In this document: in pieces, positions 1 to 47,337 of the stretch
Layout: each line of letters opens with the position of its first letter
How positions within the stretch are numbered: the stretch's first letter is position 1
Source: Candidatus Bathyarchaeota archaeon
GTDB taxonomy: Archaea > Thermoproteota > Bathyarchaeia > Bathyarchaeales > Bathycorpusculaceae
Direction of reading: 5' to 3'
DNA: 47,337 bases
Assembly (NCBI GenBank): GCA_003165195.1
Contig: PLSP01000086.1
Location: forward strand, 1-47,337
Notes under the pieces: model-generated
What the model saw: the letters and a program-made list of their open reading frames with translations, nothing else
What the model was told of the DNA's origin: nothing
Databases searched by the model: none
Program-made: the position numbers and the translations under genes

Positions 1-475
1 TCATAAAATGGGTTCTACCCTGTTCGAGCGCATCAACTAGTTCAGAAACAGTAATTTCAGGTTCGCCTATAACAACAAAATCGATGTTGCTCTCGGTGAG
101 GCAGGCTTCAGGTCTAGCAGATGGATGCTGACCAAACACAATGACCGAGATGTTCTTGTTAACATTTTTTGCCGTAGCCGCCACTTCAAACGCAGTTTTT
201 GACCAGCCTGAAAAGGGAATTTCAATTATAACCACATCAGGCTTCCACTGCCCAAGGCGTTGGGCAATGGTTTCCGCGCTCAACCCAACCCGATACTTGG
301 TTTCATCAATCTCTTCAAGGTTATTCCACCCCTCCGTTGGTGCATCAACGATCGAAGCGATGTGCTTTTTTTCCAGAACTGCTGCAACCGATGCCAAGCT
401 AATGGGCGGAAAAACATTAGGTCTCCCCCATGCTTTGGGCTGTATTCTCGGAGGATTAATCAGGCAAACGCGCAT
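1..475 (-). CDS. B12-binding radical SAM protein, N-terminal part only (runs off the window)
   Basis: The minus strand reads openly from an ATG at 475 to the window edge, about 158 codons, with no stop. The peptide begins MRVCLINPPRIQPKAWGRP and continues with PPISLASVAAVLEKK, then a Rossmann-like pattern (DVVIIEIPFSGW, ISVIVFGQHPS, IDFVVIGEPE). This is the usual N-terminal cobalamin-binding domain of B12-binding radical SAM enzymes. The Cys-x3-Cys-x2-Cys cluster motif would lie beyond the window, so the radical SAM half is inferred. The gene starts 54 bases after the cbiB stop on the same strand and is probably cotranscribed with it. The substrate cannot be named. Domain assignment is fairly safe; the reaction is unknown. 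Confidence 0.75.
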   Translation of the reverse strand, partial: MRVCLINPPRIQPKAWGRPNVFPPISLASVAAVLEKKHIASIVDAPTEGWNNLEEIDETKYRVGLSAETIAQRLGQWKPDVVIIEIPFSGWSKTAFEVAATAKNVNKNISVIVFGQHPSARPEACLTESNIDFVVIGEPEITVSELVDALEQGRTHFM

Positions 476-529
476 TGCTTGGCACTTCTTAAATCAGACT
501 AACCATGATGGTTCGATTAAAACTTTGAG

Positions 530-1489
530 TTAAAAAGGCAAAAAATACAGTCGAATAACTAGAATAATGCCAACGCACATGAGTCCCCACAGCACGACTG
601 TGACGTCTCTAATCCGCAATGCACCCAGTATCTTGTTTCCTGTCATCGGCTCCAAACTATCACCCAAGACGTATTGCCCAGGCTTCTCCAACTGCACCCG
701 CAAAGCGCCAGCCATTGCCGCCATCGGCCAACCATGGTTTCTGCTTGGAGTTTTACGGTGATCCCGATAGGCGACTTTCCAAGCGTTTTTGGCATCCTTA
801 CACAGGATTGCTGCCGCAGCAATCATAAACATGGCTGTGAGCCTTGTAGGGATATAGTTGACGACTGTGTCAAGGTTTGCGCTGAACCATCCCGTGTTGA
901 TGTGCTTTGGGTCTTTAAAGCCGACCATGCCGTCAAGAGTGTTAATAGCGCGAAAAGCAATTGCACCCGTCACTCCGAACAATGCGAAGGAAGCCATGGG
1001 CGAAAGTTTGAAGTCAATTAGGTTCTCAGCCATTGATTCGATAACAGCACTTCCAATTTGGGCGCCATTGAGATTTGTTGAGTCACGCCTTGAAAAGTGG
1101 CTATATTTCTTTGCTTCATTTAAGTCCTTTGCGTCTATTGCTTTGGCGGCAGCCTTCGCCCAATCAGTTTCAAGTTTGATGCAAATGGTAAACTTGACCA
1201 GGATGATTGCGATGACGCTGTAGATGATGATGTTGAGATAAAAGGGAATGTAAGTGTAGATTGCCCATAACGCTAGAAAAACTGGAACTGCAAACATGCA
1301 AATTGCGGTTAAAGCCAACAAAATACCCAATAGCTTTTCTATCTTGGAGTCAGGATTTTTGAAGTAGGGCTCGATTTTGGCAATAAAGTTTCCCATAAGC
1401 ACCGTTGGGTGAAGCTTAAATATCCATCGGTCGGGATTATTAGGCGAGGGATCACCAAGAACTAGATCTAAAACTAATGCGGAAACCAA
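530..1489 (-). CDS. cbiB: adenosylcobinamide-phosphate synthase CbiB (CobD in the other nomenclature)
   Basis: Integral membrane enzyme that joins aminopropanol phosphate (made by the CobD decarboxylase) to adenosylcobyric acid, giving adenosylcobinamide phosphate. Family hallmarks are visible: an N-terminal DLVLGDP segment, HPTVLMG near residues 27-33, SRRDS at 133-137, ESMAENLID at 151-159 and NTLDGMVGFK at 183-192, with several hydrophobic segments. Length (319 aa) fits the family. The start used is a TTG; the frame stays open and hydrophobic upstream without an ATG, so the N-terminus is uncertain. A B12-binding radical SAM gene follows on the same strand. Its partner cobD lies about 12 kb away at 13482-14591. 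Confidence 0.93.
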   Translation of the reverse strand: MVSALVLDLVLGDPSPNNPDRWIFKLHPTVLMGNFIAKIEPYFKNPDSKIEKLLGILLALTAICMFAVPVFLALWAIYTYIPFYLNIIIYSVIAIILVKFTICIKLETDWAKAAAKAIDAKDLNEAKKYSHFSRRDSTNLNGAQIGSAVIESMAENLIDFKLSPMASFALFGVTGAIAFRAINTLDGMVGFKDPKHINTGWFSANLDTVVNYIPTRLTAMFMIAAAAILCKDAKNAWKVAYRDHRKTPSRNHGWPMAAMAGALRVQLEKPGQYVLGDSLEPMTGNKILGALRIRDVTVVLWGLMCVGIILVIRLYFLPF

Positions 1490-1838
1490 GACTATGACCG
1501 CAATTAATGCATTTAATGTGTTTATGACCAGCTTAGAGTTACCCCAATCTTGCTTTCGAATACTTCGAGTAAACAGTTTATAACAATTACGGTCTACTCC
1601 GGCATCAGGCGCTTAGCACGAACCGGCTTAAATCGAACATAATAACATTTGTTTTCCTGTTTCCTTTCTATCAATGTCTATGCGTAAAGGAATTCTGAGG
1701 AATTCTGGCAAAGCCTTGATTTATGAGACCTGTTTTTTTTACTGTTAACATGAACTTTCGCAAGCTTATCACCCATACTCTCCAAAGCTTTAAATAAAAA
1801 ACGCTTGAAAGTGGATCGACATAAAGGAGATACAAAAA
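1490..1838. other. intergenic region between divergent cbiB and the first large surface protein
   Basis: About 350 bases without a convincing gene. It should hold the promoters of cbiB (leftward) and the 1839 gene (rightward). A tandem direct repeat of GGAATTCTG occurs at 1689-1697 and 1699-1707, a 10-base period, which could be a protein-binding site. A run of eight T lies near 1733-1740. No cobalamin-riboswitch-like sequence was recognised. Confidence 0.5.
1789..1830 (+). promoter_or_regulatory. TATA box and Shine-Dalgarno site of the 1839 surface-protein gene
   Basis: TTTAAATA at 1789-1796 is a good archaeal box A about 45 bases before the ATG. A strong AAAGGAGA ribosome site at 1823-1830 lies 8 bases before the start. 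The paralogue at 8213 has the same arrangement (TATA about 50 bases out, AAAGGAGA, then an ATGCAT start context), suggesting similar expression. Confidence 0.6.
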
Positions 1839-4670
1839 ATGCATGAAATAACTCAGTTATCACGAGGTAAAACTGTCGCTATTTTGTTTTCTATCTTAAT
1901 GTTAATTTCGATGGGAGCTTCATTGGCAATACCTAACGCCGCTGCTCACACCCCAACATGGCAGATTCCCACTTTTGCTCACATATTTGCAGCGCCAAAC
2001 CCAGTTGGCATAGGTCAGCAGATGTGGATAGACATGTTTCTTGCAAACCCGCCCTTTTTCAGTGCTGCCTTTACGAACAACTATAGATTTCACAACTATC
2101 AATTAACGATAACAGCGCCTAACGGAACTTTAACCTCAGTGAATTTTCCTTTTATAGCTGACTCAACAAACAACCAAAACTATGCATTCACTCCCACTGA
2201 CGCCGGAATATACACCCTCACTTTTACTTATCCAGGAGAAGTAATAACGGCTAGCGAACAACCTGTCGGCTCACTTTATGTTAACGATGCGTACTTGCCC
2301 AGCAATGCAACAACTACGGTTACTGTGCTTCAGAATCCAATTCCAGCTGCCCTAAGCAGCAGTTCATTGCCAACTTCTTATTGGACGCGCCCAATTTACG
2401 GTGAGAATAACAACTGGTATACAATTGCATCTCAATGGTATGGCTCAGGAGTAGTGGGCTTTGGTGCAAGCATTGGACCTAACGAACAGATGTTTCCGGG
2501 AGAAGACAGTGGAGCAACAGCCGTAGGACCAGTCACCAGTCACGTAATGTGGACGTATCCGACGCAAGCTGGACAAGGCGGAGTAGTTGGAGGAAACTCG
2601 GTCGCTATCGCAGGAGACACCTATTTCGATGGTTCAGCATATGAACAAAGGTTCGTCAACCCGATAATATTGAACGGGTATATCTACTACACTCAAGCAA
2701 TATCATTCACTGGCGCCGCAGGAGGATTAGAAGCCGTCTCAGGTTACGGGCCAACCGTCTGCCAAGACCTGCGCACAGGACAAATTATCTGGAGCACTAC
2801 TCAAATACCTGCTTTATCATTCGGCTACATATACGATGTTCAAGACCCTAACCAACACGGAGTATATCCAGCGATATTGTTTACATCTGGCTTCGCTCGC
2901 GCTTTTGATGCAGCCTCAGGGCTTCCACTCTTTAACGTAACCGGTGTCCCCACAGGCAGTGGAGTGGTCCTTGGACCAAGCGGAGAAGACATAAAGTATG
3001 TTTTCTCAAACGCCGGCAACAGCACAAATCCTGCATGGTATATGAGTGAATGGAACTCATCAAGAATGTGGGAAACATTTGCCAATCCATGGACCAGTGC
3101 ATCAGTAAACGTACCTACCCTCTACAATGACTCTTTCACAAACGGCACTACCTTACCGCTAGCAGACGCTCAATACGGAAACGTTTCAGAACCAGCCATT
3201 GGAACACCAGCAGGCACCGACATAAATTCACCAGCCGCTTTTAATTACACAATTTACGCAAATGTTGTGAACTCTAGCAGCAGCCTATACAGTTATGACT
3301 GGAACACTTCAGTACCTTGGCTAAACACGATGGGTGCAGCAACTATTGGCTCGTCTCAAGGCGCAAATCCAGCAAGCATACTCTCGACCTTCTATGGCAA
3401 TCTGATGCTTTGCAGAAACGGCTCTTATCCTGCATTAGGTGCAAATAATCCCTACACATATTTCGCAGTGAATCTAAACGCATCTAATCCCGTGGGGCTA
3501 GGGGGCATCCTATGGATGACGACAGAACAACCGCCGCCAGGCAACATCACCACAGTTACCTATGCCGGAGCCGATCCAGCCGCTGGAGCCTTCTGTGAAT
3601 CATATAGGTCTTCTCAGCAATTCGTAGGTTATAGTCTTAAAACAGGACAACAAATATGGGGTCCAACAGCGTCTCAACCAGCACTTGATTACTTTGGTAG
3701 CACAGGACCAGGAACACTGGCAGATCAGATTGCATACGGAAATATCTACAGCGTTGCATATTCCGGAATAATATATTGCTATAGTCTGGCCACTGGAAAT
3801 GTACTGTGGACTTATGGCAACGGCGGAACAGGAAATAGTACTAACGCAGGCTTAAACTCGCCTTACGGTGATTATCCAACCTTCATCAATGCTGTCGGAA
3901 ACGGAGTAATTTACACTGTTACTACTGAGCACACCATTGAAACGCCGATTTGGAAAGGATGTTTAGCTCGGGCCGTTAATGCTTCAACGGGTGCAGAAAT
4001 TTGGACTCTTTCAGACTTCACTACAGAATTCGGCGCTGAGAGCTATGCTATAGCCGATGGCTATGCGGCATTCTTCAACAGCTATGATAACTCAGTCTAC
4101 AGCGTTGGACAAGGACCTAGCACTACTACTGTTACGGCACCCAATTTCGGTTTACCAGTTGGAACACCCGTCATAATTAGTGGTGCAGTGATGGACATTT
4201 CCGCTGGAACGCAACAAGCTGAACAGAAGGCAGACTTTCCTAACGGAGTACCAGTGTCATCCGATGCAAGCATGAGTGCCTGGATGAGCTACGTTTACCA
4301 ACAACAACCAATGGCGAATAACTTTACTGGTGTTCCGGTGCTAATCAGTGTCTTAGATTCAAACGGCAACCATAGAAATATTGGGATTGCAACCACCGAT
4401 GCAAGTGGTCAATACAGCCTGACATGGACACCAGATATCCAAGGTAACTATACAGTCTACGCAAACTTTGAAGGAACCAACGGTTATTGGCCCTCCTCTG
4501 CAGAATCACATTTCACAGTTAATGCGCCTGCTACTACTACAGCCTCTCCAGCTCCAATAGTTAGCCAACCCAACACTGACATGTACATTGGTCTATCAGC
4601 CGCAGCGATAATTATTGCCATTACCATCGCCACAGTACTAATGATGTTAGCGCTTAGAAAGCGAGCGTAA
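1839..4670 (+). CDS. large secreted PQQ-type beta-propeller protein with C-terminal membrane anchor (paralogue A)
   Basis: A 943-aa surface protein. Residues about 10-36 form a signal peptide ending near NAAAHTP. The segment after it (PNPVGIGQQMWIDMF) is shared with the paralogue at 8213. The middle carries PQQ/WD40-like propeller blades recognisable by TG-x3-W strands (TGQIIWS, TGQQIWG, TGNVLWTYG, TGAEIWTLS). Near residues 790-915 is an Ig-like or carboxypeptidase-regulatory-like beta domain (GQYSLTWTPDIQGNYTVYA). A Thr/Ala/Pro linker, a transmembrane helix (about 918-938) and a basic RKRA end follow. Many N-x-S/T sequons suggest heavy N-glycosylation. The propeller probably serves structure or binding; nothing proves a PQQ enzyme. 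Confidence 0.8.
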   Translation: MHEITQLSRGKTVAILFSILMLISMGASLAIPNAAAHTPTWQIPTFAHIFAAPNPVGIGQQMWIDMFLANPPFFSAAFTNNYRFHNYQLTITAPNGTLTSVNFPFIADSTNNQNYAFTPTDAGIYTLTFTYPGEVITASEQPVGSLYVNDAYLPSNATTTVTVLQNPIPAALSSSSLPTSYWTRPIYGENNNWYTIASQWYGSGVVGFGASIGPNEQMFPGEDSGATAVGPVTSHVMWTYPTQAGQGGVVGGNSVAIAGDTYFDGSAYEQRFVNPIILNGYIYYTQAISFTGAAGGLEAVSGYGPTVCQDLRTGQIIWSTTQIPALSFGYIYDVQDPNQHGVYPAILFTSGFARAFDAASGLPLFNVTGVPTGSGVVLGPSGEDIKYVFSNAGNSTNPAWYMSEWNSSRMWETFANPWTSASVNVPTLYNDSFTNGTTLPLADAQYGNVSEPAIGTPAGTDINSPAAFNYTIYANVVNSSSSLYSYDWNTSVPWLNTMGAATIGSSQGANPASILSTFYGNLMLCRNGSYPALGANNPYTYFAVNLNASNPVGLGGILWMTTEQPPPGNITTVTYAGADPAAGAFCESYRSSQQFVGYSLKTGQQIWGPTASQPALDYFGSTGPGTLADQIAYGNIYSVAYSGIIYCYSLATGNVLWTYGNGGTGNSTNAGLNSPYGDYPTFINAVGNGVIYTVTTEHTIETPIWKGCLARAVNASTGAEIWTLSDFTTEFGAESYAIADGYAAFFNSYDNSVYSVGQGPSTTTVTAPNFGLPVGTPVIISGAVMDISAGTQQAEQKADFPNGVPVSSDASMSAWMSYVYQQQPMANNFTGVPVLISVLDSNGNHRNIGIATTDASGQYSLTWTPDIQGNYTVYANFEGTNGYWPSSAESHFTVNAPATTTASPAPIVSQPNTDMYIGLSAAAIIIAITIATVLMMLALRKRA

Positions 4671-4690
4671 AAAGTCAACAAATAACTCCC

Positions 4691-4704
4691 GCCTTCCTTT
4701 TTTT
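4691..4704 (+). terminator. T-rich terminator after the first surface-protein gene
   Basis: A pyrimidine-rich stretch ending in seven T lies 20-35 bases after the stop codon at 4670, typical of archaeal oligo-T termination. No strong hairpin precedes it. Confidence 0.45.
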
Positions 4705-4802
4705 GGAAATCTTGATATCCCTTTTCAAGGCCTAGTAAAAAAATAAATAATCTGTATTTGCCAAAACTGTAACTAATTTAGGCTGGTTTTTTAAGTAAGA
4801 CC

Positions 4803-5300
4803 ATGTTATTGGCTAGGGCTGGTGCCTGCTTGGTCGTTGAGCAAGAACTAACCACAACGCTGTTTGACACTTATGTTTACCTTGTCAAGGCTGGCAAACC
4901 TGTGGGACCAAGAGACTTAATGCGGGGAGCCAACCTCAGCAGTCCAAGTGTAGCTTACAGAAATCTACAGAAACTCATCGACATAGGATTAGTAACAAAA
5001 AACGATTACGGTAATTACATCGTTAAAAAGAAAGTCTCCATAAAGGGACATGTCTGGGTAGGAAAAAACCTGCTGCCAAGCTTTGCAATTTTTGGCTTCA
5101 TATTTGTAGCTGTTTTGGCGCTTGAAATCGGCATTTTGATTCCGCACCTACTTGCCCACGCCTCAGTTCAGGAATCCTTTTGGTTTTTGACTGTGGTTAC
5201 AGTTGTTTCCGCAGCAATTTTCCTAATAGAAGCAGTAAGGTTCAGAAGAAAACCTAATCCTCAAATTAGTAAATATGTCCTAATTTCTTCTGAACTTTAG
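4803..5300 (+). CDS. membrane-associated winged helix-turn-helix protein
   Basis: A 165-aa protein with an N-terminal winged-helix domain (about residues 18-72: GPRDLMRGANLSSPSVAYRN, then LIDIGLVTKNDYGNYIV as the wing). Two predicted membrane helices follow (about 90-112 and 124-143) and a basic tail. The layout suggests a membrane-tethered transcription regulator that senses something at the envelope; the signal is unknown. It sits directly after the large surface protein, a plausible target or partner. It converges with and overlaps the next gene by 21 bases at the 3' end. The ATG at 4803 has no clear ribosome site; an internal GTG in VVEQEL is an alternative start. Confidence 0.7.
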   Translation: MLLARAGACLVVEQELTTTLFDTYVYLVKAGKPVGPRDLMRGANLSSPSVAYRNLQKLIDIGLVTKNDYGNYIVKKKVSIKGHVWVGKNLLPSFAIFGFIFVAVLALEIGILIPHLLAHASVQESFWFLTVVTVVSAAIFLIEAVRFRRKPNPQISKYVLISSEL

Positions 5301-6665
5301 CTTTATGTTTGCTACTAAATGGACCGCCACCACCATGGCGGTAGAGAGTTTGAAACGTCTTTTTTTGTCGAAGAAGTATGCTCGACGTAGGTAGTAATGA
5401 TGGAATGCCCCTTCACGTAGCTTTCCGAGTTCCTTCATGCTTAGCTGGGGTGTCTCAAAAATGGGTTTGGTGGTGTCGTATTTGTCAAAGTCAGTTACCC
5501 TTAACCAACCTTTCTCTTTAACCAAATCGTACATTGGGGTTCCTGGGAAGGGTGTGGCAACGTTGTAGAAGCCGACATCGTCTGGTGCTACTCTTTCGAC
5601 GAATTTGATTGTTTTCCATGCGCTTTCCTTCGTCTCACCTGGGAAACCTAGAATAACGTTTGGCACAGGCTTCAAACCCGTCTCTCTGACCCAGCCGAGA
5701 ACTTTCTGTGTTAATTCAGGTGATATGCCTTTCTTCATTGCGTCCAAAACCTGTTGTGTGCCTGATTCAACCCCGAACCAGACAGAGATGCATCCCGCCG
5801 CCTTCATTTTTGCCAAAAGCTCTTGGGTTAACATGTCGACACGTGTTCCACAGTTCCACTCAATCTTTAAACCACGAGACAAGATTTCGCTGCATAATGC
5901 TTTTGTCCGCGGCTGATCAACTGTGAAGGCGTCATCGCAAAAAGTGAATTTGTTAATGCCATAAGTCTTGTGAAGCAATTCTATTTCGTCAACCACGTTT
6001 TTTGGGCTTCTCATACGATATTTGCGTCCATGCATGCGTACGGTTGTGCAGAATTCGCACCAGTACACGCAGCCTCTGCTAGTTGCCAAGTAAAGTACCT
6101 CTTCAATGGCTCGGAACTTCTCCATAGGCCAAAGATGCCTGGCCGGAAACGGAAGGGAATCTAAATCTTCAATGTACAACCTATCTGGGTTCCTCACAAT
6201 TTTGCCGTCTTTTCTACATGTGGTGCCAACTACATCTTGGAAGCTTCTGCCTGCCTCTATTCTCTGCACCAGCTCAAGAAACGTGTTTTCCCCTTCACGC
6301 CTAACTACAACATCAAGTTCTCGGCATTCTTCAAGCGCGTGGTCATCCCAAAATGTAACATGTGGGCCTCCTGCAACTGCTATGCAGTTTGGACAAACCT
6401 CCTTGGCAATCTTAACCAATTTGAGACCAGACTGATACGTAAGCGTAGACGATGTTACCCCAACTATGTTTGGCTGACGCTTGCTGATTTCACTTCTAAA
6501 ATCTTCAAATGAAAGCCCTAACACCTGGCAGTCAATTACGTCAACCTGGTAGTTGTTCTTCTCTAAAACAGCCGCCAAATATCCTAAACCTAACAGTGCA
6601 AATGGCAAATGCATCGCAGCGCCAACTGGAGCAGCTGGATTAACCAGAGTTATATGCGGCTTCAT
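5280..6665 (-). CDS. B12-binding radical SAM protein
   Basis: 461 aa. Residues 1-150 form a cobalamin-binding Rossmann domain (ITLVNPAAP at the start, LGLGYLAAVLEKNNY, NIVGVTSST, CIAVAGGPHVTF). A radical SAM barrel follows with the cluster motif C199-x3-C203-x2-C206 (SRGCVYWCEFC), then FCDDAFT, WNCGTRVD, WFGVESG and NVILGFPGET. The C-terminal basic region is typical of this broad family, whose known members methylate unreactive carbons or form C-C bonds in lipids and cofactors. The substrate cannot be read here. It stands alone on the minus strand between a winged-helix protein and an Lrp-type regulator. The start is ATG at 6665. Confidence 0.88.
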   Translation of the reverse strand: MKPHITLVNPAAPVGAAMHLPFALLGLGYLAAVLEKNNYQVDVIDCQVLGLSFEDFRSEISKRQPNIVGVTSSTLTYQSGLKLVKIAKEVCPNCIAVAGGPHVTFWDDHALEECRELDVVVRREGENTFLELVQRIEAGRSFQDVVGTTCRKDGKIVRNPDRLYIEDLDSLPFPARHLWPMEKFRAIEEVLYLATSRGCVYWCEFCTTVRMHGRKYRMRSPKNVVDEIELLHKTYGINKFTFCDDAFTVDQPRTKALCSEILSRGLKIEWNCGTRVDMLTQELLAKMKAAGCISVWFGVESGTQQVLDAMKKGISPELTQKVLGWVRETGLKPVPNVILGFPGETKESAWKTIKFVERVAPDDVGFYNVATPFPGTPMYDLVKEKGWLRVTDFDKYDTTKPIFETPQLSMKELGKLREGAFHHYYLRRAYFFDKKRRFKLSTAMVVAVHLVANIKLKFRRN

Positions 6666-6785
6666 TTAAGCTTCACAACCATCAATATTTATCACTCAAA
6701 AGAGGCGTTTAATGCTTAAACATTTCGCATTTTTAACACCAAAAGTCGGCAAAAGAAAGTTAGCTAAAAGAACCCTGAAACGGTG

Positions 6786-7808
6786 CTATTTCACCCAATA
6801 TTTGGGTTGAACTGTGTCGCCTTCAAGCAGCTTTGGGAACAAGCTAAGAGGCCATGAAGGCGGCACAGGTACCAGATAAATTGTCGCTGATGCTACACCG
6901 CTTATTCTTCTTATCTTCTCTTCAGCCTCAAAAAGAGCCTGAAAATCTTCAACGACTAACGCACAGTACAAATCGTAGTTGCCTATGAGCCTAATGATAA
7001 CAATCATGTTTGGGATGTCAAGCAGTTGAGCATAAATTTCCTGCATTTTACTGCGGTTTGAAACTTTAATATAAATGCTGGCAAGAGCTTTGAACCCAAG
7101 CTTTCTAAGGTCAAGAGTGACTGTGGAAACCGGAAGAAGGTTCTCCCTGAGTTTTTTGTACCTTTGAATTATAGTTTTGGCGGATAAGCCAAGCTCTGAC
7201 GCAATTGTTTTAAATGGTGTTCGAGAATTTTCTGATATAATTTTGGCAATTTGCCGATCAGTATCGTCGATGTCGCAAATTGGTTGCTCCTGATTGGTTA
7301 ATGTCGCCGCTTTTTTGTTCCGCTGCTTATTCTCTCGACCAAGTGGTTTTATAACCAAGTTCTCTGGATATTCTATGTTCACTGCTTCAGCCCATATGAA
7401 AGCGTCAACATGTTTGATTTTGATGAATGATTCAAATTCTTCAATGATTTCATGAAGTTTTTTGAGGTCACTTAACACAACTTTACCATAAAAATTGTAT
7501 ATTCCAACTGGGCCGACTAACTCGGAGATAGGTTTACTTTCGAGGAACTTTGCAACCTCTTCTTGATCTTCAATAGCGTTAACGATGCCTAAATCTACAA
7601 TATGACGGTATCCCAAGCAATGAGGGTTAACGAGCATTTTTTCGCCGTTGATTACGCCTTCTTTCCGCAATCGTTTATATCGCATTCTAACAGCTGCAAC
7701 TGTTATGCCACATTTCTTCGCAAGATCTGTGAAGCTTGTTCGAGATTCTTGAAGCAGCGTTCTAAGGATCTCTGCATCAATCTCGTCGATTTTAACGCGA
7801 TCCACCAA
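6786..7808 (-). CDS. tandem Lrp/AsnC-family transcription regulator
   Basis: A double Lrp-type protein of about 340 aa. The first half has an AsnC HTH (IDAEILRTLLQESRTSFTDL onward, residues about 10-60) and a RAM-like sensing domain ending near FIWAE. A charged linker (GRENKQRNKKAA) leads to a second HTH (DIDDTDRQIAKIISENSRTP onward) and a second RAM domain with NMIVIIRLIGNYDLY. The tail PVPPSWPLSLFP is extra. One chain thus carries what normally needs two. An AAGGG site at 7817-7821 supports TTG 7808 (8-base spacing) or GTG 7805 over TTG 7814. It is transcribed divergently from the surface protein at 8213 and may control it. Confidence 0.82.
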   Translation of the reverse strand: MVDRVKIDEIDAEILRTLLQESRTSFTDLAKKCGITVAAVRMRYKRLRKEGVINGEKMLVNPHCLGYRHIVDLGIVNAIEDQEEVAKFLESKPISELVGPVGIYNFYGKVVLSDLKKLHEIIEEFESFIKIKHVDAFIWAEAVNIEYPENLVIKPLGRENKQRNKKAATLTNQEQPICDIDDTDRQIAKIISENSRTPFKTIASELGLSAKTIIQRYKKLRENLLPVSTVTLDLRKLGFKALASIYIKVSNRSKMQEIYAQLLDIPNMIVIIRLIGNYDLYCALVVEDFQALFEAEEKIRRISGVASATIYLVPVPPSWPLSLFPKLLEGDTVQPKYWVK

Positions 7809-8212
7809 ACACAAAACCCTTAAGTCACTGACTTATACTAGCGCAATCATTCCGTTTAATATAAAATTTTTCATAATTACCTATCAATTATTCCTCCGCT
7901 CAAGTCGCCAATTAGTTCTTTAAAAAAAGGCTTTGTATTTAATATAGAAACCTCAAGCCGTAACTACACACATCTATGTTACGAAGCAAAGAGGCGTTGA
8001 TTGAAGCACTTATTTTCAAACCGATTTCTGTGTTGGCGTATTAGAAATCTTTTTTGAAAGCTCTCCATCACCAAATGTTGCAAATATCGATAGGCTGCTA
8101 CAAAAACAATCATTTTGATAGCTGATTTAGCACCTTTTTGTGGAAAAATGCATAAACTTATAAACAAATCGCCGCTATGTAGTATTTACCTTTTCTAAAG
8201 GAGAAAAAAGAA
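7809..8212. other. AT-rich divergent control region between the Lrp-type regulator and the second surface protein
   Basis: About 400 bases with no convincing gene. The leftward promoter for the Lrp-type gene is probably TTTTATATTAAA near 7857-7868 (read on the minus strand). The rightward promoter is listed separately. A 62-codon minus-strand frame at 7979-8167 shows no protein-like composition. The space is large enough for regulator sites. Confidence 0.45.
8158..8203 (+). promoter_or_regulatory. TATA box and Shine-Dalgarno site of the 8213 surface-protein gene
   Basis: ACTTATAAAC centred near 8160 is a strong box A, about 52 bases before the ATG, and AAAGGAG at 8197-8203 is the ribosome site. 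The layout matches the promoter of the paralogue at 1839. Confidence 0.6.
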
Positions 8213-10948
8213 ATGCATTTTGCTAAAAACAGAACTTTTGTAATTGCGATTGCTTTAGTTTTAGCCGCCTCAATGGTGGCTACAATGACCTTAGTACCAA
8301 CCACAAATGCACACACACCACCATGGAGTATACCGACTTATGCTTTCATTAATACAGCCCCCAATCCAGTCGGTGTCGGCCAACGAGTGCTCGTCATCAT
8401 GTGGATCGATAAACTGTTTTCCCCTGAATCAGCCATAGGAAACGACTACCGGTTCCACAACTATAAGCTCACTATTACTGCACCTGATGGCAATGTTTCC
8501 ACACAATCGTATAGCATAGTTGAAGATACTACATCATCCCAGGACTACACTTTCACTCCAAGCCAGGTAGGCACATACAATCTTACCTTCTCTTTCCCAG
8601 GCCAAGCTTTCACGCAATACGACTATCCGCCTAGCGAGAATGGACCCAACGGATTAATCAACGATACATTTCTCCCTAGCAGTGCAACAACAAAATTAAC
8701 CGTTCAACAACAACAGTTACCAGCGCCCATAAGCAGTTTTCCACTTCCAACAACTTTCTGGACACGCCCAATATACGGTGAAAACTCCTTCTGGTACACG
8801 ATCTCGTCAAACTGGTTAGGTGAAGGTGCACCAGTTCTGCCAACAGCAGGCGGAAGTGACATCGGCGCCTACGGGTTTGCTGGCGCAACTCTTGACAGAT
8901 ATCCAGGTGATGCAATCGGACCACTTACTAGCCACATCATGTGGACGTTACCCTTACAAAGTGGTGGAGTTGTCGGTGGAAATGACTTTGCAATTCAAGG
9001 CGATACTTATTTCGAAGGTTCAGCATACAATCAAAGGTTCAACAATCCGATAATCATGGACGGAAAAATCTACTATCAAGGACCACTAAACTTCCCAAGT
9101 GACGGCTCACTTAGTGGCGCAGCGATCGATGGAACTTTCTGCACTAACCTTGTTACAGGCGCACTTGTTTGGGAGAGCCAGAGTATACCTGCAGGAGCAC
9201 TCTCATTCGGATACATATATGACACACAGCAAGCCAACCAAAAAGGTGTCTTCCCGCCGATTCTGTTCACGAGCAGCTTTGCCCAAGCTTATGATGCAGA
9301 CACAGGAACCCTTCTGTTTAACGTAACCAACGTCCCTGGCGCCGCAGGATTCTTAGGTTCTGGCGGCCTTCCTGAAACAATGGGGCCAAACGGCGAACAC
9401 TTACGATATGTCGTTGCAAACGGACAATTGGCAGAATGGAACTCGACTAACCTCTGGAACTGGGCAGGTCTCTCACCGGTACCAAACACAAGCAACTTCA
9501 ACATCACTGCATTCAATCCATTCACAAATAGTTTAGGCACAACCTCATACTATAACACGGTTAACGCAGGCCAAGGCGGTATGTATGACTGGAATGTCAC
9601 ACTACCAACAGCTGTCCCATCATCATTCACTGAAGTTGCAGCTTTCTATAACAATCTAATACTTTGCTACAGCGGCACCATACCAGTACTAGGAACCAGT
9701 GGACTATATGGTATTGTTACTTCATCCAGCCCATACACATACTTTGCTCTCAATCTCAATGCATCCCGAGGCGCAATAGGCTCTGAATTATGGTCTAATA
9801 CAGTCACACCTCCAGCAGGCAACTTAACTGTCTTGACAGGTCCCATCGATCCAGTCGCTGGCGTCTTCACTGAAGGCTACAAAGAAACTTTGAATTGGGT
9901 AGGATACAACCTATACACAGGAGCAAAGATGTGGGGTCCAACGGCATCTCAAGTACCCCTTGATTACTTCGGAAACCCAATTACACCCTTAATACAGGGG
10001 CAAGCTGCTTATGGCAATCTCTATAGTATTGGATATGGCGGAATACTCTATTGCTATGATCTGAAAACTGGAAACCTGCTATGGACCTACGGTAACGGCG
10101 GCGAAGGCAACAGCACCTACAGTGGCTTCCAATCACCTTTCGGCGATTACTCAACTTTCATACAAGCCGTTGGTAACGGAGTAATATACACCGTCAGTTC
10201 AGAACACACTGTTAACACACCCATCTACAAAGGAGCACTAGCACGCGCTATCAACGCCACAAACGGACAAGAAATCTGGACGCTTTCAGGCTATACGGGC
10301 GAGTTTGCACACATGAGCTACGCTATCGCAGACGGCTACGCAACATGGTTCAACGGCTACGACAACCAAATCTACAGTGTAGGTCAAGGACCAAGTCAAA
10401 CTACAGTTACAGCACCTGATATCGCAGCAGACTCTGGAGTTCCTGTAGTAATCAGAGGAACAGTCACAGACATCTCAGCTGGTACAAAACAGACCCAGCA
10501 AGCAGCTGACTTCCCCAACGGTGTTCCAGTATCATCTGACGCAAGCATGAAAGACTGGATGGGCTATGTTTACCAGCAGAAACCATTACCAACCAACTTC
10601 ACAGGCGTACAAGTGCAACTCTACGTGCTCGACTCTAACGGCAACCACCGAGAAATAGGCACAGCAATGACTGATACTAGCGGTATGTACACTCTTTCAT
10701 GGACTCCTGACATCGCAGGAAACTATACAGTTTATGCACAATTCGCAGGCACAGCAGGTTACTGGCCATCATCCGCCGAAACGAGCTTCGTAGTAACTTC
10801 ACCGCATGCAACACTAGCTCCAACTGGAACTCCTCAACCACAAAGCGCAGCTGACATGTACTTTGTTCCCGCAATCGCTGGCTTGTTCGTTCTAATCATC
10901 GTAGTCGCCATCGTACTGGCACTGTTGATGCTTAGAAAACGGCCATAA
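8213..10948 (+). CDS. large secreted PQQ-type beta-propeller protein with C-terminal membrane anchor (paralogue B)
   Basis: 911 aa, closely related along its whole length to the 1839 protein. It has a signal peptide ending near TTNAHTP, the shared PNPVGVGQ segment, PWSIPTYAF, RPIYGEN, TYFEGSAYNQRF and EHTVNTPIYKGALARA regions, PQQ-like blades (TGALVWES, TGAKMWGPT, TGNLLWTYGNGG), an Ig-like domain with GMYTLSWTPDIAGNYTVYA, then a linker, a membrane helix (about 884-905) and RKRP. Sequon-rich. It is 32 residues shorter than paralogue A, with indels mainly between blades. It probably forms part of the cell envelope. Function unknown; divergence between copies suggests separate roles or antigenic-type variation. 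Confidence 0.8.
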   Translation: MHFAKNRTFVIAIALVLAASMVATMTLVPTTNAHTPPWSIPTYAFINTAPNPVGVGQRVLVIMWIDKLFSPESAIGNDYRFHNYKLTITAPDGNVSTQSYSIVEDTTSSQDYTFTPSQVGTYNLTFSFPGQAFTQYDYPPSENGPNGLINDTFLPSSATTKLTVQQQQLPAPISSFPLPTTFWTRPIYGENSFWYTISSNWLGEGAPVLPTAGGSDIGAYGFAGATLDRYPGDAIGPLTSHIMWTLPLQSGGVVGGNDFAIQGDTYFEGSAYNQRFNNPIIMDGKIYYQGPLNFPSDGSLSGAAIDGTFCTNLVTGALVWESQSIPAGALSFGYIYDTQQANQKGVFPPILFTSSFAQAYDADTGTLLFNVTNVPGAAGFLGSGGLPETMGPNGEHLRYVVANGQLAEWNSTNLWNWAGLSPVPNTSNFNITAFNPFTNSLGTTSYYNTVNAGQGGMYDWNVTLPTAVPSSFTEVAAFYNNLILCYSGTIPVLGTSGLYGIVTSSSPYTYFALNLNASRGAIGSELWSNTVTPPAGNLTVLTGPIDPVAGVFTEGYKETLNWVGYNLYTGAKMWGPTASQVPLDYFGNPITPLIQGQAAYGNLYSIGYGGILYCYDLKTGNLLWTYGNGGEGNSTYSGFQSPFGDYSTFIQAVGNGVIYTVSSEHTVNTPIYKGALARAINATNGQEIWTLSGYTGEFAHMSYAIADGYATWFNGYDNQIYSVGQGPSQTTVTAPDIAADSGVPVVIRGTVTDISAGTKQTQQAADFPNGVPVSSDASMKDWMGYVYQQKPLPTNFTGVQVQLYVLDSNGNHREIGTAMTDTSGMYTLSWTPDIAGNYTVYAQFAGTAGYWPSSAETSFVVTSPHATLAPTGTPQPQSAADMYFVPAIAGLFVLIIVVAIVLALLMLRKRP

Positions 10949-10969
10949 AACAACCCAAGGGAAAAAACC

Positions 10970-10990
10970 TCCCTCTCTTTTCTTTTTTTA
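10970..10990 (+). terminator. pyrimidine/T-rich terminator after the second surface-protein gene
   Basis: CCTCCCTCTC followed by T-rich sequence ending in seven T begins about 22 bases after the stop codon. A short GGG/CCC pairing just upstream could form a weak stem. Confidence 0.45.
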
Positions 10991-11073
10991 AACAATTTAA
11001 CCCTACAGATTCAAGTTTTATTAACTTCAACATCCATATTTCGGCTGGCTGACTCGCAAGAAAGAGGCACAAC

Positions 11074-11889
11074 ATGGTTATTGACGAAACGCTGAAAAAA
11101 CAAATTCATGAAGCGAACGTCTCAGTCCATAGAAACGAGGCACAATACTACGAGCAGCTTCACCCAGAAGTTTACAGCAAACAAGAACAGAAACGAATAG
11201 TAACTCAACTAAAAAATATAGATCGCCTCGTCGAGGGGAACAAGAAAAGGGCGCTTGATGTGGGCGCTGGAACCGGCAACTTAACCGGCAAACTTCTGCA
11301 GTTGGGCTACAACGTCACTGCTAATGATATTTCCCTTGAAATGTGCAGTATTTTGAAGCGGAAATACGCTTGGTATGTGACGAATGGCAAATTAACCGTT
11401 GTTAGTGGGCCAATCGAAAACCTTACCTTTGAAGCGGGCGAATTTGACGTTTTAACAGGCTACTCTGTGCTGCATCATTTGCCCGACTACATAGATGCGT
11501 TACGCTGTTTCTCTGTGTTTCTAAAGAAAGGTGGGGTAATCTATCTTGACCACGAAGCTTCGCCATATTATTGGCGAGCAGAAGCCAGTATGCTGACCAG
11601 CCTGGTAAAAGACGTGTATTTCCATTCAAACCCGATTATAAACAGCCTTTATTTCCAAGTTACTGGCTTAAAAGTCCCAATGATCGACTACACGCTCTCA
11701 GATTACTGGCATAAAAAGGAACACGCTATAAACCACCAAACCATCGCGCAAGTTTTCAAGCAAGCAGGCTTCGCATATGCGAAACGAACTGATTACTACC
11801 AAAGCAGCACTTGGGTTCCCAACCCACTCTCCATAGTTTACCGCCTTCTATGTAACCCTGAAATGAGCTTTTGGGTTGCAAAAAAGTAA
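11074..11889 (+). CDS. class I SAM-dependent methyltransferase
   Basis: 271 aa with the Rossmann methyltransferase core: motif I LDVGAGTGNLTGKLL at residues 61-75, acidic motif II TANDIS around 82-87, VSGPIENLTF (motif III), then FDVLTGYSVLHHLPD and LKKGGVIYLDHE. It belongs to the Methyltransf_11/25 group, whose acceptors range from quinones and lipids to sugars; the acceptor cannot be told here. A short aromatic-rich C-terminal part (ASPYYWRAEASM, TDYYQSSTWVP) may form the substrate lid. AAAGAGG ahead of the ATG supports the start. It converges on the radical SAM gene at 11934-13310. Confidence 0.82.
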   Translation: MVIDETLKKQIHEANVSVHRNEAQYYEQLHPEVYSKQEQKRIVTQLKNIDRLVEGNKKRALDVGAGTGNLTGKLLQLGYNVTANDISLEMCSILKRKYAWYVTNGKLTVVSGPIENLTFEAGEFDVLTGYSVLHHLPDYIDALRCFSVFLKKGGVIYLDHEASPYYWRAEASMLTSLVKDVYFHSNPIINSLYFQVTGLKVPMIDYTLSDYWHKKEHAINHQTIAQVFKQAGFAYAKRTDYYQSSTWVPNPLSIVYRLLCNPEMSFWVAKK

Positions 11890-11933
11890 ATTTTCTTGCG
11901 GGGGCGAAAGTTGCAACTTTCAGGGGATTCAGG

Positions 11934-13310
11934 CTATGCGATGCCGGCGTTCTTCTGAGCATTTGGGTGCAGCCGCCGTTTAGCAAAGTTCCAAACGCCC
12001 TCCCGCTTAACCCGCTTCATTATTTGCTTTGGCGTCATATGAAACTCTTTGAAGAACCGCCGCTGAACAGCTAGCAATGAATTATAATCAAACTCGTCGG
12101 TTTTCACGCTCAGGAGAAAATCATCTAGCTTGGTGTACTTTCCCGTTTCCAGCAGTTCCTGGTAGAGTTTGCTGTCTGGGTAGGCGATGAAAATATTGAA
12201 TTGGCACCAATCCGAATCCAGCTTCTTTGCGAATTTGAGCGAGGCTTCCATGTCTTTGATGGTTTCGTCTGGCAATCCAAGCATGAATGAGCATGCGACT
12301 TTAATGTTGTTTTTCTTGCACAGTTTGAATGCTTCCTCTACCTGATGGGGCGTGGTGTTTCTGCCTATGCGCTGCAAGATTTTCGATGAGGCTGATTCCA
12401 CTCCGAACCAAATCGTTTTGCATCCTGCCTTGCTCATCAACGCCAAAAGCTCCTCATTGACCAAATCCACCCGTGTATCGCAGACCCACTCTAAATCCAG
12501 CTTGTTCTCAATCATCAGGTTACAAAGTTCAGTGGTTTCTTTTTTGCGAAGCGTAAAGTTGTCGTTAATAAAATATATGCCCTTTGTGCCATATCGGTTT
12601 TGCAGGTCTTGGATTTCGCCGATAACCCGTTTTGGGCTAAAGCCTCTGCAGATGTTCCCCCAGAGTTTGCGAGTTTCACAGAAGCCGCAGTTAAACACGC
12701 AGCCACGCGAGATGCTCATGACGTCGGCTGGTTTAGCACCCAGAAATTCTATGGTTCGGTCATAGAGTTCAAGCGGCAAAAGGTGCCTTGCCGGGTAGGG
12801 GATTTCATCCATGTTTTCGATATATTTTGGAGGGTTAAGGATGTTTGTGCCTGCTCTTCTGCATCCGACGCCTGGGAGAGTTAACGCGGCAGGTTCACAG
12901 CCTGTTGTGATGGCTTGGGCAAGCTGTGTTATAGCCCGTTCGCCTTCACCCATGACTACATAGTCGATTTCGGGGTTCGCAAGAAGGCTGTCAGGCATGT
13001 AAGAGGCGTGCCATCCGCCGACCACGATCTTGCAGTTGGGCAGGATTTTTTTGATGGCTTTGGCGGTTTCTATGCAGAGCGGATAAGTTGCAGAGCCGCA
13101 GGTTATGCCCACAATCTGGGGTTGGAGCTTGGCGACGAGCTGCTGGATTTCAACGACGGATTTTTTCATGAGGTAGTTATCGAGCATTTGTACCTCAAAA
13201 CCGGCCTTTTCCAACGCCGCAGCAACATACATTAATCCGATAGGAGGCAACCGTTTGCCAAGATACCAGTACCCGTTCTCAGGCGGAGCTGTAGTCATAA
13301 GCAGAATCAT
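11934..13310 (-). CDS. B12-binding radical SAM protein
   Basis: 458 aa from the ATG at 13310, which is chosen because AGGAGGGG (13317-13324) sits six bases upstream; the frame stays open further up but without such a site. Residues 1-150 are the cobalamin-binding domain (MILLMTTAPP, PPIGLMYVAAALEKAGFEV, IVGITCGSATYP, KIVVGGWHASYMPD, DYVVMGEGE). The radical SAM motif is C204-x3-C208-x2-C211 (SRGCVFNCGFC), followed by WVCDTRVD, WFGVESASS and FMLGLPDET. Same overall plan as the 5280-6665 protein but clearly different in sequence. The C-terminus is basic. It lies 171 bases downstream of cobD on the same strand. Substrate unknown. Confidence 0.9.
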   Translation of the reverse strand: MILLMTTAPPENGYWYLGKRLPPIGLMYVAAALEKAGFEVQMLDNYLMKKSVVEIQQLVAKLQPQIVGITCGSATYPLCIETAKAIKKILPNCKIVVGGWHASYMPDSLLANPEIDYVVMGEGERAITQLAQAITTGCEPAALTLPGVGCRRAGTNILNPPKYIENMDEIPYPARHLLPLELYDRTIEFLGAKPADVMSISRGCVFNCGFCETRKLWGNICRGFSPKRVIGEIQDLQNRYGTKGIYFINDNFTLRKKETTELCNLMIENKLDLEWVCDTRVDLVNEELLALMSKAGCKTIWFGVESASSKILQRIGRNTTPHQVEEAFKLCKKNNIKVACSFMLGLPDETIKDMEASLKFAKKLDSDWCQFNIFIAYPDSKLYQELLETGKYTKLDDFLLSVKTDEFDYNSLLAVQRRFFKEFHMTPKQIMKRVKREGVWNFAKRRLHPNAQKNAGIA

Positions 13311-13481
13311 GTTGGCCCCTCCTGTTTGGAAAATTGCTTGTTTGCTGTTTGAACGGGCATGGTTTTGCCTCAATGATAATGTTTAGCTAAAGACGACGAT
13401 TTGCAAGTTTATAGCTTTAACGGGAACTTGTCGTTAATTGTGGTCAAGAGTTTTTTTGTTGTTTGTTCTTTACCAATGATT

Positions 13482-14591
13482 TTATTCAAGAATTCGTTTT
13501 ATCGTATCGACGAGTTTTTGGTTGTCTTTGGCTGAGCGAATAGTGACGCGGAAGTAGCTGTCATCTAAGCCCATAAAAGTGCAGCAGTCTCGGATTAGGA
13601 TGCGCTCTTTCGTCAGTTCCTCTTTAAGTTTGGTGGAAGTGATTTTGTGGTTCTCTATTTTTACGAGCACAAAGTTGGTTTCGGATGGGTAGCAGTGCAA
13701 GCCACTGACGGCGTTTAGGTTTTTGCAGAGGACCTCTCTTTCTTTGGTAATTGCCGCCCTAGTGGTCGCAATGAACTTTGTGTCGCCGAAAGCGGCAAGT
13801 GTGGCGTAGCATGCTAAGCCGTTGATGCTCCATGGCAAACGAACGTTCTCCAGCTTGCCTACGAGATTGGGCGTCGCAATGCCATAGCCGAGGCGTATGC
13901 CCGCCATACCATAAAACTTCGTAACCGAGCGAATAACGAAGAGGTTTTCATATTCCTTTACCATGCCCGCAAGTGTGGTGTCTTCGCCCTTCTCTGCAAA
14001 CTCGATGTAGTTCTCGTCTATGCTGAAGATGATGCCTTTTTTCTGGCAGAATTCCACTAGGTCAAGCAACGACTCTCTGGCATAGAGTGTTCCCGATGGG
14101 CTATGAGGGTTGCAGATGCACATTATTTTTGTGTCATCGGTTACTGCCCGTTTAATCTGCTCGTTATTCAGAGAGAAATCTTCTGGCAATTGAACAAAAA
14201 AAACTTCGCCGCCGATTCGTGTTGTCGCTTTTTCGTATTCTGAAAATGATGGCACAGGAATAACCGCTTTGAATTTACTTGGCAAAATTTCAGTTATGCC
14301 GTAAATAAGTTCGATTGATCCGTTGCCTAAAATAATGTTCTCTTCTTCCACGCCGTGTCCAACATACTGGGCGATTTTTTCTTTGAACTCCACTGGGTTT
14401 GGGTCCGGATAGAACTTCATGAGTTTTGCATGCTTTTGGACGGCTTCGACAGCTTTTGGTGAAGGCCCCAAAAAGTTAATGGGTCCACTGAATTCTAAAA
14501 CTTCTTCGAGAGGAACGTTATATTTGCGGCTGAAACCCCAAATGTCTCCACCGTGACTAACAAATCTGCGTTCTTTACAGTTGCCCGACAA
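13482..14591 (-). CDS. cobD: L-threonine-O-3-phosphate decarboxylase CobD (PLP-dependent)
   Basis: Makes (R)-1-amino-2-propanol O-2-phosphate, the linker that CbiB attaches to cobyric acid. 369 aa, aminotransferase fold type I, HisC-like. It shows SHGGDIWGFSRK near the N-terminus (CobD proteins begin with a similar HGG motif), ILGNGSIELIY around 87-97, NPHSPSGTLY, IDEN at 191-194, the PLP lysine K225 in SVTKFYGMAGIRLGY, and the substrate-carboxylate arginine in FRVTIRS. HisC itself is the main alternative, but the SVTKFYGMAGIRLGY sequence and the B12 genes around it favour CobD. The 5' end overlaps the membrane-protein gene at 14575 by 17 bases, so the two are probably cotranscribed. Confidence 0.85.
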   Translation of the reverse strand: MSGNCKERRFVSHGGDIWGFSRKYNVPLEEVLEFSGPINFLGPSPKAVEAVQKHAKLMKFYPDPNPVEFKEKIAQYVGHGVEEENIILGNGSIELIYGITEILPSKFKAVIPVPSFSEYEKATTRIGGEVFFVQLPEDFSLNNEQIKRAVTDDTKIMCICNPHSPSGTLYARESLLDLVEFCQKKGIIFSIDENYIEFAEKGEDTTLAGMVKEYENLFVIRSVTKFYGMAGIRLGYGIATPNLVGKLENVRLPWSINGLACYATLAAFGDTKFIATTRAAITKEREVLCKNLNAVSGLHCYPSETNFVLVKIENHKITSTKLKEELTKERILIRDCCTFMGLDDSYFRVTIRSAKDNQKLVDTIKRILE

Positions 14592-15132
14592 CTTTGTCTT
14601 CCTCCATTAGCCTACTTACTTCTTTCTCCACCTGAGACTGCGCTTTAAAGTGAAGGTTATACAAGTTAACCACCTTGTATAACCAGTAAATTACCCCGAC
14701 ACCCAAGGTACAAACTGTAACGATAACATATGTTTTTATCGGTATAGTCTGAGGCATAAACATCCGCTCTGGAAAAGCAGAAGCCAAAAAAGTGTCTTGA
14801 TTGCGTTCATGTACCAGCAAATCCCTCGACAGAAGGTAGACGATGACAAAGATGGGAATTACTAAAATGATGCTGGCAGCCCACGCCTTTGCATTCCTGT
14901 CGGGTAAACGCTGACTCACTAATGGGACCTTCTTGCCCTGACTTTTCAGGTAGGCAGCAACCTTTTCTTCAAGCTCGGTTTCATGCCTAAAATGTCTGTT
15001 TCTCCCATCCACAAGACGGTAATACATAGGGAAAAACGCTAAACCGAAACTGGCGATAGCCCCCAAAAACCACATGGAAAACCACACTTTTCTGTCAGCG
15101 TAAACTTTACTACTCTGCATAGCGGTTTCCAT
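14575..15132 (-). CDS. small membrane protein overlapping cobD, function unknown
   Basis: 185 aa. One hydrophobic segment near residues 17-36, a charged middle (ELEEKVAAYLKSQGKKVP), a second hydrophobic helix about 83-102 and a third about 133-155, then a charged tail with KEVSRLMEEDK. No family was recognised with confidence. It is the first gene of the minus-strand pair with cobD and overlaps it by 17 bases. Because CbiB, the user of the CobD product, is a membrane enzyme, a role near the membrane in B12 assembly is possible, but that is guesswork. ATG at 15132 or 15120 could be the start. Confidence 0.65.
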   Translation of the reverse strand: METAMQSSKVYADRKVWFSMWFLGAIASFGLAFFPMYYRLVDGRNRHFRHETELEEKVAAYLKSQGKKVPLVSQRLPDRNAKAWAASIILVIPIFVIVYLLSRDLLVHERNQDTFLASAFPERMFMPQTIPIKTYVIVTVCTLGVGVIYWLYKVVNLYNLHFKAQSQVEKEVSRLMEEDKVVGQL

Positions 15133-15183
15133 CTAAACATCATTTTTTCAATTCGACTGCTTACAAGGTTGGAGCACCCAAAC

Positions 15184-15190
15184 TTTATAA
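15184..15190 (+). promoter_or_regulatory. TATA box of the glycosyltransferase operon
   Basis: TTTATAA at 15184-15190, within CTTTATAAGG, lies 27-33 bases before the ATG at 15217. Transcription would start within about ten bases of the start codon, so the message should be leaderless or nearly so. No ribosome-binding site is visible there, in agreement. Confidence 0.55.
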
Positions 15191-15216
15191 GGTCTTCCTT
15201 TGGCATCTAAAAGCTG

Positions 15217-15915
15217 ATGAGGCAACCCCAAAAGCTGCTTTCCATAGTCATCCCAGTGTACAATGAGGAATTAACTATAGGCGACATAATTGACCGGGTG
15301 AAAGCGGCGGCTCAGCAGACTGGCTTGAGAGATGAGATCATCGTTGTAGACGACCATTCGCAAGATCGCTCTCTTTCGGAGGCTCAGCGTCACGGCATCA
15401 AACTTTACACGTTAACGCAGCATATGGGCAAAGGTTATGCTTTGCGTGCAGGTTTCTCTAAAGCTCTAGGCGATGTAATCGTCACAATCGACTCCGACGG
15501 TTCGCATCTGCCTGAAGAACTCTCTGAGGTTTTGGAGCCAGTTTTGAAGGGAAGGGCAGACTTGGTGATAGGCTCTAGATACTTGAATAATAAGCGAGTG
15601 GCTGCACGGAGACTCAACGTTTCAGGCGTGAAGCTTTTTAACCGTTTCATTCAGCTGTTAACGGGTGTTGCTATAACGGATTCGCAGTCAGGCTATCGTG
15701 CCATGAAGAGGGAAGTGCTTAAAGGTCAAAAACTTAAGTCGGGAACATATGAAATAGAATCTGAAATTCTTGTTAAAACAGCGAGAAGAAACTTCCGTAT
15801 CAGCGAGGTGCCCATTAGTTTCGAACAGCGCACCTACGGACGGTCAGGCGTAGACCCAATGGTTGACGGCTTCAAAATTTGGGTATCCATCGTCTCAGCT
15901 TTCATAAGGGGTTAA
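15217..15915 (+). CDS. family 2 glycosyltransferase, dolichyl-phosphate mannose synthase-like
   Basis: 232 aa, GT-A fold: LSIVIPVYNEE at residues 8-18, EIIVVDDHSQD about 40-50, GKGYALRAGF, and the DXD-type metal site TIDSDGSH near 91-98. QSGYRAMKRE and SFEQRTYGRSGV match the acceptor region of DPM1/polyprenyl-phosphate glycosyltransferases. There are no C-terminal membrane helices, so it should be a cytosolic-face enzyme loading a sugar on dolichyl phosphate. First gene of a tight operon; the next ATG is three bases after this stop region. The product sugar cannot be told. Confidence 0.85.
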   Translation: MRQPQKLLSIVIPVYNEELTIGDIIDRVKAAAQQTGLRDEIIVVDDHSQDRSLSEAQRHGIKLYTLTQHMGKGYALRAGFSKALGDVIVTIDSDGSHLPEELSEVLEPVLKGRADLVIGSRYLNNKRVAARRLNVSGVKLFNRFIQLLTGVAITDSQSGYRAMKREVLKGQKLKSGTYEIESEILVKTARRNFRISEVPISFEQRTYGRSGVDPMVDGFKIWVSIVSAFIRG

Positions 15916-15917
15916 GC

Positions 15918-16913
15918 ATGGAATACGATGCGTTTCCCAAAGTTTCAATCATAGTTGCCTCATACAACAATGAGGAAACTATAGGTGAATGCCTCAAATC
16001 CATTTTGGCATTAGACTACCCCACTGACGCGTTTGAAGTCATCGTAATGGATGGCTGCTCAATGGACAAAACCATCGAAATCGCGAAAGAATTACCTGTA
16101 AAAGTTTTCTCTCTGCCTTTAAACTGCCCCGCAGCTTATAACTATGCCCAAAAAGTCGCCGCCAACTCCGTTTTAGGCTTTATAGACTCCGATGCCAAAG
16201 TCGAGCCGCACTGGCTACGCAAACTTGTGCCTCATTTGAAAGAACCGCAGGTGGCAGGAGTCAGCGGAAGAATCGATACATGGAATAACGACAACCCATG
16301 GGCGAAAAGCATTGGTTACGAGCTGAAAACCCGCTATAGTCGCATCGGCAAATACACAAGCCGAATAGCCACCATGAATTTGCTGCTTAAGAAAGCCGTC
16401 ATCGAGGAGGCAGGCGGATGGGACGAAAACTTGCCCAGCCAATACGACACCGACTTAGGCTTTAGAGTCAGCGCCAAAGGCTACAAAATCGCATATGAGC
16501 CAGCGGCTGTATGTTACCACTACAACCGTCAGACACTGCATGCTTATTATCGACAGCAACTGCAGTACGGCAAAAACACACTTAAACTCTACTTCAAACA
16601 CGGCGGCTTAGCTAAGGGGGATGAAATCACTGATTTAGGCATGAATATCCAGCCTTTACTTCTCTTGGCTGCCATCGCATCTTTCCTCCTGGGGATAATC
16701 CCAATACTGCGACCGCTATGGTACCTTTCAGCTGTTATTCTAACAGCAATGTTTCTTTACTTCATTTACTCAGCAAGTAAAGTCGCCGCTAAATTCCACG
16801 ACAAGGTTATTTCTAGGCTGGTGATTCTGTATTTTGTCCGCTCGTGGGCTTGGTATGTCGGCGCAGTGTCAACTAGCTTTAACTACTTATCTGGCAAGGG
16901 GCGGAAAAAGTAG
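15918..16913 (+). CDS. family 2 glycosyltransferase with C-terminal membrane helices
   Basis: 331 aa from the ATG at 15918, preceded by an AAGGGGTT site; an in-frame start at 15879 lies inside the previous gene and is less likely. GT-A signatures: VSIIVASYNNEETIGECL, FEVIVMDGCSMD, the metal-binding FIDSDAKVE and a GGWDENLPSQYDTDLGFR catalytic segment. The last about 110 residues hold two or three membrane helices (LLLLAAIASFLLGIIPIL, AVILTAMFLYFIYSA). It resembles envelope-polysaccharide or N-glycan-building transferases. It is separated from the following gene by one base, so all three transferases are presumably translated from one message. Confidence 0.85.
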   Translation: MEYDAFPKVSIIVASYNNEETIGECLKSILALDYPTDAFEVIVMDGCSMDKTIEIAKELPVKVFSLPLNCPAAYNYAQKVAANSVLGFIDSDAKVEPHWLRKLVPHLKEPQVAGVSGRIDTWNNDNPWAKSIGYELKTRYSRIGKYTSRIATMNLLLKKAVIEEAGGWDENLPSQYDTDLGFRVSAKGYKIAYEPAAVCYHYNRQTLHAYYRQQLQYGKNTLKLYFKHGGLAKGDEITDLGMNIQPLLLLAAIASFLLGIIPILRPLWYLSAVILTAMFLYFIYSASKVAAKFHDKVISRLVILYFVRSWAWYVGAVSTSFNYLSGKGRKK

Positions 16914-16914
16914 A

Positions 16915-18108
16915 GTGCGAAGTATCTGCTTCGTTTCCCCAGAGTACTGGCCTCTTAGCGGCGGTACAGGAGCCTACGTCTACTACCTTGCAAACGAGCT
17001 CCTGAAAAACGCCTACCGCATCTACGTGGTTACGGGTTCGAACCAGACTTTGGATGTTCAAGTTAACCCACAACTCAAAGTGTTCTTCCTACAAATCCCA
17101 AAAACACCCATTATAAAATCTTTTATGCTCGCACAAGCCAGTAATCGCAAACTAAACAGCGAACGCCCAAACCTCAACGTCGACGTTACCCATGTCAACC
17201 TGCCGCTGACTCCAAACTTTGCCGTGCCGCCTAACTTTGGAAAAGCCACAATTTGTACTGTGCATTCCACTTGGAAAGGGGAAGCCCAAGCCATCAGCCG
17301 CGAACCCTTCAGTCGACTTAACTCGAACGAAAAGTTCATGGTAAGCTTTAATTGGTTTTTGCGAATTTTTGAGGAGAAAATGCTTGAGCGAGCTAAAAAA
17401 ATCATTGCGGTAAGCTATTTTACTAAAAAAGAACTTACACAGTATTATGGTGTTGCTGAAAGCAAAATCCGAGTTATCCATAATGGGGTTGATATCAAAA
17501 AGTTCCAGCCTGTTTTGGATAAGCGCAAAGCCAAGGTCGAACTCGGGTTTAACCCCGATGATTTACTCATACTCTCTGTAGGACGTCTTTATGCCCGTAA
17601 AGGTCTGTTCACTCTCATCGAATGTATGCCAAAAGTGACCAAACGTTTCTCAAACGCAAAATTCGTGATTTCAGGCAAAGGGCAAAGCGACGAAATGCAC
17701 AAACTAATTGCCCATGCCGAGCGCCATGGCGTAAAAGATAAAATCATTTTCACAGGCTACTACCCTGACAAAAAACTGCCTCTGCTTTACCAGACCGCCG
17801 ATGTCTTTGCGTTTAGCACATTCTATGAACATCACCCCTTCGCCGTGTTGGAAGCGCTCTCAACAGGTTTGCCTGTGGTAACCACTTGGGTGGGCGGCAT
17901 CCCCGAAACCATCCAAAGCGGCAAAAATGGGCTCCTTGTCGAGCCATTCAACGCCAAGCAGTTCTCTGACAAAATAATCTATTTGCTTGAGCACCCAGCG
18001 GAGGCAGAGGAAATGGGAAGGTTGGCCAGAAAGACCATTGTGCAACACTACGATTGGAGTATAGTCGTTAAGGACACCATAAAAGTCTACGATGAAGTAT
18101 TGGGCTAA
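16915..18108 (+). CDS. GT-B (family 4) glycosyltransferase
   Basis: 397 aa from a GTG at 16915, one base after the previous stop; the upstream ATG at 16834 would overlap that gene heavily. The N-terminal half shows FVSPEYWPLSGGTGAYVYYL and AVSYFTKKELTQYYG with VIHNGVDIKKF. The C-terminal half has SVGRLYARKGLFTLI, FVISGKGQSD, FTGYYPDKKLPLLYQTADVF and the GT4 donor-binding segment HHPFAVLEALSTGLPVV. It probably adds a nucleotide-sugar-derived hexose to a lipid-linked glycan started by the two preceding enzymes. The 3' end overlaps the convergent DUF362 gene by four bases. Confidence 0.86.
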   Translation: MRSICFVSPEYWPLSGGTGAYVYYLANELLKNAYRIYVVTGSNQTLDVQVNPQLKVFFLQIPKTPIIKSFMLAQASNRKLNSERPNLNVDVTHVNLPLTPNFAVPPNFGKATICTVHSTWKGEAQAISREPFSRLNSNEKFMVSFNWFLRIFEEKMLERAKKIIAVSYFTKKELTQYYGVAESKIRVIHNGVDIKKFQPVLDKRKAKVELGFNPDDLLILSVGRLYARKGLFTLIECMPKVTKRFSNAKFVISGKGQSDEMHKLIAHAERHGVKDKIIFTGYYPDKKLPLLYQTADVFAFSTFYEHHPFAVLEALSTGLPVVTTWVGGIPETIQSGKNGLLVEPFNAKQFSDKIIYLLEHPAEAEEMGRLARKTIVQHYDWSIVVKDTIKVYDEVLG

Positions 18109-19064
18109 GCGGTCTGTATTGGTTCTTTTCGGTACGCCATTGTGACTTTTTGGAACAACTTTACTATATCCAATGAGCAAAAGAAAAATTTTGTTAAGTA
18201 TTCATGCTGATAAATCATCATTTGCGCTTTAACGGGTAAATCAATCCGCGGCGGCTCAAACCGATGTTCAACCGTGGCAATCGGCAAGCCCTCAATAATA
18301 ACGTCGTCCTCACGCACGCCTGTTTTGCTAGCGATGTAGCCTAGATAAGTTTCTTTCCAATCCAGCATCATAACCTTGGCAGCCGTTATATCAACCGCTA
18401 AAGCATCGTTGCCTGTCAACATTAACCCCATTTTAACGGGTTTGCCTTTAGTCGGTCCATTACCTTCGATGCCTATTCGTGCATCCATAATCGTTAATTG
18501 CGGCTTGAAAAGTGTGTATAGACGATAGAAAACTTCAGGCAAATATGGGTGCAAATAGATGCGTTTGTTGCTTGGCACGCAGCCAAAGAGATTTTTGATG
18601 GCACCGCTGTAAGCCATAAACTCGTGTGTTTTCATCAAGGGCAAATCCACCACGGCATCCGCATCCAACACGGTTTTGGGAAGAAACAGCCGCTTCAATG
18701 GAGTGTTGCCCTGAAATTTTACTTCAACAAGTTTGTCTTCCGAGAGGTTGATGACGCTGCCGCCTGCCGCTTTCACTGAGGTTTGTACGCCTGTTTTATC
18801 GAACGCTGTCCAGCAGGGATAGTTGAAGCCGTTTGATTCGCCCACAATGACCTCGCTGTTCCCATCACGCAACAAGCCGACGAGTTGATGCATTAATTCG
18901 GGGCTTGTAACAACACCTGGCAGGTATTCTGGGTGACTTAAGTTTGGTTTAATGAAAATTGTGTGTTTGCCCCTCAACCCTGAAGCTTCAACGGCTTCCT
19001 TTACAATATCGCTTATATCGTCTCTTGAGCGGAAAATTTTGACGGTTTTTTGTGGGTTAGGCAC
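18105..19064 (-). CDS. DUF362 family protein
   Basis: About 320 aa. DUF362 hallmarks: IFIKPNLSHPEYLPGVVTSP, VGESNGF, DADAVVDLPLMKTHEFMAYSGAIKNLFGC, DARIGIEGNGPTKGKP and LTGNDALAVDITAAKVM. The usual C-terminal ferredoxin segment of many DUF362 proteins is missing; the tail is hydrophobic and basic. GTG at 19064 is preferred because an AAGGTGG site lies just before it; GTG 19073 is the longer option. It overlaps the end of the SPASM radical SAM gene and is the last gene of a minus-strand run cobS-like, cobY-like, radical SAM, DUF362. The biochemical role of the family is not settled. Confidence 0.8.
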   Translation of the reverse strand: MPNPQKTVKIFRSRDDISDIVKEAVEASGLRGKHTIFIKPNLSHPEYLPGVVTSPELMHQLVGLLRDGNSEVIVGESNGFNYPCWTAFDKTGVQTSVKAAGGSVINLSEDKLVEVKFQGNTPLKRLFLPKTVLDADAVVDLPLMKTHEFMAYSGAIKNLFGCVPSNKRIYLHPYLPEVFYRLYTLFKPQLTIMDARIGIEGNGPTKGKPVKMGLMLTGNDALAVDITAAKVMMLDWKETYLGYIASKTGVREDDVIIEGLPIATVEHRFEPPRIDLPVKAQMMIYQHEYLTKFFFCSLDIVKLFQKVTMAYRKEPIQTA

Positions 19065-20484
19065 TTTTGCCACCTTTCACTCCCATAATGCAGCCAGGAT
19101 CGCCATTAAACATGTCACCGTTATGATAAGCTGCTGAACGTGCTCTGCAGCCGCCGCAGATATACTTGTAATCGCATTTGCCGCAGGAACCTTTGAGGTT
19201 GGCTCTATTTCGAAACGCGTTGAAAAGAGATGCGTTGAGCCAGATGTCTTGGAACTTTTCGGTTTTAAGATTGCCAACGTTAACAGGCAAAAACACGCAT
19301 GGGTGAACGTCGCCTTGCGGCGATAGCGAACAGTAGAGTCTGCCTGCTCCACATCCACCAATAAAGTCGCCGAGTGGAACAGCTTTTTTTGTTACCTTGA
19401 CTGTTTGCATGTGCGCCATCGACATGGTTACTTCGCCTGTGCCCGATGACCCCTGACATTGCAAGGCAACGCGCGCAAGCTGAGGCGCAGTGGCAAGGAT
19501 AGTGGTTTTGCAGCCTGCAGATATGCGATTTAGCAGGTACTGAAGCACTTTTTCGCGTTCTTGAGGTGACAAATCTTGATCAGCATGTGCTTTACCTCGA
19601 CCAGTCGGAATAAAATTGAAGTAGGTAAATCGTTCGGCGTGAATATTCTCTGCTAAGTCGATAATTGCAGGCAATTCTGCCATGTTATTTTTGCCCACTG
19701 TTGTAGCAATGCACACACATAAGTCAGCTTCGACACAGTTCTTAAGACCAGCTAACGCTTTGTCAAATGTACCAGGTACGCCTCGAAATTCATCATGCGT
19801 TTTGGCAGATGCGCCGTCGATACTAACATCGATGTAGTTCACCTTGGCTTCCTTGATTTTCCGTACATTCTCTTTCGTTAGGAGGGTGCCGTTTGAAGCA
19901 AGTGACACATAAAGTCCACGGTCAGACGCATGCCGTGCAACCGTAAAGAAGTCACTGCGCGTCAGAGGCTCGCCGCCTGAAAACGCCAATGCCGTCACAC
20001 CTGCATCAGCAAGCTGATCCACAACCGCCAACGCCTGTTCGGTGGTTAATTCTTCCTCTTGAACTGCGCCAGAATTGGAGTAGCAGTGCTTGCAGGCTAA
20101 GTTACATTTATGAGTAAAATCCCAAACAACCAAAAACGGTGCAGAAAGTGACATAGGTTTCTTTATGCCAAAATAAGCAAACGACCGTACTAAATTAAGA
20201 ACCGCTGTTCTTGCGTAAGGGTCAGCTAAAAGCTTCTCAACTTTTTCCCGCTTAAAATTGAGGCTTCTTCTCAAAAATTCAAGCCAGAAACCGATTACCC
20301 GCGAGTAAAGACCACTGCATTTCTCGCATTTTCGATCAATTTTTCCTGCGTAATCGTCTAGTGCTGCTTCAAGAACCGTTCTACCACATGCTGGACATTT
20401 CTTCAACGACAATTTGAGCATTCGCTTAGTCATGGGCAGCGTTATCACCGCGTTCCAAAAGGTGTCATGGCTAATCAGGCTCAT
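19057..20484 (-). CDS. radical SAM/SPASM enzyme with N-terminal zinc-ribbon-like extension
   Basis: 475 aa. The N-terminus carries CPAC (30-33) and CEKC (53-56), a probable zinc ribbon or extra cluster site. The radical SAM core has C127-x3-C131-x2-C134 (KCNLACKHCYSNSG), FSGGEPL, LASNGTLL and VSIDGASAKTHDEFRG. The C-terminal SPASM part has GCGAGRLYCSLSPQGDVHPC, then CGKCDYKYICGGCR, with enough cysteines for two auxiliary clusters. SPASM enzymes modify peptides or cofactors; AhbC/NirJ-like heme enzymes have this general plan too, but no specific match can be claimed. GGAGGAGGAGA eight bases upstream of ATG 20484 fixes the start. It sits 108 bases after the cobY-like gene on the same strand. 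Confidence 0.88.
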   Translation of the reverse strand: MSLISHDTFWNAVITLPMTKRMLKLSLKKCPACGRTVLEAALDDYAGKIDRKCEKCSGLYSRVIGFWLEFLRRSLNFKREKVEKLLADPYARTAVLNLVRSFAYFGIKKPMSLSAPFLVVWDFTHKCNLACKHCYSNSGAVQEEELTTEQALAVVDQLADAGVTALAFSGGEPLTRSDFFTVARHASDRGLYVSLASNGTLLTKENVRKIKEAKVNYIDVSIDGASAKTHDEFRGVPGTFDKALAGLKNCVEADLCVCIATTVGKNNMAELPAIIDLAENIHAERFTYFNFIPTGRGKAHADQDLSPQEREKVLQYLLNRISAGCKTTILATAPQLARVALQCQGSSGTGEVTMSMAHMQTVKVTKKAVPLGDFIGGCGAGRLYCSLSPQGDVHPCVFLPVNVGNLKTEKFQDIWLNASLFNAFRNRANLKGSCGKCDYKYICGGCRARSAAYHNGDMFNGDPGCIMGVKGGKSA

Positions 20485-20592
20485 TTAGCAGGTTCTCCTC
20501 CTCCGCAATTGGGGTAGTGTAGGTTGCGGGGTAATGTTAAAGATTTCTCTAAAACCGTCAAATTGTTGTGTGAAGCCAAAGCATGAAAAAGA

Positions 20593-21210
20593 TCAGCGTC
20601 TGCTCTTCATTATTTTCTCTGCGATTTCCAAGTCTTTAAGCGTGTTAATATTTAGTAGCACTTCAACCTCTTCGGTTATAAGTGCAACTGTTTCGATTTT
20701 GCCTTCGCCCTGGATTTTGTCGCCGTTAACGATATTGACGCCAGACACAGCATACCACACACCCCTGTACTCATCAATGGAATCGACGGATAGCCCTGAT
20801 CGCTCGCGGATTTCAATAGGCACAAAAACCGCATAGAACTCTTTTTGGCAGGCTTCGAACTGGCTAACTATTTTGTCGAGGAATTTGCCTGTGATCGCCG
20901 GCGAATCCGCTGGGATGGTCAACACTGGACCAATCAAACCTGCTGTCTTTGTAGCTTGCCTTAGGTCATTGTGGTAGCCTTTGGCATCAGTGCACAAAAC
21001 TCTCCACCCCATGCTTTTACAATGCTTCTCCGTCAGCGGAGTGTTAGGGCTGACAACAACATAGAACTCAGAGACCTTCTCGGCGCCTGCAACTGCCTCA
21101 GCCACCCAGTCAATGAGCGGTTTGTCCAAAAAAGGCAAAAGAGGCTTTTCCGTAGGTAACCCCATGCGTTTGCCTTTGCCGCCAGCCATAATCAACGCAG
21201 GTACTATCAT
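20593..21210 (-). CDS. CobY-like nucleotidyltransferase (copy 1)
   Basis: 205 aa, MobA/CobY-type nucleotidyltransferase: ALIMAGGKGKRMG at residues 5-17, EKPLLPFLDKPLIDW, LTIPADSPAITG as the metal-binding region, and a C-terminal NINTLKDLEIAEKIM. In archaea CobY uses GTP to convert adenosylcobinamide phosphate to adenosylcobinamide-GDP. Length matches CobY. It overlaps the cobS-like gene by four bases. A second, more typical CobY lies at 34927-35544, so this copy may be redundant or act on a different phosphate. No symbol is given because the neighbouring CobS copy is unusual and the genes opposite concern lipids. Confidence 0.75.
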   Translation of the reverse strand: MIVPALIMAGGKGKRMGLPTEKPLLPFLDKPLIDWVAEAVAGAEKVSEFYVVVSPNTPLTEKHCKSMGWRVLCTDAKGYHNDLRQATKTAGLIGPVLTIPADSPAITGKFLDKIVSQFEACQKEFYAVFVPIEIRERSGLSVDSIDEYRGVWYAVSGVNIVNGDKIQGEGKIETVALITEEVEVLLNINTLKDLEIAEKIMKSRR

Positions 21211-22040
21211 ATAGCCACCATTAAAACCGCTGAAAATAGGATAAGAGTGACTGCCCTTGCAACCTCGTTTGTTGCTCCAATCATGTCGCCTGAAACCCCG
21301 CCGAAAACATTCTCCGAAACTTTTTCCATTGCAAACGCCACTGGGATGCTCACCAACACGAGTCCGATGCCGATTAAACCCAAGATGGGTTTGCCGCTTA
21401 GGGCAAAGAACGGGATAACGATTAGCATTGAGAGGGCGTAGGCGATTATGTTTAGTTTGTTTTTTGCTTTCGCTATAAAAATTGAGCCTAGGCCTTTGTG
21501 GGTGGGTTTTCCAATCCAGACTATGGTTACCATTGCAAGCTTTGCCGATAGCTCCGCGACAACTATGGCGCCAAAAGCATAGAGCGGGTTAATTAAAAAC
21601 AAGCCTATGAAGGCGACGAATTCCACGATCAACGCTAGCAAAGCCCCCCAGTATGTTACGGTCCATGCGTGAGCTGCCATTTTTCGGTCATGTAAGTTTC
21701 GGACGCCAAAAGCGTTGCCAAGGTCAATTAAGCCGTCAAAGTGTTGCAGTCCCGTTATCACAAGCAGGAAGGCCACTGTCATTGCTGCAACCACAAGTTT
21801 TGAGAGGATAGCAGTTGGCAAGGCAATTAACGGGGTTGTTAAGCTGAGCAGGAAACGTACAAGGTAACCTGAACCGACAAAGTAGGCTCCGGTCAAGACA
21901 CCGATGAAGGCGCCGATGATGGGAAAAAGGTAAACGTGTTCAGCCGTTGTGAAGATGAAGTCTTCTTTTCCGCCTACCGGGATAATTGTCAGAAAAGATA
22001 GCAAATCCCTAAAAGTTTTTATAGGCTTCAACGGCGACAT
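21207..22040 (-). CDS. CobS-like adenosylcobinamide-GDP ribazoletransferase paralogue (copy 1, diverged)
   Basis: Polytopic membrane protein, about 277 aa from ATG 22040; ATG 22058 is the longer option. The shorter start aligns better with copy 2, and a TATA-like element about 26 bases away would make the message leaderless. The fold is CobS: FLTIIPVG, HVYLFPIIGAFIG, TGLQHFDGLIDLG and a C-terminal FGGVSGDMIGATNEVAR. However, the signature that in copy 2 reads HTDGLLDFGDG is here HFDGLIDLGNA, replacing the third Asp, and the following MxD segment is RKMAAHAW. It may still be CobS or may join a different nucleotide-activated group to a different alcohol. It is divergent from the epimerase gene. 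Confidence 0.75.
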   Translation of the reverse strand: MSPLKPIKTFRDLLSFLTIIPVGGKEDFIFTTAEHVYLFPIIGAFIGVLTGAYFVGSGYLVRFLLSLTTPLIALPTAILSKLVVAAMTVAFLLVITGLQHFDGLIDLGNAFGVRNLHDRKMAAHAWTVTYWGALLALIVEFVAFIGLFLINPLYAFGAIVVAELSAKLAMVTIVWIGKPTHKGLGSIFIAKAKNKLNIIAYALSMLIVIPFFALSGKPILGLIGIGLVLVSIPVAFAMEKVSENVFGGVSGDMIGATNEVARAVTLILFSAVLMVAI

Positions 22041-22071
22041 ATAACCTAAACTCAACATAACACAATATAGG
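22038..22071. promoter_or_regulatory. overlapping divergent promoters, cobS-like operon (left) and lipid operon (right)
   Basis: Only 47 bases separate the ATG at 22040 (minus) from the ATG at 22088 (plus). CATATAAC at 22038-22045 is a box A for rightward transcription; CCTATATTG on the minus strand (22063-22071) is one for leftward transcription. The two elements point at each other's genes across the same short segment, so RNA polymerases or a single regulator should affect both operons. Confidence 0.5.
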
Positions 22072-22087
22072 TTTTGTCGTGGTTGGT

Positions 22088-23023
22088 ATGGGGGAGCTTC
22101 AGGGGAAAAAAATAGTAGTTACTGGCGGAGCGGGCTTTATTGGCTTCCACCTCTGCAAGAAACTATCTGAGTTAACGTCGAATTTGACAATTTATGATAA
22201 TTTGTCAAGCGGCAAAATGGAAAACGTCAAAGACGTGCCCAAAGCTAAGCTTGTTAAAGGCGACATTTTAGACCTAAAAAAACTCAATTCATTGGAGAAG
22301 GCTGATTTAATATATCATTTAGCAGCTCAAGTGGTCGTGCCCTACTCCATGGAAAACCCTATAATTGACTTTGACACAAACGCCAAAGGTACCCTTCATG
22401 TTCTTGAGAAAGCACGTAAAGACGACTCCAAAGTCGTTTTCGCCTCAAGCGCCGCCGTCTACGGTAACTCCACGGTCTTTCCAACCCCAGAATCCTACGG
22501 TTTCCACCCATTCTCATGTTATGGCTTATCAAAAGTTGTGGGTGAGGAATACTGTGACATGTATCGCAGTCAATACGGCTTAGACATCGTAATCACCAGG
22601 TTTGCCAATGTTTATGGACTAAGATGTCATGGCGTCATCCACGACTTCCTCGACAAGCTAACAGCTAACCCGGGCAAACTAGAAATCATAGGCACTGGTT
22701 TGCAGTCAAGAGATTTCGTTCATGTCTCCGATGTAGTAAATGCTCTTGTCACTATGGGATCAGAAGATTCTGCCAATGGCCAGGTCTACAACCTCGGCTA
22801 TGGAACAACGATTACTATTATCGATCTTGCCAAAATGATGCTAAAGATTTTGGGTTTGGAAAAGAAAACGTTTGTGACCACAACAGGCGTGTCCTGGCAA
22901 GGCGACGTTACCGAAATCTGGTTTGATAACTCAAAAGCCCGAAAAGAGTTGAATTGGAACCCCACAGTTAGTCTCGAAGAAAGCATTAAAGAAGTCATTG
23001 CTGACAGGAAACTGTCTAAATGA
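22088..23023 (+). CDS. NAD-dependent nucleotide-sugar epimerase/dehydratase (extended SDR, GalE-like)
   Basis: 311 aa from ATG 22088; a GTG at 22079 would add three residues. NAD-binding motif VTGGAGFIGFHLCKKL at the N-terminus, DLIYHLAAQ near 80, then the catalytic serine region FASSAAVYG and Tyr-Lys in YGLSKVVGEEY. RFANVYGLR, DFVHVSDVV and YNLGYGT are typical of UDP-hexose 4-epimerases and dehydratases. The exact sugar cannot be fixed by eye. Its stop overlaps the UbiA gene by four bases, so it is the first gene of an operon with lipid enzymes; supplying a sugar for a glycolipid head group is a sensible inference. Confidence 0.85.
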   Translation: MGELQGKKIVVTGGAGFIGFHLCKKLSELTSNLTIYDNLSSGKMENVKDVPKAKLVKGDILDLKKLNSLEKADLIYHLAAQVVVPYSMENPIIDFDTNAKGTLHVLEKARKDDSKVVFASSAAVYGNSTVFPTPESYGFHPFSCYGLSKVVGEEYCDMYRSQYGLDIVITRFANVYGLRCHGVIHDFLDKLTANPGKLEIIGTGLQSRDFVHVSDVVNALVTMGSEDSANGQVYNLGYGTTITIIDLAKMMLKILGLEKKTFVTTTGVSWQGDVTEIWFDNSKARKELNWNPTVSLEESIKEVIADRKLSK

Positions 23024-23904
23024 CTCTGGCTGCACCGGCTAAAGGTATAGTTGCTCTTTTACGGTTTCCCTATTGGCTGATGACCGGCGGCCTATCTGTC
23101 CTGACAGCGTTTGCCATAAACAAAAGCATGATTGCCCCCCAAACAATCGTTTTAATATTTTTTTCAATGGCATTTATCACCAGTGCAGGGTTCGCAATCA
23201 ACGATTACTTTGACAGGGAAAGCGACGCAGTCATAAAGCCCAAACGCCCTATCCCCTCAGGAGCCCTGTCCCTTAAACAGGTAATTGTGGTTTCAGGCGT
23301 CCTTTTCACAATAGGGTTGATAATGGCTGCCTACATAAACTGGCTCAGCTTTGTAATTATTTTGGCAGATTCATTGCTACTTCTAATTTACTCAACGCTT
23401 GTAAAACGCAAATCTGGTTTTGTAGCAAACATTCTGATCGGTATTTTGACAGGCACTGCCTTCATATATGGACAAGCAACTATCTCCCAACCTCCGACTG
23501 TAAACCTAATTTCTCTAAGTCTCTACCCCATTGCCTTTGGCACAATAGGCGGCAATGTGCTCCGGGATATCCTAAGTGTAGAGGGCGACTCAAAGGTTGG
23601 GTACCCGACGCTTCCGCAGAAAATCGGCGGCGTTAGATCAGCGAAGGTAGCTGCATTTTTCTTTACATTAACTGCGGTGTTTGCTCCTCTGCCCTCTCTT
23701 CCATTCTTTGCAGGTCACTTTACAGTTTACTATTTACCGCTCATCCTGCTTTGGAGTGCCCTTTTGATTTATGCTTCAATTCATCTGGCAACCTCAGCTT
23801 CATCAGTAACTAACGTTCGGAAATACGAACGAATTGTGACTATGTCAATGATTTTGTTACCGCTAGCGTTAATAATTGAAGCGACACTTGGAGGGATGCT
23901 ATGA
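23020..23904 (+). CDS. UbiA-family prenyltransferase, probably digeranylgeranylglyceryl phosphate synthase
   Basis: 294 aa with about eight membrane helices. First Asp-rich motif N61-D-x2-D65-x3-D69 (NDYFDRESDA) followed by KPKRPIPSG; second motif LRDILSVEGD at 181-190 followed by GYPTLPQKIGG. This combination is characteristic of archaeal DGGGP synthases, which add the second geranylgeranyl chain to geranylgeranylglyceryl phosphate in ether-lipid synthesis. Some archaea carry several UbiA paralogues with other acceptors, so the activity is likely but not certain. Four-base overlaps with both neighbours (epimerase before, Tes-type radical SAM after) show translational coupling. Confidence 0.8.
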   Translation: MTLAAPAKGIVALLRFPYWLMTGGLSVLTAFAINKSMIAPQTIVLIFFSMAFITSAGFAINDYFDRESDAVIKPKRPIPSGALSLKQVIVVSGVLFTIGLIMAAYINWLSFVIILADSLLLLIYSTLVKRKSGFVANILIGILTGTAFIYGQATISQPPTVNLISLSLYPIAFGTIGGNVLRDILSVEGDSKVGYPTLPQKIGGVRSAKVAAFFFTLTAVFAPLPSLPFFAGHFTVYYLPLILLWSALLIYASIHLATSASSVTNVRKYERIVTMSMILLPLALIIEATLGGML

Positions 23905-25367
23905 CCAAGACAAAGAGCATCTGCCCCGACTGCCAGAAAAAAATAGATGCCCAACTTACACAAGCCAACGGGAAAATCCAAATCACCAAACAATGTCCAG
24001 AACATGGCGAGTTCGAGGCCACTCACTGGCAAAGCTCAAAAGTCTATAGCCATATGCAAACTTTTGACCAGTTCCAATATCTTGGCGACTTGAACGCTCC
24101 TAAAGACCCTGAAGGTTGCCCCTATAAATGTGAAACCTGCAGTAATCATGCTTCAGGCACTGTTATAGGCGTAATTGATGTCACAAAACGTTGTAACTTC
24201 AAGTGTGCAGTTTGTTTCTCGACTTTTCCCCAGCAAGAAGTCGATTATGAGCCAACCAAAGAAGCGCTCATAGACATGCTTGAGTTTGTAAGTAAAGCTA
24301 ACCCCAAACCTCCAGCGATTCTCTTCTCCGGCGGCGAACCCCTTGAACGTGAGGATATGCCTGAAATAATTAGTGCTGCTCACAAGCTAAAGTTTATGAC
24401 TATTTTGGCGACTAATGGGACTCACTTGGTTGACACGCCTGGGTTGGCGAAGAACCTGAAAGATAGTGGCTTAAACATCGTTTATTTATCGTTTGACAGT
24501 TTCCACGAAGATTTCAACAAAAAGGTTAGAGGGCGAGAGCTCTTAGACGTTAAACTGAAAGCTATTGAGGTTTGCCGACAACACGACATGGAAATCATCT
24601 TAGTTAACACTTTGATGAAAAGTCTAAACGATAATGAGGTCGGCGACATGATTCGGTTCGCTGCAAAAAACACTGACATTGTACGTGGCTTAATTTTCCA
24701 GCCTATCGCTTTCACGGGCCGTGCTACAGAAAATCCGTTCCGCGAGAATTTCAGGGAGTGGTCTTTTGCTGAGGACGTTGAAAAACAAACCGGTGGCGAA
24801 GTAAAAGCAACAGATCTGTTTCCTATGTCGGTTATGACTTCGCCAATCAAAATCATGCGCAAGTTCATGCAAAAACCTTGGCCACTGTTCTCATGCAGCC
24901 CGCAATGTGGCATAGTTAATTGGATTTACGTTTCTAAAGAAGGCAAAATGTTTCCAATCAACCGCTTTGTCAACTTTGACAGGTTCTTTAACACCATTCG
25001 CAAAACCGCTGAAAATGCAGAGTCTAAAGGCAAATTCTCATTGCTCTCATCGCTTTTTATGGCCTCTATGCTTTCGATGAACATGCTGCTTGTAACCCAA
25101 GAAGTCGGAATGTTGACCTTGTTGAACTCGGTTATGCGTATGCATTTGTCGCCTTCTTATCAGTCGTTGGGCAAAATCCGCCGCCGAATCTTTTTGTTAG
25201 GCTGCATGGCTTTCATGGATTCCTACAATTTTGACGTAAACCGTGTCCGCCGATGCGTAGTCCACTATATCACTCCCGATAAGAAAATCATACCGTTCTG
25301 CGCTTACAACAACATCCACAGAGTCGCCATCGAAAAACAGTACGCTGAAAGCCACAAAAAAGCTTAG
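23901..25367 (+). CDS. radical SAM protein of the MJ0619/tetraether lipid synthase (Tes) family
   Basis: 488 aa. The N-terminal cysteine pattern is that of this family: CPDC at 8-11, CPEHG at 32-36, GCPYKCETC with C73, C77 and C80, then the radical SAM motif C98-x3-C102-x2-C105 (RCNFKCAVC). FSGGEPLEREDMPEI, LATNGTHL, YLSFDSFHEDF and IRFAAKNTDIVRGLIFQPIAF follow, then CSPQCG with KMFPINRFVN, and a C-terminal CVVHYITPDKKIIPFCAYN. Known Tes proteins join two archaeol-type lipids tail to tail by C-C bond formation to make tetraether lipids; an older proposal for MJ0619 was pterin methylation. Translational coupling to a DGGGP-synthase-like UbiA gene supports the lipid role. Confidence 0.8.
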   Translation: MTKTKSICPDCQKKIDAQLTQANGKIQITKQCPEHGEFEATHWQSSKVYSHMQTFDQFQYLGDLNAPKDPEGCPYKCETCSNHASGTVIGVIDVTKRCNFKCAVCFSTFPQQEVDYEPTKEALIDMLEFVSKANPKPPAILFSGGEPLEREDMPEIISAAHKLKFMTILATNGTHLVDTPGLAKNLKDSGLNIVYLSFDSFHEDFNKKVRGRELLDVKLKAIEVCRQHDMEIILVNTLMKSLNDNEVGDMIRFAAKNTDIVRGLIFQPIAFTGRATENPFRENFREWSFAEDVEKQTGGEVKATDLFPMSVMTSPIKIMRKFMQKPWPLFSCSPQCGIVNWIYVSKEGKMFPINRFVNFDRFFNTIRKTAENAESKGKFSLLSSLFMASMLSMNMLLVTQEVGMLTLLNSVMRMHLSPSYQSLGKIRRRIFLLGCMAFMDSYNFDVNRVRRCVVHYITPDKKIIPFCAYNNIHRVAIEKQYAESHKKA

Positions 25368-25867
25368 CTTTGGACTTGGATGTTTAATATTACATAATCG
25401 CCTGTGAATTCATAGGCCTGTGTTGCATAGTTGTAGTGCCAGAGCTCGTAAACCACTGAGTAACTTCCAGGCTGGTTTAACGTGACGGTGGATTGTGTTT
25501 GCCAGGTTGCCCCGTTGCCGACGCTTACGTTGTAAGTCTGTGTCGGCGTCACATCAACTGGGAAATTCTCAAGGTTAGGTGTAATTTTTTCAAGAACTTG
25601 GTATGTTTGGTTGCCGCTTCCTCCCAAGTGATTCTGCACATCTACATAAACGCTAAAAGTGCTGTTCTGGTTCGCAATCAATGTAACGGGGTAGTCGGCA
25701 GCGTTTTTTTGGCTGTCCAACAAGTATATGGTGCTATAGCCGGTTGGCTGGGTCCTTGCAAATGCAAAGTAGCCAGTAACAACGGCGGCAACAATTATTA
25801 ACGCCAGCAAAATAGCGACGGTGACGCCTTTGTCATCGTTTAAGCCGATTTTTCTTCCAATGCCCAT
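25364..25867 (-). CDS. DUF1616-type membrane-anchored protein
   Basis: 167 aa from ATG 25867 (the open frame runs further upstream inside the glycosyltransferase gene). A short basic N-terminus, one membrane helix (GVTVAILLALIIVAAVVTGY, about residues 14-33), then an extracellular beta domain: TIYLLDSQKNAADYPVTL, STFSVYVDVQNH, a repeated Tyr/Thr-rich strand pattern and a GDYVILNIQVQS end. This matches the DUF1616 pattern seen in archaeal envelope proteins, often near glycosyltransferases. It overlaps the preceding GT2 gene by 35 bases and the convergent Tes-type gene by four. Function not known. Confidence 0.72.
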   Translation of the reverse strand: MGIGRKIGLNDDKGVTVAILLALIIVAAVVTGYFAFARTQPTGYSTIYLLDSQKNAADYPVTLIANQNSTFSVYVDVQNHLGGSGNQTYQVLEKITPNLENFPVDVTPTQTYNVSVGNGATWQTQSTVTLNQPGSYSVVYELWHYNYATQAYEFTGDYVILNIQVQS

Positions 25868-26570
25868 AACACGTTCTGACAGTGTTGGCGTGCAGTAGCC
25901 CCCGAAATATAGTGCTAAATATTTCAATCCCCGACTTAAATGGTTTAAGCTTTGTCTTGCCGTATATGCGCGGTTTGTATGTTGTGGGGATTTCAACCAT
26001 ATTGAAACCTTCCCTTGCGAATTCTATCAGCATCTCCGTTGCGTAAGCCATATCGCCTGCCTTTAACTGGACTTTATCGATGGCTTCGTGGGAAATCGCG
26101 CGGAAACCTGATTGGGAGTCGCTTAGGAATTGGCTGTAAAAGAAGTCGTAAGTGAAAGTTATGAGTTTGTTGCCAAGAAAGTTCAAAAAGCCCATAGCCT
26201 TTTTGGGGTCGTACATGCGTGTGGCAAGCACCATGTCAGCGTCTTTTTCCAGCATTCGCTCCACGAGGCGGTTGATGTGGCGTACTTCGTAGGTTCCGTC
26301 GCCGTCAACCATCACTATGATGTTGCCTTTCGCGTGTTTCATACCTGTTCTAAGAGCGACGCCGTAGCCGCGTTTCGGCTCAATAATTAGCCGGCAAAAG
26401 TTAGTGTCTTTAACGATTTCTATAGTTCCGTCGGTGGAGTTGCTGTCAACAACGATAATCTCCTTTGGGTAAATCATCTCTTTCTGGATGGTGGTGACAG
26501 CTTCCAATATGTTTCCTGCTTCGTTGAGCGTCGGAATGACAATAGAGACCAAATCAACTTTTGACGTCAT
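25833..26570 (-). CDS. family 2 glycosyltransferase (polyprenyl-phosphate sugar synthase type)
   Basis: 245 aa from ATG 26570, supported by a GGAGAAGG ribosome site; the longer frame upstream lacks one. VSIVIPTLNEAGNI at the start, EIIVVDSNSTDGT, GYGVALRTGM, then the metal-binding MVDGDGTYEV, and SDSQSGFRAI with YKPRIYGKTKLKPF in the acceptor part. No membrane helices. Related to, but distinct from, the DPM1-like enzyme at 15217. Lies between a GT4 gene and the DUF1616 gene in a minus-strand operon, probably acting in surface glycan or protein glycosylation. Confidence 0.84.
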   Translation of the reverse strand: MTSKVDLVSIVIPTLNEAGNILEAVTTIQKEMIYPKEIIVVDSNSTDGTIEIVKDTNFCRLIIEPKRGYGVALRTGMKHAKGNIIVMVDGDGTYEVRHINRLVERMLEKDADMVLATRMYDPKKAMGFLNFLGNKLITFTYDFFYSQFLSDSQSGFRAISHEAIDKVQLKAGDMAYATEMLIEFAREGFNMVEIPTTYKPRIYGKTKLKPFKSGIEIFSTIFRGLLHANTVRTCYGHWKKNRLKR

Positions 26571-26617
26571 TGCCTTCTCCCTTCTCCTGCAAAGGCTATA
26601 TTGATTCCTCAACATGA

Positions 26618-27775
26618 TTAAATAAGCTCTTCGTATATTCGCATAAGCGACTCCACATTTCTGTCCCAACTAAACTTTTCTTCCATAACCGCACGCAACT
26701 CAAACCTGCGTTTTGTCCAGTCACCCTCGGCCAACTCTAAAACTGCCTTCGCAAACAACTCTGGCTCGTTAGGCGGCACCAGTTTTCCAAACTTTTCCGT
26801 CAAAACCTCGCCAATTCCGCCAACGTTTGTTGCTACAACAGGCAATCCGCATGCCATGGCTTCAAGCGCAACCAGAGGTAATCCTTCGCCGGATTTAGAT
26901 GGTAGCGCAAAAAAGTCTGCAGCGTTATAGTAGAGGGGTAAATCCTCGTCACTGACAAAACCTGTGAGCCTAAAATTATTCTCTAAACCCAACTGCTTAA
27001 CCCGTTGCTGCACGCTTGCCATATCAGGACCCTTGCCTACCGCCAAGAAAACAACTTTTGGGTTCTTTTTTGCAGCGATGTTTGCGGTGTCTATTAGTGT
27101 GTCTATGCCGTTTTTGTAAACCAGCCGCCTGACAGTCAGAAACACAACAGCATCTTTGGGGATCCCAAGTTTTCGGCGCATCTCCACCTGCTTACCCAAC
27201 ATAGGTCTGAAACGCTCTAAGTCTACCCCGTTGTGCAAAACTGTAATCTTGCTGGGTTTTGCTCCTAAACTTAAAACGTAATCCCTTGAAGCGCTGCTTA
27301 CTGCGACTATTTTGTCGGCTTTTTTTAGAGTCTCCTTCCCAACAGCAAGGTCGTTTACCTTTTCAACGTTTTCGAAAAGGTTGTTGTATTCAATAAAGGT
27401 GTTATGCTGCGTTAAAACAAACGGTTTACCGTAACGTTTGGCGAGTTCCCCTGCAATCAAAGACGTTAGGTATGGGTGGCCGTGGGCATGGATTATTTCG
27501 GCTGATTTCACTGCCCTCAGAAACGTTTTGAAGCTTCCAAACGTCGGAATCGGGTAGGGTATGCCAAGGCTGAAGCCAGTGTTTAGTGAGCTGTAGCATT
27601 CAACTTGGATGCCGTCGAGAACATAATGTTTAGGCGTGCCAATTCTGCTAGTGACAACACTGGGTTCATAATTTTTCTTCATGAGTCGCTTGCTCTGTTC
27701 ATAAACAACCTTTTCTATACCGCCGACATGGGGCAGAAAGGTATGCGTTACAATGCAGAGCTTTGTTTGAACCAT
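26618..27775 (-). CDS. GT-B (family 4) glycosyltransferase
   Basis: 385 aa from ATG 27775, where the usual GT4 N-terminal strand begins (KLCIVTHTFLPHVGGIEKVV); an in-frame start at 27802 adds nine residues with no homology-like content. It has EIIHAHGHPYLTSLIA, IVAVSSASRDYVLSLGA, VLHNGVDLERFRP, TVRRLVYKNGIDTLID, FLAVGKGPDM, LTGFVSDEDLPLYYNAADFF and the donor-site segment GEGLPLVALEAMACGLPVVA. First gene of the operon GT4-GT2-DUF1616. Donor and acceptor unknown. Confidence 0.86.
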   Translation of the reverse strand: MVQTKLCIVTHTFLPHVGGIEKVVYEQSKRLMKKNYEPSVVTSRIGTPKHYVLDGIQVECYSSLNTGFSLGIPYPIPTFGSFKTFLRAVKSAEIIHAHGHPYLTSLIAGELAKRYGKPFVLTQHNTFIEYNNLFENVEKVNDLAVGKETLKKADKIVAVSSASRDYVLSLGAKPSKITVLHNGVDLERFRPMLGKQVEMRRKLGIPKDAVVFLTVRRLVYKNGIDTLIDTANIAAKKNPKVVFLAVGKGPDMASVQQRVKQLGLENNFRLTGFVSDEDLPLYYNAADFFALPSKSGEGLPLVALEAMACGLPVVATNVGGIGEVLTEKFGKLVPPNEPELFAKAVLELAEGDWTKRRFELRAVMEEKFSWDRNVESLMRIYEELI

Positions 27776-27928
27776 GACAGCCCAACAACGTAAAAACCTC
27801 AACCAACGTCCTATTAACCTTATGGTAAACCAAAATAGTCACTGAGTAAATGGCAAAAAGGAGGTATCTCAACTCCAAAGTTTACCCTTTAAAGTGTTGT
27901 CAAGAAGACTTCGCAAAGCTATTTTTTA

Positions 27929-27980
27929 GTCAAGAAATATTGACGGAAACAAAACTTTATGATAGTCAAGGTTCCTTGAC
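27929..27980 (+). promoter_or_regulatory. two 16-bp dyads flanking a TATA-like element, upstream of the propeller gene
   Basis: GTCAAGAAATATTGAC (27929-27944) and GTCAAGGTTCCTTGAC (27965-27980) are both 16-base inverted repeats with GTCAA/TTGAC ends, centred 36 bases apart; the second is perfect. A further single GTCAAG half-site lies near 27899. A TTTATGATA element (about 27956-27964) sits between them. This looks like a pair of operator sites for a dimeric regulator controlling the gene at 28056. The regulator is not identified. Confidence 0.5.
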
Positions 27981-28055
27981 GAATAGCCTTTAATGATGGA
28001 TCGATAGAAAGCTAATCTTGGATCACCGGATTAAACGTCAAAAGGGGATACACTC

Positions 28056-29225
28056 ATGAAAAGAAAGGCACTTTGGGTTGCTACGGCTTTTATTTTATTA
28101 CTTCTTGCCTTTTCAGTAGACAATTTAGCCCACGCCGTTGCAGTAACCGCTATTATAAACGTGCAACAGGAACCCACAGGTGTAGCTTATGATTCAGCTA
28201 AAGGCGAAATTTTTGTGGTCAATACCAACGCTGGAACGGTCTCTGTCATCTCTGACACAAATAACACTGTGACAGCAACTATTCCGTTGGGAAATCCAGT
28301 TCCAATCGGAGTCGCCACTTGGGTTGCTTATGATTCGGGCAAGGGTGAACTATTCGTTTCCCTTTCTGGCACCGACGGCGAGGTAGTTGTTATTTCAGAT
28401 AGCGACAACACAGTGGTTGATAAAATTGTTGTAGGGGGTGAACCGGAAGGCTTAGCTTATGATTCTGCTAAGGGCGAGATTTTCGTTGCCAATGCTCTCT
28501 CGGACAATATTTCAGTAATATCTGATGAAACAAATAGTGAAATCGCAAACGTAACCGTACCCAGCGGAACCCTGGCGATTGCTTGTGATTCTGGCAACGG
28601 CGAAATATATGCCACGGATCTCCCGCCTAATAACAGATCCAATCCAAATGCATCATCCAACACAGTTTCAGTTATATCTGACAGCGAAAATTTAGTGATC
28701 ACAAACATTGAAGTGGAAAGCAACCCTCAAGGTATAGTTTACGATTCTGGTAAAGGTGAAGTATTCGTAACTAACTTGAGCTCAGAAACGGTTTCAATCA
28801 TATCGGATAAAACTAACAAAGTAACTACGACGGTCTCTATTGGAGAATATCCCTCTAGCATAGCTTACGATTCAGAGCAAGGCGAGCTCTTTATCGGCTG
28901 CTCCAACGCTACAGGCCTAGCGAACCCTTTCACGACGGCTCTCTCAGTCTCTGTATTGCCAGATAACAGCAATACCGTAAGCGCAAGTATCGCAGCCGGC
29001 GATTCAGGAATAGCGTATGATTCTTCAAAGGGAGAAATCTTTGTAGCCAACGCCTTAACTGGCACAGTTTACGTTTTAGCGGATACTTCTGACGCCTCAA
29101 CATCACCCAGCCAAACTATGCCCGAGTACAATGCCCACGCTCTCATTTTTGTAATGTTTGCGCTGTTAACCTTAGCTATTTTCGCAAATCTTTTCAAAAA
29201 AAACTGCAAGTCCATACTCAACTAG
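28056..29225 (+). CDS. secreted seven-bladed YVTN-type beta-propeller with C-terminal membrane anchor
   Basis: 389 aa. Signal peptide within residues 1-28 (LWVATAFILLLLAFSV, cut near AHAVA). Seven copies of a blade motif can be counted, each with a YDSxKGE(I/L)FV-like strand followed by VSVISDxxN and a TxxI turn; the fourth (CDSGNGEIYA) and sixth (YDSEQGELFI) are more diverged. A linker leads to a membrane helix (about 356-375) and a KKNCKSILN tail. YVTN propellers are common in archaeal surface proteins and usually bind or scaffold. AAAAGGGG upstream of the ATG is the ribosome site. Two dyads in the promoter suggest regulated expression. Confidence 0.85.
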   Translation: MKRKALWVATAFILLLLAFSVDNLAHAVAVTAIINVQQEPTGVAYDSAKGEIFVVNTNAGTVSVISDTNNTVTATIPLGNPVPIGVATWVAYDSGKGELFVSLSGTDGEVVVISDSDNTVVDKIVVGGEPEGLAYDSAKGEIFVANALSDNISVISDETNSEIANVTVPSGTLAIACDSGNGEIYATDLPPNNRSNPNASSNTVSVISDSENLVITNIEVESNPQGIVYDSGKGEVFVTNLSSETVSIISDKTNKVTTTVSIGEYPSSIAYDSEQGELFIGCSNATGLANPFTTALSVSVLPDNSNTVSASIAAGDSGIAYDSSKGEIFVANALTGTVYVLADTSDASTSPSQTMPEYNAHALIFVMFALLTLAIFANLFKKNCKSILN

Positions 29226-29303
29226 CAGTTAGGATCGGTGTCACAGACAGAGAGACAGACGGAGGGGGGGTCCCTATAATATCCGTTTTTCCCAAACAGC
29301 GGC

Positions 29304-29322
29304 TTTTTTTGAATTTTTTTTT
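29304..29322 (+). terminator. double oligo-T terminator after the propeller gene
   Basis: Two T-runs (seven T, then nine T separated by GAA) lie about 80-95 bases after the stop codon at 29225, the archaeal style of termination. Between stop and T-runs is an unusual purine-rich stretch with ACAGACAGAGAGACAGAC followed by seven G near 29258-29264. Confidence 0.45.
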
Positions 29323-29402
29323 CCATGCGTGTAAAATCAACATAAACGATAGAGAGAAAGCTCTTTTTCATTTTTTATGCCCAGCCGATGTCTTAGCTAT
29401 TG

Positions 29403-29531
29403 ATGAAGACAGCCAAAGACTACAGCGGGGCAGAATCACTATGCTTTAAGCCAGAATTAGAGCTGTGCCCAACCTGCAACAGCCACTCCATAGAAGCCAC
29501 CTTGCATGGCGCAAACACATCATCCTTCTGA
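29403..29531 (+). pseudogene. possible remnant of a zinc-ribbon protein
   Basis: A 42-codon frame begins MKTAKDYSGAESLCFKPELE and goes on to LCPTCNSHS before becoming nondescript and stopping. LCFKPELELCPTC resembles the N-terminal zinc-ribbon start of transposase-associated proteins seen in other archaea, though this is from memory and unverified. The second Cys pair is absent, so it looks truncated. No ribosome site is visible. The surrounding 29226-29656 region otherwise holds a terminator and nothing else convincing. Confidence 0.25.
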
Positions 29532-29656
29532 ACGATTTTTTTCTCTAGTTCTTCGGAAAAGTTGGCTTTTTGATTGGCTAATCTTTCTCGAATAGGACAA
29601 CGTATGTTAATTATGGACATATGGAAAAAAAAGATTTGTCCAAATAAAAGGCGGGC

Positions 29657-30166
29657 TTAGTAGAAAACTTCGTTTTGTGGTCTTTCAGGTTTGGCTTCAG
29701 CAATTTTTGTAGCGCGGGTGTAAACGTTTGACGATACGCCTGCAACCAAGGCGCCTATGGCGTCGTTTGTGATTGAGCCCAGCCTTTTGAGTATTCCAGG
29801 TTTAGCCTGATCAAAACGTACATATTCGAAAACTCCTCGGGTTCCTCCGATGTAGCTTGCAATCGCTAACCCCAAGACCTCATCAGCAACAGGTCCCGGC
29901 CTGCCCTTAAATCGTTCCTGAGTTAACCCTGGAACCAGCCCCTTCTCTGCGTCTTCCTGCGCTCGAAAAGCCATAACAAGCAAAATAGAAACGTTAACGT
30001 CACCTAAAACATCAAGGAACTCTTCTCTAAGCATCTCTGTTGCCTTTTCCGCAGTTTCGATGCCTGGATGGGGTACATACATTTCAAGGGCACAGTAAAT
30101 CAGGCTTTTTAGAGAAATATCTTTCTGTTCAAGGAAATCAAGTAGGGCTGGCGTTTCTTCAGTCAT
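29657..30166 (-). CDS. cobZ: PgpA-like phosphatase, probably CobZ (alpha-ribazole phosphatase)
   Basis: 169 aa from ATG 30166 (a TTG at 30181 would add five residues). The central segment VADEVLGLAIASYIGGTRGV, then FEYVRFDQAKPGIL, and a later TNDAIGALVAGVSSNVY match the phosphatidylglycerophosphatase A fold, with its DE-x-x-G and D-x-x-x-A-G type metal residues. In methanogens a member of this family, CobZ, replaces CobC as the phosphatase of alpha-ribazole phosphate or adenosylcobalamin phosphate. The many B12 genes around favour CobZ; lipid phosphatase activity is the alternative. Unlike bacterial PgpA it lacks strong membrane helices, again in favour of CobZ. Confidence 0.65.
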   Translation of the reverse strand: MTEETPALLDFLEQKDISLKSLIYCALEMYVPHPGIETAEKATEMLREEFLDVLGDVNVSILLVMAFRAQEDAEKGLVPGLTQERFKGRPGPVADEVLGLAIASYIGGTRGVFEYVRFDQAKPGILKRLGSITNDAIGALVAGVSSNVYTRATKIAEAKPERPQNEVFY

Positions 30167-30494
30167 AAGTTTCAACCGCAATTTTCAAGGTTAAAGTGCG
30201 CTTTAAGCGTTGTGTGCTGTCTAATTAATCAAAAAAAATTTTACCCAAAAAACTCGTGGAAACAGTTTGGGACTACTATTTTTTAAGTGGTGCATAAAGA
30301 ATCTAGAATATTGGTTTTGGCCGATCTTCAGCCTGGAACGAGCTTCATTCAGTAGCATGTCAGAATCTATTGTCAAAGGAATCATTCTTCGCAATTCGTT
30401 TGGTGAGAATTGACGGCTAAGCACTTGTGAGTTTTGAATCGAGAAAGACAACTCTTAAATATTTGTAAATACTTATTTGTTTACTTGATCATAT
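30167..30494. other. intergenic region between divergent cobZ and the HTH gene
   Basis: About 330 bases. CTTAAATATT at 30454-30463 is a likely box A for the gene at 30495. A 76-codon minus-strand frame (30221-30451, TTG start) was not accepted: no family resemblance and no ribosome site. Nothing else was seen. Confidence 0.4.
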
Positions 30495-30977
30495 ATGCGA
30501 CCAAGCTGCACCTTAACGTCTCCACTCAGCCAAAAACAAAAAACCGTCTGGTCACTCATAAGCAGAGGAATCTCTGTCGCCACAATCGCGGAAAAACTAA
30601 ACACTACACGCCAATTCGTAAACCAAACTAAACTAGTCGCAGAAGCCAAATTATCCACAACCCTCTTAGACATCGCCCAAGCCAACGACCTCCAAATCAT
30701 AAAATTATACCCAAAAGAAGGCATGCTATTGGGCTTCCATCCTGATCTCAAACGCAAAGCCATAATCACTTACAGCACCAATCACGGAGTAAAAGTCTGG
30801 TACTGGCACGACAACCCAGAAGAAGTCACTAACACAGAATTCCTAAAACAAACCCAGACCTACCTGCTTGACCTTGCCGAAGAAAAAGGAATAGACATAC
30901 CCGACGCATCAACAATTCATCCTGCGAAGTTGGCGCATACGATTTTTTGTAAACTAATCCCAGAGGTAGAACCATGA
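30495..30977 (+). CDS. HTH-domain protein of unknown function
   Basis: 160 aa. Residues about 12-48 form a sigma-4/LuxR-like helix-turn-helix (LSQKQKTVWSLISRGISVAT, then IAEKLNTTRQFVNQT). The rest (LQIIKLYPKEGMLLGFHPDL, AIITYSTNHGVKVWYWHDNP) looks like a small alpha/beta domain that could be a sensor. A short or absent leader is suggested by a TATA-like element about 35 bases upstream. The stop overlaps the next gene's ATG by four bases, so the pair is probably a regulator plus membrane protein. No known family could be named. Confidence 0.7.
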   Translation: MRPSCTLTSPLSQKQKTVWSLISRGISVATIAEKLNTTRQFVNQTKLVAEAKLSTTLLDIAQANDLQIIKLYPKEGMLLGFHPDLKRKAIITYSTNHGVKVWYWHDNPEEVTNTEFLKQTQTYLLDLAEEKGIDIPDASTIHPAKLAHTIFCKLIPEVEP

Positions 30978-31798
30978 ACCCCATCTATTCGTTAAGAGAC
31001 CGTATTCGAGGCTGGCTTCCCCAAGAGCCTCACCAACCAGAAAAAAGAGTCAAAGCAAATCCGTCACATCCAACCCCGTTAGCACCAATACTGTTCCGCA
31101 TTAGCGGTGTATTGCTATCGGTAGTCGGAGTCGTTCTATTGTTGCTGGTTCTTTTTTCAGGTTTAATATTTACTTCTTTTGGCTTTAACCTTAGTGCCTT
31201 TGGAATATTGTATCCAATATCATTTGTTGGTGGCATTGCTTTTGCAGTAGTTGGTATGACATTGAATGCGCATTCTACACAATCTAACCCTATAACACAA
31301 AGAAAAGCCTGCTTGATCGCTGGATTAACACTGCTAACTCTCAGCATGGGCTTCAACATTTTTTTATTTCTGGTGGGACTGAGGATAACAGAAAGAACGT
31401 ACGCTTTGCTAATTGAACCTTATCTAGTTTATTTTATGATTGCCGAATTTGCAGGTGGATTAATATTGTTTCTGGGTCTTCCTAAATGGTCAGCGTTGCC
31501 AAGCTTACTCAAAAAGTCGTACTGTGCAATTGCTTTCGGCGTGGCCACAAGCTTAGGTTATGCCCTGATTTCCTTATTGAACTTATGGCCCTCAAATACC
31601 CCTGGTTCTTTAGTCGCTCAACTTAGCAATCCCGTGTTGCTGTTTCCAATGGTCTTGTATCCTTTAGGAGTTGTTGGTTTAACGTTGGGTTGGGCTGGCG
31701 TATTTTCAGTGGGTGTAAAGAAGCGACCGTTCTTGCTTCCGTCTCTATTCACGTTGCTCTTGGCAATCGCGCTTTTCTTGTCCTTACTTCCTATTTAG
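30974..31798 (+). CDS. polytopic membrane protein, function unknown
   Basis: 274 aa. A basic cytosolic N-terminus (about 40 residues) precedes seven or so hydrophobic helices, including ISGVLLSVVGVVLLLLVLFS, LIAGLTLLTLSMGFNIFLFL, EFAGGLILFLGL, YCAIAFGVATSLGYALISLL and FLLPSLFTLLLAIALFLSLL. No conserved charged motif that would point to a transporter is obvious. Cotranscribed with the HTH gene (four-base overlap) and with the small Cys-rich gene three bases downstream. Confidence 0.7.
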   Translation: MNPIYSLRDRIRGWLPQEPHQPEKRVKANPSHPTPLAPILFRISGVLLSVVGVVLLLLVLFSGLIFTSFGFNLSAFGILYPISFVGGIAFAVVGMTLNAHSTQSNPITQRKACLIAGLTLLTLSMGFNIFLFLVGLRITERTYALLIEPYLVYFMIAEFAGGLILFLGLPKWSALPSLLKKSYCAIAFGVATSLGYALISLLNLWPSNTPGSLVAQLSNPVLLFPMVLYPLGVVGLTLGWAGVFSVGVKKRPFLLPSLFTLLLAIALFLSLLPI

Positions 31799-31801
31799 AG
31801 G

Positions 31802-32053
31802 TTGGATGAAGAACGGAAGCGCCAAATGATGGGCGGAAGCACATTGTGTAAGTTCACCGAGAAAGATTTGGAGAATCCAGAGTTCGCAGATCACAAACGC
31901 TTTTGCCCAAGTAGCGGAAGGCAACCGTTCAGGTGGACTTGCTGTGTCAAGCAATCTTCGCGGGTGAAAATGCAGCGTAGTCTCACGGATAAACTAGCGG
32001 GTAAACTAAGAAGTGAAGTTCCCTGTATAACTCGTTTCCAACTATTTGCCTAA
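31802..32053 (+). CDS. small Cys-containing protein, function unknown
   Basis: 83 aa from a TTG that follows the previous stop by three bases, with GAGG just upstream. Five cysteines: C16, C35, the pair C47-C48 and C75, spaced unlike a classic zinc ribbon. The polypeptide is basic and hydrophilic (CKFTEKDLENPEFADHKRFC is the most distinctive part). Close spacing to the membrane-protein gene argues for a real gene, but no homologue is recognised and chance cannot be excluded. Confidence 0.4.
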   Translation: MDEERKRQMMGGSTLCKFTEKDLENPEFADHKRFCPSSGRQPFRWTCCVKQSSRVKMQRSLTDKLAGKLRSEVPCITRFQLFA

Positions 32054-32369
32054 CCTCTATTTCTGCACTCCTTTCCTCTTTAACTGTCGGAACGCTGTTC
32101 AACTACAACCGAGTCAATTTTTCCTGCCCGCATCAATATTGTGTATTATGTTATGCTATAGCAACACCTTAATATGAAAAGATTGGATAAACCAACCAAA
32201 CATCAGGGTGGTAATTTGCTGAACATCGAGAAAAAAACCGTATTATCAAGCAAACTTCTATTAAACGCCAAATTATCTGCATATTTGCGTGCTGAACCAG
32301 CATTTTATTGCTCACATGTTTTTGAATACAAAACCCCCAAATCTTTAGCCTTTAGGAGTGTAAATTGAA
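32054..32369. other. intergenic region before the DUF71-cobT-cobS-cobY operon
   Basis: About 315 bases. It should hold the promoter of the B12 operon; AGGAGTG at about 32354-32360 is the ribosome site of the gene at 32370. A 64-codon frame at 32174-32368 ends exactly before that gene but has no recognisable features and was not called. Confidence 0.4.
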
Positions 32370-33056
32370 ATGAAAGTTGTTGCTTCATGGAGCGGCGGCA
32401 AAGACAGCTGTTACGCTTACTATTTGGCAAAAAAAGAAGGGCACGAAGTCATAAGCCTATTGACTATGATGATGAGTGAAACAAAATCAAACTTCCACAT
32501 GATACCTGCCGGCATTTTAGATGCGCAAACTGACGCACTTGGTGTCCCATTGATGAAACAGAAAGCAACCCCTCAAACGTACGAAAACGACTTCAAAGGA
32601 GCATTGCTTAAACTGAAAGCTAAAGGGGCAGAAGGTTTGGTAACGGGCGACATCTACGAGGTAGCAGGCCATGAAGAAGGTTGGCTGGGGCGAGTCCTCA
32701 AAGAAGTCGGTTTAATGCCCATAAAACCCCTGTGGATGGGAGACACTAAACTAATTTACCAATATTATCTTAAAACTGGTTTCAAAGCAACCGTGGTGCG
32801 TACAAACCTATCTAAGCTGGACGTGGAGTGGCTAGGCAGAACACTTGACCAAAAGTTCTATGACGACATCACCAAACTGCCCGGCATTGACCCCTGCGGT
32901 GAAGGCGGCGAATACCACACAGTGATAACTGATGGTCCCTCGATGAGTAAAAAGATTGAAATTCTAGAAACGCAAAAACACAAGCTAGACGGCGGCTTCG
33001 GATACCTCGAAATCAAAAAGTTCGAAGTCAAGCCGAAAGGCAAGGTCAAAGCGTAA
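32370..33056 (+). CDS. DUF71/COG2102 ATP-pyrophosphatase, probably the B12-associated subgroup
   Basis: 228 aa. PP-loop SGGKDS at residues 8-13, LVTGDIYEVAGHEEGWLGRV around 90-109 and a C-terminal CGEGGEYHT at 176-184. The family includes diphthine-ammonia ligase (Dph6), which amidates diphthine on elongation factor 2, and a second group predicted by published comparative genomics to act in B12 salvage. Here it is the first gene of an operon with cobT, cobS and cobY, one base before cobT, which favours the B12 group. The EGGE part looks Dph6-like while the following His (YHT) resembles the B12 form as I recall it, so the assignment stays open. Confidence 0.82.
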   Translation: MKVVASWSGGKDSCYAYYLAKKEGHEVISLLTMMMSETKSNFHMIPAGILDAQTDALGVPLMKQKATPQTYENDFKGALLKLKAKGAEGLVTGDIYEVAGHEEGWLGRVLKEVGLMPIKPLWMGDTKLIYQYYLKTGFKATVVRTNLSKLDVEWLGRTLDQKFYDDITKLPGIDPCGEGGEYHTVITDGPSMSKKIEILETQKHKLDGGFGYLEIKKFEVKPKGKVKA

Positions 33057-33057
33057 C

Positions 33058-34152
33058 ATGGCTAAGAAACTTGATGTATTATTTGCTCACAATGAGGAGA
33101 AAGCGAAAGCTTTCCTCGGGCGTATTGAAGGCAAAAAACCCCTTTTCATCTGCACCATAGCCACCACAGAAACCGGGAAAATTCCTGGTTTGTCAGCGGC
33201 TGGTGCAAACCCAGATTTCACCGATTTCACACCGCCAGCAGATGCGGAGCTTTTGCTTTTAGGCAAATGTAAATCAATTCAAGGCGTTCCAATCACGCCC
33301 GACGGCATTCCGACACCTGGCTTGATAACAATGTCTGCTCTGCATCTTGCCGACATTCCTGTACTGGTTGTCAACGGCGGAGTGAAGGTTAAGCCTCAGA
33401 TTCCTTACGTTGACTTAGGCGGCAATTCGGGACGCGATATTCGAACGGGCGATTCGGTTGATAATGTGGAAGAAGTTGTTGAACGCGCCAAAGTTTTGGG
33501 TCAGCAACTTGCAAAAGCCGCAGACTATTTGGTTATTGGCGAGAGTATTCCAGGCGGCACCACAACTGCTCTTGGAGTATTGTCAGCGCTTGGCGTGGAG
33601 GCAGAAGGAAAAGTCAGCAGCACATTGCCACTAAATCCGCACAGCTTAAAAAGCGAGGTAGTTCGGGCTGGTTTAAAGGCGGCAGGTGAAAAATTCGGCA
33701 GCCTAAAAAACAACCCGATAAAAGCCATTTCTTGTGTGGGTGACCCCATGATGCCTGCATTGGCTGGACTGGTTATTGGAGCTGTTCGGCAGTCGCCTGT
33801 TTTATTAGCTGGCGGAACCCAAATGACCGCTGTCTTAGCAGTAATTAGTGCATTAGACCCCATAGCACTTTGCAATGTTGCTGTTGGCACGACACGATGG
33901 GTAACAAAAGACAAATCATCGGACATAACAGGTATAGTCCGCCAATTCTGCGACGTACCCGTCTTGGCAGCCGACTTAGATTTCGAGCCCTCAACGTATC
34001 CAGGTCTTAGAATTTATGAGACAGGTTTGGTCAAAGAGGGAGTCGGCGCAGGAGGCGCTTCAATCGCAGCTATGGCAAAGAGCGGCGTCACAAAAGACCA
34101 GTTGCTTAAAGAGATAGAGCGCAATTATGCCTCATTGATGAGCTTGAAGTAG
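33058..34152 (+). CDS. cobT: archaeal CobT, nicotinate-nucleotide:lower-base phosphoribosyltransferase
   Basis: 364 aa of the archaeal CobT type (TIGR00303-like). It activates the lower base (dimethylbenzimidazole or another) to its alpha-ribotide for B12 nucleotide-loop assembly. Visible features: FICTIATTETGKIPGLSAAG near the N-terminus, LLGKCKSIQGVPITPDGIPT, GNSGRDIRTG, VIGESIPGGTTTALGVLSAL, SCVGDPMMPALAGLVIGA, LLAGGTQMTAVLAVI and VKEGVGAGGASIAA. Length fits the family. The start ATG overlaps the GTAAC after the DUF71 stop, and cobS begins one base after its stop, so the operon is tightly coupled. Confidence 0.9.
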   Translation: MAKKLDVLFAHNEEKAKAFLGRIEGKKPLFICTIATTETGKIPGLSAAGANPDFTDFTPPADAELLLLGKCKSIQGVPITPDGIPTPGLITMSALHLADIPVLVVNGGVKVKPQIPYVDLGGNSGRDIRTGDSVDNVEEVVERAKVLGQQLAKAADYLVIGESIPGGTTTALGVLSALGVEAEGKVSSTLPLNPHSLKSEVVRAGLKAAGEKFGSLKNNPIKAISCVGDPMMPALAGLVIGAVRQSPVLLAGGTQMTAVLAVISALDPIALCNVAVGTTRWVTKDKSSDITGIVRQFCDVPVLAADLDFEPSTYPGLRIYETGLVKEGVGAGGASIAAMAKSGVTKDQLLKEIERNYASLMSLK

Positions 34153-34153
34153 G

Positions 34154-34936
34154 ATGGCTATTAGACAGCTAAAGAACCTCATTTCCTTCCTCACCATATT
34201 CCCCGTCGCCATGACCCAGGACATGCTCACAGACTGCGCCAAGACCATGTGGGCTTTTCCAGTAATCGGAGCCTTAATCGGGTTTCTTGCAGGCGCTTTT
34301 GGGTGGGCAGCTAGCCTGGCTTTGCCAGGCATCGTTGTCGGCGGCTTAGTTTTAGCATTACTGCTTCTCTTAACAGGGCTACATCACACGGATGGACTTC
34401 TGGATTTCGGCGACGGCGTTATGGTTCACGGCACACCTGAGCACAAGATTGAGGTTATGCATGATCAGCTAACCGGTGCAGGAGGCTTAACATTGGGCAT
34501 CATGACTATTTTGATAACTGCCCTTGCGTTTGGACAACTGCATACAAGTGTAGCCTTTGGCAGTGTACGCATTCCACTGATTTTTGTCGGAGTCGTCGTG
34601 GTTGAGTTGTCTGCGAAGGTGTCTATGGTGGTTATGGCTTGGGCGGGAAAATCCGTTCATCAGGGCATGAATAGCCCGTTTTTGCAAGCCATGGGCGGCA
34701 GTGAAGGCAATCTACGTTTGCTCATTGCACTTATAATTTCCGTGACTGTTGCTGCTCTCCTTCTACGTTGGGCAGGAGTTTTCGTTGTCTTAGCCGCGTT
34801 TATATGTAGCCTCATCATGGTTGCCATCGCGCATCGGAATTTCGGCGGCGTAACAGGCGACGTTTTTGGAGCAACAAACGAAATAACTCGTATGGTGTGC
34901 GTTGTTGTGTTGTTGGCGGTGGCTGCATGGGTGTAA
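34154..34936 (+). CDS. cobS: adenosylcobinamide-GDP ribazoletransferase CobS (copy 2, canonical)
   Basis: 260 aa polytopic membrane enzyme that joins adenosylcobinamide-GDP and alpha-ribazole (phosphate) to make adenosylcobalamin (phosphate). Canonical motifs: FLTIFPVA, MWAFPVIGALIG, TGLHHTDGLLDFGDGVMVHG, KIEVMHDQLTGAGG and FGGVTGDVFGATNEITR. All three Asp of the DG-x-x-D-x-x-D pattern are present, unlike the copy at 21207. It lies between cobT and cobY, the expected context. The stop overlaps the cobY start by ten bases. Confidence 0.92.
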   Translation: MAIRQLKNLISFLTIFPVAMTQDMLTDCAKTMWAFPVIGALIGFLAGAFGWAASLALPGIVVGGLVLALLLLLTGLHHTDGLLDFGDGVMVHGTPEHKIEVMHDQLTGAGGLTLGIMTILITALAFGQLHTSVAFGSVRIPLIFVGVVVVELSAKVSMVVMAWAGKSVHQGMNSPFLQAMGGSEGNLRLLIALIISVTVAALLLRWAGVFVVLAAFICSLIMVAIAHRNFGGVTGDVFGATNEITRMVCVVVLLAVAAWV

Positions 34937-35544
34937 CAGCTCTTGTAATGGCTGGCGGCAAAGGCACCCGCATGAAAATCGCCCAGGAAAAGCCGCTCAT
35001 ACCTGTCTGCGGCAAACCAGTTATCGAATATGTGCTCGGTGCACTGCAGAAGGCCAAAAAAATCGACACCGTTTTCGTTGCAGTGTCGGCGACTACTCCT
35101 AAAACCGCCAAACTAATGACAAAATTCCCCGTTAAAGTCCTTGAAACCCCTGGCAAAGACTATGTTTCCGACATGGGATACGCCAGCCAGAGCCTTAAGT
35201 TGGGGGTTTTCTTAGCTATCGCAGCTGACCTGCCGCTCCTCACAGGCGAGGCATTGGACGCCATTGTTGAGCGTTATGAACGCTGTGGCAAACCCGCGTT
35301 GACTGTTGCGGTTCCGCTTGAAACCAAACGTCGCCTCGGCATGAGTGTGGAGTATTCGTTCAAAATGGACGACCAAGATGTGGTTCCCGTCGGTATCAAT
35401 GTTATCGACGGGCATAAAAGGTATGGAGACGAATGGCTCGACCAAGACATCTACCTCTTTGATTTGCCTGAGTTGGCGGTGAACATTAACACCATAGAGG
35501 AACTGCATCTAGCCGAACGATTATTGGCAAAAAAACTAATGTAA
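34927..35544 (+). CDS. cobY: adenosylcobinamide-phosphate guanylyltransferase CobY (copy 2)
   Basis: 205 aa from the ATG at 34927, which gives the family's usual N-terminus (GVTALVMAGGKGTRM); an upstream frame start at 34897 lies inside cobS. EKPLIPVCGKPVIEYVL, LAIAADLPLLTG (metal-binding Asp) and NINTIEELHLAERLL are typical of archaeal CobY. It uses GTP to make adenosylcobinamide-GDP, the CobS substrate. Last gene of the DUF71-cobT-cobS-cobY operon. It converges on the TIM-barrel gene eight bases away. Confidence 0.87.
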   Translation: MGVTALVMAGGKGTRMKIAQEKPLIPVCGKPVIEYVLGALQKAKKIDTVFVAVSATTPKTAKLMTKFPVKVLETPGKDYVSDMGYASQSLKLGVFLAIAADLPLLTGEALDAIVERYERCGKPALTVAVPLETKRRLGMSVEYSFKMDDQDVVPVGINVIDGHKRYGDEWLDQDIYLFDLPELAVNINTIEELHLAERLLAKKLM

Positions 35545-35551
35545 CTGCGTT

Positions 35552-36430
35552 TTATTGGATAGTTTGCTTTCTGCTTTCTAAAACTTGTGCGAGTGTTTCC
35601 TTCATTTTTCTTGCATCGACATCTAGAACGGGCGATTCGCATATCATGGTTGGATGCATTTGGAAGTCAGCGATGACCTCGGCTAGCAGTTTGAAGTCTG
35701 GGCCGTAGCGTTTCTCGTCAAGCGCATGATGTTCCTTTTCGCCTTGACTGTTGAATTCAATTGCGGAGAAATGGCAATGCATGCTCCTGAGGGCGTCTGT
35801 GCCAAGTTCTTCCTCAACTTTTTCGACGACAACTCGGAAGTCTTCCACTTTTTTGAACCTGCCGAGCTCTCGAGAATGCAGGTGCCCCCAATCCAAAACA
35901 AGCTGTGTGGCTTCGACTTGCTGGTTAATTGTAATGATTTCTTCGAGGCTCCCGACCTGAAATTTTCTGCCCATGCTCTCAGGACCCAACTTAACTTTTA
36001 AGTTGAGGCTCCGCATCTCCGCGCTTACTTCTTTGAGAGCTTCTACGCAGGTTTTAAACGCGTAGTCTTTTTCGAAGCGTCCATAAAAGCCTGTGTGAAA
36101 AACTAACACGTAGGCTCCCATCCAGTCTGCTGCGGTTGCTGCTGCGATTAAGCGGCGTTTGCTTGCTTCTACAACTTCTTTCTTGCCTGCCAAGTTAACG
36201 TAGTATGATCCATGCATGCTGAGGCGGACATCGTTTTTTCTTGCTTCCTCGCCAAGTAGGTTTGCGTTTTCCTGTTTTATCTGCGGTTTTTGGCCCCATT
36301 GAACTGCCCCGTACTCGAAAGCGTCCAAGTCTTCTGCTCGCAGGAGCTTTGGCACGTCAGATGTTGATGCTCCCATGAGCTTAAACATTGGTGGAACACC
36401 TGCGGGACCAAAACGGGTATGCTCAGCCAT
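35552..36430 (-). CDS. TIM-barrel protein of the AP endonuclease/endonuclease IV-like family
   Basis: 292 aa with the metal-binding pattern of the AP-endonuclease-2/xylose-isomerase-like barrel: LSMHGSYYVNLA, YVLVFHTGFYGRF, LGPESMGR, LVLDWGHLHSR, MHCHFSAIEF and MICESPVLD, which supply His, Glu and Asp ligands for a di- or trinuclear Zn site. Endonuclease IV repairs abasic sites; many archaeal relatives have no proven function and could be sugar isomerases. A GTTATAG element about 25 bases before the ATG on the minus strand suggests a leaderless message. Confidence 0.82.
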   Translation of the reverse strand: MAEHTRFGPAGVPPMFKLMGASTSDVPKLLRAEDLDAFEYGAVQWGQKPQIKQENANLLGEEARKNDVRLSMHGSYYVNLAGKKEVVEASKRRLIAAATAADWMGAYVLVFHTGFYGRFEKDYAFKTCVEALKEVSAEMRSLNLKVKLGPESMGRKFQVGSLEEIITINQQVEATQLVLDWGHLHSRELGRFKKVEDFRVVVEKVEEELGTDALRSMHCHFSAIEFNSQGEKEHHALDEKRYGPDFKLLAEVIADFQMHPTMICESPVLDVDARKMKETLAQVLESRKQTIQ

Positions 36431-36665
36431 TCTTAATCAGCTACAAATGCCTATAACTTGTCAATATGCTTTCCCCTAAAAACAAGGCTTCCTTAGAAAA
36501 TTTTCAGTTGGTAGATGACATCTCCGCTTATTTACGCTAATGTATGTGACATCGCTTAACATGAAAAATGTCTAATATGTAAATGGGTGCTTAATATCCA
36601 CTTTAAAACATTTTTCTGTAACCTTAACAGCTAAAATGTTCACAGGGTGTGAGAGGCAATTCAGT

Positions 36666-37448
36666 TTACAGTAGGCTAGTTATAGTTGGGATATGGATGT
36701 AGAAGTGAGCATAAACGGCGACTATTAAGATTCCGATAGTTATCGCTATCAAAGTGTAGTCTCCAAGGTGGAGTTTTAGGGCGTAGAGGTTGGTGCGTTT
36801 TTTGGTGGCTCCCCACGCTCGGCTCTCCATAGCCTCTGCCAACTCGAGGCTTCTTCGAATGGCGCTAACGATTAGTGGTATTAACACGGGTACATAGTTG
36901 TGGATGCGTTTTAGTAAGCCGCCTTTCTCCAGCTCTAAGCCTCGGGCTTTCTGTGCGTCCATGATTGTCTGTGCTTCCTCCGCCAAGACGGGGACAAACC
37001 GCACGGCTGTTGTGAAGGCGAACGCGAACTCGTAGGGTACTCGGGACTCTTCAAGCGCCAAGCCAAGATGGTCAGGTGAGGTAGTGAGGAAAAAGACGCT
37101 GAAGGATTCGACAAGCACCACGAATCGCAGTGTCATCGCCGCTGAGCCTTCTATGCCAAGCGATGTGAACTTGTAGCCTGAGGTGAAGTAGGTTGACCCA
37201 ACGTTAAAGATGAAGATGATTGCCGCTAATACGGTTGCTCCACGTAGACTGCGCAGCCACTGCCGCTGAACGCGAGCCAGCAAAACGAATGGAACCTGAA
37301 GGGCAAATAGCATCAGTAGAGGAATGATTTGGCTAAAAATGATGGCGACGACAAAGATGGCGATTACGTAGGCGAATTTGATTCTTGGGTCTAGGTTGTG
37401 GATTGGAGAAGTGACTTTGCGGAATCTTAAGCCGTCAAAAACGCTCAT
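36666..37448 (-). CDS. ecfT: ECF transporter transmembrane subunit EcfT (CbiQ family)
   Basis: 260 aa membrane protein with about five helices. The cytosolic coupling helices carry AQKARGLELEKG and EAMESRAWGA, the two Ala-Arg-Gly-type signatures of EcfT; the second is altered to SRAW, which is common. It joins two EcfA ATPases to a substrate-binding S component. Four-base overlap with the ATPase gene upstream. No S component (such as CbiM, BioY or ThiT) is seen in the window, so the cargo is unknown; cobalt or a B12 precursor would fit the surroundings. Confidence 0.88.
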   Translation of the reverse strand: MSVFDGLRFRKVTSPIHNLDPRIKFAYVIAIFVVAIIFSQIIPLLMLFALQVPFVLLARVQRQWLRSLRGATVLAAIIFIFNVGSTYFTSGYKFTSLGIEGSAAMTLRFVVLVESFSVFFLTTSPDHLGLALEESRVPYEFAFAFTTAVRFVPVLAEEAQTIMDAQKARGLELEKGGLLKRIHNYVPVLIPLIVSAIRRSLELAEAMESRAWGATKKRTNLYALKLHLGDYTLIAITIGILIVAVYAHFYIHIPTITSLL

Positions 37449-38266
37449 CTGCTGCGTCGGCTCTCCTTAAGGATTAAATCTCTTGCCTCGTAAATGTCAA
37501 TGACGTTTTTTGGCAGCCCCAACGGAGCCAGCTTGGTAAAGATTTGCGCGATCTGAGGCAAAACAATCGATGACTCCGCAAGCGCCTGAGGGTTGGTAAG
37601 GATTTCTTTCCCTTCGCCTTCCCCGATGATTTTACCTTCCCTCATTAATACCACGCGAGGGTTGCATTCAGCCACAAACTCCACATCGTGGGTCACTATG
37701 ACAACGGTTTTTTTCTGAGTCTGGATCTGCAAAATGAATTGCCGTAACTTCTCCTTTTGCTCATGATCTTGCCCGATGGTTGGTTCATCCAAAATCAGCA
37801 TTTTAGGATCCCATGCCAGCACTGAAGCCAACGCTACCCGTTTACGTTCCCCGCCGCTAAGCAGAAACGGTGAAGTTTTGCGGTACTGCGTCAGCGAAAG
37901 TAGATTCAGCGCCCAAGTCACTCGGTCCTCTACAACACTTGGCTCGAACCCGAAGTTCTTGAGAGCAAAGGCGATTTCTTCTTCGACGGTTTCGCTGAAC
38001 AGTTGGTTGTCGGGATTTTGGAATACGAAGCCGACGTTTCTGGAGAGGGCTGCCACGCTGGTTTTAGTTGTTTCTACGCCATCGACGAGGATTTTTCCCG
38101 AAGTGGGTTTGAGTAGCCCGTTGAAGTGTTTGACAAAGGTTGATTTTCCTGCGCCGTTCTGTCCCATTACTGCTATGAATTCGCCGTCATGAATAGTTAA
38201 TGATACTCCTTTGAGGGCTTCAATGCGGCTGGGGTATGAGAAGTGAACATCAATGGCTTCAATCAT
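37445..38266 (-). CDS. ECF transporter ATPase EcfA
   Basis: 273 aa ABC ATPase. Walker A GQNGAGKST at 35-43, Q-loop VFQNPDNQLF, ABC signature LSGGERKRVALASVLA, Walker B MLILDEPTIGQD, and VIVTHDVEFVAE with the H-loop. VFQNPDNQLF is typical of EcfA/CbiO. The C-terminal extension (about 60 residues) fits ECF ATPases. It is translationally coupled to both neighbours by four-base overlaps. Confidence 0.92.
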   Translation of the reverse strand: MIEAIDVHFSYPSRIEALKGVSLTIHDGEFIAVMGQNGAGKSTFVKHFNGLLKPTSGKILVDGVETTKTSVAALSRNVGFVFQNPDNQLFSETVEEEIAFALKNFGFEPSVVEDRVTWALNLLSLTQYRKTSPFLLSGGERKRVALASVLAWDPKMLILDEPTIGQDHEQKEKLRQFILQIQTQKKTVVIVTHDVEFVAECNPRVVLMREGKIIGEGEGKEILTNPQALAESSIVLPQIAQIFTKLAPLGLPKNVIDIYEARDLILKESRRSR

Positions 38267-39111
38267 TGGCGTACTGTCTCCAAGATTTGGTTAGCCAACT
38301 CCTCAGACGATAGTGGCGTTGTGTCAGACAGGTTTAAGCCCTCTTTTTTAAGCATCTTGTAGAGCAATGTGGCTTTGGGGATGCCGACGCCGATTAGGCG
38401 GGTTTCCTCGCTGCCTAAAATTTCCCGGGGGTTGCCTTCAAAGCGGACCTTGCCCTCATCCATAACGACAAGGTGATCTGTATACTTCGCAGTCAAATCC
38501 AACCGATGCTCAACTAAAATAACTGTTATTCCCTGTTTCTTGTTTAAATCGTAAATTACTTCAAAAATTTTTTCGGCGCTCAACGGGTCAAGAAAAGATG
38601 TCGGTTCGTCAAGAACAATTATTTCTGGTTCCATAGCCAGCACTGAGGCGATTGCAACCCGCTGCTGTTGTCCGCCGCTGATTTCATGGGGTGAACGTTC
38701 GCGAAGATCATAGATGCCAGTCAAATTCAGTGCCCAATCAACCTTTTCCCGCATGATCTCACGTGGGACGCCGACATTTTCTAAGCCGAAAGCCACGTCT
38801 TTTTCAATAGAGAGGGCAAAAAGCTGGTTTTCAGGGTTCTGAAACACCAAGCCCACGTGCTTTGCCATTTCGTAAGTGTGAACTTTAAGGGTGTCTATCC
38901 CTGCAACGGTGATTTCGCCTTTTATTTCACCTTGGTAGAAATGCGGTACCAGGCCGTTGAAAGTGCGGCACAGCGTTGTTTTTCCGCATCCGCTTGGACC
39001 GGTGATGAGGACAAACTCGCCCTTTTCAATTTTAAGCGAGATATCTACAATAGAGGGCTTAGATGCACCTGGATAAGTATACGTCAAATTCTTTGTTTCA
39101 ATTATAGCCAA
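38263..39111 (-). CDS. ECF transporter ATPase EcfA (second ATPase)
   Basis: 282 aa ABC ATPase, first gene of the EcfA-EcfA-EcfT operon. Walker A GPSGCGKTT at 38-46, VFQNPENQLFALSIEKDVAF, signature ISGGQQQRVAIASVLA, Walker B EIIVLDEPTSFLDP and ILVEHRLD. The start is a TTG at 39111 giving AIIETKNLTYTYP, the usual first strand. Two different ATPases with one EcfT is the standard heterodimeric ECF module. Confidence 0.92.
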   Translation of the reverse strand: MAIIETKNLTYTYPGASKPSIVDISLKIEKGEFVLITGPSGCGKTTLCRTFNGLVPHFYQGEIKGEITVAGIDTLKVHTYEMAKHVGLVFQNPENQLFALSIEKDVAFGLENVGVPREIMREKVDWALNLTGIYDLRERSPHEISGGQQQRVAIASVLAMEPEIIVLDEPTSFLDPLSAEKIFEVIYDLNKKQGITVILVEHRLDLTAKYTDHLVVMDEGKVRFEGNPREILGSEETRLIGVGIPKATLLYKMLKKEGLNLSDTTPLSSEELANQILETVRQ

Positions 39112-39289
39112 CTTTCTGTGCCTGCAACCTTAAGCGTGAGGGTTTGCTCATTTAAGCGTAGCTACCCAAATTTGGCTATTTTTCCCTTTCTATGTTCTGG
39201 TGCATTGGGAGGGGTCACGTCGTGAGTAGGTGCTTGACGAGTCATGACCCGATAAGTTTACAGAATATTGGGTTTTTATTGGATTATTA

Positions 39290-39543
39290 ATGCTTGTCAT
39301 TGGTGCAATTTTTACATTTGTTAGTTATCCATATGCCTCTGTTGGGTCAATTTACTAAGCAATTTGGGGCATTTCGGTTAGTTCTTATGGTAATTGGTGT
39401 ATGTGTAGCCCTTATAACAAGCCCTTTCTAGCAAGCAGTTTGGCTTAACCGAAAATGATAAACCATATTGGAATTTAAAAGTGGAAAAAGGCGAGCTTGT
39501 TATTCAGGTTAAGCCATTAAAAGGAAGTTCGGTAAGAATTTAG
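39290..39543 (+). pseudogene. decayed membrane-protein gene (three consecutive frames)
   Basis: Protein-like stretches follow each other in three frames: MLVIGAIFTFVSYPYASVGS from 39290, then LLGQFTKQFG and AFRLVLMVIGVCVALITSPF up to a stop at 39429-39431, then QFGLTENDKPYWNL and KVEKGELVIQVKPLKG ending at a stop at 39541-39543. Hydrophobic segments followed by a soluble tail look like the remains of one small membrane protein broken by frameshifts. Neither a start site nor a known family is recognised. Chance remains possible. Confidence 0.3.
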
Positions 39544-39544
39544 C

Positions 39545-39694
39545 TTAGGTTACCATTGAAGGGATAATCGGTAATTCAACGGCTTTTAAACACCTACAGT
39601 TTCGACAAATTACCAGCCCATTTTCAAAGATCCGTTCTTTTCGACTTTGGCATTTGACGCAAAGTTCCCCGTCATCTTTGTCAGCAAATTTCAT
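39545..39694 (-). CDS. small zinc-ribbon-like protein
   Basis: 49 aa from ATG 39694. Two Cys pairs, CVKC and CRNC, 15 residues apart, form a plausible zinc ribbon (GELCVKCQSRKERIFENGLV, then ICRNC). AAGGATAG lies about ten bases upstream of the ATG. Small archaeal zinc ribbons of this sort are common, but the gene stands in a region with other signs of decay, so it could be a fragment. Confidence 0.4.
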   Translation of the reverse strand: MKFADKDDGELCVKCQSRKERIFENGLVICRNCRCLKAVELPIIPSMVT

Positions 39695-39739
39695 AACCGT
39701 GAAATCTATCCTTTTTAACTTAAAGGCTTTTTGTATCAA

Positions 39740-40208
39740 TAATCTTTACCTCTAATTCTTTCAGGTGACGTTTTTTCACATGGATAAAGAGCGTTAGCAG
39801 CGGTTCCACTCAAGCTCAACTTTTAGGAAAAATAGGTTTAACCCTACCCTCGCTCGGTGCAATCTCAGGTGTTTCTTCTTTCTTCTCTTCTTGCACTTCT
39901 TATGACCCGAGGCGCACCAGTGACAAGAAAAATCACCCGATACAAACCAGTCAAATGCATAACCCTGCGATGCACCAGAACCCTTTTTTAGGCAAGAGGC
40001 AACCAAAAAAGAATGCCTGAGAACCACGTTGTAGCAAGCATCCCAACACTTTCAAAAGTTGCCTTAGTCCTTGCTTAGTAGGAATAGAAAGAACAGGAAG
40101 ATATCACAAAATGGACGAAAGGCTAAGACCTTATTCCCAATAACACATGGGAGCCGTTTTCGTTTAAATTGACTCGTTGCTTTCCAAAAACTTTTGGCAG
40201 CGTTTGTG
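39740..40208. other. intergenic region, nothing firmly identified
   Basis: About 470 bases between the small zinc-ribbon frame and the DHH gene, with no convincing gene on either strand. A minus-strand 77-codon frame at 39794-40027 encodes a very basic, Cys-containing peptide (CHWC, then a Lys/Arg-rich stretch), but lacks a ribosome site and was not accepted. No tRNA cloverleaf was found. Together with 39112-39289, which holds an imperfect hairpin (GGGTCA 39212-39217 pairing with TGACCC 39245-39250), this is the least gene-dense part of the window. Confidence 0.35.
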
Positions 40209-41225
40209 TTATAGTTGTTCCTTTTTTGTTTCAGAGTTTGCTATTTTGGTTTTTAGTAGTTTGAGGCATTGTTTTAATGTTGGTTGTATTTCGCCTGTGC
40301 CGCTCACTCCTGATGCCATGGCATGTCCTCCGCCGACGCCGCCTAGAAACTCACCCAAAGGCGCCGCAATGTCTGTTCCCAGATTTATGTGTGCTTCTTC
40401 AACGAATTGACGTGTGCACCGGAGACTAACTTCGACTCTGCCGTTTTTCTCGCCCGCAACAGCCGACACATGTGCTCCTAAATCGACAAGAGATTTAGCT
40501 GCTGAGGCTTGGTATGCACTTACATGGCTAAGCGCAACTATCCAGCCGTCAACTCGAATGATCCTCGCTCGTTTGCACGCCTTAAGCTTGGCCAGCCGCT
40601 CGGAGGTATCAATGGGCAGAGCGAACTCCGCAAGGGTTTCTTGTACATCTATGCCCGCATCAACAAGTTTAGCGATAGTTTGCAGGGTTGACGCGTTTGC
40701 CAATGCAAAATGGCGGGTGTCAAATGCTGTGCCCACAAAGAGAGCTTTTGCCTCGTTATAGTCGGGTTTAACTTTTGCTTGTCGATACAGCCTATAGATT
40801 AGCTCGCAGTTTGCCGCTGCTTTTTGGTCTATGATGCAGACATTGCACATTTTGGTTGTTTCAGGACTTGGCGAATGGTGGTCCACAATGATTTTGGCTG
40901 CACCTGACTTTCTTATGATGCCTGAGACTTCATCTAGTTGCTCGATGTTATTCAGGTCTAAAAGCACAATGACATCGGCTGATTCAATGTTAGGTTTAAG
41001 GTTGACTGTGATGGGCATGTGTTCAAGTAGCACTTTAGACGGTTTGTTGATGCCCTGTGGACAACCAACTTCAAAGACAACATTAGGCATGAACCGCTTA
41101 AGTAATCCCTGAAGAGCGTAGGCCGAGCATATCGCATCAGCGTCAGCGCTTCGATGACAAAGCAAAAGCACAAAACTAGCATCAGTGTCTTTCAAAATTT
41201 TGGTGATTTTTTGGAAATCATTCAT
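40209..41225 (-). CDS. DHH/DHHA1-family phosphoesterase
   Basis: 338 aa. DHH domain: LCHRSADADAICSAYAL at about 22-38 (motif I), VLLDLNN around 87-93, the DHH signature IIVDHHSPS at 112-120 and AALFVGTAFDTRHF-like motif IV. The C-terminal DHHA1 domain ends with GGVGGGHAMASGVSG. Family members cleave short oligonucleotides, cyclic dinucleotides or pAp, or act in RecJ-like roles. Archaea often place such a gene next to DUF3194 and prefoldin beta, as here, implying a role in the RNA/translation neighbourhood. Four-base overlap with the DUF3194 gene. Confidence 0.88.
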   Translation of the reverse strand: MNDFQKITKILKDTDASFVLLLCHRSADADAICSAYALQGLLKRFMPNVVFEVGCPQGINKPSKVLLEHMPITVNLKPNIESADVIVLLDLNNIEQLDEVSGIIRKSGAAKIIVDHHSPSPETTKMCNVCIIDQKAAANCELIYRLYRQAKVKPDYNEAKALFVGTAFDTRHFALANASTLQTIAKLVDAGIDVQETLAEFALPIDTSERLAKLKACKRARIIRVDGWIVALSHVSAYQASAAKSLVDLGAHVSAVAGEKNGRVEVSLRCTRQFVEEAHINLGTDIAAPLGEFLGGVGGGHAMASGVSGTGEIQPTLKQCLKLLKTKIANSETKKEQL

Positions 41226-41509
41226 TTTAGGGTTCTCAAGTATTTTTCAACGGCTTTGTGCGCTTCCCCTGTAGCTTCCTTCACCAACGCATCTACATCT
41301 ATGCCTTTGGCTTCTTCCTTTAGGGCGAGATCTGCTTCTACTGTGACTTTTAGTGGTTCTTGCCCTTCAGCTTCAACACTGACGTCTAACCGATCAACCA
41401 TTTTAGAAGAAACTTTAGATAGGATATGTTTTCTAGCAGCGTTCTCGGCGGTTGAACATAAAGTTTCGGTTTGCTCAGTGGATAACTCTGGTATTCCAGC
41501 TTCACCCAC
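41222..41509 (-). CDS. DUF3194 family protein
   Basis: 95 aa. Acidic alpha/beta protein (STEQTETLCSTAENAARKHI, LDVSVEAEGQEPLKVTVEAD, AHKAVEKYLRTLK). It matches the small archaeal family DUF3194, which is commonly found just after the prefoldin beta gene. Starts with GTG. Lies 11 bases after prefoldin beta and overlaps the DHH gene by four bases. Its function has not been shown. Confidence 0.72.
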   Translation of the reverse strand: MGEAGIPELSTEQTETLCSTAENAARKHILSKVSSKMVDRLDVSVEAEGQEPLKVTVEADLALKEEAKGIDVDALVKEATGEAHKAVEKYLRTLK

Positions 41510-41520
41510 GCTGCGTTCAC

Positions 41521-41895
41521 CTATGAGGTTGGCGGCTGAGAGGCTGGGTTTAAGTCTTCTTGTAGTTTAGTCTGTGACTCTTTGATTTGGCTGCGGATAC
41601 GTTCTTCCTGCCTTGCCAGAACTGTGGTTCTTGTATCCAGCAGCTCTTTGCGTTCAATCAGTTCTTCGGTTACTTTTGGTTTCTCCGCTTTGACCAGAAG
41701 AGACCCGATTGCCTTGTAAATCACAGCGTCTTCAGCGGTTTTCTGAAGTTCAGCTATTGTTTGGTCGACTTCGCTTTTTTCCATGTCAACCTGCTGTTTC
41801 TGAGCTAAAATCGACTGTAAGGTTTGCTGCAGCTGCTGCAGGCGTAGAAGCCTTTCTTGCACGTTAGGCGGTAACTTTGAAAGTTCGTCGCTCAA
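41521..41895 (-). CDS. pfdB: prefoldin subunit beta
   Basis: 124 aa, two long coiled-coil helices (about 10-50 and 75-115) joined by the short beta-hairpin region DAVIYKAIGSLLVKAEKPKV. In archaea two alpha and four beta subunits make the jellyfish-like chaperone that hands unfolded proteins to the thermosome, whose gene lies at the right edge of this window. The start is a TTG with GGAAGGA upstream. First gene of the operon pfdB-DUF3194-DHH. Confidence 0.93.
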   Translation of the reverse strand: MSDELSKLPPNVQERLLRLQQLQQTLQSILAQKQQVDMEKSEVDQTIAELQKTAEDAVIYKAIGSLLVKAEKPKVTEELIERKELLDTRTTVLARQEERIRSQIKESQTKLQEDLNPASQPPTS

Positions 41896-41972
41896 ATTTA
41901 TCCTTCCAACTCCAGCAATACCATGAGCTATTAATTAAGTATTTCCAACAATACCAAAGCGGCAAAATACAA

Positions 41973-43274
41973 CTAAACGTCTGTGTCATTCCAGTAGTAA
42001 ATGTGTTGATAGCCGCCTAGCGTGACTGGAAACGCGGGGTCCTGATACAATATGTCAAGGCTGGCGCCATATTGGGTAAGAAGCGTGCTTGTAGCTATCG
42101 CAACTTGCTGAGTGCGGTTGTCAGTAATCCAGAAGCCCCAAATTGTGTCGTTAGGGTTACGCATTCCCCACCCAAAATTCTGAGGCAGCACTAACGCTGC
42201 TGTTGGAGCGCTCAAATCTGGATATTTATCCAAATGGATGTCTTTCCAGAACGTCTGAAGGGCCACAAGTTGGTCACGTGGATTCAAAGTTCCATAATCA
42301 CTACCATTATCATACGGATAATTGAAGACGGCGATGTATTTTGCCCCTGCCTGATAAGAGGTTAACATTTCATTAAGGATTTGAATTCCGCTATCGAGAT
42401 ATGGTGCATCGGTATATGTCCACGTGATCATAGCCCCCCACGATTTATCTTGAAGTCTTGCTGCTCCCTTGATTTGGGCAATTTGCTCTGACACACTAAA
42501 ATTCCATCCTAATTCGGCAAACACTGTACTGTAGCCACCTAAGTAATCCCACCAATACAAACCGTAATCGGAAGTAAATATTGGGATTCCAGAAGCAGTT
42601 AAGTTTTGCATCCCCGGGTCACCCTTAACAATGTCTTGAACGAAAAAATTAGCTTCTACACTATAGTTTTGCGGTTGAACGCCTGTTGTCATTGTGTTCG
42701 TGAGTTCATTGTAGACCTTCTGCATATCTATGTATGCTTGGTAGTCGGTGCGACTTAGTCTACTGCTCATGTTGCCCCAATTGCTCATTACTTTTGCCCA
42801 GTCTGCATCAAGCTGAGTGCCACCCACTTCGTCATTGTAGTAAATTCCTAGGAACTTGTTTCCCCACATTTGTGTCCAGCGCTGCTTAATTGCATTTAGG
42901 GACTGTGCCTGCCAAAACCAGTTCCAGTCAGAACTGTTGATGGTGCGGTCTTTGATGCCCATGTTTACGATTACGCTTAAGCCGTTAGAAACTGCATAGC
43001 TGCAAACCTCTTCTACTGCTGACTGGTTTGCGCTAATGGGGTTTCTGCCTGCATCTAAAATGAAGAGGTTCGTGTAACTCTTAACTTGGTCAATAAGTGT
43101 TTTTGCTTCCTGTGTTGTGTTTCCGCCGAAAGCCACGCCGACGTAAACGTCACGATTTACGTTTGCTTGGTTACCCGTTAAATTGGTTTGGTAAACAGCA
43201 AAAATCGAAATTCCCAATATTACTATGAGTAGACTTGGAACAAGATATTTCCTAACATGCTTGAAGCTACTCAT
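41973..43274 (-). CDS. membrane-anchored extracellular protein, probable TIM-barrel glycosidase-like domain
   Basis: 433 aa. An N-terminal signal-anchor helix (YLVPSLLIVILGISIFAVY, about 10-28) and a long extracellular domain with many N-x-S/T sequons. Strand-like segments spaced as in a TIM barrel: VYVGVAFGG, NLFILDAGRNP, LSVIVNMGIKD, KFLGIYYNDEVGG (Asp-Glu, a plausible catalytic carboxylate), IPIFTSDYGLYWWDY, WGAMITWTYT and AKYIAVFNYPY. The tail carries AALVLPQNFGWGMRNPN. Similar secreted archaeal proteins occur near surface-glycan genes; a glycoside hydrolase or glycan-binding role is inferred. No family could be named. Confidence 0.68.
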   Translation of the reverse strand: MSSFKHVRKYLVPSLLIVILGISIFAVYQTNLTGNQANVNRDVYVGVAFGGNTTQEAKTLIDQVKSYTNLFILDAGRNPISANQSAVEEVCSYAVSNGLSVIVNMGIKDRTINSSDWNWFWQAQSLNAIKQRWTQMWGNKFLGIYYNDEVGGTQLDADWAKVMSNWGNMSSRLSRTDYQAYIDMQKVYNELTNTMTTGVQPQNYSVEANFFVQDIVKGDPGMQNLTASGIPIFTSDYGLYWWDYLGGYSTVFAELGWNFSVSEQIAQIKGAARLQDKSWGAMITWTYTDAPYLDSGIQILNEMLTSYQAGAKYIAVFNYPYDNGSDYGTLNPRDQLVALQTFWKDIHLDKYPDLSAPTAALVLPQNFGWGMRNPNDTIWGFWITDNRTQQVAIATSTLLTQYGASLDILYQDPAFPVTLGGYQHIYYWNDTDV

Positions 43275-43461
43275 GCTTAGGCCTTAACTACAAGGTTAAC
43301 TTAATTCACCCTTAAGTCTTGTGATAAGACCCAAATAAAGCAGAAAAGAATGCGATACATCAGATCAGCGTGTTTGAGGGTTTTCGATAGGTTTGCATGT
43401 GGTTTTTGTGAAGTTTTTTTAACTAGCCTAAACATTAACCAACCACACAGGGGCAATTGTA

Positions 43462-43833
43462 GTGGAACGTGCAAAAGTCACCAAGGAAGAGTTAACTGAG
43501 CAGGACACCCGTTTCTTAGCGGTTTATGTGGAATCAAAAAATTCCTGTATGGTTATGCTTAGCGAACGGGAGGATAAACTTGGAACGTTGGTTATCGCCG
43601 TTCCCAAACCTAAAGACCTTACTGGTGCAGTCACCTCCTCAGTGCTCTTAGGAGACCGCAATGTTATTTCTGCACGCATGTTCGCTGAGGTAGTTGCTGC
43701 TAAAAAGGGAAAAATCGCCCTCGTCTCAATTTATTTAGAAAATGCCGGGGAGATGCAAGCGCAAGAATACTTCACTCGCCTTATAGACAAAGTGCTGAAG
43801 AGTGAAAGCCAAAGAGAATCCACCGCGATTTGA
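43462..43833 (+). CDS. Pac4-like proteasome assembly chaperone candidate
   Basis: 123 aa from a GTG, preceded by AGGGG. The layout FLAVYVESKNSCMVMLSERE, LGTLVIAVPKPKD, TSSVLLGDRNVISARMFAEV and GKIALVSIYLENAGEMQAQE follows the PSMG4/Pba4 pattern, notably the SxLLGD turn, the helix after it and the (V/L)SY-like strand. Such small proteins help assemble 20S proteasome alpha rings in eukaryotes, and archaeal relatives exist. The match is by eye only. The following GNAT gene overlaps by 32 bases. Confidence 0.5.
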   Translation: MERAKVTKEELTEQDTRFLAVYVESKNSCMVMLSEREDKLGTLVIAVPKPKDLTGAVTSSVLLGDRNVISARMFAEVVAAKKGKIALVSIYLENAGEMQAQEYFTRLIDKVLKSESQRESTAI

Positions 43834-44344
43834 TAATGCTCAATTGGCGGTGGATCAAACGATTTGCAAGCTTGATACCTGCGACCTTGAATCAATCTTA
43901 AAGGTAGTAAATGACGCCGCCGAGGTCTATAAAAACAAAATCCCAACCGACTGCTGGAAAGAACCCTATATGCCAGCAGAAGAGCTCAAAAAAGAAGTAG
44001 CAAGCGGTGTTCAGTTTTACGGCTACAAAGAGAAAGGCATGTTGAATGCGGTTATGGGGATTCAACAAGTAGGCGATGTCACATTGATCAGGCACGCCTA
44101 TGTGGCTTCAAGCAGCCAGCGGAGAGGAATTGGAGAAAAACTGCTTGAGCACCTGTTATCCTTGGTGCAAACAAACAAGGTTTACGTGGGAACTTGGGAA
44201 GCAGCAATTTGGGCGGTAAAGTTTTATAAGAAAAACGGGTTTGAACTGGTTTCATACCAGGAAAAGAACAAATACCTTCACAAGTACTGGTGCATTTCGG
44301 AGCGGCAAGTTGAAAGTTCAGTGGTTCTTGAACTAAAAAGGTAA
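43802..44344 (+). CDS. GNAT-family N-acetyltransferase
   Basis: 180 aa from GTG 43802, which overlaps the preceding gene by 32 bases; a later start would trim the poorly conserved N-terminus. The GNAT core has VMGIQQVGDVTLIRHAYVAS, then the acetyl-CoA loop SQRRGIGEKLLEHLLSLV (Q/R-x-x-G-x-G/A), TWEAAIWAVKFYKKNGFELV as motif B. The substrate (protein N-terminus, lysine or small molecule) cannot be told. Six bases before Sua5. Confidence 0.83.
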   Translation: MKAKENPPRFDNAQLAVDQTICKLDTCDLESILKVVNDAAEVYKNKIPTDCWKEPYMPAEELKKEVASGVQFYGYKEKGMLNAVMGIQQVGDVTLIRHAYVASSSQRRGIGEKLLEHLLSLVQTNKVYVGTWEAAIWAVKFYKKNGFELVSYQEKNKYLHKYWCISERQVESSVVLELKR

Positions 44345-44349
44345 CGCCA

Positions 44350-45408
44350 ATGAAACAGACAATAGTCTTAAAAGTAGATGCAGAAAACCCTGACCCAGAG
44401 ACGGTAAAGACGGCAGCAGAAATTATCCAAAGGGGCGGTTTAGTGGCTTTCCCAACTGAAACGGTTTATGGTTTAGGGGCTGATGCTCTAAACGCTGTCG
44501 CAGTGGCAGCTCTTTTTGAAGCTAAAAACAGGCCTTTGGATAACCCGCCGATTTTGCACGTAGCAGATGCAAGGGAAGTTTACACACTTGCAAAGGAAGT
44601 GCCCCGACAGGCTGAGTTGCTTATGCAAAGGTTTTGGCCTGGGCCTCTAACTTTGGTCTTTAAGTGTTCAAACGTTGTGCCGGAGGTGACGGTTGCAGGT
44701 TTAGACACAGTTGCGGTTCGCATGCCCAAGCATAAGGTTGCGTTAACGCTGATTAAGCAGAGTAAATGCCCAATCGCGGCACCAAGCGCCAACCTTTCAG
44801 GCAAGCCTAGCCCAACAACCGCTCAGCATGTTTACGAAGACCTTAACGGAAGAATAGACGCTATACTAGACGGCGGCAATGCGTGCATCGGCGTTGAATC
44901 AACAGTTGTAGACGTCAGCGTTGACCCTCCAATGCTGCTTCGTCCAGGCGGAACAACCTTTGAAGCTCTCAAACAGGTTATCGGCACCGTGAAGCTTCAC
45001 CCCTTTGTGCAAGCTGAACAGGAACTGTCTGTTGAGAAAGCAAGGTCGCCTGGGATGAAACATAAACATTACGCACCCAAAGCCGAGGTTGTTCTTGTTG
45101 AAGGCGCGGTTCCCGCTGTGACAAGTAAGATACAGGAGTTAGCTCAGTCATACATGCTTAAAGGCTTGAAAGTCGGTATCTTGGCCACTGACGAAACACA
45201 AACCTGCTATAGCGCAGACGTCGTTAAGAGTCTGGGGAGCCGATTCAACTTAGCGATTGTTGCCCAAAACCTATTTCGGCTGCTCCGCGAAGAAGACGCA
45301 GAAAACGTGGCTGTGATACTTGCTGAAGGCGTACCTTTGGAAGGTATGGGTTTAGCTGTTATGAATAGGCTTCGCAAAGCATCAGGCTACCGAATAATCA
45401 AGGCGTAG
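44350..45408 (+). CDS. sua5: threonylcarbamoyl-AMP synthase, Sua5 type
   Basis: 352 aa. Makes threonylcarbamoyl-AMP from threonine, bicarbonate and ATP; KEOPS then puts the group on A37 of ANN-reading tRNAs (t6A). YrdC core: GGLVAFPTETVYGLGADA around 29-46, NRPLDNPPILHVAD, FWPGPLTLVF, VAVRMPKHK, PIAAPSANLSGKPSPT and GVESTVVDV, LLRPGG. The C-terminal Sua5 domain follows the linker SPGMKHKHYAPKAEV. Full length for Sua5 rather than the short TsaC form. Confidence 0.93.
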   Translation: MKQTIVLKVDAENPDPETVKTAAEIIQRGGLVAFPTETVYGLGADALNAVAVAALFEAKNRPLDNPPILHVADAREVYTLAKEVPRQAELLMQRFWPGPLTLVFKCSNVVPEVTVAGLDTVAVRMPKHKVALTLIKQSKCPIAAPSANLSGKPSPTTAQHVYEDLNGRIDAILDGGNACIGVESTVVDVSVDPPMLLRPGGTTFEALKQVIGTVKLHPFVQAEQELSVEKARSPGMKHKHYAPKAEVVLVEGAVPAVTSKIQELAQSYMLKGLKVGILATDETQTCYSADVVKSLGSRFNLAIVAQNLFRLLREEDAENVAVILAEGVPLEGMGLAVMNRLRKASGYRIIKA

Positions 45409-45749
45409 TAACGTTATCGGTGGATTAGCAAGAGACGTTTATCCATTTCTATTAAGCTATTGACTCGTTTTTTTGCTTGATTTTGATTTGGCTACGCAAA
45501 GCGTGCTAGAGAGACCGTGGGCAACTTCTGCTTTGTTTTAGATGTCACAATCGAGATGCTTAGAAACCGCTACATTGATTTTTCTTTTTTCACCCCAATT
45601 TTTCTTCTAGAAAGTCCTGCGCTACATCAAACCTTCCGTTCTTGTGATTCTGTCCGGTACTTGTAGTGCTGCTGGCTGGGAAAAATTTATATCTAAATAC
45701 TTCATTGTTCAATTCGGTTTATAATTAAAACAAAACATTCGGTGATATT
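45409..45749. other. intergenic region before the thermosome gene
   Basis: About 340 bases without a gene. Seven T at 45468-45474 probably end the Sua5 transcript, and T-rich stretches follow near 45579-45600. The thermosome promoter is described separately. No other structure was recognised. Confidence 0.45.
45681..45727 (+). promoter_or_regulatory. thermosome promoter (BRE/TATA) with a second TATA-like element
   Basis: GGGAAAAATTTATATC ending near 45692 has the look of a purine-rich BRE followed by a box A, about 60 bases before the ATG. A second element, TTTATAATTA at 45718-45727, lies only about 30 bases before the ATG and would give an almost leaderless message. Two start points are possible, for example basal and heat-induced, but this is not shown. 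Confidence 0.5.
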
Positions 45750-47337
45750 ATGTCTCAAGGTGGAGGAAACATTCCAATTCTAGTATTGAAAGAAGGTACA
45801 GGAAGATCAACTGGTCGCGAAGCACAAAAAAATAACATCATGGCTGCAAAAATTGTGGCTGAAGCAGTAAAATCAACGCTTGGCCCCTGTGGCATGGATA
45901 AAATGCTCGTTAACAACATGGGCGACGTTGCAATAACCAACGACGGCGCAACGATAATGAAAGAACTTGACGTTCAGCACCCAGCAGCAAAAATGCTTGT
46001 TGAAGTTGCAAAAGCCCAAGACAACGAAGTCGGTGACGGCACAACAACCGCGGTTGTTTTAGCGGGAGAATTGCTTTCAAAAGCTGAAGGCTTGCTTGAC
46101 AAAAACGTTCACCCAACTGTTATAATTGAAGGCTACAAGAAAGCAAGCGATAAAGCGCAGGAAATTCTGAATCAAATTGCTATTCCCGTTTCATTTGATG
46201 ATGATAAAACCCTGAAAGATATTGCAATTACATCTCTGGCCAGCAAAGGCATCAACGTTGCAGAAGACCACTTTGCAAAAATAATCGTTGACGCGGTTAA
46301 GCAAGTTTCCGAAAAAATCGACGGCAAGTATGTCGCAGACATTGACTTAATAAAAGTAATAAAGAAACATGGCAAAAGCCTAGACGAAACGGAACTCGTT
46401 AAAGGTATGGTTATTGACAAAGAAATCGCAAGCGCAGGGATGCCGAAAATCATTGACGGCGCTAAAATTGCTCTCCTAGATTCCAAGTTGGAGATTGAGA
46501 AAACAGAGTTTGACGCTAAAATTAACATTGAAAGTCCTAATCAAATGCAAATGTTTCTTGACGAAGAAGAACGCATGCTAAAGGACATGGTTGCCTCAAT
46601 AACCAAATCGGGCGCAAACGTTGTCTTCTGCGAGAAAGGAATCGACGACATGGTGTTGCACTTTCTAGGAAAAGCAAAAGTTTTAGCAGTCAAAAGTGTA
46701 AGCAGCAGCGACATGGAGAAAATGTCCAAAGCAACAGGCGGCATGATTGTTGCAAACGTAAAAGACTTAAACGCTGACACATTGGGCAAAGCCAAACGTG
46801 TCGAAGAAGTAAAAATCGGCGACGACAAACTTCTCTACGTGCGCGATGCAAAGAATCCTAAAGCAGTAACTATTGTTATTCGAGGCGCGTCCAATCATGT
46901 TCTCGACGAAGCAGAACGTTCGCTACATGATGGCTTATGTGTCGTTCGAAATGCAATAGAAGATGGCAAAATCGTTGCAGGCGGCGGCTCACCCGAAGCA
47001 GAACTCGCCAAAGGTCTCCGTGCATACGCAGTTAAAGTTGGAGGACGAGAACAGCTAGCGGTTGAAGCTTATGCGGAAGCAGTTGAAGCAATTCCGCTTA
47101 CACTAGCAGAGAATGCAGGCTTAGACCCCATTGACATCATGGTAGCTCTTAGAGCGCAGCATGAGAAAGCAGACAGCAAAACCTTCGGTATTGACGTCAA
47201 CACAGGCAAAATCAAAAACATGCTGGACCTGCTCGTTATTGAACCGCTCCGCGTTAAACAGCAAGTCATAAAATCAGCCACTGAAGCCGCAAACATGATA
47301 CTGAAAATCGATGATTTAATCAGTGTCAAAGGCGGCG
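45750..47337 (+). CDS. thsA: thermosome (group II chaperonin) subunit, C-terminus outside the window
   Basis: 529 codons are visible without a stop; thermosome subunits are usually about 545, so only the flexible tail is missing. [20 protein letters not shown] and [20 protein letters not shown] near the start, the ATP-site [15 protein letters not shown] around residue 93, the apical domain with [13 protein letters not shown], and the C-terminal [14 protein letters not shown] with the catalytic region [14 protein letters not shown]-driven folding chamber working with prefoldin (41521-41895). Which subunit type it is cannot be told, so the symbol is generic. Confidence 0.95.

Follow-up and report, generated by a model that had tools for sequence, protein, structure and literature searches.

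In uncultured archaea of the Bathyarchaeia, altered second copies of late B12-assembly enzymes occur together with second copies of membrane-lipid enzymes, which suggests that B12 chemistry has been borrowed to decorate a membrane lipid. Our leading interpretation, a tentative one, is that a divergent seven-gene block lies at the heart of a second pathway to tetraether (glyco)lipids, specific to Bathyarchaeia and using duplicated late B12-assembly enzymes, and the duplicated set (copy 1) looks recruited rather than redundant. The block lies in a window of 47,337 nucleotides, the whole stretch of DNA analysed, from Candidatus Bathyarchaeota archaeon (GCA_003165195.1, contig PLSP01000086.1), and all coordinates are those of this window (Table 1).

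Table 1. Features of the cluster and of its comparison set in the window
Feature	Coordinates	Strand	Basis or remark
cbiB1, second CbiB	530..1489	-	co-occurs with the cluster, mostly non-adjacent
cobD1, CobD-type PLP enzyme	13482..14591	-	TIGR01140 281.6 bits, cut-off 290.55
185-aa protein with membrane-like stretches, adjoining cobD1	14575..15132	-	without Pfam match
GT2 glycosyltransferase	15217..15915	+	best NCBIfam match AglJ, under cut-off
GT2 glycosyltransferase	15918..16913	+	
GT4 glycosyltransferase	16909..18108	+	
DUF362 protein	18105..19073	-	PF04015 163.8 bits
SPASM radical SAM enzyme	19057..20484	-	best curated match AhbD heme synthase, TIGR04545 310.4 bits, under cut-off 500
cobY1, MobA/CobY-type nucleotidyltransferase	20593..21210	-	family match; conserved residues; tree
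cobS1, CobS-like membrane protein	21207..22058	-	PF02654 91.2 bits, cut-off 23.2; conserved start 22040
Gap between the divergent genes, carrying the conserved element TATAGNYTTTRT	22041..22087		
GalE-type NAD-dependent epimerase	22079..23023	+	TIGR01179 174.3 bits, cut-off 262.3
UbiA2, UbiA prenyltransferase	23020..23904	+	extra to higher-scoring UbiA at G000:C59
Tes2, second tetraether-lipid-synthase homologue	23901..25367	+	NF045702 467.6 bits, cut-off 450
DUF1616 protein	25364..25996	-	relatives have similar-looking ORFs at the same site by tes2 (by eye)
GT2 glycosyltransferase	25833..26612	-	
GT4 glycosyltransferase	26618..27802	-	
Canonical-type cobT-cobS2-cobY2, comparison set	33058..35544	+	

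Checking of open reading frames and profile matches confirmed the positions and families that the first-pass annotation had given for the seven genes, as well as its canonical cobS and cobY elsewhere in the window, which form a canonical-type run with cobT. The start of cobY1 and the end of cobS1 overlap by 4 bases. The block belongs to a larger conserved cluster (about 13.5-27.8 kb) that adds a CobD-like enzyme and five glycosyltransferases, whose membership of the cluster the first-pass annotation had overlooked. For each of CobD1, CobY1, CobS1, UbiA2 and Tes2, the window genome encodes another homologue that lies elsewhere than in the cluster. Within the window, late B12 genes flank the lipid genes on both sides.

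The arrangement is conserved, in support of the first-pass reading: of 53 named loci from Bathyarchaeia, 15 show the seven-gene order, which is hence not unique to the window genome; the count is of the order of labelled genes and includes four loci (L099, L105, L118 and L129) with a gap of more than 500 bases between labelled genes, leaving 11 loci without any such gap. The core cobY-cobS1-epimerase-ubiA-tes is found in 38 of the 53 and outlasts rearrangement at CobS1 identities as low as 36-45%. Within 10 kb of CobS1, tes and ubiA are each present in 50/53 loci, as against 0/25 loci for canonical CobS; cobT lies within this distance in 10/53 and CbiB1 in 4/53. In deeper lineages cobS1, cobY1 and cobD1 are consecutive (L039-L041, L043-L047, L135, L138, L140, L143, L144, L146-L148 and L150). 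In three genomes (G032, G043, G054) the cluster is split, its cobD1 and cobS1 halves lying on separate contigs, which we count against the leading model. Across 100 genomes, the window genome included, Tes2 is present in 44/45 genomes with CobS1 and 2/55 others, CobD1 in 41/45 and 2/55, and CbiB1, just as tightly, in 41/45 and 2/55. Duplication, conservation of the cluster and co-occurrence can be read directly from the sequences.

CobS1 passes the cut-offs of PF02654 and TIGR00317 (111.2 bits, cut-off 110) and forms a long-stemmed clade with 100/100 support in the tree. The CDP-alcohol phosphotransferases (PF01066) are membrane enzymes that transfer a phospho-alcohol from a nucleotide; CobS1 differs from them in having no PF01066 match, PF02654 being the sole family reported at E<=0.001. 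Separate PF01066 genes occur in 28/29 genomes, and their presence does not distinguish cluster genomes from others. An AlphaFold model of CobS1 (mean pLDDT 90.1) had no Foldseek match in the PDB at E<=0.001, so that the fold gives no placement, and phmmer found no match among PDB sequences at E<=1.

The sequence of CobS1 departs from canonical CobS across the whole clade. The position of Salmonella D89 is Asn in 60/60 CobS1 and Asp in 67/67 canonical CobS, that of M104 is Ala in 60/60, and W107 is found in 60/60. Canonical CobS has Asp at position 106 and Gly at position 110 in 67/67; the former is lost in 59/60 CobS1 (L037 keeps D106) and the latter in 60/60. CobS1 thus does not fit the HxDxxxDxxD motif (PMC8092220), its third Asp being the Asn above, while H80, D82 and D86 are kept in 60/60. 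The GxxGDxxG loop is present, with G228, D229 and G232 in 59/60 (one gap) and G225 in 56/60. In Salmonella CobS, D89A abolishes function with loss of cobamide synthesis, M104A weakens function at low cobinamide, and the loop concerned is proposed to bind AdoCbi-GDP (PMC8092220). The changes in CobS1 hit residues needed for cobamide synthesis. We count against the leading model that L037 keeps D106 and that the position-89 variant described in PMC8092220 is Ala, where CobS1 has Asn.

In the case of CobY1, the TIGR00454 profile of CobY guanylyltransferase is non-discriminating, since CobY1 (119.0 bits) and the canonical-type window copy (141.7) both fall under the cut-off of 174.7. GG-G-R, K22 and D102, which we take to be nucleotide-binding residues of CobY, are kept, and are common to CobY1 and CobY2 at 93% or more. 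The expectation that copy 1 forms clades of its own was borne out by trees in which CobS1 and CobY1 stand apart from canonical CobS and CobY, except that in one nine-genome subclade a canonical-type CobY lies beside CobS1, the two CobY having swapped operon partners. A single CobY serves both CobS1 and CobS2 in 8/19 cluster genomes scanned. Both observations count against the leading model; it is as if CobY1 and CobY2 made the same product.

CobD1 of the window falls under the TIGR01140 cut-off for CobD Thr-P decarboxylase, though some cluster copies are above it. It keeps H13, K225 and R348, and position 195 (window numbering) is Tyr in 32/32 CobD1 and Phe in 25/25 other CobD. The changed residues S164 and Y195 could alter the reaction, a further point against the leading model, as is the co-occurrence of CbiB1, which would be superfluous if the donor were a free aminoalcohol. 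CbiB was not found in G100 and G112, two genomes having the cobD1-cobY1-cobS1 trio, which favours the leading model, but as the genomes are MAGs its absence may reflect an assembly gap; both also carry a second CobS match, which again counts against the leading model.

Tes2 passes the NF045702 cut-off and keeps the metal ligands taken from PMC9433317, sharing with eight Tes1 the cysteines and His of the rubredoxin, N-terminal, radical SAM and C-terminal clusters and Met at 436 and 439. The bit scores of Tes2 are about 450-494, as against 590-690 for canonical-range Tes, which is found elsewhere in most genomes with CobS1, and C263 of the eight Tes1 is G in 53/53 Tes2. UbiA2 is under the DGGGP synthase cut-off NF009521 (PRK12882; 164.2 bits, cut-off 296) and is outscored on PF01040 by the other UbiA of the window genome; a higher-scoring UbiA besides UbiA2 was found in 15/19 genomes with CobS1 that were searched. 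The Tes and UbiA of the block are second copies. The clade-wide changes in CobS1 and CobD1, the kept nucleotide-binding residues of CobY1 and the kept metal ligands of Tes2 can likewise be read directly from the sequences.

CobS2 is also present in 42/45 genomes with CobS1, and the cluster therefore tracks with corrinoid genes, which counts against a pure lipid role. Of the three genomes without CobS2, two are 80-82% complete and one consists of 620 contigs; copy 1, looked for in genomes lacking B12 synthesis as the first-pass annotation had suggested, was found in none clearly without late B12 genes. A search of 29 genomes for cobyric acid synthase (TIGR00313) gave nothing at E<=1e-30, so corrinoids would need to be salvaged. 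The idea that the cobS/cobY pair was recruited to lipid synthesis thus survives in part: the conserved block, the separate clades, the CobS1 changes and the second Tes and UbiA agree with it, the tracking with B12 genes does not, and it omits CobD1, contiguous with cobY1-cobS1 in deeper lineages.

In the leading interpretation, CobD1 would produce an aminoalcohol phosphate by decarboxylating a phospho-amino acid of the Thr-P or Ser-P type, and CobY1 would add a nucleotide onto this phosphate (GMP in CobY). Membrane-embedded CobS1 would then move the phospho-aminoalcohol from this activated form to a hydroxyl of a lipid or glycolipid, itself the product of UbiA2, Tes2, the glycosyltransferases and the epimerase, and so create a phosphodiester head group. 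Here we infer every substrate, the sequence of the reactions and the donor, a free aminoalcohol rather than cobinamide. In favour of this model we count the proximity of tes and ubiA to cobS1, the co-occurrence of Tes2 and CobD1 with CobS1, the further Tes and UbiA elsewhere in these genomes, the CobS1 changes, the consecutive cobS1-cobY1-cobD1 run and the kept residues of CobD1 and CobY1. The Kennedy pathway (CDP-ethanolamine route) likewise runs from an aminoalcohol phosphate through nucleotide activation to membrane phosphotransfer, and the CobD1-CobY1-CobS1 steps would follow the same logic, with enzymes of different protein families. Among the matches listed in the open-licence PMC literature, nothing was found on CobS or CobY/CobS paralogues in lipid head-group synthesis, nor anything on point on intact polar lipids of Bathyarchaeia.

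There are other possible explanations. CobS1 and CobY1 could still be cobamide enzymes, a second CobD-CbiB-CobY-CobS set making a second cobamide with another linker or lower ligand, and lie by lipid genes because nearby B12-dependent radical SAM enzymes need it. Duplication of all four late enzymes, co-occurrence of the copy-1 CobD and CbiB with CobS1, the CobY partner swap and single-CobY genomes would all fit, as would the presence in the window of two genes for B12-binding radical SAM enzymes, with homologues by cbiB1 in L248 and L249. We consider it unlikely given the loss of D89 and D106 in CobS1, the far more frequent proximity of ubiA and tes than of cobT, and the salvage it would require. 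Quite improbable is a lipid-anchored corrinoid, in which CobD1, CbiB1 and CobY1 provide cobinamide in activated form and CobS1 links it to a lipid alcohol rather than to alpha-ribazole, tethering a salvaged corrinoid to the membrane through a tetraether glycolipid from UbiA2 and Tes2. CbiB1 co-occurrence, CobY exchangeability, the adjoining lipid genes and the conserved GxxGDxxG loop favour it, but the altered CobS1 loop is the proposed AdoCbi-GDP binder (PMC8092220), CbiB1 is mostly away from cobS1, and the open-licence PMC matches listed hold no precedent.

CarS activates a lipid phosphate with CTP. By analogy, and turning the pair model of the first-pass annotation around, CobY1 might activate a lipid phosphate made by UbiA2 and CobS1 join it to a polar alcohol, with CobD1 and CbiB1 serving B12 only; the divergence of cobY1-cobS1 from epimerase-ubiA2-tes2 and the additional Tes and UbiA copies are in keeping with this, yet CobD1 accompanies CobS1, next after cobY1 in deep lineages, and CobY1 and CobY2 have exchanged places, which makes it decidedly improbable. 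The absence of any functional link, with the lipid genes placed among B12 genes for historical reasons and CobS1 a duplicate undergoing drift, as the B12 genes on both sides might imply, is highly improbable given the persistence of the core and the invariant N89, A104 and W107.

Compared with late cobamide (B12) assembly (CobD, CbiB, CobY/CobU, CobS), the cluster has the same protein families and kept residues in CobY1 and CobS1, and differs in the CobS1 and CobD1 changes and in its Tes2 and UbiA2 neighbours. With tetraether lipid synthase Tes (GDGT-MAS; PMC9433317) Tes2 shares family and metal ligands, differing as a lower-scoring second copy with the C263 change. A second Tes homologue in one genome is also seen in Methanosarcina acetivorans, where MA_1114 gives macrocyclic archaeol in trace amounts only (PMC8941075). 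If the leading interpretation is true, cofactor-assembly enzymes have been reused for membrane-lipid synthesis. The cluster offers a testable gene set for making a second tetraether lipid, one that carries an unusual phosphodiester, and the CobS1 substitutions offer a natural test of the CobS residues governing donor and acceptor choice.

The 47-base gap described between cobS1 and the epimerase holds given starts at 22040 and 22088. The overlapping TATA elements reported there are not supported as described: simple TATA patterns on both strands occur in 11/48 gaps, the window gap not among them, and this reading was dropped. Another element, TATAGNYTTTRT, recurs in these gaps: 42 of the 47 distinct cobS1/epimerase gaps carry it.

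Taken together, the data support the view that altered late-B12 enzymes were recruited into a second tetraether (glyco)lipid pathway. In trees, the copies with suffix 1 form clades apart from the second copies (suffix 2): CobY1 (55 rows, support 100/99), CobD1 (32 rows, 95/99), CbiB1 (12 rows, 100/99) and, in a subsample of 65 rows, CobS1 (20 rows, 100/100, stem 1.05). Support for nesting of CobS1 with Bathyarchaeia CobS is only 88/91. In the f6 family, CobS2 (loci L216-L218) has a long stem (1.47), and mapping with window proteins placed no cobT among its neighbours. At locus L250, CobD2-CbiB2 stands in a gene run together with ORFs resembling tetrapyrrole genes.

We aligned 60 distinct CobS1 with 67 canonical CobS (40 Bathyarchaeia-type, 26 others and E. 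coli); residues are numbered as in E. coli CobS, which agrees with the Salmonella motif. Residue 89 is N in 60/60 CobS1 and D in 67/67 canonical sequences, position 104 is A in 60/60 and M in 62/67, D106 is absent from 59/60 (L037 has it) and present in 67/67, position 107 is W in 60/60 and in no canonical CobS, and G110 is absent from 60/60 and present in 67/67. H80, D82 and D86 are retained throughout CobS1, as is D229 in 59/60 (one gap). Salmonella with the CobS variants D82A, D86A, D89A or D229A could no longer grow on cobinamide, and the H80A and M104A variants were rescued by a larger supply of it (PMC8092220); the loop proposed to bind the donor is therefore the one altered in CobS1. 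CobS1 is not classed here as a cobamide synthase because it departs from a defining CobS motif; it may work like a CobS-type phosphotransferase. Its predicted model is confident (mean pLDDT 90.1, pTM 0.89), with no PDB match at E≤0.001. CobD1 has S164 and Y195 in 32/32 sequences, where 25/25 other CobD have N and F. Tes2 retains the metal ligands that PMC9433317 gives for GDGT-MAS, and G replaces C263 in 53/53 Tes2 compared with eight Tes1 (canonical Tes). By eye, UbiA2 contains an NDxxDxxxD motif.

Genome contigs were scanned with CobS1-derived peptide patterns and the best 80 retained, a procedure that could miss divergent relatives; 78 loci of 234 candidates were kept. The first 53 of these best 78 (L098-L150) are CobS1 loci, whose records bear the titles Bathyarchaeota, Bathycorpusculum, Bathyarchaeum or MCG, and a few of them Nitrososphaerota or Crenarchaeota. 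The remaining 25 loci carry canonical CobS from other archaea, one of them in a record under the title Desulfobacteraceae. Up to 10 kb from CobS1, a span complete on both sides in only 4/53 loci, we found tes and ubiA (50/53 each), cobY (49/53), epimerase (47/53), SPASM (32/53), cobD (25/53), cobT (10/53) and cbiB (4/53). Canonical CobS neighbourhoods in this set held neither tes nor ubiA (0/25 each), with epimerase in 1/25, cobY in 16/25, cobD and cbiB in 11/25 each and cobZ in 8/25. The seven-gene order proposed in the first-pass annotation recurs at 15 of the 53 CobS1 loci among the best 78 (13 of the 37 having room), 11 of the 15 without any gap >500 bases; the five-gene core cobY-cobS1-epimerase-ubiA-tes occurs at 38/53, none of the 38 with such a gap.

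Neighbourhood maps of 15 loci (L033-L047) and of the 78 scan loci reveal a recurring unit in two halves, one comprising cobD1, a 185-aa membrane-like protein, GT2, GT2, GT4, DUF362 and SPASM, the other cobY1, cobS1, epimerase, ubiA2, tes2, a DUF1616-like ORF, GT2 and GT4. The halves lie on separate contigs in G032, G043 and G054, and mapped DUF362, cobY or epimerase is missing from some loci in both maps. In deeper lineages cobS1, cobY1 and cobD1 are consecutive (L039-L041 and L043-L047 in the 15-locus map; L135, L138, L140, L143, L144, L146-L148 and L150 in the other). The f6 family keeps the cluster genes together in altered order; a dihydrolipoamide-dehydrogenase-like ORF, named by eye, lies there between cobS1 and tes2. 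At L147, cobS1 lacks adjoining tes2, ubiA2 and epimerase; its genome, G100, gave no PF01066 (CDP-alcohol phosphotransferase) match at 1e-6, versus matches in 28/29 scanned genomes.

CobS1 is present in 45 of 100 tallied genomes, the window's own included. The other enzymes are distributed as follows (CobS1-bearing versus other genomes: CobD1 and CbiB1, each 41/45 versus 2/55; Tes2, 44/45 versus 2/55; CobS2, 42/45 versus 7/55; CobD2, 30/45 versus 4/55; CbiB2, 38/45 versus 4/55), the genomes being akin, so that Fisher values for co-occurrence are not independent tests. Canonical-range Tes is found elsewhere in most CobS1-bearing genomes (exceptions include G002, G019, G029 and G077), and a PF01040 search of 19 cluster genomes found a higher-scoring UbiA elsewhere in 15 and none in G038, G048, G058 and G077.

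Several results weigh against a straightforward lipid interpretation. Occurrence of the cluster is almost restricted to CobS2-bearing genomes, and linkage of CbiB1 is as tight as that of CobD1. CobY2-type adjoins CobS1 in nine genomes (9-row clade, 100/99), CobY1-type adjoins CobS2 in nine (9-row clade, 100/100), and both swaps occur together in eight; operon partners are exchanged between CobY1 and CobY2 in one Bathycorpusculum subclade. By TIGR00454 scan, 9/19 cluster genomes have a single CobY, eight of them alongside both CobS. TIGR00313 (cobyric acid synthase) at E≤1e-30 matched 0/29 genomes versus 9/14 control genomes, and the 29 therefore probably salvage cobyric acid. Among 16 further genomes of untold completeness, three (G100, G112, G115) gave no CbiB match and G111 a fragment only. 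Of specific mechanisms we tentatively rank first a Kennedy-like phospho-aminoalcohol head group, in which CobD1 would make an aminoalcohol phosphate, CobY1 activate it and CobS1 transfer it to a (glyco)lipid. Production of a second cobamide comes next and is unlikely; a lipid-anchored corrinoid, third, is improbable. The finding is of real interest because all proposed steps are open to assay.

Features of the window and of other loci
Feature	Position	Location
cobT-cobS2-cobY2, canonical-type	33058-35544	window
cobZ	29657-30181	window
cbiB	530-1489	window
cobS1/epimerase gap	22041-22087	window
B12-binding radical SAM enzyme	5280-6665	window
B12-binding radical SAM enzyme	11934-13373	window
Very large ORF, 943 aa	1839-4670	window
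Very large ORF, 911 aa	8213-10948	window
Dihydrolipoamide-dehydrogenase-like ORF	10942-12372	L043
Dihydrolipoamide-dehydrogenase-like ORF	11067-12509	L046
CobY exchange loci		L183, L185, L187, L189, L190, L192, L196, L199, L201, L206-L214

In the window itself, ORF and profile matches bear out the coordinates and domains first assigned to the seven genes, and the divergent gap measures 47 bases when the starts are taken as 22040 and 22088. Overlaps are 4 bases at each of cobS1/cobY1, epimerase/ubiA and ubiA/tes, and 17 bases at SPASM/DUF362. The gap contains a conserved TATAGNYTTTRT element, shared by 42 of the 47 distinct gaps between cobS1 and epimerase, that ends near a possible GTG start of the epimerase. 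The genome (171 contigs, completeness 95.3%, contamination 5.5%) has two CobS matches, both inside the window. The region is flanked by two B12-binding radical SAM enzymes, homologues of which adjoin cbiB1 in L248 and L249. The window also has two very large ORFs alike by eye, the 943-aa one with weak PQQ/Ig-like Pfam matches.
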